DNA of 64,000 nt from Agarophyton chilense (lineage: Eukaryota; Rhodophyta; Florideophyceae; Gracilariales; Gracilariaceae): NCBI GenBank assembly GCA_030374765.1, contig JARGXX010000097.1, forward strand, positions 620,001 through 684,000, in the 5' to 3' direction. Of the stretch, positions 1 to 64,000 are shown piece after piece. The notes under the pieces were generated by a model. It worked only from the letters and a program-made list of their open reading frames with translations, was not told where the DNA came from and did not search any database. The translations under genes were made by a program, and so were the position numbers. Each line of letters starts with the position of its first letter. The first letter of the stretch is position 1.

Positions 1-78
1 GTAGCCTTGTTTTCCGTTTGCTATTGCTTCATCCAGTAACCATCTCGGAGCACATTGGAGCCCATGTTTGGATAGTGG

Positions 79-834
79 CTAGTTCCCAGAGCGTTGATAA
101 AAGTCTTTAAGAATGACTTGCATGGTCGATTGCAAAGACGTCCTGGCTGGAAGACCTTCTGTGTCAGCCGAGTATTGATATTGGCCTATGTCCTTGGACG
201 GCATGTTGAGAGGACGGACAACTTGGTTTCCTGAGAGGTAAGAAGAACTGAAGCGGTGATCATCCAACTCATCGAAGGCGGTCTCGAACTCTACATCGTC
301 GGGAAGGACGGGAGCATGTTCAGTCACACGGATGAAGGCATTATCAGGTGAGAGCTGACGCTCTTTCTGGATGTTCTCTACCTCGGGCTTGTAGGTTTCC
401 TGAAATTCAGTTGAGCCTAGTTCGATTCTTTCGATGTCTAGCAACAACTGGGAAGAAGGAGGAATTCGGAGGTCCTCGTAAGCTACTGTATACATATACC
501 CGCGGAGGTTCTTAGTGACGCATACGATTACGTAGTGCTGAAAGACTTCCCTTACGTATCCAAAGTACCATTTTCCACGTTTCGTGGTCTTTTTGAAGAA
601 GTATACAGGACGTTGAGGGCTGGGAATCGTCCTATCGAGGTGCTTGACATCCTTAGTTCGTAGGAATACATGTAGAGCATGGCGAGTGGCGCTCTCCTGA
701 TATGCTTTCATTATTTTCTTCTTCGTTAGAGTCTCCGGGAGTCCGGATAGCGCCGGTCTGTAACCTCGGGCTAGTTCGAAACTTTCCAAAAGCTTTGATC
801 CGACATTATGATTTTGAGAAAAACAGCTCTTCAT
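79..834 (-). pseudogene. Ty3-type integrase C-terminal fragment
   Basis: A 251-aa open frame on the minus strand. Near residues 20-30 it has the stretch ELARGYRPALSG, which resembles the 'SPFEL..G..P' stretch that follows the integrase core in Ty3 elements. It is followed by a helix rich in A/R and then by a PVYFFKK...GKWYFGYV...YEDLRIPP stretch, which matches the post-core nucleic-acid-binding (GPY/F-like) region of Ty3 integrases. The integrase catalytic core is absent: sequence just upstream of the ATG does not continue it. This is therefore a truncated 3' end of pol rather than a complete gene. It runs opposite to the Ty3 remnant at 1355-4734, so the two are separate insertions or a rearranged one. 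Family assignment is by motif recognition only. Confidence 0.5.
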
Positions 835-1354
835 ACTAGCTCGTGGTCAGACTGCCCCTGGTTTCAGTTTATTGCCGTGTATTGTTTATGCTTTATCAAG
901 CGTTGGATAAGATATGTTATCGCTTCGTGAGAAGACTCGACGACATCGAGCTTTTGTTGACCACCCACGAGCACACCTGAGATGCTTAGGTGCACCCCAA
1001 AGCAGGGTCCTGCGGAACTGGGACGAAATAGCGCAACTGCAGCCCAGAGTGGACTGTATTCTGGATTGAAATGCGGACGTTTGGACTGCGTAGGACTTCG
1101 AAGTAGACAGATGCTGGACGACAGCGACACCTACGCAGCGCACGCATCATGGAAATCCTAGAAGCGCAACCCACGAGCTGGTCGTGGAGCGCCACAGACT
1201 ATATATAATAAAGAATACCAGACTCTGTCAAAGAGTCTGGGGGCATGCGACACAGCGCGTAACTTCTCTTGGTGCCCAATCTTTTTGCTTAACGTGCGAC
1301 GAGCGCGAATCGCGACAATTCAACAAAGCGCTTTGCCTCTAAAGAGTACACTGT
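835..1354 (+). other. possible LTR/leader of the 1355-4734 Ty3 remnant
   Basis: No credible protein is encoded here; the short overlapping open frames on the minus strand are mutually inconsistent. The stretch contains a TATA-like run at about 1200-1209, an AATAAA-like signal at about 1207, and a perfect 9-bp stem (1218-1226 with 1232-1240, loop GTCAA). That is the usual layout of an LTR U3/R region. A TGGTGCCCAATC at about 1270 could be a primer binding site. Exact LTR ends cannot be fixed because no second copy is in the window. Confidence 0.3.
1218..1240. repeat. perfect hairpin (9-bp stem, 5-nt loop)
   Basis: The arm CCAGACTCT at 1218-1226 pairs exactly with AGAGTCTGG at 1232-1240 around a GTCAA loop. 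It lies directly after a TATA-like and AATAAA-like cluster, as expected for an R-region polyadenylation hairpin of a retroelement. Function is inferred. Confidence 0.5.
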
Positions 1355-2314
1355 TTGCTTTTAGCGCTAAACTTGATGTCGAAGTACGGAGTTGTGTCAA
1401 CCATTTTGGCGCCTAGGCCGGAGAGTCCTACAAAGCCGAACATGATCAAATTCGAAGTGAAGTACGCCGCGTATAAGGAATATATCGCTGACCTTAACCA
1501 CACTCGCGCCGCTGCAGATCACATTCAACCAGCCAAGATTCGACAGTGCGTCAAGCCGGAAATGCTACACAGTCTGTGAATCTTCGGAGAAATAGATGGC
1601 ACGAGCACAGTCGAGGACGCGACTGACGAAGTGGTGACGAACTGGTTTGAAAATGCCCTCAAGGAAGCTTCCAAGGACCTAGCGCAACGCCTACAAACAT
1701 CATTGGATTCAGTGAAGTACCGAACATGTCCGAGCGACACAGGTGGAGCTGTTAGAGAATTTTTCGTGAACACAGTCATGCATTTGGACAGAAACAATGC
1801 ATGGGACGTCGTGAAAGATCAAGAAATCTGCAAGACGATCGTCCCTAAGCTGATCAAGCGCGTGGAACCCGCGGAGATACGTATTCGTTTGCTGAACGAA
1901 AAGTCATACTGGACAGCCGCACAGAAGGCAAGCATATTCTATTTTATGAAACGCGCCAGCGTTCTTTCCGTCGAAGTGCATAACAGCGAAGCTACAAGAG
2001 CGCAGATCAAGCGGAGACACTAGTGCGACGGAGGAAACGTTTCGAAGAAGAGTGAACCCGAATATATGGAGTGCAGTCGCAAACGTTCGAAACGAGATTC
2101 ATCGAACTCAGGACCACAGAAAACCACCGTAGACGGTACTATGTGGACGAGGCCTTGTCTGAACAAGAAATGCGGCAAGAAGCACCGAATCCGAAACTGT
2201 AGTATTACCTCCGCAGAAGAACGGAAGCAGCTCCTGGACGATCTCTTTGCAGAGAAGCGGGAGAAGAGGAGCATCAAAGTCGCCCGTGTATCAAGCCATT
2301 CGAGCAGCAAATGA
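1355..2314 (+). pseudogene. degenerate Ty3-type gag
   Basis: Three successive open blocks (1355-1579, 1631-2023, 2066-2314) precede the protease. The second block reads like a helical capsid region. The third ends in a variant zinc knuckle, CLNKKCGKKHRIRNC, spacing CX4CX3HX4C, followed by a basic tail. The blocks lie in different frames with stops between them, so the gene is decayed. It belongs with the pol remnant that follows directly. Gag assignment rests on the knuckle and on position. Confidence 0.5.
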
Positions 2315-4734
2315 AGGTACAACATTTTATTCAACGAACGAGTCGCAGCAGTCGCAATTGGAGACTCAGGCGCCGACTGTACTGCTATATCAAGGGACTT
2401 GATGAAGCAAGTCAATGCCGGAAGCAACTTAGAAGTCATCGATCTCCCTGAAACCATCGAACTCGAGACTGCTGTCGAGAGCACTGATGAAGCCCCAATC
2501 GTGTTCACATCAAAGCGGAAGGTGGCTATGTCGCTAGTTCGAACCCTGCACAGAACCAAGATACTGCATAAAGTAGAGTTCTTCAATAAGGATCAGAGTA
2601 TGAAAGAGGTGATTCTTGGACGCCCCCTGCTCAATGCAATAGGATTCAACCTACACGACCACCTCGAGAAGTTCAGCCCGGCAATCAACGGTATTCGAAT
2701 CAGCCGCGTCCGTGTACCTACTGAGAAGGGTAACAACAGTGGTGTATCCTACAGAGACACAGAAGACGACCAAATTGAACCTCTGAAAAACCTCACGGCT
2801 GGATTCGGAATCGACGACCCCACTGAAATCGAGAAAGCTCTCGCGTTCCTGGAGGAGGAAGCCCGGAAGAACGGGATGAGTAATGACGGACATCGCGAGC
2901 TGAAGAGAGTACTATGCGAGTATCGCTCAATCTTCTGCATAAAGCTCGGTCCCGACCCACCCGCCAAAGTTTCCCCATTGGAGATCGAACTGCGCCCTGG
3001 AGCCAAACCAATCCGCTGCCCTCAGAGGCGGTACGCGCAGAATCAGCGAGTTTTCATAAGTCACACGATCAAGCAGCTGGAAAAAATAGGCGCAGTGTAT
3101 AGGAACCCAGCAGCCAAATGGGCCAGTCCCGCTCTGGCTGTACCAAAGCCCGGGACTGACAAACTGCGATTTACAGTCGACCTCCGCTCCGTAAACTCCA
3201 AGACCATACCCATGCAGTCGGCAATGCCACATCTTAATTCGAAGTTAAAGGATTGCGGAGGCTCGAAAGTGTTCGCCAAAATCGATTTCGGCCATGGATA
3301 TGGCAGTTCGCACTATCTCCTGACTCGCAGGAACTCATGTCTATCCTTACACCGCTGGGCATATATTCGCCGCGACGTATGCTGCAGGGAGGTACATACT
3401 CGGGAAACCATTTCCAAGCTTGCACGCAGACTGACTTTGCGGAAGAAGTTCCCGACCTCATTCAATGGATAGACGACTTCCTGCTACACGCAATAGACCA
3501 GGGCGAACTTTTAGTCGCCATCGAGAAGTTTTTAGCAGTATGCCACCGATTTGGTTTCCGACTAAACCCAAAGAAGAGTCAATTTTTTCAAAAAAGAGTG
3601 AAATTCTGTGGACGTATCATCTCAGAGGACGGAATACAGTATGACTCACGTTCATTCAAGGTCCTGATCGACATGAAAGCTCCGAACACCGCAAGTGAGC
3701 TATAGCAACTGCTCTGCGCTACTAATTGGATGCGTACGTCTATCCCAGATTACGCCAAGAGAGTAGAGCCATTGCACGATTTTATGGAAGAAATGTACAA
3801 GGAAACGGGGTCACGAAAGAAGAGTGCAGTAAGGAAATTAAGCGTAGCTAAAAAATGGAACCCCACGCACCAGGTCGCGCTTGAGGATATCAAACGCCAT
3901 CTCATCTCTGCAACAAAACTGTCCTTTCGGAAAGAAGGACACACTCTCTGCCTGTTAACCGACGCTTCTAAAACCCAATGGGCCGCAATTCTCACCCAGA
4001 TCCCGGAAGAGCATCGCAAACTCGACCTCGGGGACCAGAACCATGGGCCCCTCGCATTCCTTCTGGAGCGTTCCGCGGAGCCGCAGAGCACTTGAGCACC
4101 CCGGGAAAGGAAGGATTCGCCATTGTTGAGGCTATCAGTAAGCTGGATTATCTCGTATCCGGTCGGACGGTCTCGATTTTCACGGACCACGCAAACCTCG
4201 ACAACATGTACGACCCGTACGGAAGAAACCCCGGCACACCACGCCACACGGCTAGCAAGCTGATGAGATGGGCAATGAAGCTCAACGGTTTCACGTACAT
4301 CATACAGCACCTACCAGGGGAACGGAATGTTTGGGCTGATATGATGACAGGTTGGGCCGTAAAAAGTCCTGACAAAGTCAAAGTAACCACTTTGAGGGCA
4401 TGCAAGACTGTTCTCATGGCGCCAATAAGCCCCGAACTGATGCCAGAACTGGACTGGCCCAACCTCAAAGACCTGGAGAACTCACAACGCAGCAGTGCAG
4501 AGAAGCCACCCAGCAGTTTCAAGCAGAATCAAGGCATTTGGCGAAACAGTTCAGAGCGTATATGGGTACCAAAGTCAGACACACTGTGCAAGCTAAGAGT
4601 TTTGAACGCATCACACACCAGATCCATAGGACACCGAGCAAAGGAAATGACAAAGGCAAACATCGAGAGACCTTGCTGATGGGACTGTGTGGACAAAGAT
4701 GTGAAGGACTTCGTGGCATCCTGTATCCACTGCC
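2315..4734 (+). pseudogene. degenerate Ty3-type pol (PR-RT-RNase H-start of IN)
   Basis: Domains occur in normal Ty3 order: aspartic protease (DSGA, Asp codon at 2363); reverse transcriptase with conserved PLEIELRPGAKPI and a QWIDDF catalytic box (the usual Tyr replaced by Trp) near 3465; RNase H with LLTDASKTQWA near 3955 and FTDHANLD near 4180; and the integrase H2C2 zinc finger (GHRAKE ... CIHC) ending at the junction at 4734. Breaks seen: a frame change near 3300, an in-frame TAG at 3703-3705, a second frame change near 3980-4090, and another near 4400-4680. The protein stops abruptly in the integrase zinc finger because element A's LTR begins at 4735. Non-functional. Confidence 0.8.
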
Positions 4735-5649
4735 TGTAGAGCAACGCCCAGTCAGGGGATACTTGAAGATGGAACTCATAGAATGAGGATTGAACCCTCA
4801 GAGGGTTATGATTATGATCCCCTCTAAGGTGTGCTGAGGTGGCACTGTTTTCTGGTTATATTTCGCCTATAAGGGAGAATTCGGATGGCCCATGGTTGGA
4901 TTGGCCCCGTGATACACGTGGCTTAATTTTGGCACCGATTTTCGGATATTTGTTAGAACGTTGGACTTTTGGGCCCTGACAGTTGGATCTCCACGTGTAT
5001 GGCGCTGAGCAGGTGTGCACTACTGTAGAGTTTAGTTAGTGGGCCCTACTTAGGGAGACGAGATCTGACCGTCCGAAGCTCAGAGTAAATGGGAACCAAG
5101 GTTGGTCTTCGATACCTTTAGAGGTTCTTCGTCGCTATCGTTTCGGCCTTACAACCCGGAACGGGCTCTGGTTAGCAACGCCTGCGTAGGGACACGACTC
5201 CACTTGGAGAGTGCCCACGTTTGGGTTCCGTGCAACCACCCCCTTGGGACCGCTCAGACGACCTGCGTGCACGATACCCCATGGGGGTTCTGCTTACTTG
5301 TTGTGTGCTTTTTGTGTTTCCTTTCGCGGACAGGTTTTCGCCCCTGTATTGGGTTTCTTTTGTTGTTTCGCCCCTTTTCTGGTTCTCGGGTCCGGTGCCT
5401 GTTTGTGCCCGACCCTCGCCCCGTTTTTCCTCTTCGCCGGATTTTCCCCCATTCTTTGGGATACCCATACCCATTCCCGATCCAACGGTTTCTACCCCTC
5501 ACCTCCGTCGGTACTGCCGGAATCCCCCGTGGGAGTTACACCCCACACTACGGGTGGAACGGAGGGCTCTGTTTCTGAGTCTGCCTCCCCCAGGGAGCAA
5601 GGCTTCGAACACCTTAAGAGCACTTCCCGTCGCCGGGTTTTGCTCCACA
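4735..5649 (+). repeat. element A left (5') LTR, 915 bp
   Basis: It starts TGTAGAGCAACGCCC and ends TTTTGCTCCACA, giving the canonical TG...CA ends. A near-identical 915-bp copy lies at 15588-16502 and an inverted one at 24187-25101. The start falls exactly where the integrase remnant breaks off. Compared with the other two full copies, this LTR has the most private differences. Confidence 0.95.
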
Positions 5650-5651
5650 AG

Positions 5652-5669
5652 TGGTCTCCCGACTTAGAA
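5652..5669 (+). promoter_or_regulatory. primer binding site (tRNA 3'-end complement)
   Basis: TGGTCTCCCGACTTAGAA starts two bases after the LTR. Its complement ends in CCA and can be read as a tRNA acceptor strand plus the 3' side of a T-stem. The same motif with one change sits beside the 5' LTR of element B and of element A', so all three seem to use the same primer. It is not the initiator-Met PBS common in many Ty3 elements. The tRNA species is not identified. Confidence 0.75.
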
Positions 5670-5878
5670 TCCGTTCTCGGACTTTTGGGTTGGTCATCCA
5701 CGTGTTGGAATATCTCTTGGAAGAGGAAGCACCGTCGTGAAGATTTGTTGTAGTGGTCCCCTTGGGAAAGGGTGGAATTGGTTCTTATTTTTTTGTTTTA
5801 TGTTACGTCATCCGTTCTCCGGGAATCTCGTGATCGAATTTCATCGTTACCCCGAATCTTCGGTGTCTTGTTTGCAGT

Positions 5879-7909
5879 ATGTCGCCGCCTACCCGTAGTT
5901 CCAGGACTGGATCGAACCGTCAAGCGGATTCAGTGCCCCCGGCCCCGCCTAGGTCGAGGAGCTCAATTCCTGAAGGTCGGAACGATTCCGGTATCGATCC
6001 GGACACCCGGAGAGCACCCTCAGTGGTTTCAGGTCCTCGAGAGGTCGTGGCTGTGGGCCCAGCTCCAGTGGTGGAGACGCCCTCAGCAGCACCCCAAAGT
6101 CGGGCCGACCCTAAATTACAGCGCCTGGAGACTCGAATCGATATCGCCAACGCGGCTCACGTTGAGCTCCTTCAGGAGGTTACTACCCTCCGCCTCAAGG
6201 TGGAGGACGCCCAGGTGCGGGGAGTCGCCGATGACCTTCGTACTCTGAGGAGAGATGTGAACTCCCTTTTGGAAAGCTTTGGTACCCCTGGGGTCTTTAC
6301 CCAGGAGTACCGGAGCCTCGTGGAGGAACACCGCGTGCAAGCGGAACGCTTCCGAGCTCGGCTGGACACCCTCGAGGCCATTATCCATATGGACGGAGAC
6401 ACAGAAGCCTCGAAGGATAAACCCGACGTTTCGGAAGACGAAGAACACCGCTCCGCTAAACGGGACCGCCACAAGTCCAAGAAGAGGGTTCACCTCCAAG
6501 AGGATTTATCGGATTCCGATCCCAATCGCTCGTCATCGAGTTCGTCCTCCAAATCTTCGGATAGTGAAGATGGACGCCGTTCATCCCGGGCGACTCGGTC
6601 GAAGGCTACTTACACCTCTCAAGGGGCAATCCGTACCCGGAAGAAGGGTAGGAAACACCTTGGATTAAGGGAGCTGAAGCCGACGAATCCTCTCTATCGG
6701 AAGCTGCTATCGTACTGCTATTACCGGTTGGATAACCCTTCGGGAGATCGAACATCCCGCGGAACGGGTAAGGTCAAGGACTACATCAAAAGGCTGAGCA
6801 TCACCCTACAGAAGAGGGAGTTCACAGGAACAGACCAAATTCTGGTGCTCGATTTCCTTGCGAGGTTCGTCCAGAAGGCTGACATCCTCGGTATGAGTGA
6901 AGGGCAAGCGTATCTTGCATTACCCTATTTCTTAAAGGGGATGGCTGAAGACCAGTTCAACTCCGTCCGTAGATCATCCCGAGCCTCGGAAGGGGGAGTC
7001 ACGTGCTGGCCCGAAGCGGTGCAGTACCTCTTGAGGTCATACGCTACTGGAACTGCGATTCAGGAAGCAATCCTTGCAGTAAGGGATACGCGGCAGAAGC
7101 CGATGGAAACCGAAACGGTGTATTCAACTCGCTTGAATAAAGCGTTTCACCGATGCGGGAATGTATTCCCCGCCTACGAGAGATGCTCAATGTTTGTGGA
7201 TGGTTTGGACCCCTCGATAAGGGCATTGGTTGCCCGACATCGGGAAGAGAAGTGCAAGCTGACCTACTTGGAACTGGTTCAGTACGCCCAGGCTGAGGGG
7301 GATACTCTCCGTGCCCGGCAGAACCGAAAGAGTCGGCCGACACGTGCACTCCTCGCCGATGGAGGTAACTCGTCTTTGTCATTCGCAGGAGGCCCTGTCC
7401 CTGTGGGGCTCAATGATAACATTCACTTCATGGGAAGTAACCCCGAATCTATGGGTACGTCTGAGTTGCCGTCGACATCTGCTCCGACTACGGATGAAGA
7501 CCCTGCGCTCTATACCCACGGATGGAGGGTGCCAGCCGCATCGCTACCTTTTGCGAATACCGCTGCTCGGTTCTCACGCCCCGGATGGAGGGATACAGCA
7601 CCACGTCGCGTGGATTCACGTCCACAACCGAACCCGGCAGAGCTGATTTGCTATTTGTGTTACCTCCGTGGTCACAAAGCACCAGACTGTACATTTCCCC
7701 TGCGGGAGGGTTCACGAATTATCGCTCAGTACGAGGCTCTGACCCCTGAGGAGAAAGCTCGAGTCCCGAGTAGGTCCTATGAGGAACAAAGGATACTCCG
7801 AGCTCACCTTGCTGACAGGGATACAGAACTTGTACCCGCGAACGGGGAACAACCGGTCCCCTTCGAGGCAGCTGCACCGAATTCGGTGGGGTCCGCTTCG
7901 AAAAACTAA
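5879..7909 (+). CDS. gag: element A Gag polyprotein (676 aa)
   Basis: Structural protein that forms the cytoplasmic virus-like particle and packages element RNA. The first ATG after the PBS at 5879 was chosen. The N-terminus is Pro/Ser-rich. A coiled-coil-like segment covers about residues 80-170, and an acidic, Ser-rich stretch with a run of serines lies around 215-240. A helical capsid-like region of about 270-520 follows. A canonical zinc knuckle CYLCYLRGHKAPDC (CX2CX4HX4C) starts at residue 591, near the C-terminus. The frame is open throughout. The stop at 7907-7909 directly follows AAA AAC, and pol lies in the -1 frame with its open frame overlapping gag by about 90 nt. The decayed homologue in element A' lies at 21594-23959. 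Confidence 0.92.
   Translation: MSPPTRSSRTGSNRQADSVPPAPPRSRSSIPEGRNDSGIDPDTRRAPSVVSGPREVVAVGPAPVVETPSAAPQSRADPKLQRLETRIDIANAAHVELLQEVTTLRLKVEDAQVRGVADDLRTLRRDVNSLLESFGTPGVFTQEYRSLVEEHRVQAERFRARLDTLEAIIHMDGDTEASKDKPDVSEDEEHRSAKRDRHKSKKRVHLQEDLSDSDPNRSSSSSSSKSSDSEDGRRSSRATRSKATYTSQGAIRTRKKGRKHLGLRELKPTNPLYRKLLSYCYYRLDNPSGDRTSRGTGKVKDYIKRLSITLQKREFTGTDQILVLDFLARFVQKADILGMSEGQAYLALPYFLKGMAEDQFNSVRRSSRASEGGVTCWPEAVQYLLRSYATGTAIQEAILAVRDTRQKPMETETVYSTRLNKAFHRCGNVFPAYERCSMFVDGLDPSIRALVARHREEKCKLTYLELVQYAQAEGDTLRARQNRKSRPTRALLADGGNSSLSFAGGPVPVGLNDNIHFMGSNPESMGTSELPSTSAPTTDEDPALYTHGWRVPAASLPFANTAARFSRPGWRDTAPRRVDSRPQPNPAELICYLCYLRGHKAPDCTFPLREGSRIIAQYEALTPEEKARVPSRSYEEQRILRAHLADRDTELVPANGEQPVPFEAAAPNSVGSASKN
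7900..7906 (+). promoter_or_regulatory. candidate -1 ribosomal frameshift site at gag end
   Basis: The last gag codons read TCG AAA AAC TAA. The heptamer G AAA AAC is one base from the canonical A AAA AAC slippery site. Pol is open in the -1 frame from about 7816 and has no ATG at its start. A slip here would add the pol frame right at the gag stop. No downstream stimulatory structure was worked out. Confidence 0.4.
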
Positions 7910-7911
7910 AC

Positions 7912-10900
7912 TTGGGAGTCTCCCCTGCGAGAGGGGCGTCTTCTAAGCCGGAGTTGAAGACGCCCGAGGCGCTCCAGCTTCGCTCCCCAGCTGTGACAAT
8001 CCTTTCAAGGAAAACGGCTGACACCGACGTTAACTCGCGATTCTTTAGTGTCCTCCGTCGCCCGGGGATACGGTCCCGCAATCTCCGTATTCCGGATCGA
8101 GTTATGGTAATGGCCAAGCGGAATTATAAGGTATTCGCCGACTTCGGCCTGTCCAACCAGTTTATGGTTCGTCAAATATCTGTCCTGGATACAGGAGCCG
8201 CTCCTAACTTAATTCAGGTTGAATTATTACCCCCGCTGCTCCGGGTTCAAGTTCGTACCGGTCCACGTTTGGATATCTCCGATGCGAACAACCACCCGCT
8301 ACGGACACTGGGTACAATTTCCCTCAGGGTGAGGTTAGGCTCCTATCTCATTCAGCTAGAGTTTATTGTATGCAAGTCACTTGCAGCACCAGTCATAGTG
8401 GGGTGTGACTTTTGCGACCGCTTCGTGGAATCCATCCGTCCTCGGAATAGAACTGTGGAACTCGAAGACGGGTCTACGATCCCAATCGTTCGTAAACCCT
8501 TACAGGGAGCAGCGCGAACACGCGTTCCTCTCTCTGTCGCGCAGGAAACTGTGAAGAAGGACCCGGTGTCTACACGGGTAAAGGTTGCGAAGTCAGTAGC
8601 TATCCCGCCAGAAACCCATGTTTGCGTCACAGTTGTTACCAAGAAAATTGGTTTGCATGTGGTACAACCGAACCCGTCTCTGTATACGCGGCGTCAACTC
8701 GCCCTTGCGAATGGGGTTGTCTCCGTGGAACCGGATAAACCTTTCAAGGTTTTGGTAGCCAACTTTGGAAAGACAACGCAGCATTTGGTCAAACACCAGA
8801 TCCTGGGTTCTGTTCTTCCACACCCGCATGCGGTCGTACCTACAAAGATCTCTATCGCAGAGGTCCTTGGTGTGGCGGACCCTAAGGAGGGGGAGGACAC
8901 TGCCGAAATCGCGAAAGACGGTGAGCATACGACTGCAGCTCCCCACGCTGAACACTTTAAACCTCAGGAGGTTACGGCCCCTATCACAGGAGCAGACCAG
9001 ACGGATCCTGTTCAGGAATTGGAAAAATGGGATCTCAACCATGTACCCGCATCTCATCGGGAGAAGCTGAGGCACATGCTCCGTGAATTTACCCCCATGT
9101 GGGATGGTTCCCTTGGAACTATTGGGATTACAGAACACCGCATCGACTTGTTACCGAACACTCGGCCTATTGCCCAACACCCTTACAGGGCTGGACCGAA
9201 AGCTCGGGAAGAGGAGAAATCTCAGGTGGAGAAGATGCTTAAAGCGGGCGTAATGGAACGTGCCCAGTCCGCTGGGGCCTCACCAGTGATGTTAGTTCCG
9301 AAACCGGATGGATCGTGGCGTTTCTGCATCGATTACAGACGCCTGAACGAGGTAACCATTAAGGATGTGTACCCGATCCCTCGGATGGACGAATACATCG
9401 ACTCCCTTGGGAGCGCTACTGTTTTCTCTCCCCTCGACGCCAATTCGGGCTACTGGCAAGTCCCTATTAGGGAGGAAGATCGAGACAAAACGACTTTCGT
9501 GTGTCATCAAGGACTTTTCCGATTCTGGAGGATGCCTTTTGGGTTGACAAATGCCCCCGCAACGTTTCAACGGGCGATAGACATTCTGTTGGCTCCCTTC
9601 AAGTGGAGGACGTGTCTAGTGTATTTAGACGACATTATTGTCTTCTCCAACAACCCGGATGACCACCTCGAACACGTCAGGGACGTAATGAAGATCCTCC
9701 GCGACGCGGGAATCACCTTGAAACTCAAGAAGTGCGAGTTTTTCACCGATTCGGTTAAGTACCTGGGTCATATTATCCGTCCCGGACAGCTTTCAATTGA
9801 TGAAGTACGAGTGAAATCCTTGAAGGAAGCAAAACACCCGAAAAATCAAACGGAGTTGCGATCCTTCTTAGGTCTGTGTAACGTGTATCGCCGATTCGTC
9901 CCGAACTTTGCGGATATTGCCACCCCCCTCAACAGGCTCCTGACGAAGGGACAACCAGTTGAACTGGAACCTTTTGGCGAGGCGGAAGCGTCTGCCTTCA
10001 CGGCACTGGTGAATGCCGTATCATCACCGCCAATCTTGGCTCTACCCAATCCTGGGCTCCCTTACGAAGTGGACACCGATGCTAGTGCAAACCAAGTAGG
10101 GTGTGCACTGTTCCAATCCTCTGAGGATGGTGAACGTCACCCTATTGGGTACTGGTCATGTTCCTTGAATGTCCATGAAATGAAATACTCGGTCTCCGAG
10201 AAAGAATGTTTAGCCGTTGTGTGGGCCTTAGCTACACTTCGCCCCTATCTGATGGGTACTCGTTTCAAAGTCCATACGGATCACGCATGCTTGCGTTGGC
10301 TCCTGGAGATCTTCGAACCCTCGGGCCGCCTTATGCGCTAGCGTCTCCGACTGTCGGAATTCGACTTTGAGATCCTGTACAAGAAAGGTAAGCTGAACAC
10401 TCAGGCTGATGCACTATCCCGCTTGGGAACCACAGCGGAAACGAAACCCTACGAGGACGATGACATCCCATGTTTTATGGTATCGGACCTCGAGGGAGGA
10501 GCTCAACCGCTGACGGATGATGTTTGTGACGATATACTCGTCAACGAGAGTCTAGATTCGCCGACCGGCTCTTTTATACCTATCTCTTCAGAGGAGATGA
10601 TACGCAAGCAACAGCTCGACCCATTCTGTACACGGATTCGGGCTCGCCTCAACGGAGGATTTCAGTTACCTTTCGAGGACGACGATCAGGGTTACCTAAT
10701 GAGGACCGTTGGACCTCGCCCAAGGATAGTGGTGCCGCACACCCTACAACAGAGGGTATTACACCTCACTCACTATGTGAAGGTTGGCGCCCACCCCGGG
10801 GGAAGAAAACTGTACCTCACGTTGAGAAGGGACTTTTACTGGCCGGCAATGGCATTCGATTGTTACGCCGTCAGACGGGCCTGCGCCAGTTGCGCCAAGA

Positions 10901-12444
10901 ATGACGTCAAACTTCGGAAGCACTCTAAGAAGTTGACGCTGTTCCCGGCACGGGCGCCACTCGAATTCGTGGCCATAGACATCCTAGGGGAGTTTATCAG
11001 GACGCTCCGAGGTCATCGGTATCTGCTTGTCATTTCTGACAGATTCTCTAAGCTAACGAGAACTGTGCCGCTGAAGCGGATCACTGCCGCTACCGTCGCG
11101 CAAGAATTCGTGACTCACTGGGTGTTCGTATATGGACCGCCGGTGCAGTTTTTATCCGACAACGGAGGGCAATTCGCATCAAAGTTCTTTCACGATGTAT
11201 GTCGAATCCTTGATGTAAGGAATTTATTTGTTACTAGGCATCACCCTCAGGGGAATGGCCAGGTGGAGAGGTTTAACCGCACGATACTCAACGCTTTGAG
11301 ATCGTATGTTGCGGATCACCCCAAAAATTGGGACTTGTACACAGACGTTATCACGTATGCATACAACACCCAGGTACATCGGGTTACATCGTTGTCCCCA
11401 TTCGAACTGGTACTGTCAAGGACACCGCCGCCGGTCGCCATCGAGGCTCAACCGACGCTGTCGACGTACCCGTCACCGGGATTGTACCGAGAAGCCTGGA
11501 AGGAGTGGCTTACGAAGATGGTGCCGATAGCCCGGAAAGCAATGAAAAAAGCTCAACGCGCCTACAAGAAGGACTTTGACAATCGGGTTCGCAAACCTCT
11601 ACCTCAGGTGGAGCCCGACGACTTCGTCTTCCTTCGAAAGGAATACTACAATCCTGAAAAGGAACGTAGACACAAGCTTTCGCCAATTGTGGACGGACCC
11701 TATCGTCTGGTTTCTGTGGAACCGGACACGGTGGTATTGGATATCGCAAACCGCCACGAACGGATCTCCAGGGACCGCATCACACGAGCGCCCAACCCAA
11801 ATGTGGAAGTGGTGTCGGCACCAACGCCCTCCACAGGGAATGATTCAACGGAAGTTAACCCGTCAGGCGGAGATTCAAACACCCGCCCCGTTATACTTCC
11901 GCACCCGGAACGTGGTTTAACCGACCTACCGGAAACTTCGGATACTCCCGAACCTGGGCCCGCTCCCTCAAGGGCCCAATCAACGAACTCTTACAGAGTT
12001 ACTCCCCCACCGGAGGTAATCAAGCCTCCTGGCTCTCCGCCTAAGGAGGGGGAGGAGGACTTAGTTCCTTCGCAGGACGATGTTTCGGCGTCAGCCAGTC
12101 GCCCTAACAGGGAATCTAGTTCTCACAGTGAGACGGCGAGCCCGACCGAGCCGGCGACAGAGAAGTCACAACCCCAGCATATGGGTAGCGACATCACCGC
12201 CAACCCAGCCGAGCACGACGTCAGAAAAGATGACGAAAACCAGCCTAGGGAGAGTTGTGTGGAGAACTCCGCACCCGGAACGCCTACAGAGCCGACGATC
12301 ACCCGCCGCCGCGGACGACACACTGAGGTGTCGCACACTCAAACCCCGCTTTCTCGGGAACGAGCTGTGTCAGCGGACCCGCACGGGGAAGATCTCGACG
12401 ACGAGGTTGACCAAATTTGGCTCTCCGTTATGGAATGGGAATAG
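7912..12444 (+). pseudogene. pol: element A Pol (PR-RT-RNase H-integrase) with one in-frame TAG
   Basis: A single frame encodes protease (LDTGAAPNLI, Asp codon at 8188), RT with FCIDYRRLN and the YLDDIIVFS catalytic box at 9622-9633, and RNase H (DTDAS near 10075, TDHACLRW near 10280). Integrase follows with an HX..C..C zinc finger near 10770-10900 and a D,D35E core: IDILGEF, FLSDNGGQF, HHPQGNGQVERFN. A long Pro/Ser/Glu-rich tail ends at 12444. The only break is TAG at 10339-10341 between RNase H and integrase. Element B has Trp at the matching place (RLARWRLRL), so TGG to TAG is the simplest origin. The frame starts before 7912 (open from 7816) and probably depends on -1 frameshifting. Confidence 0.9.
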
Positions 12445-13020
12445 GAACTCCTATGGAGACACTGGAACCCTCAGGAATGGGAAAGAAATGAGTGAGACCC
12501 GTCAGGGACTGCTCAGGAGAGTGCTAGCGCGTGTCGAAAGCGCCACCTCACATCCGCATAGGCAGATTTTCCCGCACAAGGAACGGTCACCCCACACAGG
12601 GCGCCCGTGCCTTTGTGTGGCACACGTCGAATGGCACCGAGCCAATCAGAAAACTCTGACGACCAACCGTCGCGCAAACCGCCTCCGTCGCACGGCGCGC
12701 TGCACGGGAGCAACCTTCGTCCCCGTAGCTCGGGTTGACGTTGAAGTCGTACCCCCCTGAGATTGGAGACGCTACTGCGTCGCGGTTTCTCAACCGTCAC
12801 GGGATCTAAGAACACCGTTGTTATCGGGAAGATCTCACCTTTAAGAAGAATCCAAAAGTGGGCCGTTTTAACTCCGTAGACGGAAGTTACAACGTAGCCC
12901 GCAGGCCACTCGGCGCCGTTTGGACGAAGTGCTGAGACCCGCTCGCAACACGGAGAAGAACCCACCGGGGTGGGTCTAAACTCTACGTTGACACCCTCAA
13001 GGGAACTAGAGCGTTCCAAG
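12445..13020 (+). other. interval between pol stop and chromodomain ORF
   Basis: The pol frame meets stops at 12442 (TAG) and within 50 bases after it, then resumes an open frame carrying the chromodomain. In another frame an Arg-rich open frame runs 12080-12760, overlapping the pol tail; it is also open in element A' (19907-20611, minus). No splice signals were established. The interval may hold an intron, or the chromodomain may be made as a separate product. Confidence 0.4.
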
Positions 13021-13260
13021 ATGGAAGAGAAGCCCGAACAGGGAAAAGTGTACCCGCAGGAATTCGTTATCGATCGCATCGTGCGTCACATCTACACTCC
13101 CGAGGGAGAAGTCCGCTACCAAGTCCGATGGTACGGATTCTCGCCTGATGAGGATACAGTGGAACCCATTGAGCACCTTCCGAGGTCTAAGGTTTTATCC
13201 TATCACCGACGCGCTCGGGTAACCTTGCCTCCAAGTCTGGATCGTGCCCAAGTCGGGTAA
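13021..13260 (+). CDS. element A stand-alone chromodomain ORF (79 aa)
   Basis: It starts at ATG 13021; the frame is open from 12970 with no earlier ATG. The product matches a chromodomain: YPQEFVIDRIVRH ... YQVRWYGFSPDEDTVEP, with the aromatic residues expected for binding methylated histone tails. In chromoviruses this domain normally forms the C-terminus of integrase and steers insertion toward heterochromatin; here it is in the pol frame but separated from pol by about 0.5 kb with stops. In element B the chromodomain is fused to integrase in the usual way. Element A' keeps a same-length copy at 19408-19647 with Trp changed to a stop. Whether it is translated alone, by splicing, or not at all is unknown. 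Confidence 0.75.
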   Translation: MEEKPEQGKVYPQEFVIDRIVRHIYTPEGEVRYQVRWYGFSPDEDTVEPIEHLPRSKVLSYHRRARVTLPPSLDRAQVG

Positions 13261-13649
13261 GCCACCACAGGAACTTGTGTGGATGCGACCTCGAAGTGAG
13301 GAAGATGTTGGACCTCTGAAGAGGAATTGAGAAGAGTATCCTGAAGAACACGTATTGAGAGGGTATGTCTACTGGCCCTCGGCCTAGCGCCGTTAACTGG
13401 GGAACACAACACCGGTTATCGGGACAGTTTATAATGAAAAAGGAAAAGAAGACCCACGAAGTGGAGAAGAAGATTAAGAAGAAGATTGGACCTTAGGAAG
13501 GGAAGAAGATGAAGAAGATCCTAAGAAGGAATAAAGAAAATGAAGTAGAAGTTAAGATCCTAGGAAGGAAGAAGAAAAGAAGTTATGCAAATATCAGAAG
13601 TTTACTATTGTCGCCAAGCTATGGACTCCACAATTGCCCGAAGGTTGAA
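13261..13649. other. element A non-coding purine-rich segment
   Basis: The convergent ends of the chromodomain ORF and the antisense ORF are separated here. From about 13430 to 13590 the plus strand is almost all purine (GAAGAAG runs), punctuated by CCTTAGG, CCTAAG and CCTAGG. The same asymmetry is kept in element A' at about 19075-19235. No ORF of note. Confidence 0.6.
13436..13590 (+). repeat. purine-rich imperfect tandem repeat
   Basis: Imperfect repeats of an AAGATCCTAAGAAGGAA-like unit make a strand with very few pyrimidines. It lies between the convergent pol/chromodomain and antisense ORFs. A role in termination or strand separation is only a guess. Confidence 0.55.
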
Positions 13650-15377
13650 CTAAGGAAAGCCCGAGGAGGGACTCGCCCCACCGTTGGGATTCTGACCCTG
13701 ATGGTACGCCGAGGCGAAAGCCAACATCTGGCTCACATCCGTCATACCCGGGGGAATCGGAATGCCTGCGTTCACGAGGCCTTGTCGCACACTATCCACT
13801 TGCGGAGTGGCAACCGGCGTCTGCGCAAGTGTGTTCACACCCCACCCGGGGGGAGCAGATGGACCGCCACCGGATGCATTCGCCGCCGCAGCTGAGGTCG
13901 TTCCCACTGGTTGGAAGGGTGCAGATGGCTCCACAGGGAGTACTCCACTAGGAGATGGCACGTCGTTATCCAACGCTCGATCGTCCAGGTCTACTGGAGG
14001 CTCGTACTCGTAATCGTCGGTATAAATGAACCCCGTCGGGTGTCCCACCGGCATCGGTCGAGGCCAGTCAATCAGCGCCCGTGCTTGCGCCGCGCTGATG
14101 CGAACCCCTTCGAAGGGATTGTAATAGACCCAGTTACCGGAGCCCAGATCGTACCGGCCAGGAGACTTGTCTCGCGCGGATCCTTCCCCTGCGGGCTGAT
14201 TTGCCACTGGAACTCGATCCCATTGGGTGTTGTCGATCATGTCCGAGATTGGATACAGGTCCTGCACGTTGCTGGCCGAACCCAACGCTGGGACAAGGTC
14301 GATCTGACGCATGATAGTCCGTAGCATCGGAGGAATATACCAGATACGGAAATGGTCATGAGCATCCCAGAGGAGGTGCGCCACTACGCGAACTGCCCAC
14401 TCGGCTGCAACGAGGGCCCAGTATCCCAAGTTCGGGTCGTGCATCAAACGAGACCCGATATAGTAGAGGCATGGGGGCAGTTCAGCAAAGCACCCTCGGG
14501 GGACCTCGACCTTACTCCACGAAGCTGGAAGGGGCACGAATCGCCCAACCTTCGCCGTGTTACGGATACGCTCCAGTTCCACGTTAGGATACGGGACAAG
14601 GAACCCGAAACGGGAGCGCGAGCAGCGCTCGAAGCGCACGCGTCGATCGAACCCATACTGGGTAAACTGCCGTTGAAGGTACCTGAATTCAGCCCGAAGG
14701 ATGGGACGACTCCATTGGAGCATATCTTCTCGGAGAGGAAAACCCGGTCCGCGGAACTCGGCTTCGGGAAAGGCTGCCAGGTTATCCCCGTAGGAGACCT
14801 CACCGTACGTGCGGTAATAGGCGACATCGAACCCGTACTCCGGGGGAACCAGATGGTCAAACCGTGACCTCTCCAATCGCTGGTAGGCCAGAGCCGCCAT
14901 CGCTGCGTGCGCCTTGTCCAGGGACTCCCCGCGACCGCGGTATAGATACTGAGGCTCTATGGCTACCCGCGCCCTCCAATCGGGAGAACGTACAACCTCG
15001 ACAGGTAGGCCACCCGGCAATAAGCCGTCCTCCACGTAGGAGTCGATGAGCTCATCGTCGCGAACCGCTGTCGGATGGAACCACGGGGCGCGGGAATATA
15101 TCACCGGATCGGTAAGGGGACTCCACCTTCGAAAGGATTCGTTTGAGATCCAACCTCTGGAGTTTGCTACCAATGGCATCGCATGAGCGGGGTTCCACGC
15201 CACCGCGTTAATGTCCAAATCCTCCTGAGGATGTCGGTTGACCGCCGAGGCGGAAGGTTCGGTACCTGACGGAGCCGCATCCAAACCGGAGAAATATCCA
15301 CCCTGCTGGGGAGCTTTGTTGTCCGCCGGCGCGGAGGCCGATGGCCCCGAGAGTGGGTTGATGACGTATGGGTTCAT
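13650..15377 (-). CDS. element A antisense ORF, 575-aa protein of unknown function
   Basis: A long, uninterrupted ORF on the strand opposite to gag-pol, starting 210 bp inside the 3' LTR and running toward pol. It has no transmembrane segment or signal peptide, so it is not an Env. The first 60 residues are Pro/Ala/Ser-rich; the middle (about 80-460) is rich in Trp, Tyr and Arg; the tail is Gly/Pro-rich. Colinear with the element B antisense protein (51577-54063): W287 then PP at 301, YY at 305-306, EWAV at 326-329, and AR at 432 followed 17 residues later by GF at 449. Element A' keeps only the last ~40 residues (18884-19008). I do not recognise the family. Function unknown; antisense extra ORFs occur in some plant Ty3 elements. 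Confidence 0.8.
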   Translation of the reverse strand: MNPYVINPLSGPSASAPADNKAPQQGGYFSGLDAAPSGTEPSASAVNRHPQEDLDINAVAWNPAHAMPLVANSRGWISNESFRRWSPLTDPVIYSRAPWFHPTAVRDDELIDSYVEDGLLPGGLPVEVVRSPDWRARVAIEPQYLYRGRGESLDKAHAAMAALAYQRLERSRFDHLVPPEYGFDVAYYRTYGEVSYGDNLAAFPEAEFRGPGFPLREDMLQWSRPILRAEFRYLQRQFTQYGFDRRVRFERCSRSRFGFLVPYPNVELERIRNTAKVGRFVPLPASWSKVEVPRGCFAELPPCLYYIGSRLMHDPNLGYWALVAAEWAVRVVAHLLWDAHDHFRIWYIPPMLRTIMRQIDLVPALGSASNVQDLYPISDMIDNTQWDRVPVANQPAGEGSARDKSPGRYDLGSGNWVYYNPFEGVRISAAQARALIDWPRPMPVGHPTGFIYTDDYEYEPPVDLDDRALDNDVPSPSGVLPVEPSAPFQPVGTTSAAAANASGGGPSAPPGWGVNTLAQTPVATPQVDSVRQGLVNAGIPIPPGMTDVSQMLAFASAYHQGQNPNGGASPSSGFP

Positions 15378-15573
15378 TCCCTTGAGAGGGCTGGTCGAGA
15401 CCGCTGTTGCGAGAAGTTGCTTATCGCCGAAAGTTGGAGGAGTAGAAGAAAGTTGTACCGATGTGCCGGTTTTGTGGCGATCCTAAGAAGCGGTGAAGGA
15501 CCCCATTGGGAAAGAAGTATGTATAGTGATCGGAAAGCTAGACACCCGCTGCTCGGAATGTTCTTCCTCGTGT

Positions 15574-15587
15574 TAAGGAGGGGGAGA
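15574..15587 (+). promoter_or_regulatory. polypurine tract of element A
   Basis: The run TAAGGAGGGGGAGA directly abuts the 3' LTR start TGTAGAGC at 15588, the standard site for plus-strand DNA priming. The inverted copy at 18801-18814 abuts the truncated LTR of element A' in the same way. Confidence 0.9.
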
Positions 15588-16502
15588 TGTAGAGCAACGC
15601 CCAGTTAGGGGATACTTGAAGATGCAACTCATAGAATGAGGATTGAACCCTCCGAGGGTTATGATTATGATCCCCTCTAAGGTGTGCTGAGGTGGCACTG
15701 TTTTCTGGTTATATTTCGCCTATAAGGGAAAATTCGGATGGCCCATGGTTGGATTGGCCCCGTGATACACGTGGCTTAATTTTGGCACCGATTTTCGGAT
15801 ATTTGTTAGAACGTTGGACTTTTGGGCCCTGACAGTTGGATCTCCATGTGTATGGCCCTGAGCAGGTGTGCACTACTGTAGAGTTTAGTTAGTGGGCCCT
15901 ACTTAGGGAGACGAGATCTGACCGTCCGAAGCTCAGAGTAAATGGTAACCAAGGTTGGTCTTCGGTACCTTTAGAGGTTCTTCGTCGCCATCGTTTCGGC
16001 CTTACAACCCGGAACGGGCTCTGGTTAGCAACGCCTGCGTAGGGACACGACTCCACTTGGAGAGTGCCCACTTTTGGGTTCCGTGCAACCACCCCCTTGG
16101 GACCGCTCAGACGACCTGCGTGCACGATACCCCGTGGGGGTTCTGCTTACTTGTTGCGTGCTTTTTGTGTTTCCTTTCGAGGACAGGTTTTCGCCCCTGT
16201 ATTGGGTTTCTTTTGTTGTTTCGCCCCTTTTCTGGTTCTCGGGTCCGGTGCCTGTTAGTGCCCGACCCTCGCCCCGTTTTTCCTCTTCGCTGGATTTTCC
16301 CCCATTCTTTGGGATACCCATACCCATTCCCGAACCAACGGTTTCTACCCCTCACCTCCGTCAGTACTGCCGGAATCCCCCGTGGGAGTTACACCCCACA
16401 CTACGGGTGGAACGGAGGGCTCTGTCTCTGAGTCTGCCTCCCCCAGGGAGCAAGGCTTCAAACACCTTGAAAGCACTTCCCGTCGCCGGGTTTTGCTCCA
16501 CA
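15588..16502 (+). repeat. element A right (3') LTR, 915 bp
   Basis: Same length and ends as 4735-5649. The base-level variants (for example CAGTTAGGGG, CCTCCGAGGG and CTTTCGAGGAC) are mostly shared with the inverted LTR at 24187-25101 and not with 4735-5649. The flanking CGATC (16503-16507) matches the duplication next to 25101, marking these two LTRs as partners of one insertion. Confidence 0.95.
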
Positions 16503-16962
16503 CGATCATTGCTTTAAAGTGGGTGATGCTCGAAGCAGTATTGTTCAGAACAGTATCCAAGATGAACTCCGTTTTCAACTTATCAGAGATGTTACGGAAC
16601 ATGGTTTTCAGCACAGTGGGATGGGTATAGAAAATATAGTGAACCCGGAGCAAGACGAAAATATTACGGAGGAGGTTTTTATTGAGAATCAAGGCCTCTT
16701 AATTGCTGATGTGGAAGCTGGGGACGCAGTTGAAACTTAATGTGAGGAGACGGACAGTGGGTACAGTATTGAAGAGCAGTTAAATGGTCCCACAGTGGCA
16801 AAAGCTGTCTTGGATCGCCTTGGTAGGATGAACAACAACTTCAAAAAGTTATTTTTAGTTTATCAGAGGGAGCTGAGACTCGAGAAAAAGGCCCGTATGA
16901 AGCAGACGACCATTGCTGACCATTTTCATACACAATTAAAATTTCTCTCGGTAACGTCATAA
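16503..16962 (+). pseudogene. pogo/Tigger-like (DDE_1) transposase, C-terminal part
   Basis: Reading from the LTR edge in one frame gives DHCFKVGDARSS and continues to TAA at 16738. It then goes on in the same frame to a C-terminal LEKKARMKQTTIADHF motif, typical of Tigger/pogo tails, ending at 16962. Joined across the CGATC duplication, it directly continues the minus-strand transposase remnant at 25102 onward (WDVLPASTIKNCF | DHCFK). So this is the other half of the same gene, displaced and inverted by recombination between retroelement copies. At least the TAA at 16738 disables it. Confidence 0.8.
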
Positions 16963-17091
16963 CTTGGCTATGCGCATAAAATGGGGGTCTCCCAAGAGCT
17001 ATGCTCATAGCGAAGGAACACTGTACATTTATTGAAAATTGCCCCTCATACCATACTGGGGCAGTACAAACATGGGATATATGAAATCTGA

Positions 17092-17124
17092 ACAGTACAT
17101 ATATGAGATATATATATGTACTGT
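17092..17124. repeat. AT-rich perfect hairpin
   Basis: ACAGTACATATAT at 17092-17104 pairs exactly with 17112-17124 (13-bp stem, 7-nt loop). It follows the pogo-like transposase end and might lie near that transposon's terminal repeat, but the matching end was not found beyond 26095. Confidence 0.6.
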
Positions 17125-17144
17125 GGGCAGTTTGCACTGTAAAG

Positions 17145-17301
17145 TGTAGATCTGCCCCCCTTCCTTTTCGGGAGGCACTGCTGCCGTCGCTCGTTTATTT
17201 GTACCCGGAAACGGGTCTCTGTGTCGACCCGCTACTGTAAAGTGGCCCTGTGATTGGCACTGATATTTGCACCCAGTGTGAGCGTGTCACATTGTGTCAC
17301 A
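17145..17301 (-). repeat. shortened copia 3' LTR
   Basis: It runs TGTAGATCTGCC to TGTCACA in plus-strand reading and matches both ends of the 391-bp LTR at 49321-49711, but lacks about 230 bp of its middle. It lies next to the purine-rich strand GAGGGATG, a probable polypurine tract. Boundaries rest on the comparison of only two copies. Confidence 0.5.
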
Positions 17302-17739
17302 TCATCCCTCGAAGAGATCGTTGATGTTATGAATTCTCTTTGCATCACCTTCGAGAAAGTACATTGATTAGTCTAGCTCATCACCCGTGCACACAGGAGT
17401 TTGTTTTCAGAAACATGAGCAATTCCGACAAGACAGATAGCTAATCTCAATAAACGTAACAGCGGCTTAGGAATAGAGAAATACAAAGACGTTTGCTACC
17501 GTTAAAAACCCTAAATATAAGTCAAAACCACGTTGGAGATAGAATTTTACAAAAGGAAAAGGTATAGCCTCACCTACAGTACCAAACCATATGAACTTGT
17601 AATATAATAAGATAGAAACTCGAAAAGCGCATATCAGAAACGAAAAATGGAAAACATAGTAAGCATAAGAAAAGATAGTTAACGTCAGCGATCGAAGCAC
17701 TACATCAAGATTCCAAACAAAAAAAGAAGCTTTTGTAAG

Positions 17740-18666
17740 TCTGGGTACGACAATTACTTAGTCAACAAGTGAGCGGGTTGCCGAGAGTATTCTACTTGTA
17801 TGAGTTCAACAACTCTAGAATCAACGAGATCCTTCACATGGTGGAATCGAATAGAAATAGGCTATTTCCTATCCGTGAGCTTTTCTTTCGTTCTTTACCA
17901 TGGATCCCGTGGCTGATCTATCAGTAGGCATCTTCATCTGATACAGTTCTGGTTTCGAGCTTAAGTTCTCATTATGAACAAGCTCCCAGAACACTCTGCG
18001 AGTTCAGACAACGTTCCGTCCACTCTGTGAAAGATCGATTTACTCAGCCTCTCCAGACGAGAGTTCAATGATACTCTGTTTCTTTGAACTCCATATAATC
18101 AGAGCCTTGTTCATCTGCACCAAATACCCTGTCGTAGACGTTTTAGTCTCTTTCCACTCAGCCCAGTGGGAATCGCAAAAAGTTTACAGGGGCTCCTTGC
18201 TCATCGACGTAAATGCGAGTCGATAATGTTTCGTTCCTAGTAAATACTGAAACATTCGCTTCTGGAGCATCAAGTGTCGTTGGGTGGGCTACTGAACTTG
18301 GCTTGATAGATTTGAAGCGGCGTAGGATATGTCAGGGCGGGTGCATACCGCTGTGTACATGATGTATCCGACGTGAGAGCGTTGTAAGTTGTGATCTCTC
18401 CGACAAGGTACGGGTTCATCCTTGTACCTTTTCCTAAAGCCATAAGTTGTAGGTAGTGTAGTATGGACTGACTTCTTGTGTTGCAGTCCGTGTTCCGTAG
18501 CAATTCTTTCGATGTACTTGGATTCATCCAAAAATATTACGTTCCTTAAACGAGTAATACTCCAACCAATGAAGAGTATTGCAGGTCCATGGCGCTTGAC
18601 ATCGAACGTTGACATCATTTGTTCCTTTAATTCAGCATAAAGAGACTTTGCAGACGAACCAAACAT
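17740..18666 (-). pseudogene. copia pol fragment (RT C-terminus to RNase H end)
   Basis: The upstream end encodes MFGSSAKSLYAELKEQMMS, the segment directly after the copia YVDD box, then FDVK..., KYIERIA and CTRPDISYAASNLS, all standard copia RT/connection motifs. The downstream end matches the RNase H terminus (HHVKDLVDS..., ADLLTKSF) seen intact in the second copy. Frames change several times. The RT catalytic box itself is missing, because the fragment begins just past it at 18666. Confidence 0.8.
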
Positions 18667-18800
18667 AGGCGAACTCTAACCAGAAAACCGTGCCACCTCA
18701 GCACACTTTAGAGAGGATCATAGTTATAACCCTCGGAGGGTTCAACCCTCATTCTATGAGTTGCATCTTCAAGTATCCCCTAACTGGGCGTTGCTCTACA
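18667..18800 (-). repeat. truncated 3' LTR of element A'
   Basis: The first ~134 bases of an element A LTR in minus orientation (LTR start at 18800, GCTCTACA in plus reading). It is broken at 18667 and fused to copia RT sequence. A polypurine tract (reverse complement at 18801-18814) abuts it. Confidence 0.9.
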
Positions 18801-18883
18801 TCTCCCCCTCCTTAAGACGAGGAAGAACATTCCGAGCCGCGGGTGTCTCGCTTTCCGGTCACTATATATACTTCTCTCCCAAT

Positions 18884-19008
18884 GGTACGCGGGCATTCCG
18901 ATTCCCCCGGGTATGACGGATGTGAGCCAGATGTTGGCTTTCGCCTCGGCGTACCATCAGGGTCAGAATCTCAACGGTGGGGCGGGTCCCTCCTTGGGCT
19001 TTCCGTAG
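18884..19008 (+). pseudogene. remnant of antisense ORF in element A'
   Basis: The last ~40 codons (GIPIPPGMTDVSQMLAFASA ... GFP stop) match the C-terminus of the element A antisense protein. Everything from its start codon to this point is deleted; the sequence just upstream (18855-18883, with a TATATATA run) corresponds to element A at about 15500-15530. The deletion therefore joins the antisense promoter-side sequence to the C-terminal stub. Confidence 0.85.
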
Positions 19009-19407
19009 TTCCGCCTTCGGGCAATTGTGGAGTCCATAGCTTGGCGACAATAGTAAACTTCTGATATTTGCATAACTTCTTTTCTTCTTCCTTCCTAGGA
19101 TCTTAACTTCTACTTCTTTTCTTCTTCCCTCTTAGGATCTTCATCATCTTCGTCTTCAACTTCTTCCCTTCCTAGGGTCTAATCTTCTTCTTAATCTTAT
19201 TCTCCACTTCGTGGGTCTTCTTTTCCTTTTTCATTATAAACTGTCCCGATAACCGGTGTTGTGTTCCCCGGTTAACGGCGCTAGGCCGAGGGCCAGTAGG
19301 CATTCCCTCTCAATACGTGTTCTTCGGGATACTCTCCTCAATTCCTATTCAGAGGTCCAACATCTTCCTCAATTCGAGGTCGCATCCACACCAGTTCCCG
19401 TGGTGGC

Positions 19408-19647
19408 TCACCCGACTTGGGCACGATCCAAATTTGGAGGCAAGGTTACCCGAGCGCGTCGGTGATAGGATAAAACCTTAGACCTCGGAAGGTGCTCAAT
19501 GGGTTCCACTGTATCCTCATCAGGCGAGAATCCGTATCATCGGACTTGGTAGCGAACTTCTCCCTCGGGGGTGTAGATGTGACGCACGATGCGATCGATA
19601 ACGAATTCCTGCGGGTACACTTTTCCCTGTTCGGGCTTCTCTTCCAT
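19408..19647 (-). pseudogene. chromodomain ORF remnant in element A'
   Basis: Same 240-nt length as the element A ORF at 13021-13260, with ATG at 19647 and TGA at 19408-19410. The Trp codon in the QVRWYGF core is a stop (TGA), truncating the domain. Confidence 0.75.
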
Positions 19648-19985
19648 CTTGGAACGCTCTAGTTCCCTTGAGGGTGTCAACGTAGGATCTAGACACACCC
19701 GGTGGGTTCTTTTCCGTGTTGCGAGCGGGTCTCAGCACTTCGTCTAAACGGCACCGAGTGGCCTGTGGGCTACGTTGTAACTTCCGTCTACGGAGTCAAA
19801 ACGGCTCAGTTTTGAGTTCTTCTTAAAGCTGAGATCTTCCCGATAACAACAGTGTTCTTAGATTCCGTGACGGTTGAGAAGCTGCGACGCGGTAGCGTCT
19901 CCAATCTCAGGGGGGTAAGACTTCAACGTCAACCCGAGCTACGGGGACGAAGGTTGCTCTTGTGCAACGCGCCGTGTGATGGAGG

Positions 19986-20084
19986 CGGTTTGCGCGACGG
20001 TTGGTCGTCAGAGCCTTTTGATTGGCTCGGTGAGGCGGTTTGTGCGACGGTTGGTCTTCAGAGCGTTTTGATTGGCTCGGTGCC
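19986..20084. repeat. tandem duplication of ~50 bp in element A'
   Basis: The block GGCGGTTTGYGCGACGGTTG...GATTGGCTCGGTG occurs twice in a row with a few differences. Element A has it once (about 12645-12695, reverse strand). It lies in the interval between pol and the chromodomain. Confidence 0.7.
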
Positions 20085-20246
20085 ATTCGACGTGTGCCAC
20101 ATAAATGCGCGGGCGCCGGTTGCCACTCCGCAAGCGGATGTGAGGTGGCTCTTCCGACACGCGCTAGCACTCTCCTGAGCTGTCCCCGACGGGTCTCACT
20201 CATTTCTTTCCCACTCCTGAGGGTTCCAGTGTCTCCATAGGAGTTT

Positions 20247-21593
20247 CTATTCCCATTCCATAACGGAGAGCCCAATTTGGTCAACCTCGTCGTCGAGATC
20301 TTCCCCGTGTGGGTCCGCTGACACAGCTCGTTCCCGATAAAGCGGGGTTTGAGTGTGCGACACCTCAGTGTCTCGTCCGCGGCGGCGGGTGATCGTCGGC
20401 TCTGTAGGCGTTCCGGGTGCGGAGTTCTCCACAGGACTCTCCCTAGGCGGGGTTTCGTTATCTTTTCTGACGTCGTGCTCGGCTGGGTCGGCGGTAATGT
20501 CGCTACCCATACGCTGGGGTTGTGACTTCTCTGTCGCCGGCTCGGTCGGGCTCGCTGTCTCACTGTGAGAACTAGATTCCCTGTTAGGGCGACTGGCTGA
20601 CGCCGAAACATCGTCCTGCGAAGGAACTAAGTCCTCCTCCCCCTCCTTAGGCGGAGAGCCAGGAGGCTTGATTACCTCCGGTGGGGGAGTAACTCTGTAA
20701 GAGTTCGTTGACTGGGCCCTTGAGGGAGCGGGCCCAGGTTCGGGAGTATCCGAAGTTTCCGGTAGGTCGGTTAAACCACGTTCCGGGTGCGGAAGTATAA
20801 CGGGGCGGGTGTTTGAATCTCCGCCTGACGGGTTAACTTCCGTTGAATCATTCCCTGTGGAGGGCGTTGGTGCCGACACCACTTCCACATTTGGGTTGGG
20901 CGCTCGTGTGATGCGGTCCCTGGAGATCCGTTCGTGGCGGTTAGCGATATCCAATACCACCGTGTCCGGGTCAACAGAAACCACACGATAGGGTCCGTCC
21001 ACAATTGGGGAAAGCTTGTGCCTACGTTCCTTTTCAGGATTGTAGTATTCCTTTCGAAGGAAGACGAAGTCGTCGGGCTCCACCTGAGGTAGAGGTTTGC
21101 GAACCCGATTGTCAAAGTCCTTCTTGTAGGCGCGTACAAGTTCTGTATCCCTGTCAGCAAGGTGAGCTCGGAGTATCCTTTGTTCTTCATAGGACCTACT
21201 CGGGACTCGAGCTTTCTCCTCAAGGGTCAGAGCCTCGTACTGAGCGATAATTCGTGAGCCCTCCCGCAGGGGAAAAGTGCAGTCTGGTGCTTTGTGACCA
21301 CGGAGGTAACACAAATAGCAAATCAGCTCTGCCGGGTTCGGTTGTGGACGTGAATCCACGCGACGTGGTGCTGTACCCCTCCATCCGGGGTGAGAGAACC
21401 GAGAAGCGGTATTCGCAAAAGGTAGCGATGCGGCTGGCACCCTCCGTGCGTGGGTATAGAGCGCAGGGTCTTCATCCGTAGTCGGAGCGGATGTCGACGG
21501 CAACTCAGACGTACCCATAGATTCGGGGTTGCTTCCCATGAATTGAATGTTATCATTGACCCCCACAGGGGCAGGGCCTCCTGCGAGTGACAA
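20247..21593 (-). pseudogene. in-frame fusion of Gag C-terminus to integrase tail (448 aa)
   Basis: Residues 1 to about 150 are the Gag C-terminal region including the CYLCYLRGHKAPDC knuckle up to ADRDTELV. The chain then passes directly into RAYKKDFDNRV, the integrase C-terminal (GPY/F) region, and runs to the pol end SVMEWE. Compared with element A the deletion removes about 3.7 kb between positions equivalent to 7838 and 11558, with a 2-bp AC microhomology. Although gag and pol are in different frames in element A, the deletion happens to put them in one frame. No enzyme activity can remain. Confidence 0.8.
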
Positions 21594-23959
21594 AGACGAG
21601 TTACCTCCATTGGCGAGGAGTGCACGTGTCGGCCGACTCTTTCGGTTCTGCCGGGCACGGAGAGTATCCCCCTCAGCCTGGGCGTACTAAACCAGTTCCA
21701 AGTAGGTCAGCTTGCGCTTCTCTTCCCAATGTCGGGCAACCAATGCCCTTATCGAGGGGTCCAAACCATCCACAAACATGGAACATCTCTCGTAGGCGGG
21801 GAATACGTTCCCGCATCGGTGAAACGCTTTATTCAAGCGAGTTGAATACACCGTTTCGGTTTCCATCGGCTTCTGCCGCGTATCCCTTAATGCAAGGATT
21901 GCTTCCTGAATCGCATTTCCAGTAGCGTATGACCTCAAGAGGTACTGCACCGCTTCGGGCCAGCACGTGACTCCCCCTTCCGAGGCTCGGGATGATCCAC
22001 GGACGGAGTTGAACTGGTCTTCAGCCATCCCCTTTAAGAAATAGGGTAATGCAAGATACGCTTGCGCTTCACTCATACCGAGGATGTCAGCCTCCTGGAC
22101 GAACCTCGCAAGGAAATAGAGCACCAGAATTTGGTCTGTTCCTGTGAACTCTCTCTTCTGTAGGTGAAGAGCAACGTCCTCCAGGGAGGTTTCTCGGGAC
22201 TTAAGTTTTTTCCGGAGCCTCCGGCGTGCAACCTCGTTATGAGTAGGAGTAATCCGTTTTCACGGCGATGGCCGGAACGCCGGTGATGCACCGGCGGGAC
22301 CGGGTGCCATACACGTGGCCGCAGCGCCCACGCGACACGTGGCCGCCAGATTGGCCCTTTTGTTAGACGGACATTTAGCTATTTAGGATAGACTTTATTT
22401 ATTCTATTCTACGGTGACTACAGTACTTAGGCCGCCGGCCTCGCGGCCGCCGGTCCAGTAAAGTCTCCCGAACAAGGGTGATCTTGGTCTTCCAGATGTT
22501 GGCTCTGGGTCGAACCGCCTGCGCGGATATACAACTCCTTACGGAGGGATTTCTCGTGGTGCACGGCTTCCCAACCCCCTTGGACGTTCAAGCAGCCTTC
22601 GTGTGTTGGGTATCTATTCCCACTTTCGTGGTTCCGCCCGTGTATACGGTTTTCTACACCCGGCAGTGCCGGTTATTCCCGAGTCTCCTCTTGCGACTCG
22701 TGGTCATCCTCGCCCTCTTGCCTCCGTTCCCATTTTCCTTCCCTTTTCCTCCCCTTCATTGGGCAATTCCCGCTCTTGCGGCTCGCACTGACACCTGTCG
22801 TGCTCGCCACTCTCGTGGGTTTTGCCTCCTCAGAGGATACGCAAGCACCGCTTCGGCGGATATTCTCGGCTTCTTTCAGCCTCCTTGCGCCCGTCGCGAC
22901 GGTTCGGCTCCGACTTACACCCGGCATTGCGCGCCGATCCCTAGGAGGGCACTACCGCGCCGGTTACCTCGTGAGAGGAAGATCCGGACGTCTTTGTAGG
23001 TTTTCCCCCTTGGGGGCATTGTCCTACAGTAGGGTGATGCTCAGCCTTTTGATGTAGTCCTTGACCTTACCCGTTCCGCGGGATGTTCGATCTCCCGAAG
23101 GGTTATCCAACCGGTAATAGCGGTACGAGAGCAGCTTCCGATAGAGAGGATTCGTCGGCTTCAGCTCCCTTAATCCAAGGTGTTTCCTACCCTTCTTCCG
23201 GGTACGGATTGCCCCTTGAGAGGTGTAAGTAGCCTTCGACCGAGTCGCCCGGGATGACCAGCGTCCATCTTCACTATCCGAAGATTCGGAGGACGAACTC
23301 GATGACGAGCGATTGGGATCGGAATCCGATAAATCCTCTTGGAGGTGAACCCTCTTCTTGGACTTGCGGCGGTCTCGTTTAGCGGAGCGGTGTTCTTCGT
23401 CTTCCGAAACGTCGGGTTTATCCTTTGAGGCTTCTGTGTCTCCGTCCATACGGATAATGGCCTCGAGGGTGTCCAGCCGAGCTCGGAAGCGTTCCGCTTG
23501 CACGCGGTGTTCCTCCACGAGGCTCCGGTACTCCTGGATAAAGACCCCAGGGGTACCAAAGCTTTCCAAAACGGAGTTCACATCCCTCCTCAGGGTACGA
23601 AGGTCATCGGCGACTCCCTGCACCTGGGCGTCCTCCACCTTGAGGCGGAGGGTAGTAACCTCCTAAAGGAGCTCGACGTGAGCCGCGTTGGCGATATCGA
23701 TTCGAGTCTCCAGGCGCTGTAATTCAGGGTCGGCCCGACTTCGGGGTGCTGCTGAGGGGGTCTCCACCACTGGAGCTGGGCCCACAGCCACGACCTCTCG
23801 AGGACCTGAAACCACTGAGGGTGCTCTCCGAGTGTCCGGATCGATACCGGAATCGTTCCGATCTTCGGGAATTGAGTTCCTCGACCTAGGCGGGGCCGGG
23901 GGCACTGAATCCGCTTGACGGTTCGATCCAGTCCTGGAACCACGGGTAATCGGCGACAT
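21594..23959 (-). pseudogene. gag: element A' gag, broken
   Basis: Homologous to element A gag from its ATG at 23959 (MSPITRGSRTGSN). Two CAG to TAG changes are seen: one at 23663-23665 in the coiled coil (ELL*EVTTL) and one at 21687-21689 (LELV*YAQ). A solo LTR with its 5-bp duplication interrupts it at 22165-23028, in the codons for SITLQKREF. The capsid region on either side is otherwise well preserved. Confidence 0.85.
22165..23028 (+). repeat. solo LTR (864 bp) nested in element A' gag, TSD GTAGG
   Basis: An insertion bounded by GTAGG at 22160-22164 and 23029-23033. It starts TGAAGAGCAACG and ends CCTACA, and is absent from element A gag at the same codons (about 6806). The start resembles the element A LTR start (TGTAGAGCAACG), so it comes from a related family in plus orientation. 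No internal region is left, so it arose by LTR-LTR recombination. Confidence 0.9.
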
Positions 23960-24166
23960 GCTGCAGACACGATACCGACGATTTGGGGTAACGATGAAAT
24001 TCGATCACGAGATTCCCGGAGAACGGATGACGTAACACAAAACAAAAATAAAAACCAATTCCACCCTTTCCAAAGGGGACCACTACAACAAATCTTCACG
24101 ACGGTGCTTCCTCTTCCAAGAGATATTCCAACACGTGAATGACCAACCCAAAAGTCCGAGAACGGA

Positions 24167-24184
24167 TTCTAAGTCGGGAGACCA
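24167..24184 (-). promoter_or_regulatory. primer binding site of element A'
   Basis: The reverse complement reads TGGTCTCCCGACTTAGAA, identical to element A at 5652-5669, two bases inside the 5' LTR. Confidence 0.75.
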
Positions 24185-24186
24185 CT

Positions 24187-25101
24187 TGTGGAGCAAAACC
24201 CGGCGACGGGAAGTGCTCTCAAGGTGTTCGAAGCCTTGCTCCCTGGGGGAGGCAGACTCAGAGACAGAGCCCTCCGTTCCACCCGTAGTGTGGGGTGTAA
24301 CTCCCACGGGGGATTCCGGCAGTACCGACGGAGGTGAGGGGTAGAAACCGTTGGTTCGGGAATGGGTATGGGTATCCCAAAGAATGGGGGAAAATCCGGC
24401 GAAGAGGAAAAACGGGGCGAGGGTCGGGCACAAACAGGCACCGGACCCGAGAACCAGAAAAGGGTCGAAACAACAAAAGAAACCCAATACAGGGGCGAAA
24501 ACCTGTCCTCGAAAGGAAACACAAAAAGCACGCAACAAGTAAGCAGAACCCCCACGGGGTATCGTGCACGCAGGTCGTCTGAGCGGTCCCAAGGGGGTGG
24601 TTGCACGGAACCCAAACGTGGGCACTCTCCAAGTGAAGTCGTGTCCCTACGCAGGCGTTGCTAACCAGAGCCCGTTCCGGGTTGTAATGCCGAAACGATG
24701 GCGACGAAGATCCTCTAAAGGTATCGAAGACCAACCTTGGTTACCATTTACTCTGAGCTTCGGACTGTCAGATCTCATCTCTTTAAGTAGGGCCCACTAA
24801 CTAAACTCTACAGTAGTGCACACCTGCTCAGGGCCATACACGTGGAGATCCAACTGTCAGGGCCCAAAAGTCCAACGTTCTAACAAATATTCGAAAATCG
24901 GTGCCAAAATTAAGCCACGTGTATCACGGGGCCAATCCAACCATGGGCCATCCGAATTTTCCCTTATAGGCGAACTCTAACCAGAAAACAGTGCCACCTC
25001 AGCACACCTTAGAGGGGATCATAATCATAACCCTCGGAGGGTTCAATCCTCATTCTATGAGTTGCATCTTCAAGTATCCCCTAACTGGGCGTTGCTCTAC
25101 A
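24187..25101 (-). repeat. element A' 5' LTR, 915 bp
   Basis: Full-length inverted copy of the 915-bp LTR. The outer flank GATCG (25102-25106) is the complement of CGATC found after the LTR at 16502, identifying the two as the ends of a single insertion into the pogo-like transposase gene. Confidence 0.95.
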
Positions 25102-26095
25102 GATCGAAGCAGTTCTTTATGGTAGAGGCCGGTAGAACATCCCACTCCTCTCCAATCTAACGCATTGCTGCTAATATGTCGACATTGTAAATTGATTTCG
25201 GTCCTGTATCGATATTGTCAAACACTCTGAACAGTAATCGACGGCGGTATTCTGCTTTCAATGAAGCAATAATTCCTGCATCAAGCGGGTTTCCGCGCCT
25301 AGTTTTGTTCGGAGGAAGGAACTTCATATTCACGTTCCGCATTTCAGAAAGCACTTCTGCACCCAAATGAGCTTAGCAGTTATCGAGAAACAACAGAATT
25401 TTGCGCCCTACAGTCCTTCCGATATACACATAAAGTCCCTTAAGCCAAGCGAAGAACAAAACTTGCGTCATCCAAGCCTTTCTGTTGGCATGGTAGTCAA
25501 ATCCATGCTCGCGACCTGACTTTTTTCCAAATGCGCAGGGCTTCAACGCGCGACCGAAAACCATAAGAGGGTATTTTTCAGTGCCGTCCACATTACAACA
25601 GGCCATAATTTTGAGCCCCATTTTATCCTTCTTGAAGCCTGACGTCGTCTCGCTTGAAAGCGACCATCTACGCGGTTGTCTGTAGAAAAGGCCAAACTCA
25701 TCCGCATTCCAGACATCGGATGGGCTGTACGTGGAGATTATTTCTCATATAGTCGAAAGGGCAGCAGCCAAGCTGTTGTTTTCTGCATTCTAATATTTTC
25801 CGTGTATGGGGCGAGGTCGAAGGTTGCAGCGCTTCTGGAACCGGTTCATCCAACTATGGGAAGGTTTTAAAGACAGAGGTTCATGTGACGGAAGATGTTA
25901 GTTCGTCTTACTATGTAGTCTCTCGGCGTTATGCCAAACAATCGGTCCATTGAGTTGTACTCCATGAGCGTTTTTATCAAAGATCTTAGTGTACAACGCT
26001 GCTCCAAGACGTAAAGCAGCAGGGACACGATTCTTTTTAAAAGAAACGAACACCGTGTTTATGAATGGTTGGAGTGAGGCAGCGGAGGACAAAAT
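25102..26095 (-). pseudogene. pogo/Tigger-like (DDE_1) transposase, N-terminal and catalytic part
   Basis: Cut-and-paste transposase of the CENP-B/Tigger/pogo type. Motifs seen in order on the minus strand: an HTH-like stretch (26092-25898, VFVSFKKNRV...), VWNADEFGLFYRQP (first catalytic Asp) near 25700, IMACCNVDGTEKYPL near 25600, HANRKAWMTQVLF near 25480, and ILLFLDNC (second Asp) near 25380. These are followed by PPNKTRRGNPLDAGII (third Asp) near 25280. An in-frame TAA right after the DNC box and further frame changes make it a pseudogene. The frame then runs to WDVLPASTIKNCF and is cut at the LTR; its continuation is at 16503. Confidence 0.82.
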
Positions 26096-26316
26096 GAATG
26101 AAAATTTTGATGTGTTTGGAGTTTATTAAAGGCGGAATTGTTGCTTTTCTCAGGCAGAAAGTGCATTCTGTGAGAATTTCTGAGCTAGATCGACACATTT
26201 CTTGTGTTCGGCTATTATTTGTTGTCGTTGTCGAATGGTCAGCACTTGCACCATCTTGGGACCATGCCAGTAGAAAAGGGGCTGGGAATAGCGAAACTAG
26301 AAGCAAAGCTTAGTAA

Positions 26317-26331
26317 GAGCATCTCTACCGC
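26317..26331 (+). repeat. PIF/Harbinger left TIR
   Basis: GAGCATCTCTACCGC, preceded by TAA at 26314-26316. Confidence 0.92.
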
Positions 26332-26656
26332 AGTAAATCTATCCAGGATTTTCATGCCGCGGGGCAAAATGCAACTCTACCGCGGGAAATGAAATCTATC
26401 CTTTTCATTTCCCTTTTCTTTAGATGCCAAATTTCCTCTATTGGACCCCCCAATAGAGGCTGAAGTGAATCTAATGGAACGAATAGATATGCCAGTATGG
26501 CTCTCGTGATTGGACAGCCAAGAAACGTTTTGGCGCCAACCGCCCGTTCCAAAACACAAACACCCTTGCACGTTCTGCTGCGCAACAAAAATCCTTGCTC
26601 CTTCCGTTGCCCTCACCTCCTCCGCCATTTCCGAGCTCAGCCATTCCCTCGCTATT

Positions 26657-27563
26657 ATGGGTCGTGGGAAGAGCCGGGACCTGTTAGAGAACCGAACGCT
26701 CGCCAAGGCGTGGGTGGCAGCTTCAGAAGACCCCATCGCTGGTGTAGATCAAACACGAAAAGTGTTTATGAATACGGTCAAACGGCGCTTCATCGAACTT
26801 GGGCCAGAGCCATCCTGCGTGCCGGAAGGTAGGTGTGGATTTCGAACAACAAACAGCATTGCGCAACACTTCTCCGACATGTCTGCAGATGTTCAGAAAT
26901 TTCGGGTTGCAATGTGTAGAGTGCAGGCATCCAACCCGACTGGGGTATCAGAAATGAACGTGGCCGCAATGGCGGTGAGTATCCATCTTGGAAAGACGAA
27001 CACTATGTCCTACGATTTTAAGGACTTTGACGTAAGAAAGTGGCTTTACTTTGATGCTTGGAAGTTGCTTCGCCAACACCCTAAGTAGTGTGCTCCGCCA
27101 TCCACAGAATCCTCTCAGAGCGGTGACCAAGTACAAGATGAAGGCGATAGCTCTAGAGAGCCGTCACCACGTAGTACACCGAGGAAGCCTCAACGTAAAG
27201 CAGATGATCGTTTCGGAATAGGAAGTCGCAGCGCAAAGATTATCAAGCAGGAGGAAATTTCGCACGCAGGCTGTCCGATCCTTGGTATCATCTGCCAAGC
27301 GCAAATCAGAAATACCGGAAGAAAAGAACGCCATAGCCATATTCTCGCTCCCTGGATGCCAGGGGAAACCGGAAACGGAAGCATTCTTCGATGCGCTGCG
27401 CAAAACATATCTTGCGAACGCCCAGAAACGAGCTCGTCTTGCCCAGAGCGAGGTCAGTAGTGCCACTCAAGGCCCTACACAAGAAACGATGACTGAAACG
27501 CGGACTACGAGTACTGAGCAGGAGTCAGCCACACCCCCAGGGGGCCCCGCCGAGAGGTCGTGA
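26657..27563 (+). pseudogene. PIF/Harbinger ORF1, Myb/SANT-like DNA-binding protein
   Basis: ORF1 proteins of this superfamily help the transposase bind and enter the nucleus. The ATG at 26657 (MGRGKSRDLLENRTLAKAWV) was chosen because the Myb/SANT-like helix pattern AKAWVAASEDPIAGVDQ starts right after it; the longer open frame from 26510 has no such pattern. The frame meets TAG at 27086-27088 and continues beyond it with RKADDRFGIGSRSAKIIKQE. After a frame change near 27270 it resumes as SSAKRKSEIPEEKNAI and ends at 27563. With two breaks the gene is probably not functional unless spliced; intron signals were not established. Confidence 0.6.
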
Positions 27564-27706
27564 GGAGCGTTGGGAGGGCAGAAGTACGGTCTCGTTTGCG
27601 AAATTTCCTTCGGGGGCACGAGCCCCCCACCACGCCGGGGGAGAACCCCTGGACCCCCTTTCGTTTGCTGCGCATTGTGGCGTTGTCTTAATGAGTAAAT
27701 GAATTT

Positions 27707-29077
27707 TTACTGCAATGAGTGCGTTCTGAATACTTCTCCTTCTATGCTCTGGTCCTCCTGTCTATTCGAACGGGGCCAGATATGTTGGATGAGGTCGTGC
27801 TTCAGAGAGAAGTGATCAACGCTACTGACGATTCTGGAGCAACGTGAAGCGACCATGGAAGACCAAGTCTGACGCGCGAATGCGTTGCCTAGTAGTTCTC
27901 GAGTAACATCCAAAGACTCCCATTTGAAGCACTGACCGTTACTGAACATCGCGACCGGCTCATCATAGTGCATAATACCGTTCATGAAGCTGTCGTACAA
28001 GTCTCTACGAGCCTCAATGACCATATTGTGTAGTATAATGCACCCCTTCATAACGAATGCCATGTCCTTTCGCTTCCACATTCTGCACGGCCTCTGCAGA
28101 ATGTTGAAGCGAGTTACAAGGACGCCAAATGCGCGCTCAATATCCTTCCTGAACGCTTCTTGAGCCCTTGAGCAAGCACATTCCTGTGGGTTGGTTCCGT
28201 CTTTGATTGTTTTTGCAAAGATCGCCCAGTTTGGGTAGATGCCGTCTGCGAGATAGTACAACATTGTACGCGTTGTGCCGTTTATCTTATACGGTAACGA
28301 AGGAGGGAACTCTCCCTCGCGTATCTTCTGCGTAGTTGCTGATGTATCCAAGACGTTTAAATCGTTACACGACCCGGAACTACCGAAATGTGCATGCCAT
28401 ATCCTTAGATCGGCATCACAGATAGATTCAAGGACGACTGTAGGCTTTTCTTCTTTTCTCTTGTACTGTCCAGCCCATGCGACTAGACAGTTTTTCCATT
28501 CCCAGTGCTGGCAATCTATACTACCAATGCAACCGGGGAACCCGCGTGCAGAATTGATCTTCATGATACGTTTCAGGTCCTGCTCGGTCGGCTCGCGCAT
28601 ATACTCCACACCAAACTGCTCGACAATCAAACGGCAGATCGCCTTTACAGAAAGTAGTACAGAATCTTCTGACATTTGAAGATACTCATCTAGCGCATCT
28701 GCAGCGACTCCATATGCAATAATGCTCAGTGCTGCGACGATACGCTGCAGTGGATGAATTCCTCTTTTGCCCAGTCCGTCTTTCCTTCGCAAAAATATTC
28801 TTTTTCCATCCGATTGCTTGTAGACGCGGTCGAAGACGTCCCGTGGCATTCTGAACCGCCGCATAAATTTGTCTTCGCCATATTTTGCCGCGTCGTCAAA
28901 GTAGTCGCTCAAAAGGCGAGCTACTGCAGTGCCGAAGTCATGAGCGACGTTGGCACTCTTGCCGGCTCGAGACCCAGAGCGGCGGAGTAATTGTATTGTC
29001 TCTAGCCCGGGAAGTATACCGGTAGCAGCAAGGTATGACAGGGTGTCGTCCTCGCTGGACTCGTCTGACTCCGCCAT
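27707..29077 (-). CDS. PIF/Harbinger transposase (456 aa), intact
   Basis: DDE-type nuclease that excises and inserts the element. The frame is open over the full length usual for this family. N-terminal acidic stretch (1-15), a helical DNA-binding-like region with HPLQRIVAALSIIAYG at about 108-123, then the catalytic core. GSIDCQHWEW gives the first Asp at 188, SCNDLNVLD the second at 239, and IERAFGVL the Glu at 314; LADGIYPNW is at 276-284. These match the plant-type Harbinger transposase pattern. It converges with ORF1, and both lie within the 15-bp TIRs. Since ORF1 is damaged, mobility would need ORF1 from another copy. Expression is not shown by sequence. Confidence 0.9.
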   Translation of the reverse strand: MAESDESSEDDTLSYLAATGILPGLETIQLLRRSGSRAGKSANVAHDFGTAVARLLSDYFDDAAKYGEDKFMRRFRMPRDVFDRVYKQSDGKRIFLRRKDGLGKRGIHPLQRIVAALSIIAYGVAADALDEYLQMSEDSVLLSVKAICRLIVEQFGVEYMREPTEQDLKRIMKINSARGFPGCIGSIDCQHWEWKNCLVAWAGQYKRKEEKPTVVLESICDADLRIWHAHFGSSGSCNDLNVLDTSATTQKIREGEFPPSLPYKINGTTRTMLYYLADGIYPNWAIFAKTIKDGTNPQECACSRAQEAFRKDIERAFGVLVTRFNILQRPCRMWKRKDMAFVMKGCIILHNMVIEARRDLYDSFMNGIMHYDEPVAMFSNGQCFKWESLDVTRELLGNAFARQTWSSMVASRCSRIVSSVDHFSLKHDLIQHIWPRSNRQEDQSIEGEVFRTHSLQ

Positions 29078-29220
29078 GTCGCGCTCGATCCCTTTTCATT
29101 ACGGGACGCGGTAGGGCTGAAATAATCTGCATGATTAAAAGGGGTTTACATGTCACTCTATCGGATAGAGCGCCCAATCAAAACGCCCGAAAAAGGCGAA
29201 TAGATTCTATCGATCCATTC

Positions 29221-29235
29221 GCGGTAGAGATGCTC
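29221..29235 (-). repeat. PIF/Harbinger right TIR
   Basis: Exact reverse complement of the left TIR, followed by TAA at 29236-29238. Confidence 0.92.
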
Positions 29236-30410
29236 TAAGTGGGTATAAGTTAGATCCTGGCAGTGACGATTTGAAATCTCAAATTTGAAAACTATAGATT
29301 GATGTCGGGGTCAACTAGCGAAAATTTTAATGAAAGTACAGAATTACTTTCAAAAGCGGTATGCATGTATGCATCATGCATAATGGCGGCGATTCCAGCT
29401 CGGAATCGACGTCTTTCTCCCCGGAGCCGAGAGCTGTATGCGCATATCCGGGTTATGCGCATAACGGGACATGACCATAACGGGGGAACACTACTGTGAG
29501 CATTGAGATAAGAGCTGTAGATATCCACAACCGAGTGATGATATCGGGGCACGAGTCGGCAAAATATAGGCCCGAGCCTACACGAGGATTGTGGATATAA
29601 CCTTATCGAACGCTGATTGGCCCTTGAATACCATTCTGATATAGCAAAACTCAACGGGAATTAGTAAATTTCGTCATACAGTGAGATGCAGGAAATTGGA
29701 CAATTAGTATACGTCATCACCCTGAGAGATCGGGTGATAACATGTTTGTCTCCCACTGAGGAAGACGTACATAAAGTTACCAGGTAATAGGAGATGCATT
29801 TTTGTTGGCAGTATGAGTGTAGATATCTGATATTCATCGTCACCCTCAAGTGGGAGACAAACTAAAACACAGTATCTTTTCTCGTACAAAATGAGTGGTT
29901 TGTATATGCACAAAACTTGTCACCACCCAGGACAGATTATGCAACAAAGGAGTCATTTCACAATAATATGCTCCGTACGCACAATGCACGTTTGTTTAAC
30001 TGCATCGTCGTAGATACTATTGTAGCACAAAAATGCACTCGTGTTCGTGGTAGTACGCTTCTCCGAGTCAACCATCACTGCCGAGTTTGGGTGTTATTGT
30101 GTTTTCAGATGAAGTATGCATTGAATTTGAGCAAATTCAAACGATGTATTCCTAACGATAAGATGCTGCCCCCTGCAGTACTTTAATAAGTTCTCTGTCA
30201 ATCAGAGAGCGTTCCTGGGATGATATCGCTTGGGTCCCTCACCATGATCTCCAGATACAAGAGGCAGCACCCTTGCTCTTCAGAATACATTTTTGAAACG
30301 CTGCTGCATGGTTGCATCTTTGTCACCACATGTCATCTTCCTTCGCTATGTAAAGTAACACCACCATCCCTCTACTCGCCTCCATCAACAGCTTTGCCGC
30401 TCACATTGCA
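29236..30410. other. intergenic, with small fold-back repeats
   Basis: No convincing gene. About 29520-29605 holds an imperfect inverted repeat (GATATCCACAAC ... GTTGTGGATAT-like ends) around a GGGCACGAGTCGGC core that recurs at 42668-42715. A second fold-back lies at 29744-29862. The last ~200 bp should contain the promoter of the gene starting at 30411; no clear TATA box was identified. Confidence 0.5.
29744..29862. repeat. inverted repeat, MITE-like (14-bp perfect arms)
   Basis: GTTTGTCTCCCACT at 29744-29757 is the exact complement of AGTGGGAGACAAAC at 29849-29862. The arms seem to extend imperfectly (CATCACCCTGAG / CGTCACCCTCAA nearby). It may be a small non-autonomous DNA element; no target duplication was established. 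Confidence 0.5.
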
Positions 30411-32447
30411 ATGAAGCCCATCAATTTCCGCTACACTGCCGTTTTAGGCGTATTGCTTCTTGTCCTCTACACACGGAACACATACGCCATATCACTTAAT
30501 CCCTACAACACTTGCACGGATCTCGTCAGCTACTTCAAAAACAACGCTCTCTCGCGTGTGGGACCCTACGGTTTAGCAGATTCAAGGAACTTTGGATCGC
30601 GTGTACCGTCTTTCTGCCTACCTTCCAACGAAGATGGACGTTCGCCGATATTTGTTCAATTTGGGTTTGGTTCGTCTGATACAATTGGGCCCTCCTCTTT
30701 CCTCCCCGCAGGTTCCATTGGTGGTAATGGAGGCCTTGGCGGCGTCGCTGCTCCTCAAACAAGCAATTCTGAACCTGTGAGCAACCAGGTTGCAGGCGTG
30801 GATTTCTCAGAGACAAATGTGCAAGTGGACGGTGTTGATGAACCAGACATTATAAAAACAGATGGAAGAACGGTGTTTGTGATTCGTGGAACCAAGCTCT
30901 TCGTTCTTCAAGTTGAGTTTGGAGGCACAAAAGGAAGAGTGACTGGACAGCTTACTTTGCCGTCACGTCCTAGAGAAATGCTTGTTCAAGGTGATCATCT
31001 GCTCGTTATTGCGCAAACGTCCGGTACCATCAACTTGATTTCCGTCTTTGGCTACAATGGTGGAAACTTCAATGGCCAAAGCACTACGACTGTTTACCAG
31101 ATCAAAGTGATGAGTGGAGTTCCGAAATTGGTCTCCACCCTTCGAATGGAGGGGCGGTACTTGAATTCAAGGGAAGTTGACGGCGTGGCCCGGATTTTGT
31201 TGCTTTACAAGCCTTTTCTGCGCTTCAAGTATCCTTCGTGTAATGAGCCTTTTTCTGAAGCGGAAACACACAATCAAGGCATTATTCGAGGGAGCACCGA
31301 AAAGGATTGGTATCCCAGCTATTTTTTAAAAGTGGAAGGACAGGACAAAGAAGTCACTGATTTGATTTCATCTTGCTCGAATGTTTATGTCCCAGGGCTC
31401 TTCTCAGGATTTGAATTGCTCACAGTTGTCACTCTACCCGTTTCAGGATATCTCAAGCCAACAGGAAGCGTTTCGATCGTATCCGCTGGCGATGAAGTGT
31501 ATTCGACAGCCTCGTCGTTGTATGTCACGACAACCGAATATCGATGGGACTTCTTCGGCTTGGAGAATAGTCTGGGGTCTGGACGAGAATTCAAGACATC
31601 CATACATAAGTTTTCTTTGAACAAGTTTGGAGCAAATTATGTTGCTAGTGGTGAAGTTTCAGGCAGCGTGCTAAACCAATTCTCGATGCACGATCTTAAT
31701 GGGTATTTCTTCATTGCCACCACTGATGGAGCACCCTGGTGGGGCTCTCGAGATGAGAGCTCAAGCAAGGTGACTTCATTCAAGACTGATGCTCCTTCCA
31801 AGAGCTTATCTCAAGTTGGACAAGTTGGTAACTTGGGAAGAGGAGAACGAATTTTTGCTGTTCGATACGTGAAGGGCACGGCATATGTTGTAACGTTTAG
31901 GCAAGTTGATCCTTTGTATATCATTGATTTGTCTCAGCCGTGGTTGCTGAGAGTAACAGGCGAATTGAAAATTCCAGGATTCAGTTCTTATCTTCATCCG
32001 ATCTCACCTGGACTTATTTTGGGCGTTGGACAGGATGCCATCTCTGAGGGTAGAACTACAGGGGCGAAGGTGTCATTGTTCGATGTTTCGGATAAAACAA
32101 CTCCGAAGGAACTCTCTTCATGGACTTTGCCAGAAAGTAGCACTCCTGCGCAGTGGGATCATCGTGCTTTCCTGTACTGGGCGCCAGAATCTACCGCAGT
32201 TCTCCCTGTATCCATCTACTATTATTCGAAGAGGTTCATTGGTTCTGTTGTTCTGGAAATCTCGGATGGTACAATCAAGGAACGTGGTCGGATCGAGCAC
32301 GAAGCAAAGACTACGACAGCATACACTACTTCTATTAAAAGGAATCTTGTTCTTGGTGGCAGGAGCTTGTGGTCCTTATCGTCTCAACAGATTCAAGTGA
32401 ATGATATCAAAGATCTATCAAAAATATCAGTTACGACTTTGACCTGA
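30411..32447 (+). CDS. secreted C-terminal beta-propeller protein (678 aa)
   Basis: A single exon from ATG 30411 to TGA 32447. Residues 1-26 form a signal peptide (hydrophobic VLGVLLLVL core, then AYAIS-like cleavage region). Around residues 133-152 is TNVQVDGVDEPDIIKTDG, the signature that opens the 'beta-propeller domain, secreted' family (Beta_propel type) known mainly from archaea and bacteria. The rest, with repeated beta-strand patterns such as TVFVIRGTKLFVLQV and GYFFIATTDGA, is consistent with a WD-like propeller of the same length as the family. Role unknown: likely extracellular or wall-associated. A eukaryotic member could reflect an old horizontal transfer, which is untested. Family call is by the motif; the ORF is intact. 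Confidence 0.82.
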   Translation: MKPINFRYTAVLGVLLLVLYTRNTYAISLNPYNTCTDLVSYFKNNALSRVGPYGLADSRNFGSRVPSFCLPSNEDGRSPIFVQFGFGSSDTIGPSSFLPAGSIGGNGGLGGVAAPQTSNSEPVSNQVAGVDFSETNVQVDGVDEPDIIKTDGRTVFVIRGTKLFVLQVEFGGTKGRVTGQLTLPSRPREMLVQGDHLLVIAQTSGTINLISVFGYNGGNFNGQSTTTVYQIKVMSGVPKLVSTLRMEGRYLNSREVDGVARILLLYKPFLRFKYPSCNEPFSEAETHNQGIIRGSTEKDWYPSYFLKVEGQDKEVTDLISSCSNVYVPGLFSGFELLTVVTLPVSGYLKPTGSVSIVSAGDEVYSTASSLYVTTTEYRWDFFGLENSLGSGREFKTSIHKFSLNKFGANYVASGEVSGSVLNQFSMHDLNGYFFIATTDGAPWWGSRDESSSKVTSFKTDAPSKSLSQVGQVGNLGRGERIFAVRYVKGTAYVVTFRQVDPLYIIDLSQPWLLRVTGELKIPGFSSYLHPISPGLILGVGQDAISEGRTTGAKVSLFDVSDKTTPKELSSWTLPESSTPAQWDHRAFLYWAPESTAVLPVSIYYYSKRFIGSVVLEISDGTIKERGRIEHEAKTTTAYTTSIKRNLVLGGRSLWSLSSQQIQVNDIKDLSKISVTTLT

Positions 32448-33433
32448 CGAGAGGATTGGGTAGAACAATGGTTTTGACCGCATTATGTAGCTCTTCCCGA
32501 ATCCGAGAAGAGGTTGAGAGAGAACCAAGATTTCTGACGATCGTTTTTTAGATTAGAACTTAATTGAAGGTTTTTAATTAATTCTAAAACCCCTTAATCA
32601 GAAGTACAGCAATGCATTGCCCACAGAATGACCCCGCGTAAAAATAATTGAAAACCTTAACTAACAACCTCTCAGAGGGGTTACAGCCCCCTAAATGACC
32701 CCTACTCTACGTAGATGCCCCTACTGTAAAAGGGGCCAAACAGCCAAACAATCCTTTATGAATTGCGTGGTCTTCCTCTCCAAGTAGATGCATTGTTATT
32801 GATCGCTAAGCATAGGGCGTTACAACTTCATTGTTTGGGTTGATTTGCGATCAGGGCGCAAGGACCCAGAGTGCGATCGTGGCCGATGAAAAAAACGATC
32901 TCGACTCTATCGCTATCAAATTATGCAATGAATATGACGTGGATCGAGAGCAACTTGCGCCCAATCGCTTCCAAATAGCCCAAACAAATCCACTTCTACC
33001 GTCCCTCGAAAATCTGTTGTAGCAAACTTGGAAATCCCTTTAGCACTTGTCCGAGTCATACATTCGTGTTACGTGTACACATGTGATGCAAATTAGATAC
33101 ACGCGGCTTTCATCATGTCTTGGTGAGCGAAAGGCAAGCTTAGTTTCGCGGTATCTCAAATTGGGAAAAGCAAGTGGACCAATGGGAGGGGAAGGTGGTG
33201 CGAGATATTTGTGAAACGAGCACATAGACATGCTTCAAAGACCGCGCCCAACCTACGAGGCAAGTCTTACAGGGACTTGGACAGACGGTTTTCAACATTT
33301 ATTTATTTCAGAAGCTTTGACCCATGTGCGGAACACAGATTGCGATATAGTATTACACTACAAGAAGAAGTTTCGACTGGTAGACCTCAAAGAAACCACC
33401 CTTCCTCGAGAAAAGTCGACACGATCCTCTTAC
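32448..33433. other. intergenic
   Basis: AT-rich at first, then mixed; only short, overlapping open frames. Around 32680-32755 is a C-rich stretch with repeated CCCCT units. A 408-nt open frame at 33211-33618 (+) is the shadow of the minus-strand gene that follows. No RNA gene was recognised. Confidence 0.5.
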
Positions 33434-34057
33434 TTAAAACTGGGCATAGAAGAGAACGCAATTGTTCTCCACGCGAGCTTGTCGGGCAGACATTCTTCGC
33501 ACCTCTCGCACCCTCGGCGGAGAAACGGAAGTATCCACCACTTCATATTCAGTCACGTACATCAGTATACAAGCCCCATTCGGAACATATCTTCTCAGAG
33601 CCCATTCATGCGATCTAGACACTCCTGACCCTCTCTCACCCGGTAATTTAGCAGTGCTGAACAACCATCCGGGTATAGTCAAGTATCGACATTTTGTGTT
33701 CGAAAATGTGAGATCCTCATTGTCAAATTCTGTTTCACATGTATACACATCTCTCAATGAATCGTCCACCTTGATATATCCCACTTCAGCATCGTAGAAA
33801 TCGGGGTCTTTGTGAATAATCTTTGGTGTGAATGCGCCGGAATGTGTGCCTTTCAACGAATAGTTTCCTGAACCCCATTGGACGTGATCAAAGACACCCC
33901 ACAAGTCCTTGAAACCGAATCGACAAAGACCTGCATCGCCTCTCACCTCGCATTTGGAATAGGTTACGCCTTGATTCGCTGTCAATGGCGTGTGACCGCC
34001 AAGCCCTCTTTGAAGGGTAAGAAGCACGACGAGACAGAGTAAGAAATTGTTGTTCAT
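33434..34057 (-). CDS. small secreted protein, unknown function (207 aa)
   Basis: It starts with MNNNFLLCLVVLLTLQRGLG, a clear signal peptide. The mature part has six or so cysteines (KCEVRGDAGLCRFG, YTCETEF, TKCRYL, GACILM, NNCVLF), suggesting disulfide bonds. It is not repetitive and has no membrane segment after the leader. No family is recognised. A single intact exon in an otherwise gene-poor stretch; codon use looks ordinary for the neighbouring genes. Likely a real host gene because of the leader plus Cys spacing, but only expression data could prove it. Confidence 0.65.
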   Translation of the reverse strand: MNNNFLLCLVVLLTLQRGLGGHTPLTANQGVTYSKCEVRGDAGLCRFGFKDLWGVFDHVQWGSGNYSLKGTHSGAFTPKIIHKDPDFYDAEVGYIKVDDSLRDVYTCETEFDNEDLTFSNTKCRYLTIPGWLFSTAKLPGERGSGVSRSHEWALRRYVPNGACILMYVTEYEVVDTSVSPPRVREVRRMSARQARVENNCVLFYAQF

Positions 34058-36444
34058 CGTTGACGAGATAGCTGTCGTCCTTTGGATGGATACATGAGTG
34101 GACGCTAGAAGTTTGGACTGCCAAACGCTTATCTATCATTTATGAGTATTGTTTCATGGCAAAGGAGGCTCCACAATGCTGTTCTGTACTACATGATGAT
34201 TTATGCAAGCGGGTTAGCGTGATGCTTTGTGCGATTTTCATCAATGCTGAGGAAAGCCTAATTGATATGCTTTCCTGAATCCACCACTAACCGCCCTGGC
34301 ATGAAACCGCATCGCAGTTGATATCAAAGTGGTAGTCAATACTTGGATCCAAGAGATTTCGGCGTGGAAACAGAAAATGCGTGTCTGAAGCTTGCTATTT
34401 GGAGTAATCTGATACGACAACGAACAATGTTACTCTGTTTTCTTTTTCGGGTTGCTGTGCAAAAACCAAGAGTCAAAAACTATGATGGCTTGGAAGAAAA
34501 CGTGATTTTTTTATTGAAGAACCAAGAAGTTCAATTTAACCAAACCTTGAAAAAGAAGGGTCCATATTCAGATTTTCACTACTGTAGATAGAGTGCAGGC
34601 GTCCGCTGTTGGCGGCAGCGCGGCTGGCGCAAAGTATTCCGAAAAAACGCAGCCAATGGGCGTCGCCAGGGCGCAAATGTCGACGGTGCAAAAGCACCGT
34701 CGACATTTGGAAAGGGCTGGGAGATGCGGGAAATACATTTAGAGTAATGTCTAACGCGAGTTTAAGAAACATCCGTAATGCTTTTATGTGACCAATGACA
34801 AAAAAAACATGACAACGTCTGTACATCTGTCATTGCACGTGTCTTACATGTAAGCACTTTTTCAGCGGCTGAGCTTTTTCATGGTTGCGCTGAAAATACT
34901 AATTATGTATCTGACATAGATGGGTTACCTACATCTCTGAATGTCGTAAGAACCTTGTGAACGGTAGTCTAGACTACCAATCTGGGTGTAATCGCATAGC
35001 ATTGAAGTAGACCTACAACAGTATATTCATAAAGTGTGAGGCTTGAAGAAAAACATCGAATATATGGCACAACAGAATATGATTTTATACCACAACCTGT
35101 CAAAAAAAGCCAACTTATGGTGCCATGAATTTTTCACTAGAAAATACCTTCAAAAATCGGCAGCTTTACTTTTGTGTGCAATGCTCTGATGTTTTACATT
35201 ACGTTGTTTTTTTAACAGTATAGAGCAAAGTATGACCAAGTTCATGGCATATTACTTTATACTTTTGGGGTCATCTGCAGTTGTCACATGATGAGTACAG
35301 ATGACATACAAAAATTGCCCAAAAACCTTGCCGTAAGGCACATGTAATCGCATGTAACGTGGTACACGTTTCATACTTGTCCCAAATTCCGCATCCCGTC
35401 TGAATTGATGCTGCATTACAACAAAACCTACATAAAAGCACCTCCGGTATTTTTCCTGCATGCCCCCGTGCGCCTCGTTTGTCTACCTTCGTAGCTCGCA
35501 TTCAAGTCGTCCAGATGCAGATTTCTCAACGATCCCACCTCGTTGGTGACGGCTTTGGAATGGTTTCTTCAAAGGGGAATCACCCGCGCCATCGTTGGTG
35601 GCAACCAAACGCTAGCAATCCATTCTTTCTGGCGGTGCATCAGCAGTGATTGCGACGCCTTCGTCGCCCTTGCGTGTGTACGTACATACCGAACAAACGC
35701 GACGATACTTCGACAGTGCCTTCTGGATAAACCATTTCTCTGCCGTATCTCTCCTTCATGTCGTCATAGCGTCTCTGATGTTACCAATCAATCAATCCGA
35801 TTCTGGCGGCCCTGTAGCGGCGTTAGCATTCTCACACTTAACGCGTTTCACCGCGCTCAGTGGAAATCGACGCCATGACAGCGACGTAGCCTTCAAGTTT
35901 CTTCCTCACCGACAAAGTGTTTCCAGCCTATTAACACCACGTGGCAGCCATCAAAATCAACCACACCCTTCGCAATTCCATCGTTGACGCCCGCGTTTCC
36001 AGCGAACAAGAACTCTGCACAGGAGAACCGTTAATAATCAGTTGTTGTACAGAACTGCCGCATATGACGTCGTATGTAGGTGATACTCCACTCCCAAACA
36101 ACAGTACTCACCATCAATTGTGCGAGGTACACCTGCAACCAACCTACAACCAATCCACAGCGCTAGCTGCACCGCTGGCTGCATGCCATGCTTAGATTCG
36201 CCTACGCCGAAGAAGTAACCGAACCTTCGGGCAGGATCGTTCTGTGCACGAGTATATTTCTGACGAGGCGTTGAGACGAAGACTCAACATTACGCGTTTG
36301 TGATTTGAGCTCGAGTCTCGGCGCAGTCGAATGTTGGTTTCCTACTGTCTTGCTTTTTCTTACTTAAATCACCGTTCTCTTCAGTTTCTTTCCCTGTTGC
36401 GCTCAAATCTACAGCATCATTCAGCCTTTCATTTCTGGGTCGCC
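34058..36444. other. intergenic, with a perfect 16-bp hairpin
   Basis: No gene recognised. Overlapping short open frames occur around 35543-36195 on the plus strand but show no domain. A perfect hairpin lies at 34674-34709. Confidence 0.5.
34674..34709. repeat. perfect hairpin, 16-bp stem, AAAA loop
   Basis: The arm CAAATGTCGACGGTGC at 34674-34689 pairs exactly with 34694-34709 around AAAA. A stem this long and perfect is unlikely by chance. It could be a MITE remnant or an RNA structure; no flanking duplication was recognised. Confidence 0.7.
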
Positions 36445-37017
36445 ATGATTTCTCTCTTCATCCTTGCTCTGTTCAGTGCCGCTGCCGTTCTGGCAGCCCC
36501 CCATCACGACCAAGAACTCTTTGTTTCGCAAAGGACTTCGTCTCCATGCTCCGAACAGTGTTTACCAGCCTTCCAATCTCTGTACGATTGCTTGCAAGGA
36601 ATTTATAGCAACCAGTGTATTCTGAAAAGCTGCGGAAGCCCCAACGATCATCCTTGGACAACATGTTCTCGAAATCCGAACGCGCCGCCTCCATCACCTA
36701 CGCCATCGAGTTGCGCCGTGAAAGCAAAAGACCATGCTCCGGAAGAGTTTGGCGTTCAATGCAAATGTCCCAACCACGGTCTTACCAGTATTTTCGTTTC
36801 CACCCCTCTTGACGTCAATTATTGTGTGAGGGCGTGCTACATGATGAGTGACGAGTACCGCGAAGCCTGTGATAAGTATGACGAAAGCAATAGTGGAACT
36901 ACATCTCAGATAAACCCAGTGTTTATTCGGGTCGGACGCGCGTGCTGCGAAGAAAAATGTGGAGGTGTCTTCAAACGATATGATCGCCATGGAAAACCGT
37001 CATGTAGACGTACTTGA
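36445..37017 (+). CDS. secreted Cys-rich protein, unknown function (190 aa)
   Basis: The ATG at 36445 was chosen over an in-frame one at 36331 because it opens a typical signal peptide (MISLFILALFSAAAVLAA). The mature part carries about 16 cysteines in two clusters (SPCSEQCLPAFQSLYDCLQG, CILKSCGS; CAVKA, QCKCPNH, YCVRACYMM, EACDKYD, RACCEEKCGG). A Pro/Ser linker (APPPSPTPSS) joins them. This suggests a two-domain extracellular protein held by disulfides. The intact single exon ends at TGA 37015-37017. No family recognised with certainty. Confidence 0.75.
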   Translation: MISLFILALFSAAAVLAAPHHDQELFVSQRTSSPCSEQCLPAFQSLYDCLQGIYSNQCILKSCGSPNDHPWTTCSRNPNAPPPSPTPSSCAVKAKDHAPEEFGVQCKCPNHGLTSIFVSTPLDVNYCVRACYMMSDEYREACDKYDESNSGTTSQINPVFIRVGRACCEEKCGGVFKRYDRHGKPSCRRT

Positions 37018-37309
37018 GGACTTTTCCAAGGGTGGCTCTTTAGCCAAACTGCTCTTTTTCCTGATGCCTTAAACTCCTAAAATCCAACTTATATATGTAG
37101 TTTCTCATCTGGTGAGTTTGTTGTAAATGGCGTTCCTTGCAACTCACGGTATGCGCGATAAGAAGTCGCTGGGGCAAAACACAAAAAGGAAAAAAAAAAC
37201 TGAGAGTTGTTTTAAAGTAAACGATTTAATGCTTGCGTCTGGTATAGATCAATTTCAGCCTTTTTTGCACCGGCTACTGGTATCATGCCCCTCATATCTA
37301 ACACTTAGA

Positions 37310-37405
37310 TGTGAATAGGGCCACGAGGCTAGATCGAAGACAGACTCTAATCTTCAAGCTCCGTTTCCGATCGCAAGACAGCTGTAGCTCCTGCTAGAGG
37401 TATCG
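37310..37405 (+). repeat. dispersed repeat R1, copy 1
   Basis: GGGCCACGAGGCTAGATCGA...GACAGCTGTAGCTCCTGCTAGAGGTAT aligns with 48457-48552 (GGTCACGAGGCCAGATCGA...GACAGCTGTAGCTCCTCCCCGAGGTAT). Non-coding; nature unknown. Confidence 0.65.
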
Positions 37406-37745
37406 ATCGAAGTAGTATATCTGTAATACGAGAGATAGGAGTTCTCAAAAGGTTCGGTGTTGAGTCTCTGCCTCCCCTCGTCAGGAGAGGGAAGAGTTGT
37501 CGGAGTTTTATAGTGTCTCAAAATCTAGCTTCAATGTAGTGGAAAGGGCTTGAAGTAACTTGGATACAACTAGGTATCGCTACGTCTAAGCCTCACACGG
37601 CTTGTAGGCTTGTCACGTTATGTCGTAAAACCAGGCTTCCTACAAGCGCAGAGCAGAATTCGGCCAAATCCGGATGCAGCCTTTTCAAAGCTTTTTTCGC
37701 AACATGAGCGTCGGAGCAGCGCTCCATACTTGCGTGGTGGCCCGT

Positions 37746-37808
37746 GCCATCGCCGCCGCCATCGCCGCCGCCATCGCCGCCGCCATTGCCGCCGCCGCCG
37801 CCGCCGTC
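37746..37808 (+). repeat. GCC-rich microsatellite
   Basis: A 12-base unit GCCATCGCCGCC is repeated about three times and degrades into (GCC)n. It explains why open frames occur here on both strands: they are compositional and not evidence for genes. Confidence 0.85.
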
Positions 37809-40800
37809 GCCCACCAGCCGTGCAAAGGCACCCACCCTTTGCGTCCAAAGCTGTCGCCCTCACCGCGCAGCCGCTCGCTCCCTTACCACTCTCCCCGTGC
37901 GCGGTTTTTCTCAATAGCTGCCACCTTGCGCCGCCAGCGGTGGTTTTCGTCGAAATCGCTAACCAGCCGTCTCCACTTCACGTGTCTCAAGCTGCTGTTT
38001 TTGCCCAACACCTGCTCTTCTTTTCGTCACTCTCCCCATACCCGAGTTTGAGAAACGACTGCCGCCGTCGCCGCTGTATCCGATCACCAGTCAAACCCGC
38101 CTCTTTTGTCCTGCGTTCCGCTTTCGCGGTGCACGAGCCCACCCTGGCCACTGTCTCTGTCCTGCAGCTTTTCCTTGAGGACGTTCGTCTCCGGTGGCCA
38201 CCCGCGCCGCCACATACCAGATATCCAAAAAAACCTACCTGCCTGTTTCGCGCCGTGCCGACTTTCTGGTCACGCAATTTCGCACCTGCCCGCGACTCTG
38301 TCCTTCGTAGCCAACCTACCAATCGGCCGCCTCCCCATGCCCGTGCGGGGCTTTTGAAGCCGTTGAATCGCGTCCAACTTCCATCCCCATTCCAACCGTG
38401 CCCGTGCCTAACCAACCCGCGCGGCTGCGCCTTTGTACTGCCTTTTTCTCTAGCTCCTTTCCCGTTGCCCAACTTGACATCTGCTGCCCACCCCGCTGCT
38501 GACGCTCGTTTTCCAACGTGCGAGTCCCCTTGCGGCCCCCTTTCCGAAAAGGCCATCACAGACCCTGGATCAACCTCCACCGTGGCAGCTTGTGTCGCAG
38601 CAGCTGTATTCACACACTTTGTCTCAGCTGATATCGCCTAAGACGCTGCCCTCGCCGTATCCACTCTCGCCCTTGTCAGTGTACGGCTTGGCATCGGAGC
38701 AAAACAACATAATCCAACGTATTCATTACCGCAATTTTTGACCACTATCTTAAGAAGTGGGATCTTCGTGAGTCAAGGGCAGGGAATGAGCAACATACTA
38801 TTTTCGTAACATAAAGTCCAACAGAAAATATGATACTACGCTTCTCCCCAGATGATGAAAGTCTTTTGGTGTCTGTGAATGAGAATAAATTTCGTCAGTA
38901 CTGTGCTTGTGATTGGAAATTGATGACCGAGTTTAACATTCCAGACACGTTCAATGATTTCAACTTTTCTCGATCTTACTACAAGGGTAGGAGAAGCTTC
39001 CAATGCATTTCCAACCTGGTTTAATCAAAGTATCTTAAAAAGAAAGAACAATTGTTCTACACACCGATCAAAGTCTCCAGAATGTCGTACTGCTTGGACT
39101 GCAACACTCCTTCGAGAGCCAAATCTGTCAGATTCTGACGATTGTCCTCTTTTTTCTATTGTAGAATAGAGAAATCACTTTCCACAGTGTAAGTCCCAAG
39201 GAAAACGGTCGCAAGACCGGCGCAAAAATCCATAAGCTTTGCAAAAAGGGGAAGGAAATTCTTCAATGACTCACTGAAAACGTTTCTGCACTTCACAGAA
39301 TCTTTGACATGCTCCAAGTGTTGCGAAACAGCCTACTCTCGGCGAAGTGTATCCGTGAATACCTCAAAGCAATCCTATCTTTCCACCATTTCCTCTTTAG
39401 AGATATAAGAAGAGAGTCGTTCTCTCTGAGTATTGATGATCTGGTAAAAGTCCATGGGGAGTAGGCCGGCAAGTTGTTGGGGGTGTACGAGCGGCGTAGC
39501 GAAACGGAACACCAGAATGGAGTCGATCAGGTCGTCTTGATCGCAACTTCACGAGACTGGGCCAGGGTAGTGCTCGGCCGGAGGCGAGTTCAGAGGGTAG
39601 GTCGTCCTGCTTGGTTTCCCGCCAAGTGGACGCCGCCCTTATTCTTTGGGTCACAACTAAAAGCAGTCCGTCGCCGGCGGGTCGACCGGCGGTCGTCTTA
39701 CACGTAGAGTCACTCTACGTTCCAGACGTATCACATGCGTCTCACACGTGTGAACCTGATTACGACCAGGTCGTCCTGACATCCGTCTCAGATGATCAGG
39801 ACGCATCAACCGCCCTTCTCACACGGTAGAATGGCTCAAGCATACTTGATCTCGCTAGGAGCGCTTGGTGCTATAAAACTCTTCTTGCAACTGTTTCGCT
39901 TCTATAGATAATACGGATTGTCTAATTTATTAATCAACGCCCTTTTCCAGGATTTTGTACTTTCATAAATTTAACGGGGCTGGTATACGTTACAAAATTG
40001 TAGTTAGAGTAGATTCAAACGATATTGTTGCGGTGAATGGTGGATGTTTTTGAGGAAAGTTTCCCGATCTACAAATATTCCTGGAAAAGCTGAGCTCTAA
40101 GCTATTGAATCTAGAAAAAGTCCTCAAACATGACGGGTACAAAAATGAGACATGCGTAAGGAAAGAATATGTGTCAAAATCTGACAGAGAAGTGAATGTC
40201 CGGCTTAAAGCAAAAAACGAGAAAATCAATAGAAGGCTGAAACAGTTTATGGTACTAAACCACAGATTTAGGCATAACATTTCTTTACATTTTGTTTGCT
40301 TTTTTGCTACCGCTAATGTGACTCAACTTTTAATGTCACGGTAAAAGCTGCAAGACATTAAAATCAAACTCTGGTTTATGTTGCAATGGATGCGTAAAAA
40401 TCAAACGGTCTACAACATCTAAACTGTTCTGCACAGCATGTAATGCTTATCAGAAGTGAGAAATCTATATTTTTCAAGAAGAAAACAGCTATGAACTATT
40501 CTCAATGAGTTCTAAAATCCCAACGTAGCGTGATATGGTCTGTAGAAATGTGCGTAGAGAATTCTGTATCGATTTGTAATCATATAAAGCATTAGTGAAG
40601 GAATATTATGTATTTTCCTCGTCTCTCCGCTATCTATGCAGATTTTGGGTTCCGTAATGCGTACATAGTTTCATCATTGCTGGAGCAAACGTGTATGAAT
40701 TGCCAGCAGGGTCTGCGTGTTTTTAATTCATCGCTGGATTCGAAAACTATAATGGCTGGTTAAGGAAAAGAATCTCGTTATTATAATTCTATTGGTTAGT

Positions 40801-41558
40801 GTGCTGTTTTACATGCTGCTAGCAGCGATTAGAGTAACCTAGAAGCACATAGTAATAAATCTAGCGTGGTAAGATCTTTCAGCACCATTTTTGTGGTTCT
40901 AGATCTCTTTAAGAATGACTATGATGTCTCCGAGTTCTCTTCTGGACGACTGCAATCAACGTTGACAACCAAAAGGCATCACTTTCTTCTGGATTTGAGC
41001 CCTTCAACTTTATCAAAAAATAAAACGTCTTCGGCCTGTGTCCAGCGAGGCAACAGTCGATGGAAGAGCAAATCTATACATTATAAAACTATTTTACGCG
41101 TTTACCAAAGTAGAAGAGACCAGGGAGGTGTTTGTCGCTAAACGAAGCATCTTTGTCAGAGAACCCGATGCACTCCTTCTAGGCGTCATATTAGAAGCTA
41201 GTATATCGACGGAGTTGCAGGAGGTAGATACTGAAAAGTAAGAAACGAACAAATACGCAATATCCCATTTTTTTGGTTGCCGATACTTGGCTGTGGCTGA
41301 CCTGCAAAGCGTGCAGAACTACAAACGAAACGAAGCGCTTTGATCAGGTCATAAGATGTAGATTTTCATTGGAAGGAAGTAAGTCTAATAATGCGTTGCT
41401 CAGTTGGTTTTGGCACGTAGTTATTCTTTTGCATGAAGTCCTCGTTGTAACTACTGCGTACGCTACGTTGCGATGCTACGGTGTGCATGAGAATTTGCGA
41501 TTGTTGTTCTGCTCTCGAGATGGTGTGACTAACCATTGGTTTTTGGGCGGTGGTGTGG

Positions 41559-41566
41559 GATAAATA
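41559..41566 (+). promoter_or_regulatory. TATA-like box of the gene at 41681
   Basis: GATAAATA lies about 120 bp upstream of the ATG at 41681, leaving a plausible A-rich 5' leader (CAACAAAACGAAAAAAACTC). Sequence-only assignment. Confidence 0.4.
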
Positions 41567-41680
41567 GACTCTCTCGATGAGGAGCTTCTCACGCGAGAGT
41601 GGTTGAGCACAAAACTCAAGCGCCGAGAGAAGCCTAGTAAACAATCTCAACAACAAAACGAAAAAAACTCCAAACTCGAG

Positions 41681-42223
41681 ATGAAGGTGATCGCACTATG
41701 GATGTGTTTTGCCTCTGTGGCGTTGGGATACTACTACCCGCAGCCGACGCCGTATTACGAAGGAAACTGTGCGTCAAACAACGATTGTCGCCGTCACCAT
41801 GCGGGCACAGGCGCAATCTGCCACACCTTCCGCTCATACGGCGCGGCGCGCCCACTGAACCTTTGTGTGGTGCCGTCGCAACTAGGAGGAGTCTGCGGGG
41901 ATCCTCATTTTAAGATCTGCGCACACCCTCTGCAATGCCACCAGCAGACGCGCTGCGTGACGTACGTGGCGGTGGGGGAGGCGTGTGATGCCAATCGCTT
42001 CTGCCGAGGGACTTGCCTCAATGGAATGTGCACTATGACGGTGGCTGGAGCTGGCGGCGACTGCGGGGGCTCGTTGAAGAGATGCGGCACCGGGCTGCGT
42101 TGCGTGGACCACCAAGGGAAGAAGAGGTGCGTGCGGCCGCAAAGCGTCGGCGGCATATGCAACCACCCGTACTGGGTTTGCAAGACGGGCCTCCGCTGTC
42201 TTTGGCACTACTGCCGCGCGTGA
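41681..42223 (+). CDS. secreted Cys-rich repeat protein (180 aa)
   Basis: The ATG at 41681 (MKVIALWMCFASVALGYYYP) opens a signal peptide; the frame is open 78 nt further up but that part is Lys/Gln-rich leader. The mature protein has about 20 cysteines in repeating units. Each unit resembles GxCxxxxxCrrh....gaiCh....LCv then GGVCGDPHFKICAHPLQC, VGEACDANRFCRGTCLNGMC, GGDCGGSLKRCGTGLRC, GGICNHPYWVCKTGLRC. The 'G-x-C ... C-x-x-x-L-x-C' units recall colipase/Dickkopf-like or EB-type knots, but assignment is uncertain. Extracellular, disulfide-rich. Intact. Confidence 0.75.
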   Translation: MKVIALWMCFASVALGYYYPQPTPYYEGNCASNNDCRRHHAGTGAICHTFRSYGAARPLNLCVVPSQLGGVCGDPHFKICAHPLQCHQQTRCVTYVAVGEACDANRFCRGTCLNGMCTMTVAGAGGDCGGSLKRCGTGLRCVDHQGKKRCVRPQSVGGICNHPYWVCKTGLRCLWHYCRA

Positions 42224-44428
42224 GCGGGTGGTGCTGCCTGAAGAAGAAGGTCCTCCGCAGCAGCAGAAAAGGAAACTCAAAGTTTGAAACTCGGTGACGC
42301 TTGACGCCACCCAGTGACCCCTGTGCGCCAACAGAGAATTTCCAATGCCAAAAGACGTGGATGCCACTCGGATGGACACGCTTTGACGTGCAGTTCTTTA
42401 TCACGGTGGAGAGCAACGCGCCTTGGCTTTTGATCGACACTCGCTCTTGCGCTTAGTGCCCATCTTGGGCGTTCCCTTTAGAACCTATATTGATTGTGTT
42501 CACTACTTGAGAGTGAGCGACTGATAAACAAAGCACGTTCCTTCTTCTAAACCCTTTGATTCTACGTGTGCTTTCGTGTCATCGTTCTTTGCTCATTCTT
42601 TTTGCGTGCCAGCTTTGGCTCTGGAGCGCTGTCTACGCGTGAATTCTATCCTTCTCCGGGTGAGCGTATCAGGGCACGAGACGGCAGATTATAGTCCCCA
42701 GCCCGATGTGAGGAACTTAATTTGGCGTACTTTGACATGATAACCCACAAAGACAATGTGATGTATCGTTCAACATAAATAATTTGCGCAATACAGATAC
42801 GCTCTGACAACAGTGCCGCCGCCCCCTCTGCATTTCTAGGGGATCGGCCGCTTTACCTAATAGTAGCGCGAGCCTTGAATCGCTACAGTGCGACTCAGGC
42901 TGAAGCATGTAGCTCCAGCCGATCGCCAAACGGTTCAAAGCTTATGCCTAGCATGCCATGCGACGCCGTGAAGCATCGTGCTTACTATTGCAGCTCTTTG
43001 TAAGAAAATGACCCCTAAAAAGTAGGACATATTTAATCTAAAAAGTAGAACGTATATCTATGTAAAGGTCTACGGACTACAAGCTATAATACAATTTGCA
43101 TAGTATTTTCAGCTTCGAAGTTGCCTTTGTCATCTTCACTTCCGAACGGAACCTCTACATGTCCTTCACAATTGCATTTGCAAAGTTTTCTTTCAAAGTC
43201 AATTAGGACAAGGATTCTCATCTGCTGTGACTTGATTTTGGTCTAAAGCTAGTGAGCAATCGCTTTCAAAATGTTTTAAGTCGGATACACCTCTCCAGCC
43301 AATCACTGTGATAGCATAGAAACAGCACCACCGGCATTCTTTAAGGGGAACGATTCTATTCGACGTATGTCACACAGACCTCACCAAAAAGTCGCACAAG
43401 AGTTTCCTAATCAGCAAGCATTGCAAAGCAGAAAGACGCTTACTGAATCAGTACTGAGCATCAATAATGGATGTCGTACACAACATACGGCACTGGCAAA
43501 GGAACATATTTCTGTTTTAGAAAAAGAACTATTTCATGTTTCTCAGGAGAATACATACGAGGAAAGTTTTTGAGAACACCGTGGAAGCGTGCTTTGCCCT
43601 GCCAATAGCCGGCTGGGCATTGCTGAATACCAAGATTAAATACTAGATTTAAGTCAGAAGGACAGAAAACATCTCAGCTTCATTTATTAGTCGTGTTTCC
43701 AGAGACGTTTGTTGGGCTCTATAAAAGATATGTTCTAGATACAGAAGACCAGCAAAGATGCACCGGATTTGCTCAGTTATTTCTTATAGGCTCACCGATC
43801 AATAACAAGATCTTTATTTCAATATTTACAAAAGGGCCCAAGCAGAAATTAGAGCTTCCGTTTGTATCTATGCACAACATCGTTGACGAAAAGAGGTGTG
43901 TTGCTCACCGGGCTTAGTATATGCACCAAAGCGACCAAAAACGAGAGAAGCATTGGTAATGATAGGCAGGATGGATGGAAGGCAAAGTATTCATTCGGAC
44001 CAACAAAATCACAACTTGGCATGAGATGAGAATTTAACACTACTGTATGAATATGGTTGAAACATTGGCCAGGGCTGAGAAATGCAGTTGTAAACTGCTA
44101 AAGTACATATAAACCACGAAGACGCCAATAAGGTTGCAGCTCTGATTTCGTTGGAAGTCGCTACTCGCTGTAATTCCAGATGTGGGATCACTACATTACA
44201 TTGGAACGAATGGCATTCGGGCATACGGAAATACACATAAATGAAGGCCCGTATCGTAGGGAGCAGCAATCCGCATGCTCACAAATCCCCGAAGTCATTT
44301 CGGTTTTAGGCACAAACAGGTTACACAATTGTGTAGTCTTCCTATACAAGAGAGAGCATTCTATTGCTCGTCGAAAACTGGCGGGCCCGATGTTCCTCCA
44401 CACCCTCTCTCCCCATCTTGTTTCAAAA
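42224..44428. other. intergenic with dispersed repeat R2
   Basis: No gene recognised. At 42668-42715 is the GGGCACGAGACGGC... motif also found at about 29555-29600. A copy of repeat R2 lies at 42823-43085. Further right only short ORFs occur. Confidence 0.5.
42823..43085 (+). repeat. dispersed fold-back repeat R2, copy 1
   Basis: It aligns with 48586-48875 (GGGATCGGCCRCTTTAC..., GACTCAGGCTGRAGC, GTAGAACGTATAT). The centre can fold: GAGCCTTGAATCG around 42870 pairs with CGGTTCAAAGCTT around 42930. Non-coding. Confidence 0.65.
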
Positions 44429-45010
44429 ATGATAGACGTAGCCGTTTTGCTCATTTTGTTTGCCCCCATGGTGCTGGCTTCTACTTGCCATGTGGATTCT
44501 CCGCTTCCATCCTCAGCGGTCGGCAGATCACTTACAATGAAAAGACCCTGTGACGGGTACCGCTTCTTCGCATACTCTTCGGTTTCAGTCAATGACACAG
44601 AACTGCTTTACAAACCATTTCAGGGGGATTACAGCCACGGCTCCGAGAATCCAGGCCATCTCTGCGCTCAAACCTACATCTTCAAGATTCGGAAATCGAG
44701 TCCAATGATGATTGAGCTCCCACGTCTCCAAATACCACCAGGTATCAGTCCGTTTGGCGACTATTGCGAAAGGGAACAAACTAGAGTCCAGAAGGTTTCG
44801 TGGCCGATGGGATCTTCGCGAACACGATTTATCGCCGGAATGAACACCACTCTCAATGGTATGAAACATTTGCGAGATAATGAATGCCGTCGCGATGAAT
44901 CTGGAATGCAGTTTCCGCAGTTGCACTCTGAGCAATACCTGAACCCATGGCTGGAAGCGCCCATCACATATTTACAGGGTATTGCATACAAGTTTGACCT
45001 GTGTCTGTAG
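44429..45010 (+). CDS. small secreted protein, unknown function (193 aa)
   Basis: The ATG at 44429 was selected because it starts a good signal peptide (MIDVAVLLILFAPMVLAST); in-frame ATGs at 44390 and 44180 would bury it. The mature chain has about six cysteines (TCHVDS, RPCDGYRF, HLCAQTY, GDYCERE, NECRRDES, DLCL) spread along its length, suggesting disulfide pairs. It contains FFAYSSVSVNDTELLYKPF and two possible N-glycosylation sites (NDT, NTT). No family recognised. Intact single exon to TAG at 45008-45010. Confidence 0.65.
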   Translation: MIDVAVLLILFAPMVLASTCHVDSPLPSSAVGRSLTMKRPCDGYRFFAYSSVSVNDTELLYKPFQGDYSHGSENPGHLCAQTYIFKIRKSSPMMIELPRLQIPPGISPFGDYCEREQTRVQKVSWPMGSSRTRFIAGMNTTLNGMKHLRDNECRRDESGMQFPQLHSEQYLNPWLEAPITYLQGIAYKFDLCL

Positions 45011-46006
45011 TCGCCCTAGCATAGACATAATGGCACAAACACACATATTAAACATTTCCTCTTCTTTTGTGAAGTCCAGACAACGCCTTCTACCTAAATG
45101 ATCGATGTGTTTTTTCTTCAACCAATTGTTCGGCGTCTTCAATGCTGCATTTTGACATATTTCATTCTCGCCTCTCCCATTCCTTCACGCCCTTATGGTA
45201 CCTCCGATATTGTATCCGGGACATACAAATGTTCAAAAGAAGTTTGGAATGAAGTGAAACGTTTCCAAGTTCATCCTCTTTCATTCAAGAGGTAGTTTGC
45301 ATTCGAACCCGTATTGCTCGTCACTCAACAAAGCATGAGTTCATGGACATCCAATGAAATGGAGGTAAAGGTATGGTTTCGGCCAATCACCCTCGGTGCT
45401 CAGAAGTTTACTCGCGAAAACCCCATAGACTAGTGTCTATACGACCGGGGCAATTGTTCGAAATTGATTATTTTTTGAAGGAGAGAGACGAGAAAGTTTC
45501 TTTTCTCAGTCGTAAATACTCATCTGTAGCATACCCTGATTGTGAACAAAACTATCTGTTCACAATCCTGTCGTAGGTATTTAAAATTAGAGCCACATAA
45601 TTACAGTTTTACTCTGGGAATTCTCATATATTGTGTGTCAATCGTGGCTACGGAATTTTTCACTAGAAATGGTTTTTCGTAAATCCTCTAATACTTGACC
45701 ATCCATTTGTATTCAATATTTTTGTTGTTTTTGAAATGTCGATTCAGAGTTTGAGCTGTTTGTAAAACATTACCGTAGAAATACTGTACTAATGAGCTCA
45801 CGAAGATGAGATCGATGCACTGAGCTGCCAGATGTCGTCCTTTCACGCGTCCTGGGATAAATTTCGATAATTTAAAAGTTAAGAATGGCAGAGAGATCCT
45901 TTCCAAAAAGAATTTCACAGAATTAAGACGCCAGCTAGCATAAAGTCTGTGGACCAACAGTCTCCCAGTACTCTCACTTCGTGTCTTCAATGCCTTTTGT
46001 CACTTT
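45011..46006. other. intergenic
   Basis: Only short ORFs; one at 45098-45295 begins with a hydrophobic stretch but is too short to support. A hairpin with a perfect 10-bp stem (45538-45547 with 45558-45567) lies here and could be a transcript-end structure; this is not established. Confidence 0.45.
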
Positions 46007-47377
46007 TCAATTCTTGGCTGTAGCACGAAGAAGATTTCGCCCTGTCATATTCGGAAGGCCGGTGCTCTCTACCCATTGTCCCAGGTTATTGCGATAGCAG
46101 TCGCCTTGCGAGATGGGGAAGAGAGAAGGAACCTCGAAATGACGACGTAGACTCATCTCCTTATGATCGCCCTTCAACTGAAACAAATCTACAGGAAAAC
46201 GATATCCGAGTTTTCGATTCAGTGTCCATCCCAGCATTCCCCGGAAATGCACAGCCGCGCCTGGAGAACCCTTCAACGTAAGAGTAACATCTTGATGGCG
46301 CCATTGCTGATGAAGATGAGCGTGGAAGGTATATACATTTGAACTCGTTGTTACGGTTACGAAGTGCATCTGTTGCTTCATGCTAATCTGAATCGGTCCG
46401 TTCTTGTAATTTGAAGTAATACGCTTCCCATTCAGCCGCACGACCTGAGTCCAATTGTTTGCCGACCCCTCCTCCAAGTCCAGAGATACCGACACTTTAC
46501 TGCCTCTTTGACAATTGTCTTTTCTTCCGAACTGCAATCCAAATGCATCAAAGTAGGTACGTGGAAAGAGATCCTTTTGCTTCTTCGCAGGTGCATTTCG
46601 CATCTTGCTGACAAGCAAATCACCAGAACCATCCCCGAACAAGATGTAGTTTTTGCCTGCTTCCCCATGAAAATCAAAACTGGATCCATCGAACCCTTTG
46701 AGATGAGGATCGCCTTCCCCGTCTGCATCTCCCCCGCAGTTGGGTGGGCTTGTCATGATGTTTCCATCCCCATTGTCAATGGCATCTTTGACGGCTTGTG
46801 CTGTTTCTGCAGGACTAGCGTCGCCATTATCCTCGCCTATTTGTCTACCGGCGCGGTTATTGTTCAAGTCCATTATGCGTTCTTCGATTTGGTTTGGATT
46901 GGAAATCTCATATGCATCACTCCAGTCCTTTGCATTTTCCGCGCCCAATTCCTGAGTAAGGCGTGCATTGAAGTAGGTGTGACGAAAAGCGTCCTTCTCG
47001 TTATTGCGACCTGGACCCTCTGGATATTGCTCCTCTGTCACTCTAAAAGACTCGTCTCTGATATTGCTCACGGTTCCTATTTCGCCCATGTTGAATACCC
47101 CTGTCGTCTTTAGCCCGGGGCCATCGGGATCGAAGTCCAAATCTTCATATTCACTGTTAATCCATTCACGATCCTCGGTAGACTCATTTCCGCAATCACC
47201 AGACCCTTCGTATCCATATCGAACCACTTGAGGGAGCTTCGTCACACCATCAAAATCAGTAGTAGGGATGGCCGCTTGGGACAGCTTATTCCTATAATTC
47301 ACTGGAAGGGCCGTCGCGGTTATATTCAGAACAAAGAAAATGGTACAGATAGTGGAAAAAAAGAATGTTGGAGTCAT
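46007..47377 (-). CDS. secreted protein with DAFRH-type domain and vWD-like domain (456 aa)
   Basis: The open frame begins at 47554, but the ATG at 47377 (MTPTFFFSTICTIFFVLNITATALP) gives a normal signal peptide; another leader-like Met lies at 47506, so the start is uncertain. Residues about 123-185 carry NEKDAFRHTYFNARLT ... MDLNNNRAGRQIG, a pattern I associate with a domain of unknown function in bacterial secreted proteins (DUF6973-like; from memory, unchecked). Residues about 222-330 start GDPHLKGFDGSSFDFHGEAG, the opening signature of von Willebrand type D-like/root-cap-like domains, and run on through KNYILFGDGSGDLLVSKM. Two extracellular modules in one intact exon suggest an adhesive or wall protein. 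Function not known. Confidence 0.7.
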   Translation of the reverse strand: MTPTFFFSTICTIFFVLNITATALPVNYRNKLSQAAIPTTDFDGVTKLPQVVRYGYEGSGDCGNESTEDREWINSEYEDLDFDPDGPGLKTTGVFNMGEIGTVSNIRDESFRVTEEQYPEGPGRNNEKDAFRHTYFNARLTQELGAENAKDWSDAYEISNPNQIEERIMDLNNNRAGRQIGEDNGDASPAETAQAVKDAIDNGDGNIMTSPPNCGGDADGEGDPHLKGFDGSSFDFHGEAGKNYILFGDGSGDLLVSKMRNAPAKKQKDLFPRTYFDAFGLQFGRKDNCQRGSKVSVSLDLEEGSANNWTQVVRLNGKRITSNYKNGPIQISMKQQMHFVTVTTSSNVYTFHAHLHQQWRHQDVTLTLKGSPGAAVHFRGMLGWTLNRKLGYRFPVDLFQLKGDHKEMSLRRHFEVPSLFPISQGDCYRNNLGQWVESTGLPNMTGRNLLRATAKN

Positions 47378-48456
47378 AATTGCCTGTATGGAACTATCTT
47401 GTGGTACAAAAGTCAAAAATACCTTGGGACAATTCGTTCGATGATAATCGCCTCTCACTCTCCAGAACAAGTGCAAAAGAAGCATAAGTAAAACTTTTCT
47501 GGCCATTGTTTGGACCCACCAATTCAGAATATATCGACAAGAATTCCCGAGCACGAAGAATCTCCGAGAGAGATTGAAATGAAATTATTAGCTTACTTAC
47601 ATCTCCATCCCAAGACACATTTCAACAAGTGTTTCGTTACTGTTTCACAGCGAGAGGAGGAATCATGGCAAAATGCTTTGAATGAAATTCTTCAAAGACA
47701 GGTTCGTGAACAAAGAGGGTAAGTGTTTACAGTTGTAGGTGTGGTGAGAGCTCGTGATCATGCCAATCGTTTAACCTCTGTATGATACAAGAACGACATG
47801 CAGAATTCTAGGAATTATGTTAAGGGCTTGTTGGAAAGAGCTCAACAAGAAATCAAAAACGTCTAGGTGATGGCAAGTTCAGGAGGCACTACTTTCGAAC
47901 AATAAATATTCAAACTACCATCTCTGAGCTGCCGTTCAAGCCTGTAGTGTTGCGGGAAAAGATGGAGGTCTCTAACCTTCAGTGGTAGAGTATCGGCAAG
48001 TATCAGGGGTTTGAAACATGCAAGCATTGAGTTGCCGAGAGCGTTGTGATTCTTTTTCCTATTTTTCAGTGGCCGAACGCTTCGTTTTGGAGTGTCCCAC
48101 GGACGGGGCAGATGCACGACTTTCTCCAGCTGTGATGGGTACGATAATCGGTTGAGACTACCGCAGTGGGAAACGGAAGAGATACTGAAGCGGAGGATTC
48201 GAGCTAACAGATACGCTTGGGTGTACGCTCGTTGCCTTGTTGAATTGCTCGCGTCAGCACTGTAGTATTTGTGACAATGCGCAACGTACGGCACGCCTGC
48301 CGTCCACTCCTCGACCACTTTTAAATCTGCGCGACATCCCAGACGCTCCTTCCGAGCCTCCTAACCAATTTTGGCGACCGCTTTGCAATCGAGCGCAGCC
48401 TACTGCGACTGAACAGACAGGTTCGCGGCGGCAGCTGCTGTAAAAGTAAGGTATGA

Positions 48457-48552
48457 GTAGGGTCACGAGGCCAGATCGAAGACAGGCCATAATCCACTTC
48501 ATACACTGTCACCGATCGTAAGACAGCTGTAGCTCCTCCCCGAGGTATAGTG
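48457..48552 (+). repeat. dispersed repeat R1, copy 2
   Basis: Aligns with 37310-37405. Here it sits directly before R2, suggesting both modules belong to one larger non-coding element. Confidence 0.65.
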
Positions 48553-48585
48553 TAACACAGAGTTGCTGGCAAAAGAGTGGCCGGA

Positions 48586-48875
48586 CCTCCTGGATGGTGT
48601 AGGGGGGATCGGCCACTTTACTTTTACAGTAGCTCGAGCCCTGAACGGCTATAGTGTGACTCAGGCTGGAGCTTGTGGCTCCTGTCGAGCGCCTAGCTGT
48701 TCAGGGCTTGAAATTACAACATCTCAGGACGCCTCGCGGTGCCGTGCGTAATAATTTGGGTTTTCCTAATGAACGACACCTTTTAATGTAGAACGTATAT
48801 ATTCTAGACAGTAGAACGTTTATCAAAGTAAAACTGTCTAGGCTCCAACCTACGTCGCAAATCCATCGTAGGAGG
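48586..48875 (+). repeat. dispersed fold-back repeat R2, copy 2
   Basis: Aligns with 42823-43085. AGCCCTGAAC near 48640 pairs with GTTCAGGGCTT near 48697. Between the two copies one C-G pair of this stem is replaced by T-A, while another position is a mismatch, so conservation of the fold is possible but not firm. Confidence 0.65.
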
Positions 48876-49320
48876 TCAGTGGCGTCTCCTAGAGTTATCT
48901 ATCGTATTAATAGATCTTACTAAAGAAGGGTGGGTCTGGAATTTATTTCAGGGATCCAGCCAGACCTTCCATTTGTATACCCTCACCAGTATCAGTGTTA
49001 CAGCTGCGAACCCTGGGAGGGATGCCGAAGAAGAGCTTTGCACCACCCCCTTGTCTCACTTCCCCCTTCTACTACGGAAGGCAAGGCGCACGCGTCGCGC
49101 TACCACACACCCGCACGGCGTGAGCTGCATTACACCGCTTCCCTCTCCGCCATCTATTATGACAACCCCTAAACCAATACGGTGGCTTTCTCAATGCTCA
49201 GAAATACGTCATCAAAAATGCTGTGCCACATTGCGTAGGCAGAGGTACGCGCTGAAAGAATGGAGATCGAAAGTAGCTTGTCTCCGTAAGGGAGTCCGAC
49301 GGCGTCCGCCGCCAGTGTAG

Positions 49321-49711
49321 TGTGGAGATCTGCCCCCTTCCTCCCTTTCCGGGAGGCACCGCCGCCGTCGCTCGTTTATTTGTACCCAGAAACGGATTTC
49401 TGTGTCGACCCGCCAATGTAAAGTGGCCCGGTGATCGGCACTGATATTTGCACCTAGTGTGTATTCGACAGAGAAGTCAGGTGAAAACAAGACGATGTCA
49501 GTTGAGGACTACTGATTGTAGAGAAACAACCAGTAGTCCTCTCTTTATACTCAAAGAGAAGAACACGTAAGCACAAGGAAGTAGAATAGTATGCTCACGT
49601 AAACATGTTCAAATACAAAAGCAAGCTATAGTCGCGAAAACAATAAAAGATATGCATTCAAATACAAATACAAACGTCACTGAGAGTGTGCACGTGTCAG
49701 ATTGCGTCACA
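49321..49711 (-). repeat. copia 3' LTR (391 bp)
   Basis: It runs TGTGGAGATCTGCC to GCGTCACA in plus reading. It matches the shortened copy at 17145-17301 at both ends and has an extra AT-rich middle of about 230 bp. It lies beside a short purine tract of the element. Boundaries come from comparing two copies. Confidence 0.55.
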
Positions 49712-50149
49712 CCATCCCTCGAAGAGATCGTTGAGTTTTTCAACTGTTTTCTCATCACCTCCAAGCAAGTAGAATGCTTAGTCTAGCTCATCAACAGTGC
49801 GCACAAGAATTTGTTTTCAGCAACATGAGCAGCTTCGACACAACAGATAGATAATCTCAATAAAAGTAACAGCGGCTTAGTGCTAGAAATATCCAAAAAC
49901 GTTTGCTACTTTTAAAAACCTTCGATAAAAGTTAAAACCATGTCGAAGAAAGAAAAACCTTCGCACGAGGAAAAGGTAAAGCCTTGAGTATATTACTAAA
50001 TCATATAAATCTTGAAGATAATAAGATAGGAATCCATAAAACACATAGCAGAAACGCAAAGAAAAGCAAAGCATAGTAAGAATAAGAAAATTCTGTTAAG
50101 ATTAGTGATCGGAGCACTACATCATGATTTCAACAAACGAAAAAGCTTG
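49712..50149 (-). other. copia segment between pol and 3' LTR
   Basis: It aligns with 17302-17735. A short hydrophobic open frame is present in both copies at the matching place (50074-49883 here, 17700-17467 in copy 1), ending in L[KT]VANVF. It is probably decayed pol tail or untranslated sequence; an encoded membrane peptide is not excluded. Confidence 0.45.
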
Positions 50150-50272
50150 TTAGCTTTGGTACGAAAATGATTTCGTCAACAGATCTGCAGGTTGCCGAGA
50201 GGATTCTATTTCAATGCGTTCAACAACTCCAGAATCAACAAGATCCTTCACATGGTGGAACCGAATAGAGAT

Positions 50273-50571
50273 AGTAAGTATTGAGCAGTATTTGGGTACT
50301 AGGTGGTATCTGAGGCAGGCTGAGGTATGGGAGGTAGCTGCCATACATTAGTCAGATGACCTTGAGGTGCAGCACCTTGTGTTTATATGCTTTCTTAGAC
50401 AGTCAAGATGAATGTACAGTACAAGTAATAAAATTACTAAGCTAAGCGGGTGCAAGTAACACAAGTGCTCTCGTGCATAATGGTTCTCTCGTGCATCTTT
50501 TTGTATTCTGTCGACATACGTAATGGTTCTCTCGTGCATCTGTTTGTATTCTGTCGACATTCGTAGATAAG
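50273..50571. repeat. ~300-bp insertion within copia RNase H
   Basis: Relative to copy 1 (17870/17871) about 300 bases are inserted between AATAGAGATAG and GCTTATTCC. AGATA-like sequence occurs at both edges and may be a target duplication. The inserted sequence has no coding capacity and includes a 43-bp tandem repeat. Class unknown; possibly a solo LTR or a small non-autonomous element. Confidence 0.5.
50478..50563 (+). repeat. 43-bp tandem repeat, two units
   Basis: Unit 1 (50478-50520) and unit 2 (50521-50563) both read TAATGGTTCTCTCGTGCATC..., differing at two positions. A partial unit precedes them. Confidence 0.85.
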
Positions 50572-50620
50572 CTTATTCCTATCCGTGAGATTGTCGTTCT
50601 TCACCTTGTATCTCGCGACT

Positions 50621-51183
50621 TGTGAGATGGCGCCGAAAGGCGTGTAAGTTTCCTAGAGGCGCGATCCGTGCGGAGTCTGTAAGCGGGGCGTGCGAGTCAC
50701 ACGAGGCCGGTCGGGGAACGGTGACGCGTGGAGACGAGCGCCAGCACCGGGCAGTCGTAGGGAGACTAGGCGGTTGGGAACGTCAGGCGCGATCAAGGTA
50801 CGCGCGAAGAGTCCGAACGGCTTGTAAACCTGTAGATATCTCGTGCGGAGTAACGCTTCAGGTCTGCTTTAAAAACGATACTTAGACTAGGACGGTGGTG
50901 CTTACCCTTTACTGTTTGGAGGGTGGTGGGGAGCAGAGGTGCATAAGTAGTGTGCGCCTCCGAGCTGCAACCCGCATTACAGTCGGTGGTGGCGCCTGCA
51001 CCCACGTGGCGGAAATATCACGGGGTGGGGGACGCCAACTACCTACAACTATGCTACGTGTTAATCTACTGTACATGTCCGTCCGGTGTGTTATCTTCGC
51101 ACACGTGTGCGACCAGGCCACTTGCACTCAGTCCTGACCACGCCCTTCTTACCTGACAACCCGCTCGGATTCACTATACTACA
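50621..51183 (-). repeat. element B 3' LTR (563 bp)
   Basis: In plus reading it starts TGTGAGATGGCG and ends ACTATACTACA; in element sense it starts TGTAGTATAG and ends CTCACA. Matches 61702-62264 over its full length. Next to the PPT at 51184. Confidence 0.95.
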
Positions 51184-51196
51184 GACCCCCCTCCTA
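51184..51196 (-). promoter_or_regulatory. polypurine tract of element B
   Basis: The plus strand reads GACCCCCCTCCTA; the element-sense strand is TAGGAGGGGGGTC immediately before the 3' LTR. Confidence 0.85.
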
Positions 51197-51462
51197 GAGC
51201 GCGCGACGTCCTCGGAGCGCCAATATCCTAGGCGGTAGCTGGTTGAGCGCGCACCGAGCGGACACGGCGTTACGTTCGCGGACCGACACGAAACGCGCTA
51301 GAAGCGACCGGTCGCGTTATACGGGCCCGTTCGGAGATCCGCATTGGGCCAAAGCTGCCCGGAAAGGCCTGTAATAGCGCAGCCGTCCGGGAGTAGACGT
51401 TATATCGCAGCCGTTCGGTAGTGCCCGTCGAATCGCGCCCGCCGGCGAGCGGTCGTCGGTGG

Positions 51463-51470
51463 TGTATTTA
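51463..51470 (+). promoter_or_regulatory. TATA-like box upstream of element B antisense ORF
   Basis: GTATTTAAGC contains TATTTAAG about 110 bp upstream of the ATG at 51577, on the antisense strand. Several CCGNNCGG palindromes cluster between it and the LTR (about 51250-51500). Suggests the antisense ORF has its own promoter; no transcript data. Confidence 0.4.
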
Positions 51471-51576
51471 AGCACGTCTTTGTCCCGGGCGGAGTGACGG
51501 GTAGACTCCAGAGAGGACCGTTGCGGCAGTTCCGAAGAGTACGGACTCAGAGGCCGCGTGTCCGTTTGGTTCAACC

Positions 51577-54063
51577 ATGGAGGACAACAGCAGCGCTGTC
51601 AACCGTGACCGGAAGGAGAACGCGGGGCGTCAGACAACTTCAGCCCTGGCAGATATACCAATACCGCGACGGGTAGCGGTAACCGCGCCCGCTGCAGCGC
51701 CCGTAGAGCCTCCGTTCGGTGCCCAAAGCCGGGTCTACGCGGTTTGGGATGCCCGCCAGGCGAGGGCTCCAGCGGTGTCGTCGGGAAACCCTCCCGTGCC
51801 TTCGTTTCTCCCGTTCGGTGCCTTACAGCCGCAGACAGCGGGGCGCGTTGGCGCGGGCGTACTGATGCCTCCGTTTGAATACGGAACACCCGGAGCGGGC
51901 TTGCCCGGTGTGTTTCGAAACCCGCTACCCGGGCAGAAGCACGACCACCACTGGCGACGACCGCAGGGCCGTAGGGGCGGGCCGACAGGGAAAGAGCCCT
52001 CGTTTTCGGTCGAGACGTTGATCTCGGGGGACGAATGGAGCGAATGCTTGGACGCGCGGCGGTTCGGCGCAATACCGACGCAGCGAACGTTTTTCGAACG
52101 CACCGGCCGGAATCCGAAGCGGACGCGCCACGAGGCGTGGCGTGCGCGATGGAGGCATCTTCCGCGAATAACCGGTCGGAAGGGGAGCGAAACGGTAGGC
52201 AGCTGGGACATGCCGTTCCTCCGTTGCCCAGAGGAGTATGACTACCAGGGTCGTATGCGCGACCTCGTTACGCAGATGCTGTCAGATAAGAGTATTCACG
52301 ATCCGCGCGGTAATCCGTTGGGGCTTGTGATGATTTCCCCTCCGTACGACGGGCTCTATTTCCTAAACCGACGCCGCTGGGGCGATCATGTCGCGACCGA
52401 AGCGCGGATCCGGTCGGGCTTGGGTGGTTTCATGTACGGGTGGCATAACGTGGAGTTCTTTGACGTTCCGGTGTCCGAGCGGGAAAACTTGTACGTGAGG
52501 ATTCCGGAGAATTGGCCCGACGTGGATGTGCCCCAAGATCTGTCCGTGATGACCCCGCCAGTTCTGGCCTACTATTCCGACGATGTTCTTAGTGGGACGT
52601 CGATAACCGAACGGATCATGCGCGTAGCATACGCAGAGTGGGCGGTATGCGCCCTCATGTCATTTCTTCAGGCCGTAACGGAGGGTGTGAGGGTCTTCAC
52701 CAAAACGGAGGATCCGCGGCTGAACCTGTACAGAGGGGATCCTGGTCCGCGCGAGCCCCCTGGGTTGGGAAGGTTACTACCGTTACCGTACGGTTTAGTC
52801 TGCGTCATCATGCAGATGGGGCTGCGAAATGTGCTCCGCGGAACGCCGTATACGCCCGAAGAAGCGAGAAGGTGGCTCTTTTTTTCCGTCATGACGGACT
52901 GGAGGTCGACTCCTGGTTTCTTGTGGTTCGAACCCCGGTCGGGCGGTTTTCCCACAATGCCCATCCTCCGCGTCGGTGACAATCCCATCGTCAATCGCCT
53001 GATTCCGGAGGCGGAGAGGCCTTCATGGGAGTTCGGAGACGTCACTGATTACTTTCCGCTCGGATTCATGGACCCCCATTCGCGAAGTGGGGACGGTGAC
53101 GGGCCCATTGCCGATGCGGATCTACCCCTTCCGGCGAACGAACCGTCGACGGTCCAGAGGGCCGTTACCGAAACGGGCATGCAAACGGAAAGTCCCCCGA
53201 GAACGGTAGATGCCGGTGTGCAGGTATCCGCATCGGACGGCGGCGAGGAGCGTGACGCTTTGAGAACGCTGCAGGAAGTTTGCCGGGCGAATGACGAAGA
53301 GCCCCCTGAGTCGGTCGTCGAAGCTTTAGAAATGGCGGCTGAGGTATGGGTGCCCCGCGCGGATGCGTTCACCAGCCTGTTGAGCGGGGAGATGGTCAGT
53401 ACTGTCGACTTGATGTCATATGTCAGTGCTGTCTGCGTTGAGCTCCTCCAGCAGCGCATCAATGCCTTTGGAGACATGGTAACCCGACAGGGCGGCGCGA
53501 CAGTGTCCCAGCTTATTGGGCGTCTGGACCGGTCGATGGGGCGTACGAACGCCGCCGCCCATGAGTGGCTGGAGAGGGTCCGAGCGGCAATACAGTCCGG
53601 GTCATTCTCCGCGGCGCCTGGGGCTTCCGGCGTCCCGGCGGCTGAGGTCGCGGCGGGCGCATCGATGCCGGACCGGGCAGGGGATGCTGAGGACTCACCG
53701 ACAGTGAGGGCGGCGGCTCAGGCCGCTGCATCGCCGCGAGGGGAGGAAGAAACCGAAGGGCCCACTCTTGGCTGGGGTCCGACGGACGAGGCCTCCGTAC
53801 CGACCGGGCCTCTTTCCTCTCTGAGTCGTACCGTTCGGAGGGTCGCGCATGGTACGGCGGTTAGTGCCCTCTTTCAGCCGTCCGGACGTCGTTTGGGCTC
53901 CCCGTCGCCGGTACCAGCTCCCAGAGTTGCTGCCAGGGGTGCTTTGAGAGGCCCGCGAGGAGGCCGCCGCTGTGGGCGTCGTCGCGTTAGGGACTTTGCG
54001 TCCCTTCCGGTGAGTTCCCGTATCTCGAAAGCGTCTTCTCCGTCCGGAAAGCGGGGAAAGTGA
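51577..54063 (+). CDS. element B antisense ORF, 828-aa protein of unknown function
   Basis: Uninterrupted ORF opposite to gag-pol, starting 394 bp inside the 3' LTR with a strong start context (ACCATGG). The N-terminal ~150 residues are Pro/Ala/Gly-rich; the middle (about 190-460) is Trp/Tyr-rich; about 580-690 looks helical or coiled; the C-terminus is basic (GRRCGRRRVR ... SGKRGK), like a nuclear or nucleic-acid-binding tail. Shared with the element A antisense protein: W313, PP at 327, YY at 332-333, EWAV at 354-357, and AR at 430 followed 17 residues later by GF at 447. W-to-PP is 14 residues in both. No transmembrane segment or known domain. The family appears new to me; function unknown. 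Confidence 0.85.
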   Translation: MEDNSSAVNRDRKENAGRQTTSALADIPIPRRVAVTAPAAAPVEPPFGAQSRVYAVWDARQARAPAVSSGNPPVPSFLPFGALQPQTAGRVGAGVLMPPFEYGTPGAGLPGVFRNPLPGQKHDHHWRRPQGRRGGPTGKEPSFSVETLISGDEWSECLDARRFGAIPTQRTFFERTGRNPKRTRHEAWRARWRHLPRITGRKGSETVGSWDMPFLRCPEEYDYQGRMRDLVTQMLSDKSIHDPRGNPLGLVMISPPYDGLYFLNRRRWGDHVATEARIRSGLGGFMYGWHNVEFFDVPVSERENLYVRIPENWPDVDVPQDLSVMTPPVLAYYSDDVLSGTSITERIMRVAYAEWAVCALMSFLQAVTEGVRVFTKTEDPRLNLYRGDPGPREPPGLGRLLPLPYGLVCVIMQMGLRNVLRGTPYTPEEARRWLFFSVMTDWRSTPGFLWFEPRSGGFPTMPILRVGDNPIVNRLIPEAERPSWEFGDVTDYFPLGFMDPHSRSGDGDGPIADADLPLPANEPSTVQRAVTETGMQTESPPRTVDAGVQVSASDGGEERDALRTLQEVCRANDEEPPESVVEALEMAAEVWVPRADAFTSLLSGEMVSTVDLMSYVSAVCVELLQQRINAFGDMVTRQGGATVSQLIGRLDRSMGRTNAAAHEWLERVRAAIQSGSFSAAPGASGVPAAEVAAGASMPDRAGDAEDSPTVRAAAQAAASPRGEEETEGPTLGWGPTDEASVPTGPLSSLSRTVRRVAHGTAVSALFQPSGRRLGSPSPVPAPRVAARGALRGPRGGRRCGRRRVRDFASLPVSSRISKASSPSGKRGK

Positions 54064-54180
54064 GTCAGTCCGCCTCGCGGTTGGACATGAGTAAAATGTC
54101 CTAGCATCGCCATCATGCTTCACGGCGCCGGCCACGGTGCAGCGACGCGTGTGAGATTGCGGTGCTTGCGCGCGCGTTGC

Positions 54181-54252
54181 CACACGCGTGCGCCACGCGC
54201 GTGCCAGGCGCGTGCGCCACGCGCGTGCCAGGCGCGTGCGCCACGCGCGTGC
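54181..54252. repeat. tandem repeat of GCGCGTGCCAGGCGCGTGCG type
   Basis: About three copies of a 24-bp unit built from CGCGTGC/GCCACGCGCGTGC words; the unit is itself nearly palindromic. Extremely CpG-rich. Confidence 0.8.
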
Positions 54253-54904
54253 TTTACCGACCGGTGCGTTTGCAGATTTAGAGTGCACGTGCCGTTACAG
54301 CAATGCCCGGCTAGGTCGGTATCCGATTCGGTATACAGTAACGCGCGTAGTGCGCCTTTGCGTCTGCTCAAAAAATCACAAGTCTTTTGGCCGTGCGGAG
54401 AGTCCAAATCGGGCATTTTCGGAGCCTGCGGCGGCTTCGTTTCCGAGATATCGGCCAAGACATTTTTCTGCGTTTTTGATACCATACGGGGCGGTAATTT
54501 CCGCGTCGGATCTTTTGATTATCCTTGCAGGTAACCGCTCGGTTTGGCGTGGGGTGCAGTGCGTATACGCTTGTTGCGGGTATGCACGCGGGCACCGCCG
54601 GCGCGGGCAGGCACCGAGTGCCATGTTGTAATCGGTGTACGCGTGTTGCTTGGCTCCAGGCGGGCTGCGGTGCCGGAGTTACCGAGTATATCACGCTAGT
54701 GGCGTCGGGAGGTTGTTGGTCGATGTCCATGTCCGGTCGCAGGGGGGTACGGTGCCGACGGAGTCGCACACAGTCGCCCCCTTCTTCCCTTTGCCGCAGG
54801 GTAGTTCAGCAAACGCTAGTGGTTACCGATCGGAGGTGATTCCCAATGTTCGGCCGGAGGCCATGTCCAATTTTGGGATTCCCTCAGTGCTGACGGAGTC
54901 GAAC

Positions 54905-55035
54905 GGAGTCACAACACACGCTGGTCAGTGCCGATCGGAGGTGAACACACGCTGGTCAGTGCCGATCGGAGGTGAATCCACGCTGGTGAGTGCCGATCGG
55001 AGGTGAGTCCACGCTGGTGAGTGCCGGTCGGAGGT
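54905..55035. repeat. tandem repeat, ~31-bp unit, each with CCGRTCGG
   Basis: Four consecutive units of CACGCTGGTSAGTGCCGRTC followed by GGAGGTGA. Each contains one CCGNNCGG palindrome, so this array is the densest cluster of that motif in the element. Confidence 0.85.
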
Positions 55036-55142
55036 GAACTGCAATGTTCGGCCGGAGGCCATGTCCGATTTTGGAATGCCTCGTATCGCTCGGCTTGTAT
55101 CCCCCCCCTTCTAGATGCGACGGCTCCGCCCGGCGTACAGTT

Positions 55143-58100
55143 TCACGCCGTTCGGGATTTGTGCTTCCAATATCGGCTAATAAAGTGTTGCGGAAGATTC
55201 TTGGGAGGTTCCCAAGAGTCTTCCGCAGCACTGCAACCGTACCAGCGTACGCGACAAACAAGACCGTGCGGAGGGTCGTCGGCCAGCCCATGGTCGAGGA
55301 TTCGCTCGACAATGCCAATGCTGTCCGGTTGGGTAGAGTGAGAGTTAGCCGAATCGGGTTGTGAAAGCTCCGCTCGGTGATTATTTCCAGCAGGGGGCGA
55401 GGTAGTGTCCGTCACGGGTTCCTCTGCGAACGGACCGTCCGGATCAAAAGTTATCGTACGGGCGCGTTCTGTTGTAACCGGGACGGGTTGTATCCGAGCG
55501 GGGGCGCGAGTGACGCGGTCAATGCTGACGGCATCGTGTATCCCGTCAACATTGATCGTGACCGTGCTGTCCGTCGCCGAAATGACCTTGTAGGGCCCCG
55601 TGGTCTTTGGCAGAAGTTTCCGTGAGGTACGTTCCTGATCCTCGAGCACGCCACCGGTCGGAGTTGTCGTAGGACGGTCAAGGAAGACCTCCTCGTCAGC
55701 CACAAATGTGGGGGTTGCCCGTACGGATTTGTCGAAGTCCGCCTTGTAGCGCTGTTGTGCATTTGTGAGGCGGTTCCGAGCAGACTGGAGTGTAGCCGTG
55801 AGAAGCCTGAGTGCGTAGCGCTTCATCTGTCCCGGGGTTGGCTGCGTCGGTGTTGCTGGGTCCGTGGCGGAGCTGGGTTCGTCCAGGACGACGTTCGGGG
55901 GTACGCGGGTCAGGGCCAAATCGAAAGGCGTGGTGCTCGTGCTTCGGTGTACCTGAAGGTTGTAACCGTACGTTAGCGGCTGTACGTACGCGTGCCAGTT
56001 AGACTGGTGGTCCGCAACGTAGTGCCGTAGGCGCTGGACGAGCGTCTTATTAAACCGTTCGGCTTGTCCGTTCGCCTGAGGGTGGTACGCCGTCGTTGTG
56101 ACGTGTTTCGTATCTGACGCCCTGCAAATCTCCTAGAAGAACTTCGAGAAAAACTGAGGTCCGTTGTCGGTGAGCAAATAGTTCGGAATTCCGTACGGGT
56201 AAGCCCAATTTTCTAAGAACGTCCGGGCCACCACCGGGGCGGTTGTGGACCTTAGCGGAACTGCTCTGCAGAGCTTTGTGAACCGGTCGGTGATGACGAG
56301 GATGTACTCATGTCCAGTGACTGACTTCGGAAACGGACCGACGATGTCCATTGCCACGAACTCAAGTGGCCCCGCAGCGGGAAAGAGCTTAAGCCGCTTC
56401 TGTGAGCGGTTTTGTGTGCCGCGCATTACGGCGCACGAGCGGCAATCCCGAGCGGTTTGATAAACATCATTAGCCATCTGCGGCCAGTAGAAGTCCCTTC
56501 GGAGAGTGTTGTACATTCGAGTCCCGCCCGGGTGTCCTTCCAGGCGCGGATAATGCGAAAGATAGAGGACGCGCGGAACCAGCGAGCGGGGTACCACCTT
56601 CTGTAGGGCTCCGTCCAGCGGGGAGCGACGGATGAGAACTCCGTAACGGTTGATGTCGAAGAGGGTAATCCCATTACCAACGTCCTTCCGCACGGATTTG
56701 CAGTACTTGTCCTCCGCCTGCTCTCTGATGAGCTCTTCCAAAGTGACCGTTCGGATGTTCGTCTCCTCTTCGACGATGGCCATGACCTCGGGGCAGCCGA
56801 TCGGGTTCTGTCCGTAGTGCCAGTCAAGGACAGCGTCTGTCTTGACCTCATCGTCGACGGTGATGTCCGCAACGAGGTCGTCGTTCTCTTCCGCGCGGTC
56901 CGCAAGGAGTAGGCATGGGACCTCCTCGTCCAGGGGAGTGGTGTCTTCTCCTTCCGTCTGGATTCGCGACAGCGCGTCAGCGGCCTGGTGTTTTATGCCC
57001 GGCCGGTGGACTATATCAAAGTCATACTCCATGAGACGGAGCCGCCAACGAGCCAGCCGTCCGGAAGCGTCCGCCAGGTTGAGTATCCACCTCAATGCGT
57101 GGTGGTCCGTACGGAGGGTGAAGCGGGCGCCCTCAAGATACGACCGGAGGTGCAGTATTGCCCACACGACAGCGAGGCATTCCCGTTCGGTTGTGGAATA
57201 TGACCGCTCAGCCTTATTCAGCGAGCGGCTCCAGTATCCGATTGGGAGTAAATGACCGTCCGGTTGCTTCTGTAATAAGACGCAACCGACTTGCTTATCG
57301 CAAGCGTCGGTATCCAGGACGTACGGCATATCTTGACGTGGGATAGCCAGAATGGGGGGACGTATTAACCGTTGGCGAAGTTCCTCGAAGGCCTCGCGCT
57401 CCGTATCGGTCAGGGTCTCGAAGTTGAACGGTTTGTTCTTTTCGAGCTTGCTGTTCAACGGGGCCGCAATTCGGGCAAAGCTTTTAACAAAACGTCGGAA
57501 GACGTTGCACAGTCCCAAGAACGAACGGAGTTCGGTTTGGTTAGTGGGGGATTTAGCCGCTTGGATAGCATCTCGGGTCTTTGTGGAGACCTGCAGCTTG
57601 CCCGGGCGTATAACGTGACCCAAATAGTCGACAGTACCGCTGAAGAATTGACACTTATCCAAACGGAGAGTGATACCGGCCGATCGGAGTGATGAAAGAA
57701 TGGTCCGAACATGGTCGAAATGCTCTGAAACCGTGTGGGAGTAGATTATAACGTCATCCAGATAGACCAACGCGTATTGCCACTTGACGCGGGACAGTAT
57801 GATGTCCAAGGCCCGTTGAAATGTGGCGGGGGCGTTCTTCAAACCGAACGGCATTCAAACATACCTGTACAGTCCCATATGAGACGTGAACGTTGTTTTA
57901 TCCCGGTCGGCTTCATCCACCTCGGTCTGCCAATAGCCGCTGTTCGCGTCCAGGTTGGAGAATATTTTTGCTTCGCCAAGAGAATCGATGCATTCGTCCA
58001 TTCTCGGTAGTGGGTAAGTATCCCAAACGGTGACTGCGTTTAGTCGACGGTAGTCCACACAGAAGCGTAAACTTCCGTCTTTCTTTTGAGCGAACACAAC

Positions 58101-59258
58101 CGGACTGGCCCACTCGGCCGAGGAAGGCTCAATTACACCGAGCTCCAACTGCTTGGTGACCTCCGTGCGTTCGAGTTCGCGACGCGCCGGACCCGCACGG
58201 TATGGCATCTGGTATATCGGCTTTGTACCAGGTTCCAGTTGGATCCTGTGCTTCGCTGCCGCGATACGGCCCAGATGGCCGTTCCACATGTCCCGAAACG
58301 GTTTGAGGAGCTCAATGACCCTTTCTCGTTCGGATTCGAATTCGGGGGACAACTGGACCTTTGCGATCCAGTCGTCTTCTGCATCAGGCGTTGGCTCTTG
58401 TCCGGTGGGCTTCGACACGTCCGAAACGGAAATAGATGCGTCGTAGGGGCCCCCCTCCTTAGTTTCGTCGCTCCGAGACGGAAAGTCGGGTGTTATTAAT
58501 GCGACGGGGGAGGGTAACGCCAGGCCGATGATTTTGCCTTTGTGAAGGCGAACCGAACGATCGGAAAAGTTAGCTACCTGAACGTAGAATGCCACGTCCG
58601 GTCGGATTTCCATTACCCCGTTAGCCAAGAGGGTTAACTCCTCTTTATGAGCAGAGCGGTGATGTCCTTGGATAAACATGAGGCCAGCGGCCCGGGAGGT
58701 TACCAATACATGAGATTCCGACATTGGTGGTATAGAAACCGGGCGGGCGACACGAATCTTGTTCGACGGAGGTTCCCGAACGGTAGCTTGGGCTGGTAGC
58801 ATAGGTTGCCCGGACGGGGTTGAGCTCTGCCCGGACGCGGATTGAATCGCCACGGGGGGCGAGTTGCGTATTACAACAATTGGTTTCGGAGGTAGTATCG
58901 CCAAAACGTACTTGTCTATGAAAGACGTGCCGAGTATGCAGCTGGCAGCGAGATTGCTGGCTACCATAAACTGAACCCTGACGGTCAGCGCTCCAAGCTG
59001 GACAAGGAGGGGTACGACCCCCAATATGTCCATTCGGTTGCGAGACGCATCCGTAATGTTATCCAACGACCGGGGCTGCAAGTGCCCTCGCCAGTGGGGA
59101 GTAAGGTGCCGCTCGTGAATTAAGTTAGGACCCGCGCCAATGTCCAGTACACCTGTAAGTGGAAACATTACCGATCGGGAGAAGCCGACGGAGAAATTCA
59201 CTTTATAGTGCAAACTGTTTAACAACATTACTGGCGCGGCCGGATCGGTTTCATCCAA
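55143..59258 (-). pseudogene. pol: element B Pol (PR-RT-RNase H-IN-chromodomain) with two in-frame stops
   Basis: One reading frame on the minus strand from 59258 (open further upstream into gag) to 55143. Protease shows VLDIGAGPNLI, with Ile in place of the usual Thr/Ser of D[TS]G. RT has LRFCVDYRRLN, and YLDDVIIYS near 57755; RNase H has LDTDACDKQVG; integrase has an H..C..C finger, AMDIVGPF, LLTDNGPQFF and YHPQANGQAERFN. The C-terminus is a chromodomain (VERILDHG ... VRWYGCSAAEDSWEP). Breaks: TGA at 57855-57857 in RT, where Arg is expected (CGA to TGA), and TAG at 56133-56135 in the integrase core. Expression probably needs -1 frameshifting from gag. Confidence 0.9.
55186..55230. repeat. 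long hairpin inside chromodomain codons
   Basis: Arms 55186-55206 and 55210-55230 are complementary over 21 bp with two mismatches that would be U-G pairs in plus-strand RNA, around a 3-nt loop. They encode the AAEDSWEPPKNLPQH part of the chromodomain on the minus strand. It may be a coincidence of coding or an RNA structure in the antisense transcript. Confidence 0.6.
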
Positions 59259-59350
59259 AGCGTCTACAGGGCGTCGCTCCGTCAGGTCGGAGGCTGTACC
59301 CGTGTAATCCGCTTCGGTGAGGCTTTCCGGCCTAGGAGAGTCGTGCGCCT

Positions 59351-61627
59351 CTACACGCTCTCCTCGGCTTTTTCCTGTTCCATAACGGGCTGAGCTGGAG
59401 GTAGCTCGCCACTCGTAGCTCGCGGGGGCTCTTCCCGTATGAGCATAACCGGCCGGGGTGAGCTAGCGCGGAATGGGGTAGCCCGTGCAGGGTTGCCCGA
59501 GCGTACGCCAGTAGAGACCCGAGCGGAGTCATTAGTACCATCACGGTTGTAGTATCCCTCTTCACGACGGAGTTGGTAGTTTCTCTCCCGTGCGGCCAGT
59601 AAGTCTTCCCGGACGCCCGGAGGTACCATTTGACAGCAGTTGGGCTTTGGCGAGAGACAGATCCGGCACGGGCGATTCACCAACTGACCGGGCGGTGCCG
59701 TACTAACCGAAGGCGTCTGGCCGGTACCTGGGGTCATGGCTTGTGCCGTGCGGTATGTGCCCGAGTTGGAAAAGGTCGACGACGACGGTGTTGTCGGGAC
59801 CGACAGGGTGGAGCTTCCACGTCCAACGGCGAGAATGGCTTCGCCATCTTCCGAGTCGGTGTCAAAGGACTCCGTTGGGGTCCCCACGCTCAGGACTTTC
59901 CGTGCGGAACTCCGGAGAGTGATCAGCTTCGTGCCGGGCGGTGTCTCGGTCCGGACGGACTGGCGTCTAGCCGAGCGGTGGGTATCCCCGTAGGACTCGG
60001 CGTATCGGGCGAGTGCGTCGTATCCGATGTGGGGATGAGATGTGAGATGATTTCTCACCTTCGCCCGTATGGCGGGAAGCAACCCCTCTACGAAGATAGA
60101 CTTCAACCTCCGGTCGGAAAAGACATTGCCGCAGCGGAGGGCCTTCGTCCACAGTTTCTGAGAGTATTCCGTTTCGGACATTCCAGAGGACTGGTGGTAC
60201 AGAATAACCTCCGAGTAGGCGTCGGCAATGACTTCATCCGTGGCGTACGTAGTCAACAGAAAGTTGACGACTTCCGAGTACGTACGGAGCATTTCGCTGC
60301 GCCGCACGTCAACGGCGCCCGTTTCTCCCAAGAGGCGAGACTGGATCAACGCGTGAGCCGGTCCGGTCAGGTAGAATTGGAAGCACCAGAGTGCTGCTCC
60401 CTCGGACAGTCCGTTGTGGTTGCAGGCGGTTTTAAACCGCTGCAAGAAGATCAGAACTGAAATAGCGTCAGCTCCGGAGAAGGAATGTCCCTTCATCTGG
60501 ACATTCAACTTCTTTTGGTAGCGCGCGATTCCCCGCGCTCCCTTCGAGTTGTACTTCCGACTACGGTCGTTGAGCCGGTACGTACGGTAGTCCACCACCT
60601 TGGTGAACAGTTCGTTCAGCGGCTTGATGCGCCTGGGTGCAGATTTCTCCGAAAGGGAACGATACCGTTCGGAGCGCCTTCTGCGATCAGAACGATTTGA
60701 ATCAGAGTCACTGTCAGTCCGGAAAACGGCATCCGAACTATCCGAGCGGTCAGAATCAGTGTCCGAATCGGAGGAGCGTCGTTTCTGTCTACGACGACGG
60801 CTCTTCCGCGCGCGACGGTGGCGATCCGAATCGGAGTTGGAATCAGCCCTACCGCCCTTCTTGCGGCGGCCTCTTCCCACGTCATCAGAGGAAGAGTCGT
60901 CTGAATCTCCGTACGGATCATCTCGGCGTGAATTAACCGGACGGGCTGGGACCATGGGGGCACTCTGCTGTCCCCCTTCATGTGGTTCCAGGATCCGTTC
61001 GGGTTTGTGGTCTGGGGCTACGTCCGGGCGGCCCATTGAAAACTTTGGGAGGGGTGGCAATGTCGCCGTTGCCGTGTAAACTGCCGGTCGGTCTTCCTTA
61101 TTTCCTTTTCCAAACCCGATCGGTGTCAACTGCTGCAGCACCTCTTCGACGGTCTCGCGCACCATCGGGGAGATGATTTCGGAGAGCAACTCCGGTAGGC
61201 GCTCGTGCAGATAACGCTCAACCCGAACGGGAACACGGGACTCGATCTCGGTCTTGACCTTATAGTGCCAATACGGTTCAAGTTCCTTCCACAGTTCTGT
61301 AAGCGTCCGCGGAGGGCTATTCGGAGGGTCCTGTCCGATCGGAGCGGGGGACTGCTGGGCAGCCCCTGCAGCGGCCGAACTCACTGGGGGGCTTTCGTAC
61401 CGTGCGGATGAGGAAGCGGAGGGCCCAGGGGGCCTCGAGGTTTTTCGGACGAGAACCTCGGGGTTCCCAAGGAGGAATTCCAGGGTAGGTGCAGTGCTGC
61501 GGGTGCTGCGGCGGCCAACCGAAGCGGTACCCGAAGCTGTCTGCAGGGGTGGCTCGCCGGACGGAGCCAATTCTTTTTCGACATCAACCCGTGCGGTCGA
61601 ATCCACGTTTGTGTAACGGGACTGCAT
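59351..61627 (-). CDS. gag: element B Gag polyprotein (758 aa)
   Basis: It starts at ATG 61627, about 75 bp inside the 5' LTR/PBS, and is open to 59351. N-terminal Ser/Pro-rich part, then a helical segment around 110-170 (TEIESRVPVRVERYLHERL), and a long Arg/Ser/Asp-rich RS-like stretch of about 245-345. The capsid-like region of about 360-560 includes FLQRFKTACNHNGLSEGAAL. Where element A has a CCHC knuckle, element B has CRICLSPKPNCC with no histidine, so the knuckle appears lost or altered. Pol follows in the -1 frame, as in element A. Confidence 0.9.
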   Translation of the reverse strand: MQSRYTNVDSTARVDVEKELAPSGEPPLQTASGTASVGRRSTRSTAPTLEFLLGNPEVLVRKTSRPPGPSASSSARYESPPVSSAAAGAAQQSPAPIGQDPPNSPPRTLTELWKELEPYWHYKVKTEIESRVPVRVERYLHERLPELLSEIISPMVRETVEEVLQQLTPIGFGKGNKEDRPAVYTATATLPPLPKFSMGRPDVAPDHKPERILEPHEGGQQSAPMVPARPVNSRRDDPYGDSDDSSSDDVGRGRRKKGGRADSNSDSDRHRRARKSRRRRQKRRSSDSDTDSDRSDSSDAVFRTDSDSDSNRSDRRRRSERYRSLSEKSAPRRIKPLNELFTKVVDYRTYRLNDRSRKYNSKGARGIARYQKKLNVQMKGHSFSGADAISVLIFLQRFKTACNHNGLSEGAALWCFQFYLTGPAHALIQSRLLGETGAVDVRRSEMLRTYSEVVNFLLTTYATDEVIADAYSEVILYHQSSGMSETEYSQKLWTKALRCGNVFSDRRLKSIFVEGLLPAIRAKVRNHLTSHPHIGYDALARYAESYGDTHRSARRQSVRTETPPGTKLITLRSSARKVLSVGTPTESFDTDSEDGEAILAVGRGSSTLSVPTTPSSSTFSNSGTYRTAQAMTPGTGQTPSVSTAPPGQLVNRPCRICLSPKPNCCQMVPPGVREDLLAARERNYQLRREEGYYNRDGTNDSARVSTGVRSGNPARATPFRASSPRPVMLIREEPPRATSGELPPAQPVMEQEKAEESV

Positions 61628-61682
61628 CGCGTGACTTCTTTTCCAGATCTGATCTAACCCGTTCGGTAAACACGAATCCCAC

Positions 61683-61700
61683 TTCTAAGTCCGGAGACCA
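61683..61700 (-). promoter_or_regulatory. primer binding site of element B
   Basis: The reverse complement reads TGGTCTCCGGACTTAGAA, one base different from element A's PBS, and starts one base inside the 5' LTR. Confidence 0.8.
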
Positions 61701-61701
61701 A

Positions 61702-62264
61702 TGTGAGATAGCGCCGAAAGGCGTGTAAGTTTCCTAGAGGCGCGATCCGTGCGGAGTCCGTAAGCGGGGCGTGCTTGTCACACGAGGCCGGTCGGGGAAC
61801 GGTGACGCGTGGAGACGAGCGCCAGCACCGGGCGGTCGTAGGGAGACTAGGCGGTTGGGAACGTCAGGCGCGATCGAGGTACGCGCGAAGAGTCCGAACG
61901 GCTTGTAAACCTGTAGATATCCCGTGCGGAGTAACGCTTCAGGTCTGCTTTAGAAACGATACTTAGACTAGGACGGTGGTGCTTACCCTTTACTGTTTGG
62001 AGGGTGGCGGGGAGCGGAGGTGCATAAGTAGTGTGCGCCCCCGAGCTGCAACCCGCATTACAGTCGGTGGTGGCGCCTGCACCCACGTGGCGGAAATATC
62101 ACGGGGTGGGGGACGCCAACTACCTACAACTATGCTACGTGTTAATCTACTGTACATGTCCGTCCGGTGTGCCATCTTCGCACACGTGTGCGACCAGGCC
62201 ACTTGCACTCAGTCCTGACCACGCCCTTTTTACCTGACAACCCGCTCGGATTCACTATACTACA
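61702..62264 (-). repeat. element B 5' LTR (563 bp)
   Basis: Full-length partner of 50621-51183, followed by CGACT (62265-62269), the right target duplication. Confidence 0.95.
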
Positions 62265-63990
62265 CGACTGATCTATCAGTATGCATCTTCACCGGATATA
62301 GTTCTGGTTTCGAGCTTTTGTTCGCATCACAAACAAGCTTTTGGACCGCTATGAAATTCTATACAACATTCCGCGCACTCTGTAAAAGAGTGATATACTC
62401 AGCCTCTCCGCACGAGAGTGCAATGATACTCTGCTTCTTTGAACTCCACATAATCGGATCGTTGTTCACCTGTACCAGATACCCTTTTGTTGGCCTTCTA
62501 TTCCTTTTTCACCCAACCCAATTGGAGTCGCAAAAGTCTTTCAGGGGCCTCTCGCTCATCGACGGAAATGAAAGTCGATTATACTTCGTCCAAAATAAAT
62601 ACTGAACCATTTGCTTCAAAAGCATCAAGTGACGTTTTTTGGGCTCTTGAATTTGCCTTAATAGATGTTATTCGGCGTAAGATATGTCAGGACGGGTGCA
62701 TACCGCTGTGTATTTGATGTATCCGACGATAGAGTGATATAAGTTATGCTCCCTCCGATAAAGTACGGGTTCATCCTTGTACCTATTCTTCAAGTTACAA
62801 GTTGTAGATAGTGGAGTACAGACCAAATTCGTGTGTCACAGTTCGATTTTTGTAACAATTCCTTCGATGCACATGGATTGATCCAGAAACATTTCATTCC
62901 TTGAACGAGTAATACTGGAACCAATGAAGAGATTTTCAGATCTCAGGCACTTCACTTTGAACGTTGACATCATTCGTTCCTTGAATTCAGCCCTAAGAGA
63001 CTTTGGAGACGAACCAAACATGAGGTCGTCAACCACAACGACCAAGTTTAGGAATGAGCCATCTTCTGACTTGGAGAGGTAAAGTTTATGATCGCTCTTC
63101 GAATTTTTGAAATCTATCTGGAGAAGAACCTCATGAAAAAGAAATCCCCAGATTCTACTTGCTTGTACCGACCCGTACATTCACTTGAGAAGGAAGCAGA
63201 CCTTTCCGGGTTCATACGATATTTCATTGGAGTTAGTAGGTTGTGCGATAATCAATAGCTTGACCCTATCACCATAAAGTTATGTGTTGCTAATGTCCAA
63301 TATTTCCAGGTGAAAGTCCTTTGCAGCAGCCTTTGAAATTGGTAGGCGAATAGTTTTATGACGGGCTACTGGGGCGTAGATGTCACCGGAATTTTTGTCG
63401 AGGAAAGGGAGTTGCTTATCTCCTCGAACAGACAGCGATATTTGGGGAGCATCTGTGGCATATCAGTTGTATCCTTACGAATGAATTTCCACAAGTGTGG
63501 TATGGGCTTCATATCCGGGGTTCGGTCTACATATTTCGATGTGCCACGATCAATTAAGGCATCAAATTCTCGAGCGATGGCTTCTGCCCATTCCTTGACC
63601 TTGCCGGGTTCCTCAAACGATTTAGGGATGCTCGTACTGGTAGTATACCTTTCCATCGCGGCCATGCAATGTACGAGAGAATTTTCCATGTGATCTTCAC
63701 ACTAATCGCCTCCTTCGAGTTCAGCTTCTTAGCGGCTACGGGAAGTGAAATCCATTAAGTCAGGTTGGGAAGGTAATCGATCTGGTGTGGATGTCTGAAA
63801 ATCTGCCAAACGCGTATTGATGATTTTATCCCACTGTGGCACATAATGCGCAATAGGATTCTCGGACTCTCCATTCTTACGAAGTGTCCAGACACAGCGC
63901 GTGGTACAAACTTTTTGTGCGGAGCAGTGACGGACCGATATGTGTAGGCGCGACCTTGCTGTCCAAAAGGATAAGAGATGCTCCAAGTTC
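62265..63990 (-). pseudogene. copia pol, RT and RNase H (right piece)
   Basis: On the minus strand from the right edge: RT N-terminal motifs (PKSFEEPGKVKEWAEAIARE, 63689-63366), then GSVQASRIWGFLFHEVL and FLNLVVVVDDLMFGSS (the YVDD box reads VVDD) at 63180-62836. YLVQVNNDPIMWSSKKQSII then EAEYI (RNase H) follows in another frame near 62500-62400. Several frame changes make it non-functional. It is interrupted at 62265 by element B and continues at 50615. Confidence 0.8.
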
Positions 63991-64000
63991 GGTTGGTTAC

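Follow-up and report, generated by a model that had tools for sequence, protein, structure and literature searches.

Genes on the antisense strand are known from the 3' end of several retroelements. In the HTLV group, HBZ and related antisense genes are regulatory, with transcription that starts in the 3' LTR or close to it. Among Ty3 elements, such genes have so far been recorded piecemeal in plants and in one fungal group; the plant elements Grande and RIRE2 belong to the Tat lineage. For maize Grande, a promoter upstream of the antisense gene gene23 and a nuclear product have been reported (PMC7264820). In flowering plants, Retand elements, a non-chromovirus lineage, carry a conserved antisense ORF (aORF; Transposase_28, PF04195) between pol and the 3' LTR in nearly all clusters studied, with a suspected regulatory role and an origin given there as unknown (PMC11963269). 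The fungal case is brtn, an antisense gene in the Ty3 element Boty of Botrytis and Sclerotinia (PMC7264820; PMC8365987). The sections of two articles that review Ty3 antisense genes give none of them a shown function (PMC11963269, PMC7264820). The arrangement as such is already known from Grande, RIRE2, Retand, and Boty; our searches of an open-access library turned up no description of a red-algal antisense retroelement gene.

Here, we analyzed two LTR retrotransposons, elements A and B, in a window of 64,000 nucleotides from the red alga Agarophyton chilense (contig JARGXX010000097.1, positions 620,001 to 684,000; all coordinates below are those of the window). Gag-pol lies on the plus strand in A and on the minus strand in B, and each element carries a long ORF on the opposite strand, between its chromodomain and its 3' LTR. 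An initial annotation of the window had proposed this arrangement, and both ORFs, of 575 and 828 aa, were indeed found at the coordinates given below; their antisense placement is borne out by the LTRs and the Pfam domains. Element A and its surroundings comprise the following features.

4735-5649, plus strand: 5' LTR, 915 bp, 97.7% identical to 15588-16502
5879-7909, plus strand: gag ORF, 676 aa, from the ORF list, similar to gag of B
7912-10341, plus strand: pol, RT and RNase H part (Pfam RVT_1, 1.1e-38; RT_RNaseH, 1.1e-28)
10342-12444, plus strand: pol, integrase part (Pfam Integrase_H2C2 and rve)
12898-13257, plus strand: chromodomain frame (Pfam Chromo, 2.9e-8), with ~450 nt containing stops between it and the pol ORF
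13650-15377, minus strand: antisense ORF A, 575 aa (ORF list; genome copies)
14208-14834, minus strand: core of ORF A, residues 182-390, aligning with ORF B (hhalign)
15518-15525, minus strand: TATA-like TATACATA, a weak candidate for an antisense promoter (consensus match), 148 nt 5' of the ORF A start
15575-15587, plus strand: polypurine tract, a purine run up to the 3' LTR
15588-16502, plus strand: 3' LTR, 97.7% identical to 4735-5649
18887-19120, plus strand: remnant of an antisense ORF end (profile match 18889-19002) in a third copy of element A

A PBS-like stretch, TGGTCTCCCGACTTAGAA, lies directly 3' of the 5' LTR; gag of element A had no match in Pfam. All eight family A copies examined have a similar end point of the pol frame (mostly in ...VMEWE) and, 430-530 nt 3' of it, a chromodomain in an open frame of its own, which is in the register of pol in three copies and in a different register in five. 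Because the split (12442-12897 in element A) is common to all eight copies, decay was ruled out as its origin; perhaps an intron lies here, or the chromodomain is expressed separately. No target duplication is visible at the flanks of element A, and the third copy (18665-25102), inverted and internally deleted, lies 2 kb away, the two forming inverted repeats. Thus, recombination between them is possible. Elsewhere in the window, we noted by eye an apparent Copia-type RT fragment at 18292-18675 and, at 25376-25744, a fragment with a resemblance to a pogo/Tigger-type DDE transposase. The ORF at 30411-32447 matches Beta_propel strongly (PF09826, 7.9e-123) and is probably a host gene.

Element B reads in the other direction, with the following features.

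50616-50620 and 62265-62269, no strand: 5-bp target-site duplication AGTCG flanking element B (direct repeat)
50621-51183, minus strand: 3' LTR, 563 bp, 97.5% identical to 61702-62264
51465-51472, plus strand: TATA-like TATTTAAG, candidate antisense promoter (consensus match), 112 nt 5' of the ORF B start
51577-54063, plus strand: antisense ORF B, 828 aa (ORF list; genome copies)
52201-52914, plus strand: core of ORF B, residues 209-446, aligning with ORF A (hhalign)
55143-56132, minus strand: pol end with chromodomain at about 55161-55313 (Pfam Chromo, 1.1e-6)
56133-57854, minus strand: pol, RT, RNase H, and integrase part (Pfam)
57855-59258, minus strand: pol, RT start (Pfam RVT_1, 1.9e-6), with a weak protease match below the cut-off (Pfam RVP, 0.049)
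59351-61627, minus strand: gag ORF (ORF list; similarity to gag of A)
61702-62264, minus strand: 5' LTR, 97.5% identical to 50621-51183

The element is nested in a repeat copy (49313-50274 and 62268-63021), a relative of which occupies 17135-18666. With LTRs, PBS, PPT, RT, RNase H, integrase, and chromodomain found, A and B are Ty3-type LTR retrotransposons with a chromodomain. Their sense strand is backed in both cases by the purine run 5' of the 3' LTR and by a PBS-like stretch, common to both elements, 3' of the 5' LTR, with further support in B from the AGTCG duplication. A chromodomain alone is no proof of membership in the chromovirus clade, because chromodomain elements of Ectocarpus are placed outside it (PMC12477816). 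The initial annotation had regarded both elements as decayed. The pol frames of the window do contain stops, but the LTR identities of 97.7% and 97.5% indicate that the copies are young.

At the local base composition, open runs as long as ORF A and ORF B have chance probabilities of 1e-8 and 9e-12, respectively. The two proteins align in BLASTP with an E value of 2e-6 (24% identity over 91 aa). A profile alignment with hhalign, in which profile A1 (five sequences) was compared with profile A2 (five sequences, including two family C proteins), was significant, with a probability of 98% and an E value of 1.8e-13 over 202 columns. The A-type profile alone picked up ORF B at 1.7e-11, and the B-type profile (A2) picked up ORF A at 9.8e-5, both in a small search space. 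Judged by this profile-profile similarity, ORF A and ORF B represent one protein family, as had been proposed, and the family matches no curated one: the antisense proteins had no match in NCBIfam, and a Pfam search with 10 proteins at E values up to 10 gave two single-member matches (0.15 and 0.32), none of note. The residue spacings on which the proposal had been built are correct for W to PP (14 in both), the YY just after, and W to EWAV (39 versus 41), all of which fall inside the significant alignment. For the AR pair followed by GF 17 residues later, only the count held. The two places are non-equivalent in the hhalign alignment (the pair follows W386 in A and precedes W442 in B), which rules out a homologous spacing and makes it a coincidence. 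The gag proteins, described earlier as clearly different, do show a relationship, with 34.8% identity over 233 aa, and the pol proteins are homologous (39-55% identity). Of the genes compared between A and B, the antisense gene has therefore diverged most.

Protein searches, each of which scored ~8,000 candidates with words in common with the query, yielded four A-type relatives (P0003-P0006; 36-47% in local alignments) and two B-type relatives (P0009 and P0010); a search with the joint profile returned the same four A-type proteins and nothing further. There was no named fungal match among the six. The two named ones (BWQ96_10156 and BWQ96_10536) are from Gracilariopsis chorda, with both types represented and each known from protein sequence alone. 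They serve as a warning that such proteins may be entered in genome annotations as 'hypothetical proteins' of the host. No relatives were found in viral contigs or in bacterial and archaeal genome contigs. A conserved core shared by five A-type proteins (R..GE, RPILRAEFRY, and EVPRG followed by PP and Y) offers a handle for experiments.

For the family A ORF, the 79.8-Mb genome holds at least 76 close copies, 42 of the 76 listed being without stops; full-length copies of family B number at least 10. Family C comprises at least 65 copies; 64 of them, besides the query, are 71-84% identical to the query, and 63 of the 65 contain stops. In two family C loci (L039 and L040), the ORF faces the pol end from the opposite strand, and Pfam found a chromodomain in L040 and not in L039. 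In L061 (family D) and L063 (family E), antisense remnants of the protein family follow pol and are on the strand opposite to it, whereas no recognisable homologue was present in L062 (family F) or in L064, a family E locus with 88% identity to L063. The same interval of L062 (2749-3720) holds a 324-codon antisense ORF for which no similarity to the antisense family was found. In all, at least five of the six pol families examined (A-E) have a related antisense gene next to pol. When the 56 and 65 listed antisense places were merged, 100 remained. A scored pol was no more than 9 kb away at 30 of these places, and all 30 showed the antisense gene and pol in opposite, tail-to-tail orientation; the other 70 had no scored pol nearby among the best 76 pol matches and are uninformative on orientation. 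A, B, and their relatives belong to the aORF-3R class, with a long conserved antisense ORF between pol and the 3' LTR, the 3' LTR having been located in A and B only. Integrase regions of A are 33-47% identical to those of the other families. Thus, the antisense gene must date back to the split of these families or earlier, unless it was exchanged between elements.

The initial annotation had inferred selection from frames kept open in decayed elements. Since the copies are young, and since neither the singletons of family A nor the differences among B copies depart much from neutrality, open frames are ruled out as proof of selection; purifying selection itself, however, is evident from older divergence. 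In family A, dN/dS was 0.495 among eight copies, compared with 0.63-1.15 in the other five frames, and 0.55 among 28 of the at least 76 copies. Singletons in the 28 copies were near neutral (252 nonsynonymous, 121 synonymous, and 10 stops; 258, 109, and 17 expected), and variants present in more than one copy showed a weak depletion (N:S of 41:29 versus 46:21 expected; Fisher P 0.17, for which, here and below, sites are taken as independent and the relatedness of copies is ignored). Within B, the value for 10 copies (0.755) carried no signal when compared to the other frames (0.74-0.88). We conclude that recent copies drift after insertion.

Among 20 of the at least 65 family C copies, picked for equal length, N:S fell from 998:317 (3.15) in singletons to 408:308 (1.32) for variants in two or more copies and 70:130 (0.54) for those in four or more, the last class differing from singletons with an odds ratio of 0.17 (P 3e-29). 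The other frames gave N/S ratios in the four-or-more class of 5.0-5.2 (forward 1 and 2) and 3.7, 0.80, and 6.6 (reverse). A second comparison, between B and the B' lineage (seven loci), yielded dN/dS values of 0.227-0.430 for the antisense gene in 14 of 15 segments; the fifteenth (L027, 1.02) is actually a B copy. The forward control frames were at 0.99-1.67, and pol was at 0.21-0.27 in all four copies. The antisense protein is thus almost as constrained as pol. Reverse frame -1, which has third positions in common with the gene, was also low (0.29-0.45 for B/B', 0.80 for family C), with 20-23 stops in ORF A and 10-14 in ORF B. The antisense protein has evolved under purifying selection, visible in the shared family C variants, between B and B', and in the conservation of the A-type proteins. 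Taken together, we regard it as almost certain that a group of chromodomain-bearing Ty3 elements in this genome carries a conserved protein-coding gene on the antisense strand between pol/chromodomain and the 3' LTR.

In all seven B' loci examined (L022-L026, L030, and L032), a frame-shifting deletion of 745 nt removes the core, taking out the DNA for about residues 301-545. The junction is single and common to the seven loci, at a CCGGTGT direct repeat. The B' lineage has multiplied to at least seven copies without a full antisense protein of its own, which implies that the protein acts in trans or is dispensable there. B' elements evidently do without it in cis, or altogether. The reading that we favor, and that we consider fairly likely as a whole, is that of an ancestral antisense gene with its own promoter, encoding a non-enzymatic, trans-acting accessory protein with a regulatory role. 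The gene would have been present already in the common ancestor of the pol families that carry it. It would be transcribed towards pol, either from a promoter in the stretch of 200-400 nt that separates its start codon from the 3' LTR or from the LTR, and the product would act in trans on the RNA or chromatin of the element, affecting transcription, RNA fate, or escape from silencing.

The TATA-like site of B also occurs in L024, one B' copy that was examined, and in family C, one of two copies has such a site (at -99, consensus match) and the other does not. From these matches, an internal antisense promoter would be plausible only. In L040, an upstream stretch looked like a tRNA by eye, but ARAGORN in its bacterial setting did not recognize one.

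Instead of serving its element, the antisense protein may limit it, with copy number controlled via interference with Gag assembly or silencing of the sense RNA and with selection acting through host survival. Pairing of antisense with sense transcripts can produce double-stranded RNA, as a review argues (PMC7264820), and the multiplication of B' elements without the core to at least seven copies is what an escape would allow. Nevertheless, B' is not more numerous than B among the matches listed (seven B' loci and 10 full-length B copies), and the gene-bearing families A and C reach at least 76 and at least 65 copies. We consider self-limitation unlikely.

The protein itself gives few hints of its function. 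A sequence search of the PDB produced one chance-level match (E 0.057). Two AlphaFold2 models were poor (mean pLDDT 56 and 40), and a fold search with the first of these against PDB, BFVD, and VIA-align revealed nothing usable. No hydrophobic stretch is common to the 10 proteins; the maximum 19-residue hydropathy ranges from 0.91 to 1.85 at differing places. An Env-like aORF was ruled out, because the gene is antisense and lacks a family-wide membrane segment. Several members have basic or RGG-like tails (P0002 and P0006-P0010), which are absent from ORF A, an acidic protein, so that binding of nucleic acids is weakly supported. A minor part in the structure or assembly of the element's particles, or a role as a substitute for Env, would suit the interval from pol to the 3' LTR, which is the Env position, and a large protein with a conserved core. 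Given the reversed orientation, the missing membrane segment, and the missing match of the poor model to any known fold, we judge this explanation improbable. That the product is a trans-acting regulatory or nucleic-acid-binding protein is the least certain step of the reading we favor and falls just short of an even call.

Silent-site divergence between B and B' is higher in the antisense gene (dS 0.28-0.57; L022-L037) than in pol (0.14-0.23; L085-L088), perhaps as a result of recombination between B and B' elements. This difference speaks for a rival reading, in which a host gene was captured in reverse by one element and then spread among families by recombination. The six relatives, however, found among ~8,000 scored candidates per search, include no named host gene of known function, and we deem capture decidedly improbable. 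Inheritance of the antisense gene together with pol, instead of capture or exchange, is very probable. Finally, the notion that no protein is made and that some other constraint, such as a sense product, RNA structure, or base composition, keeps the frame open would fit the little or no constraint in recent A and B copies but is scarcely credible, as open reading and low N:S are combined in the antisense frame alone, no sense ORF of more than 200 aa overlaps ORF A, and dozens of residues are invariant in A-type proteins that are only 33-50% identical to ORF A.

How, then, does the antisense gene compare with the known systems? It shares with Retand a conserved antisense ORF between pol and the 3' LTR of a Ty3 element. 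Retand differs in being a non-chromovirus lineage of flowering plants, and a relation to Transposase_28 was ruled out, since PF04195 matched none of the 10 proteins at E values up to 10; a genome-wide PF04195 search gave no match anywhere, controls included, and is thus uninformative. Grande gene23 and the RIRE2 aORF, compared by description only, are likewise antisense and at the same position. The initial annotation knew of no precedent in chromoviruses of this kind, a statement that needs limiting in view of antisense brtn in fungal Boty (PMC7264820), which by its description is also an antisense gene of a Ty3 element in a non-plant host. As far as our literature searches show, the protein family and its red-algal chromodomain host lineage appear to be new. 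With the family present in several pol families and its constraint not far from that of pol, the arrangement is no plant oddity. A tentative suggestion, to which we would give somewhat less than even weight, is that the gene was present in the ancestor of the sampled red-algal chromodomain Ty3 lineages and has since been kept by selection, that family F lost it or let it diverge beyond recognition, and that plants, fungi, and red algae use unrelated proteins in the same slot. If this is true, the reversed slot at the 3' LTR was filled independently in the three groups. In the reading favored above, the role would be comparable to that suspected for the Grande and Retand antisense products and known for the HTLV group, where HBZ is likewise an antisense gene at a retroelement 3' end; we claim no relation to it, and no Pfam domain was found in the proteins described here. 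Independent acquisition in the three groups would suggest a general principle, in which a reversed gene provides Ty3 elements with a separately timed regulator, as in deltaretroviruses.
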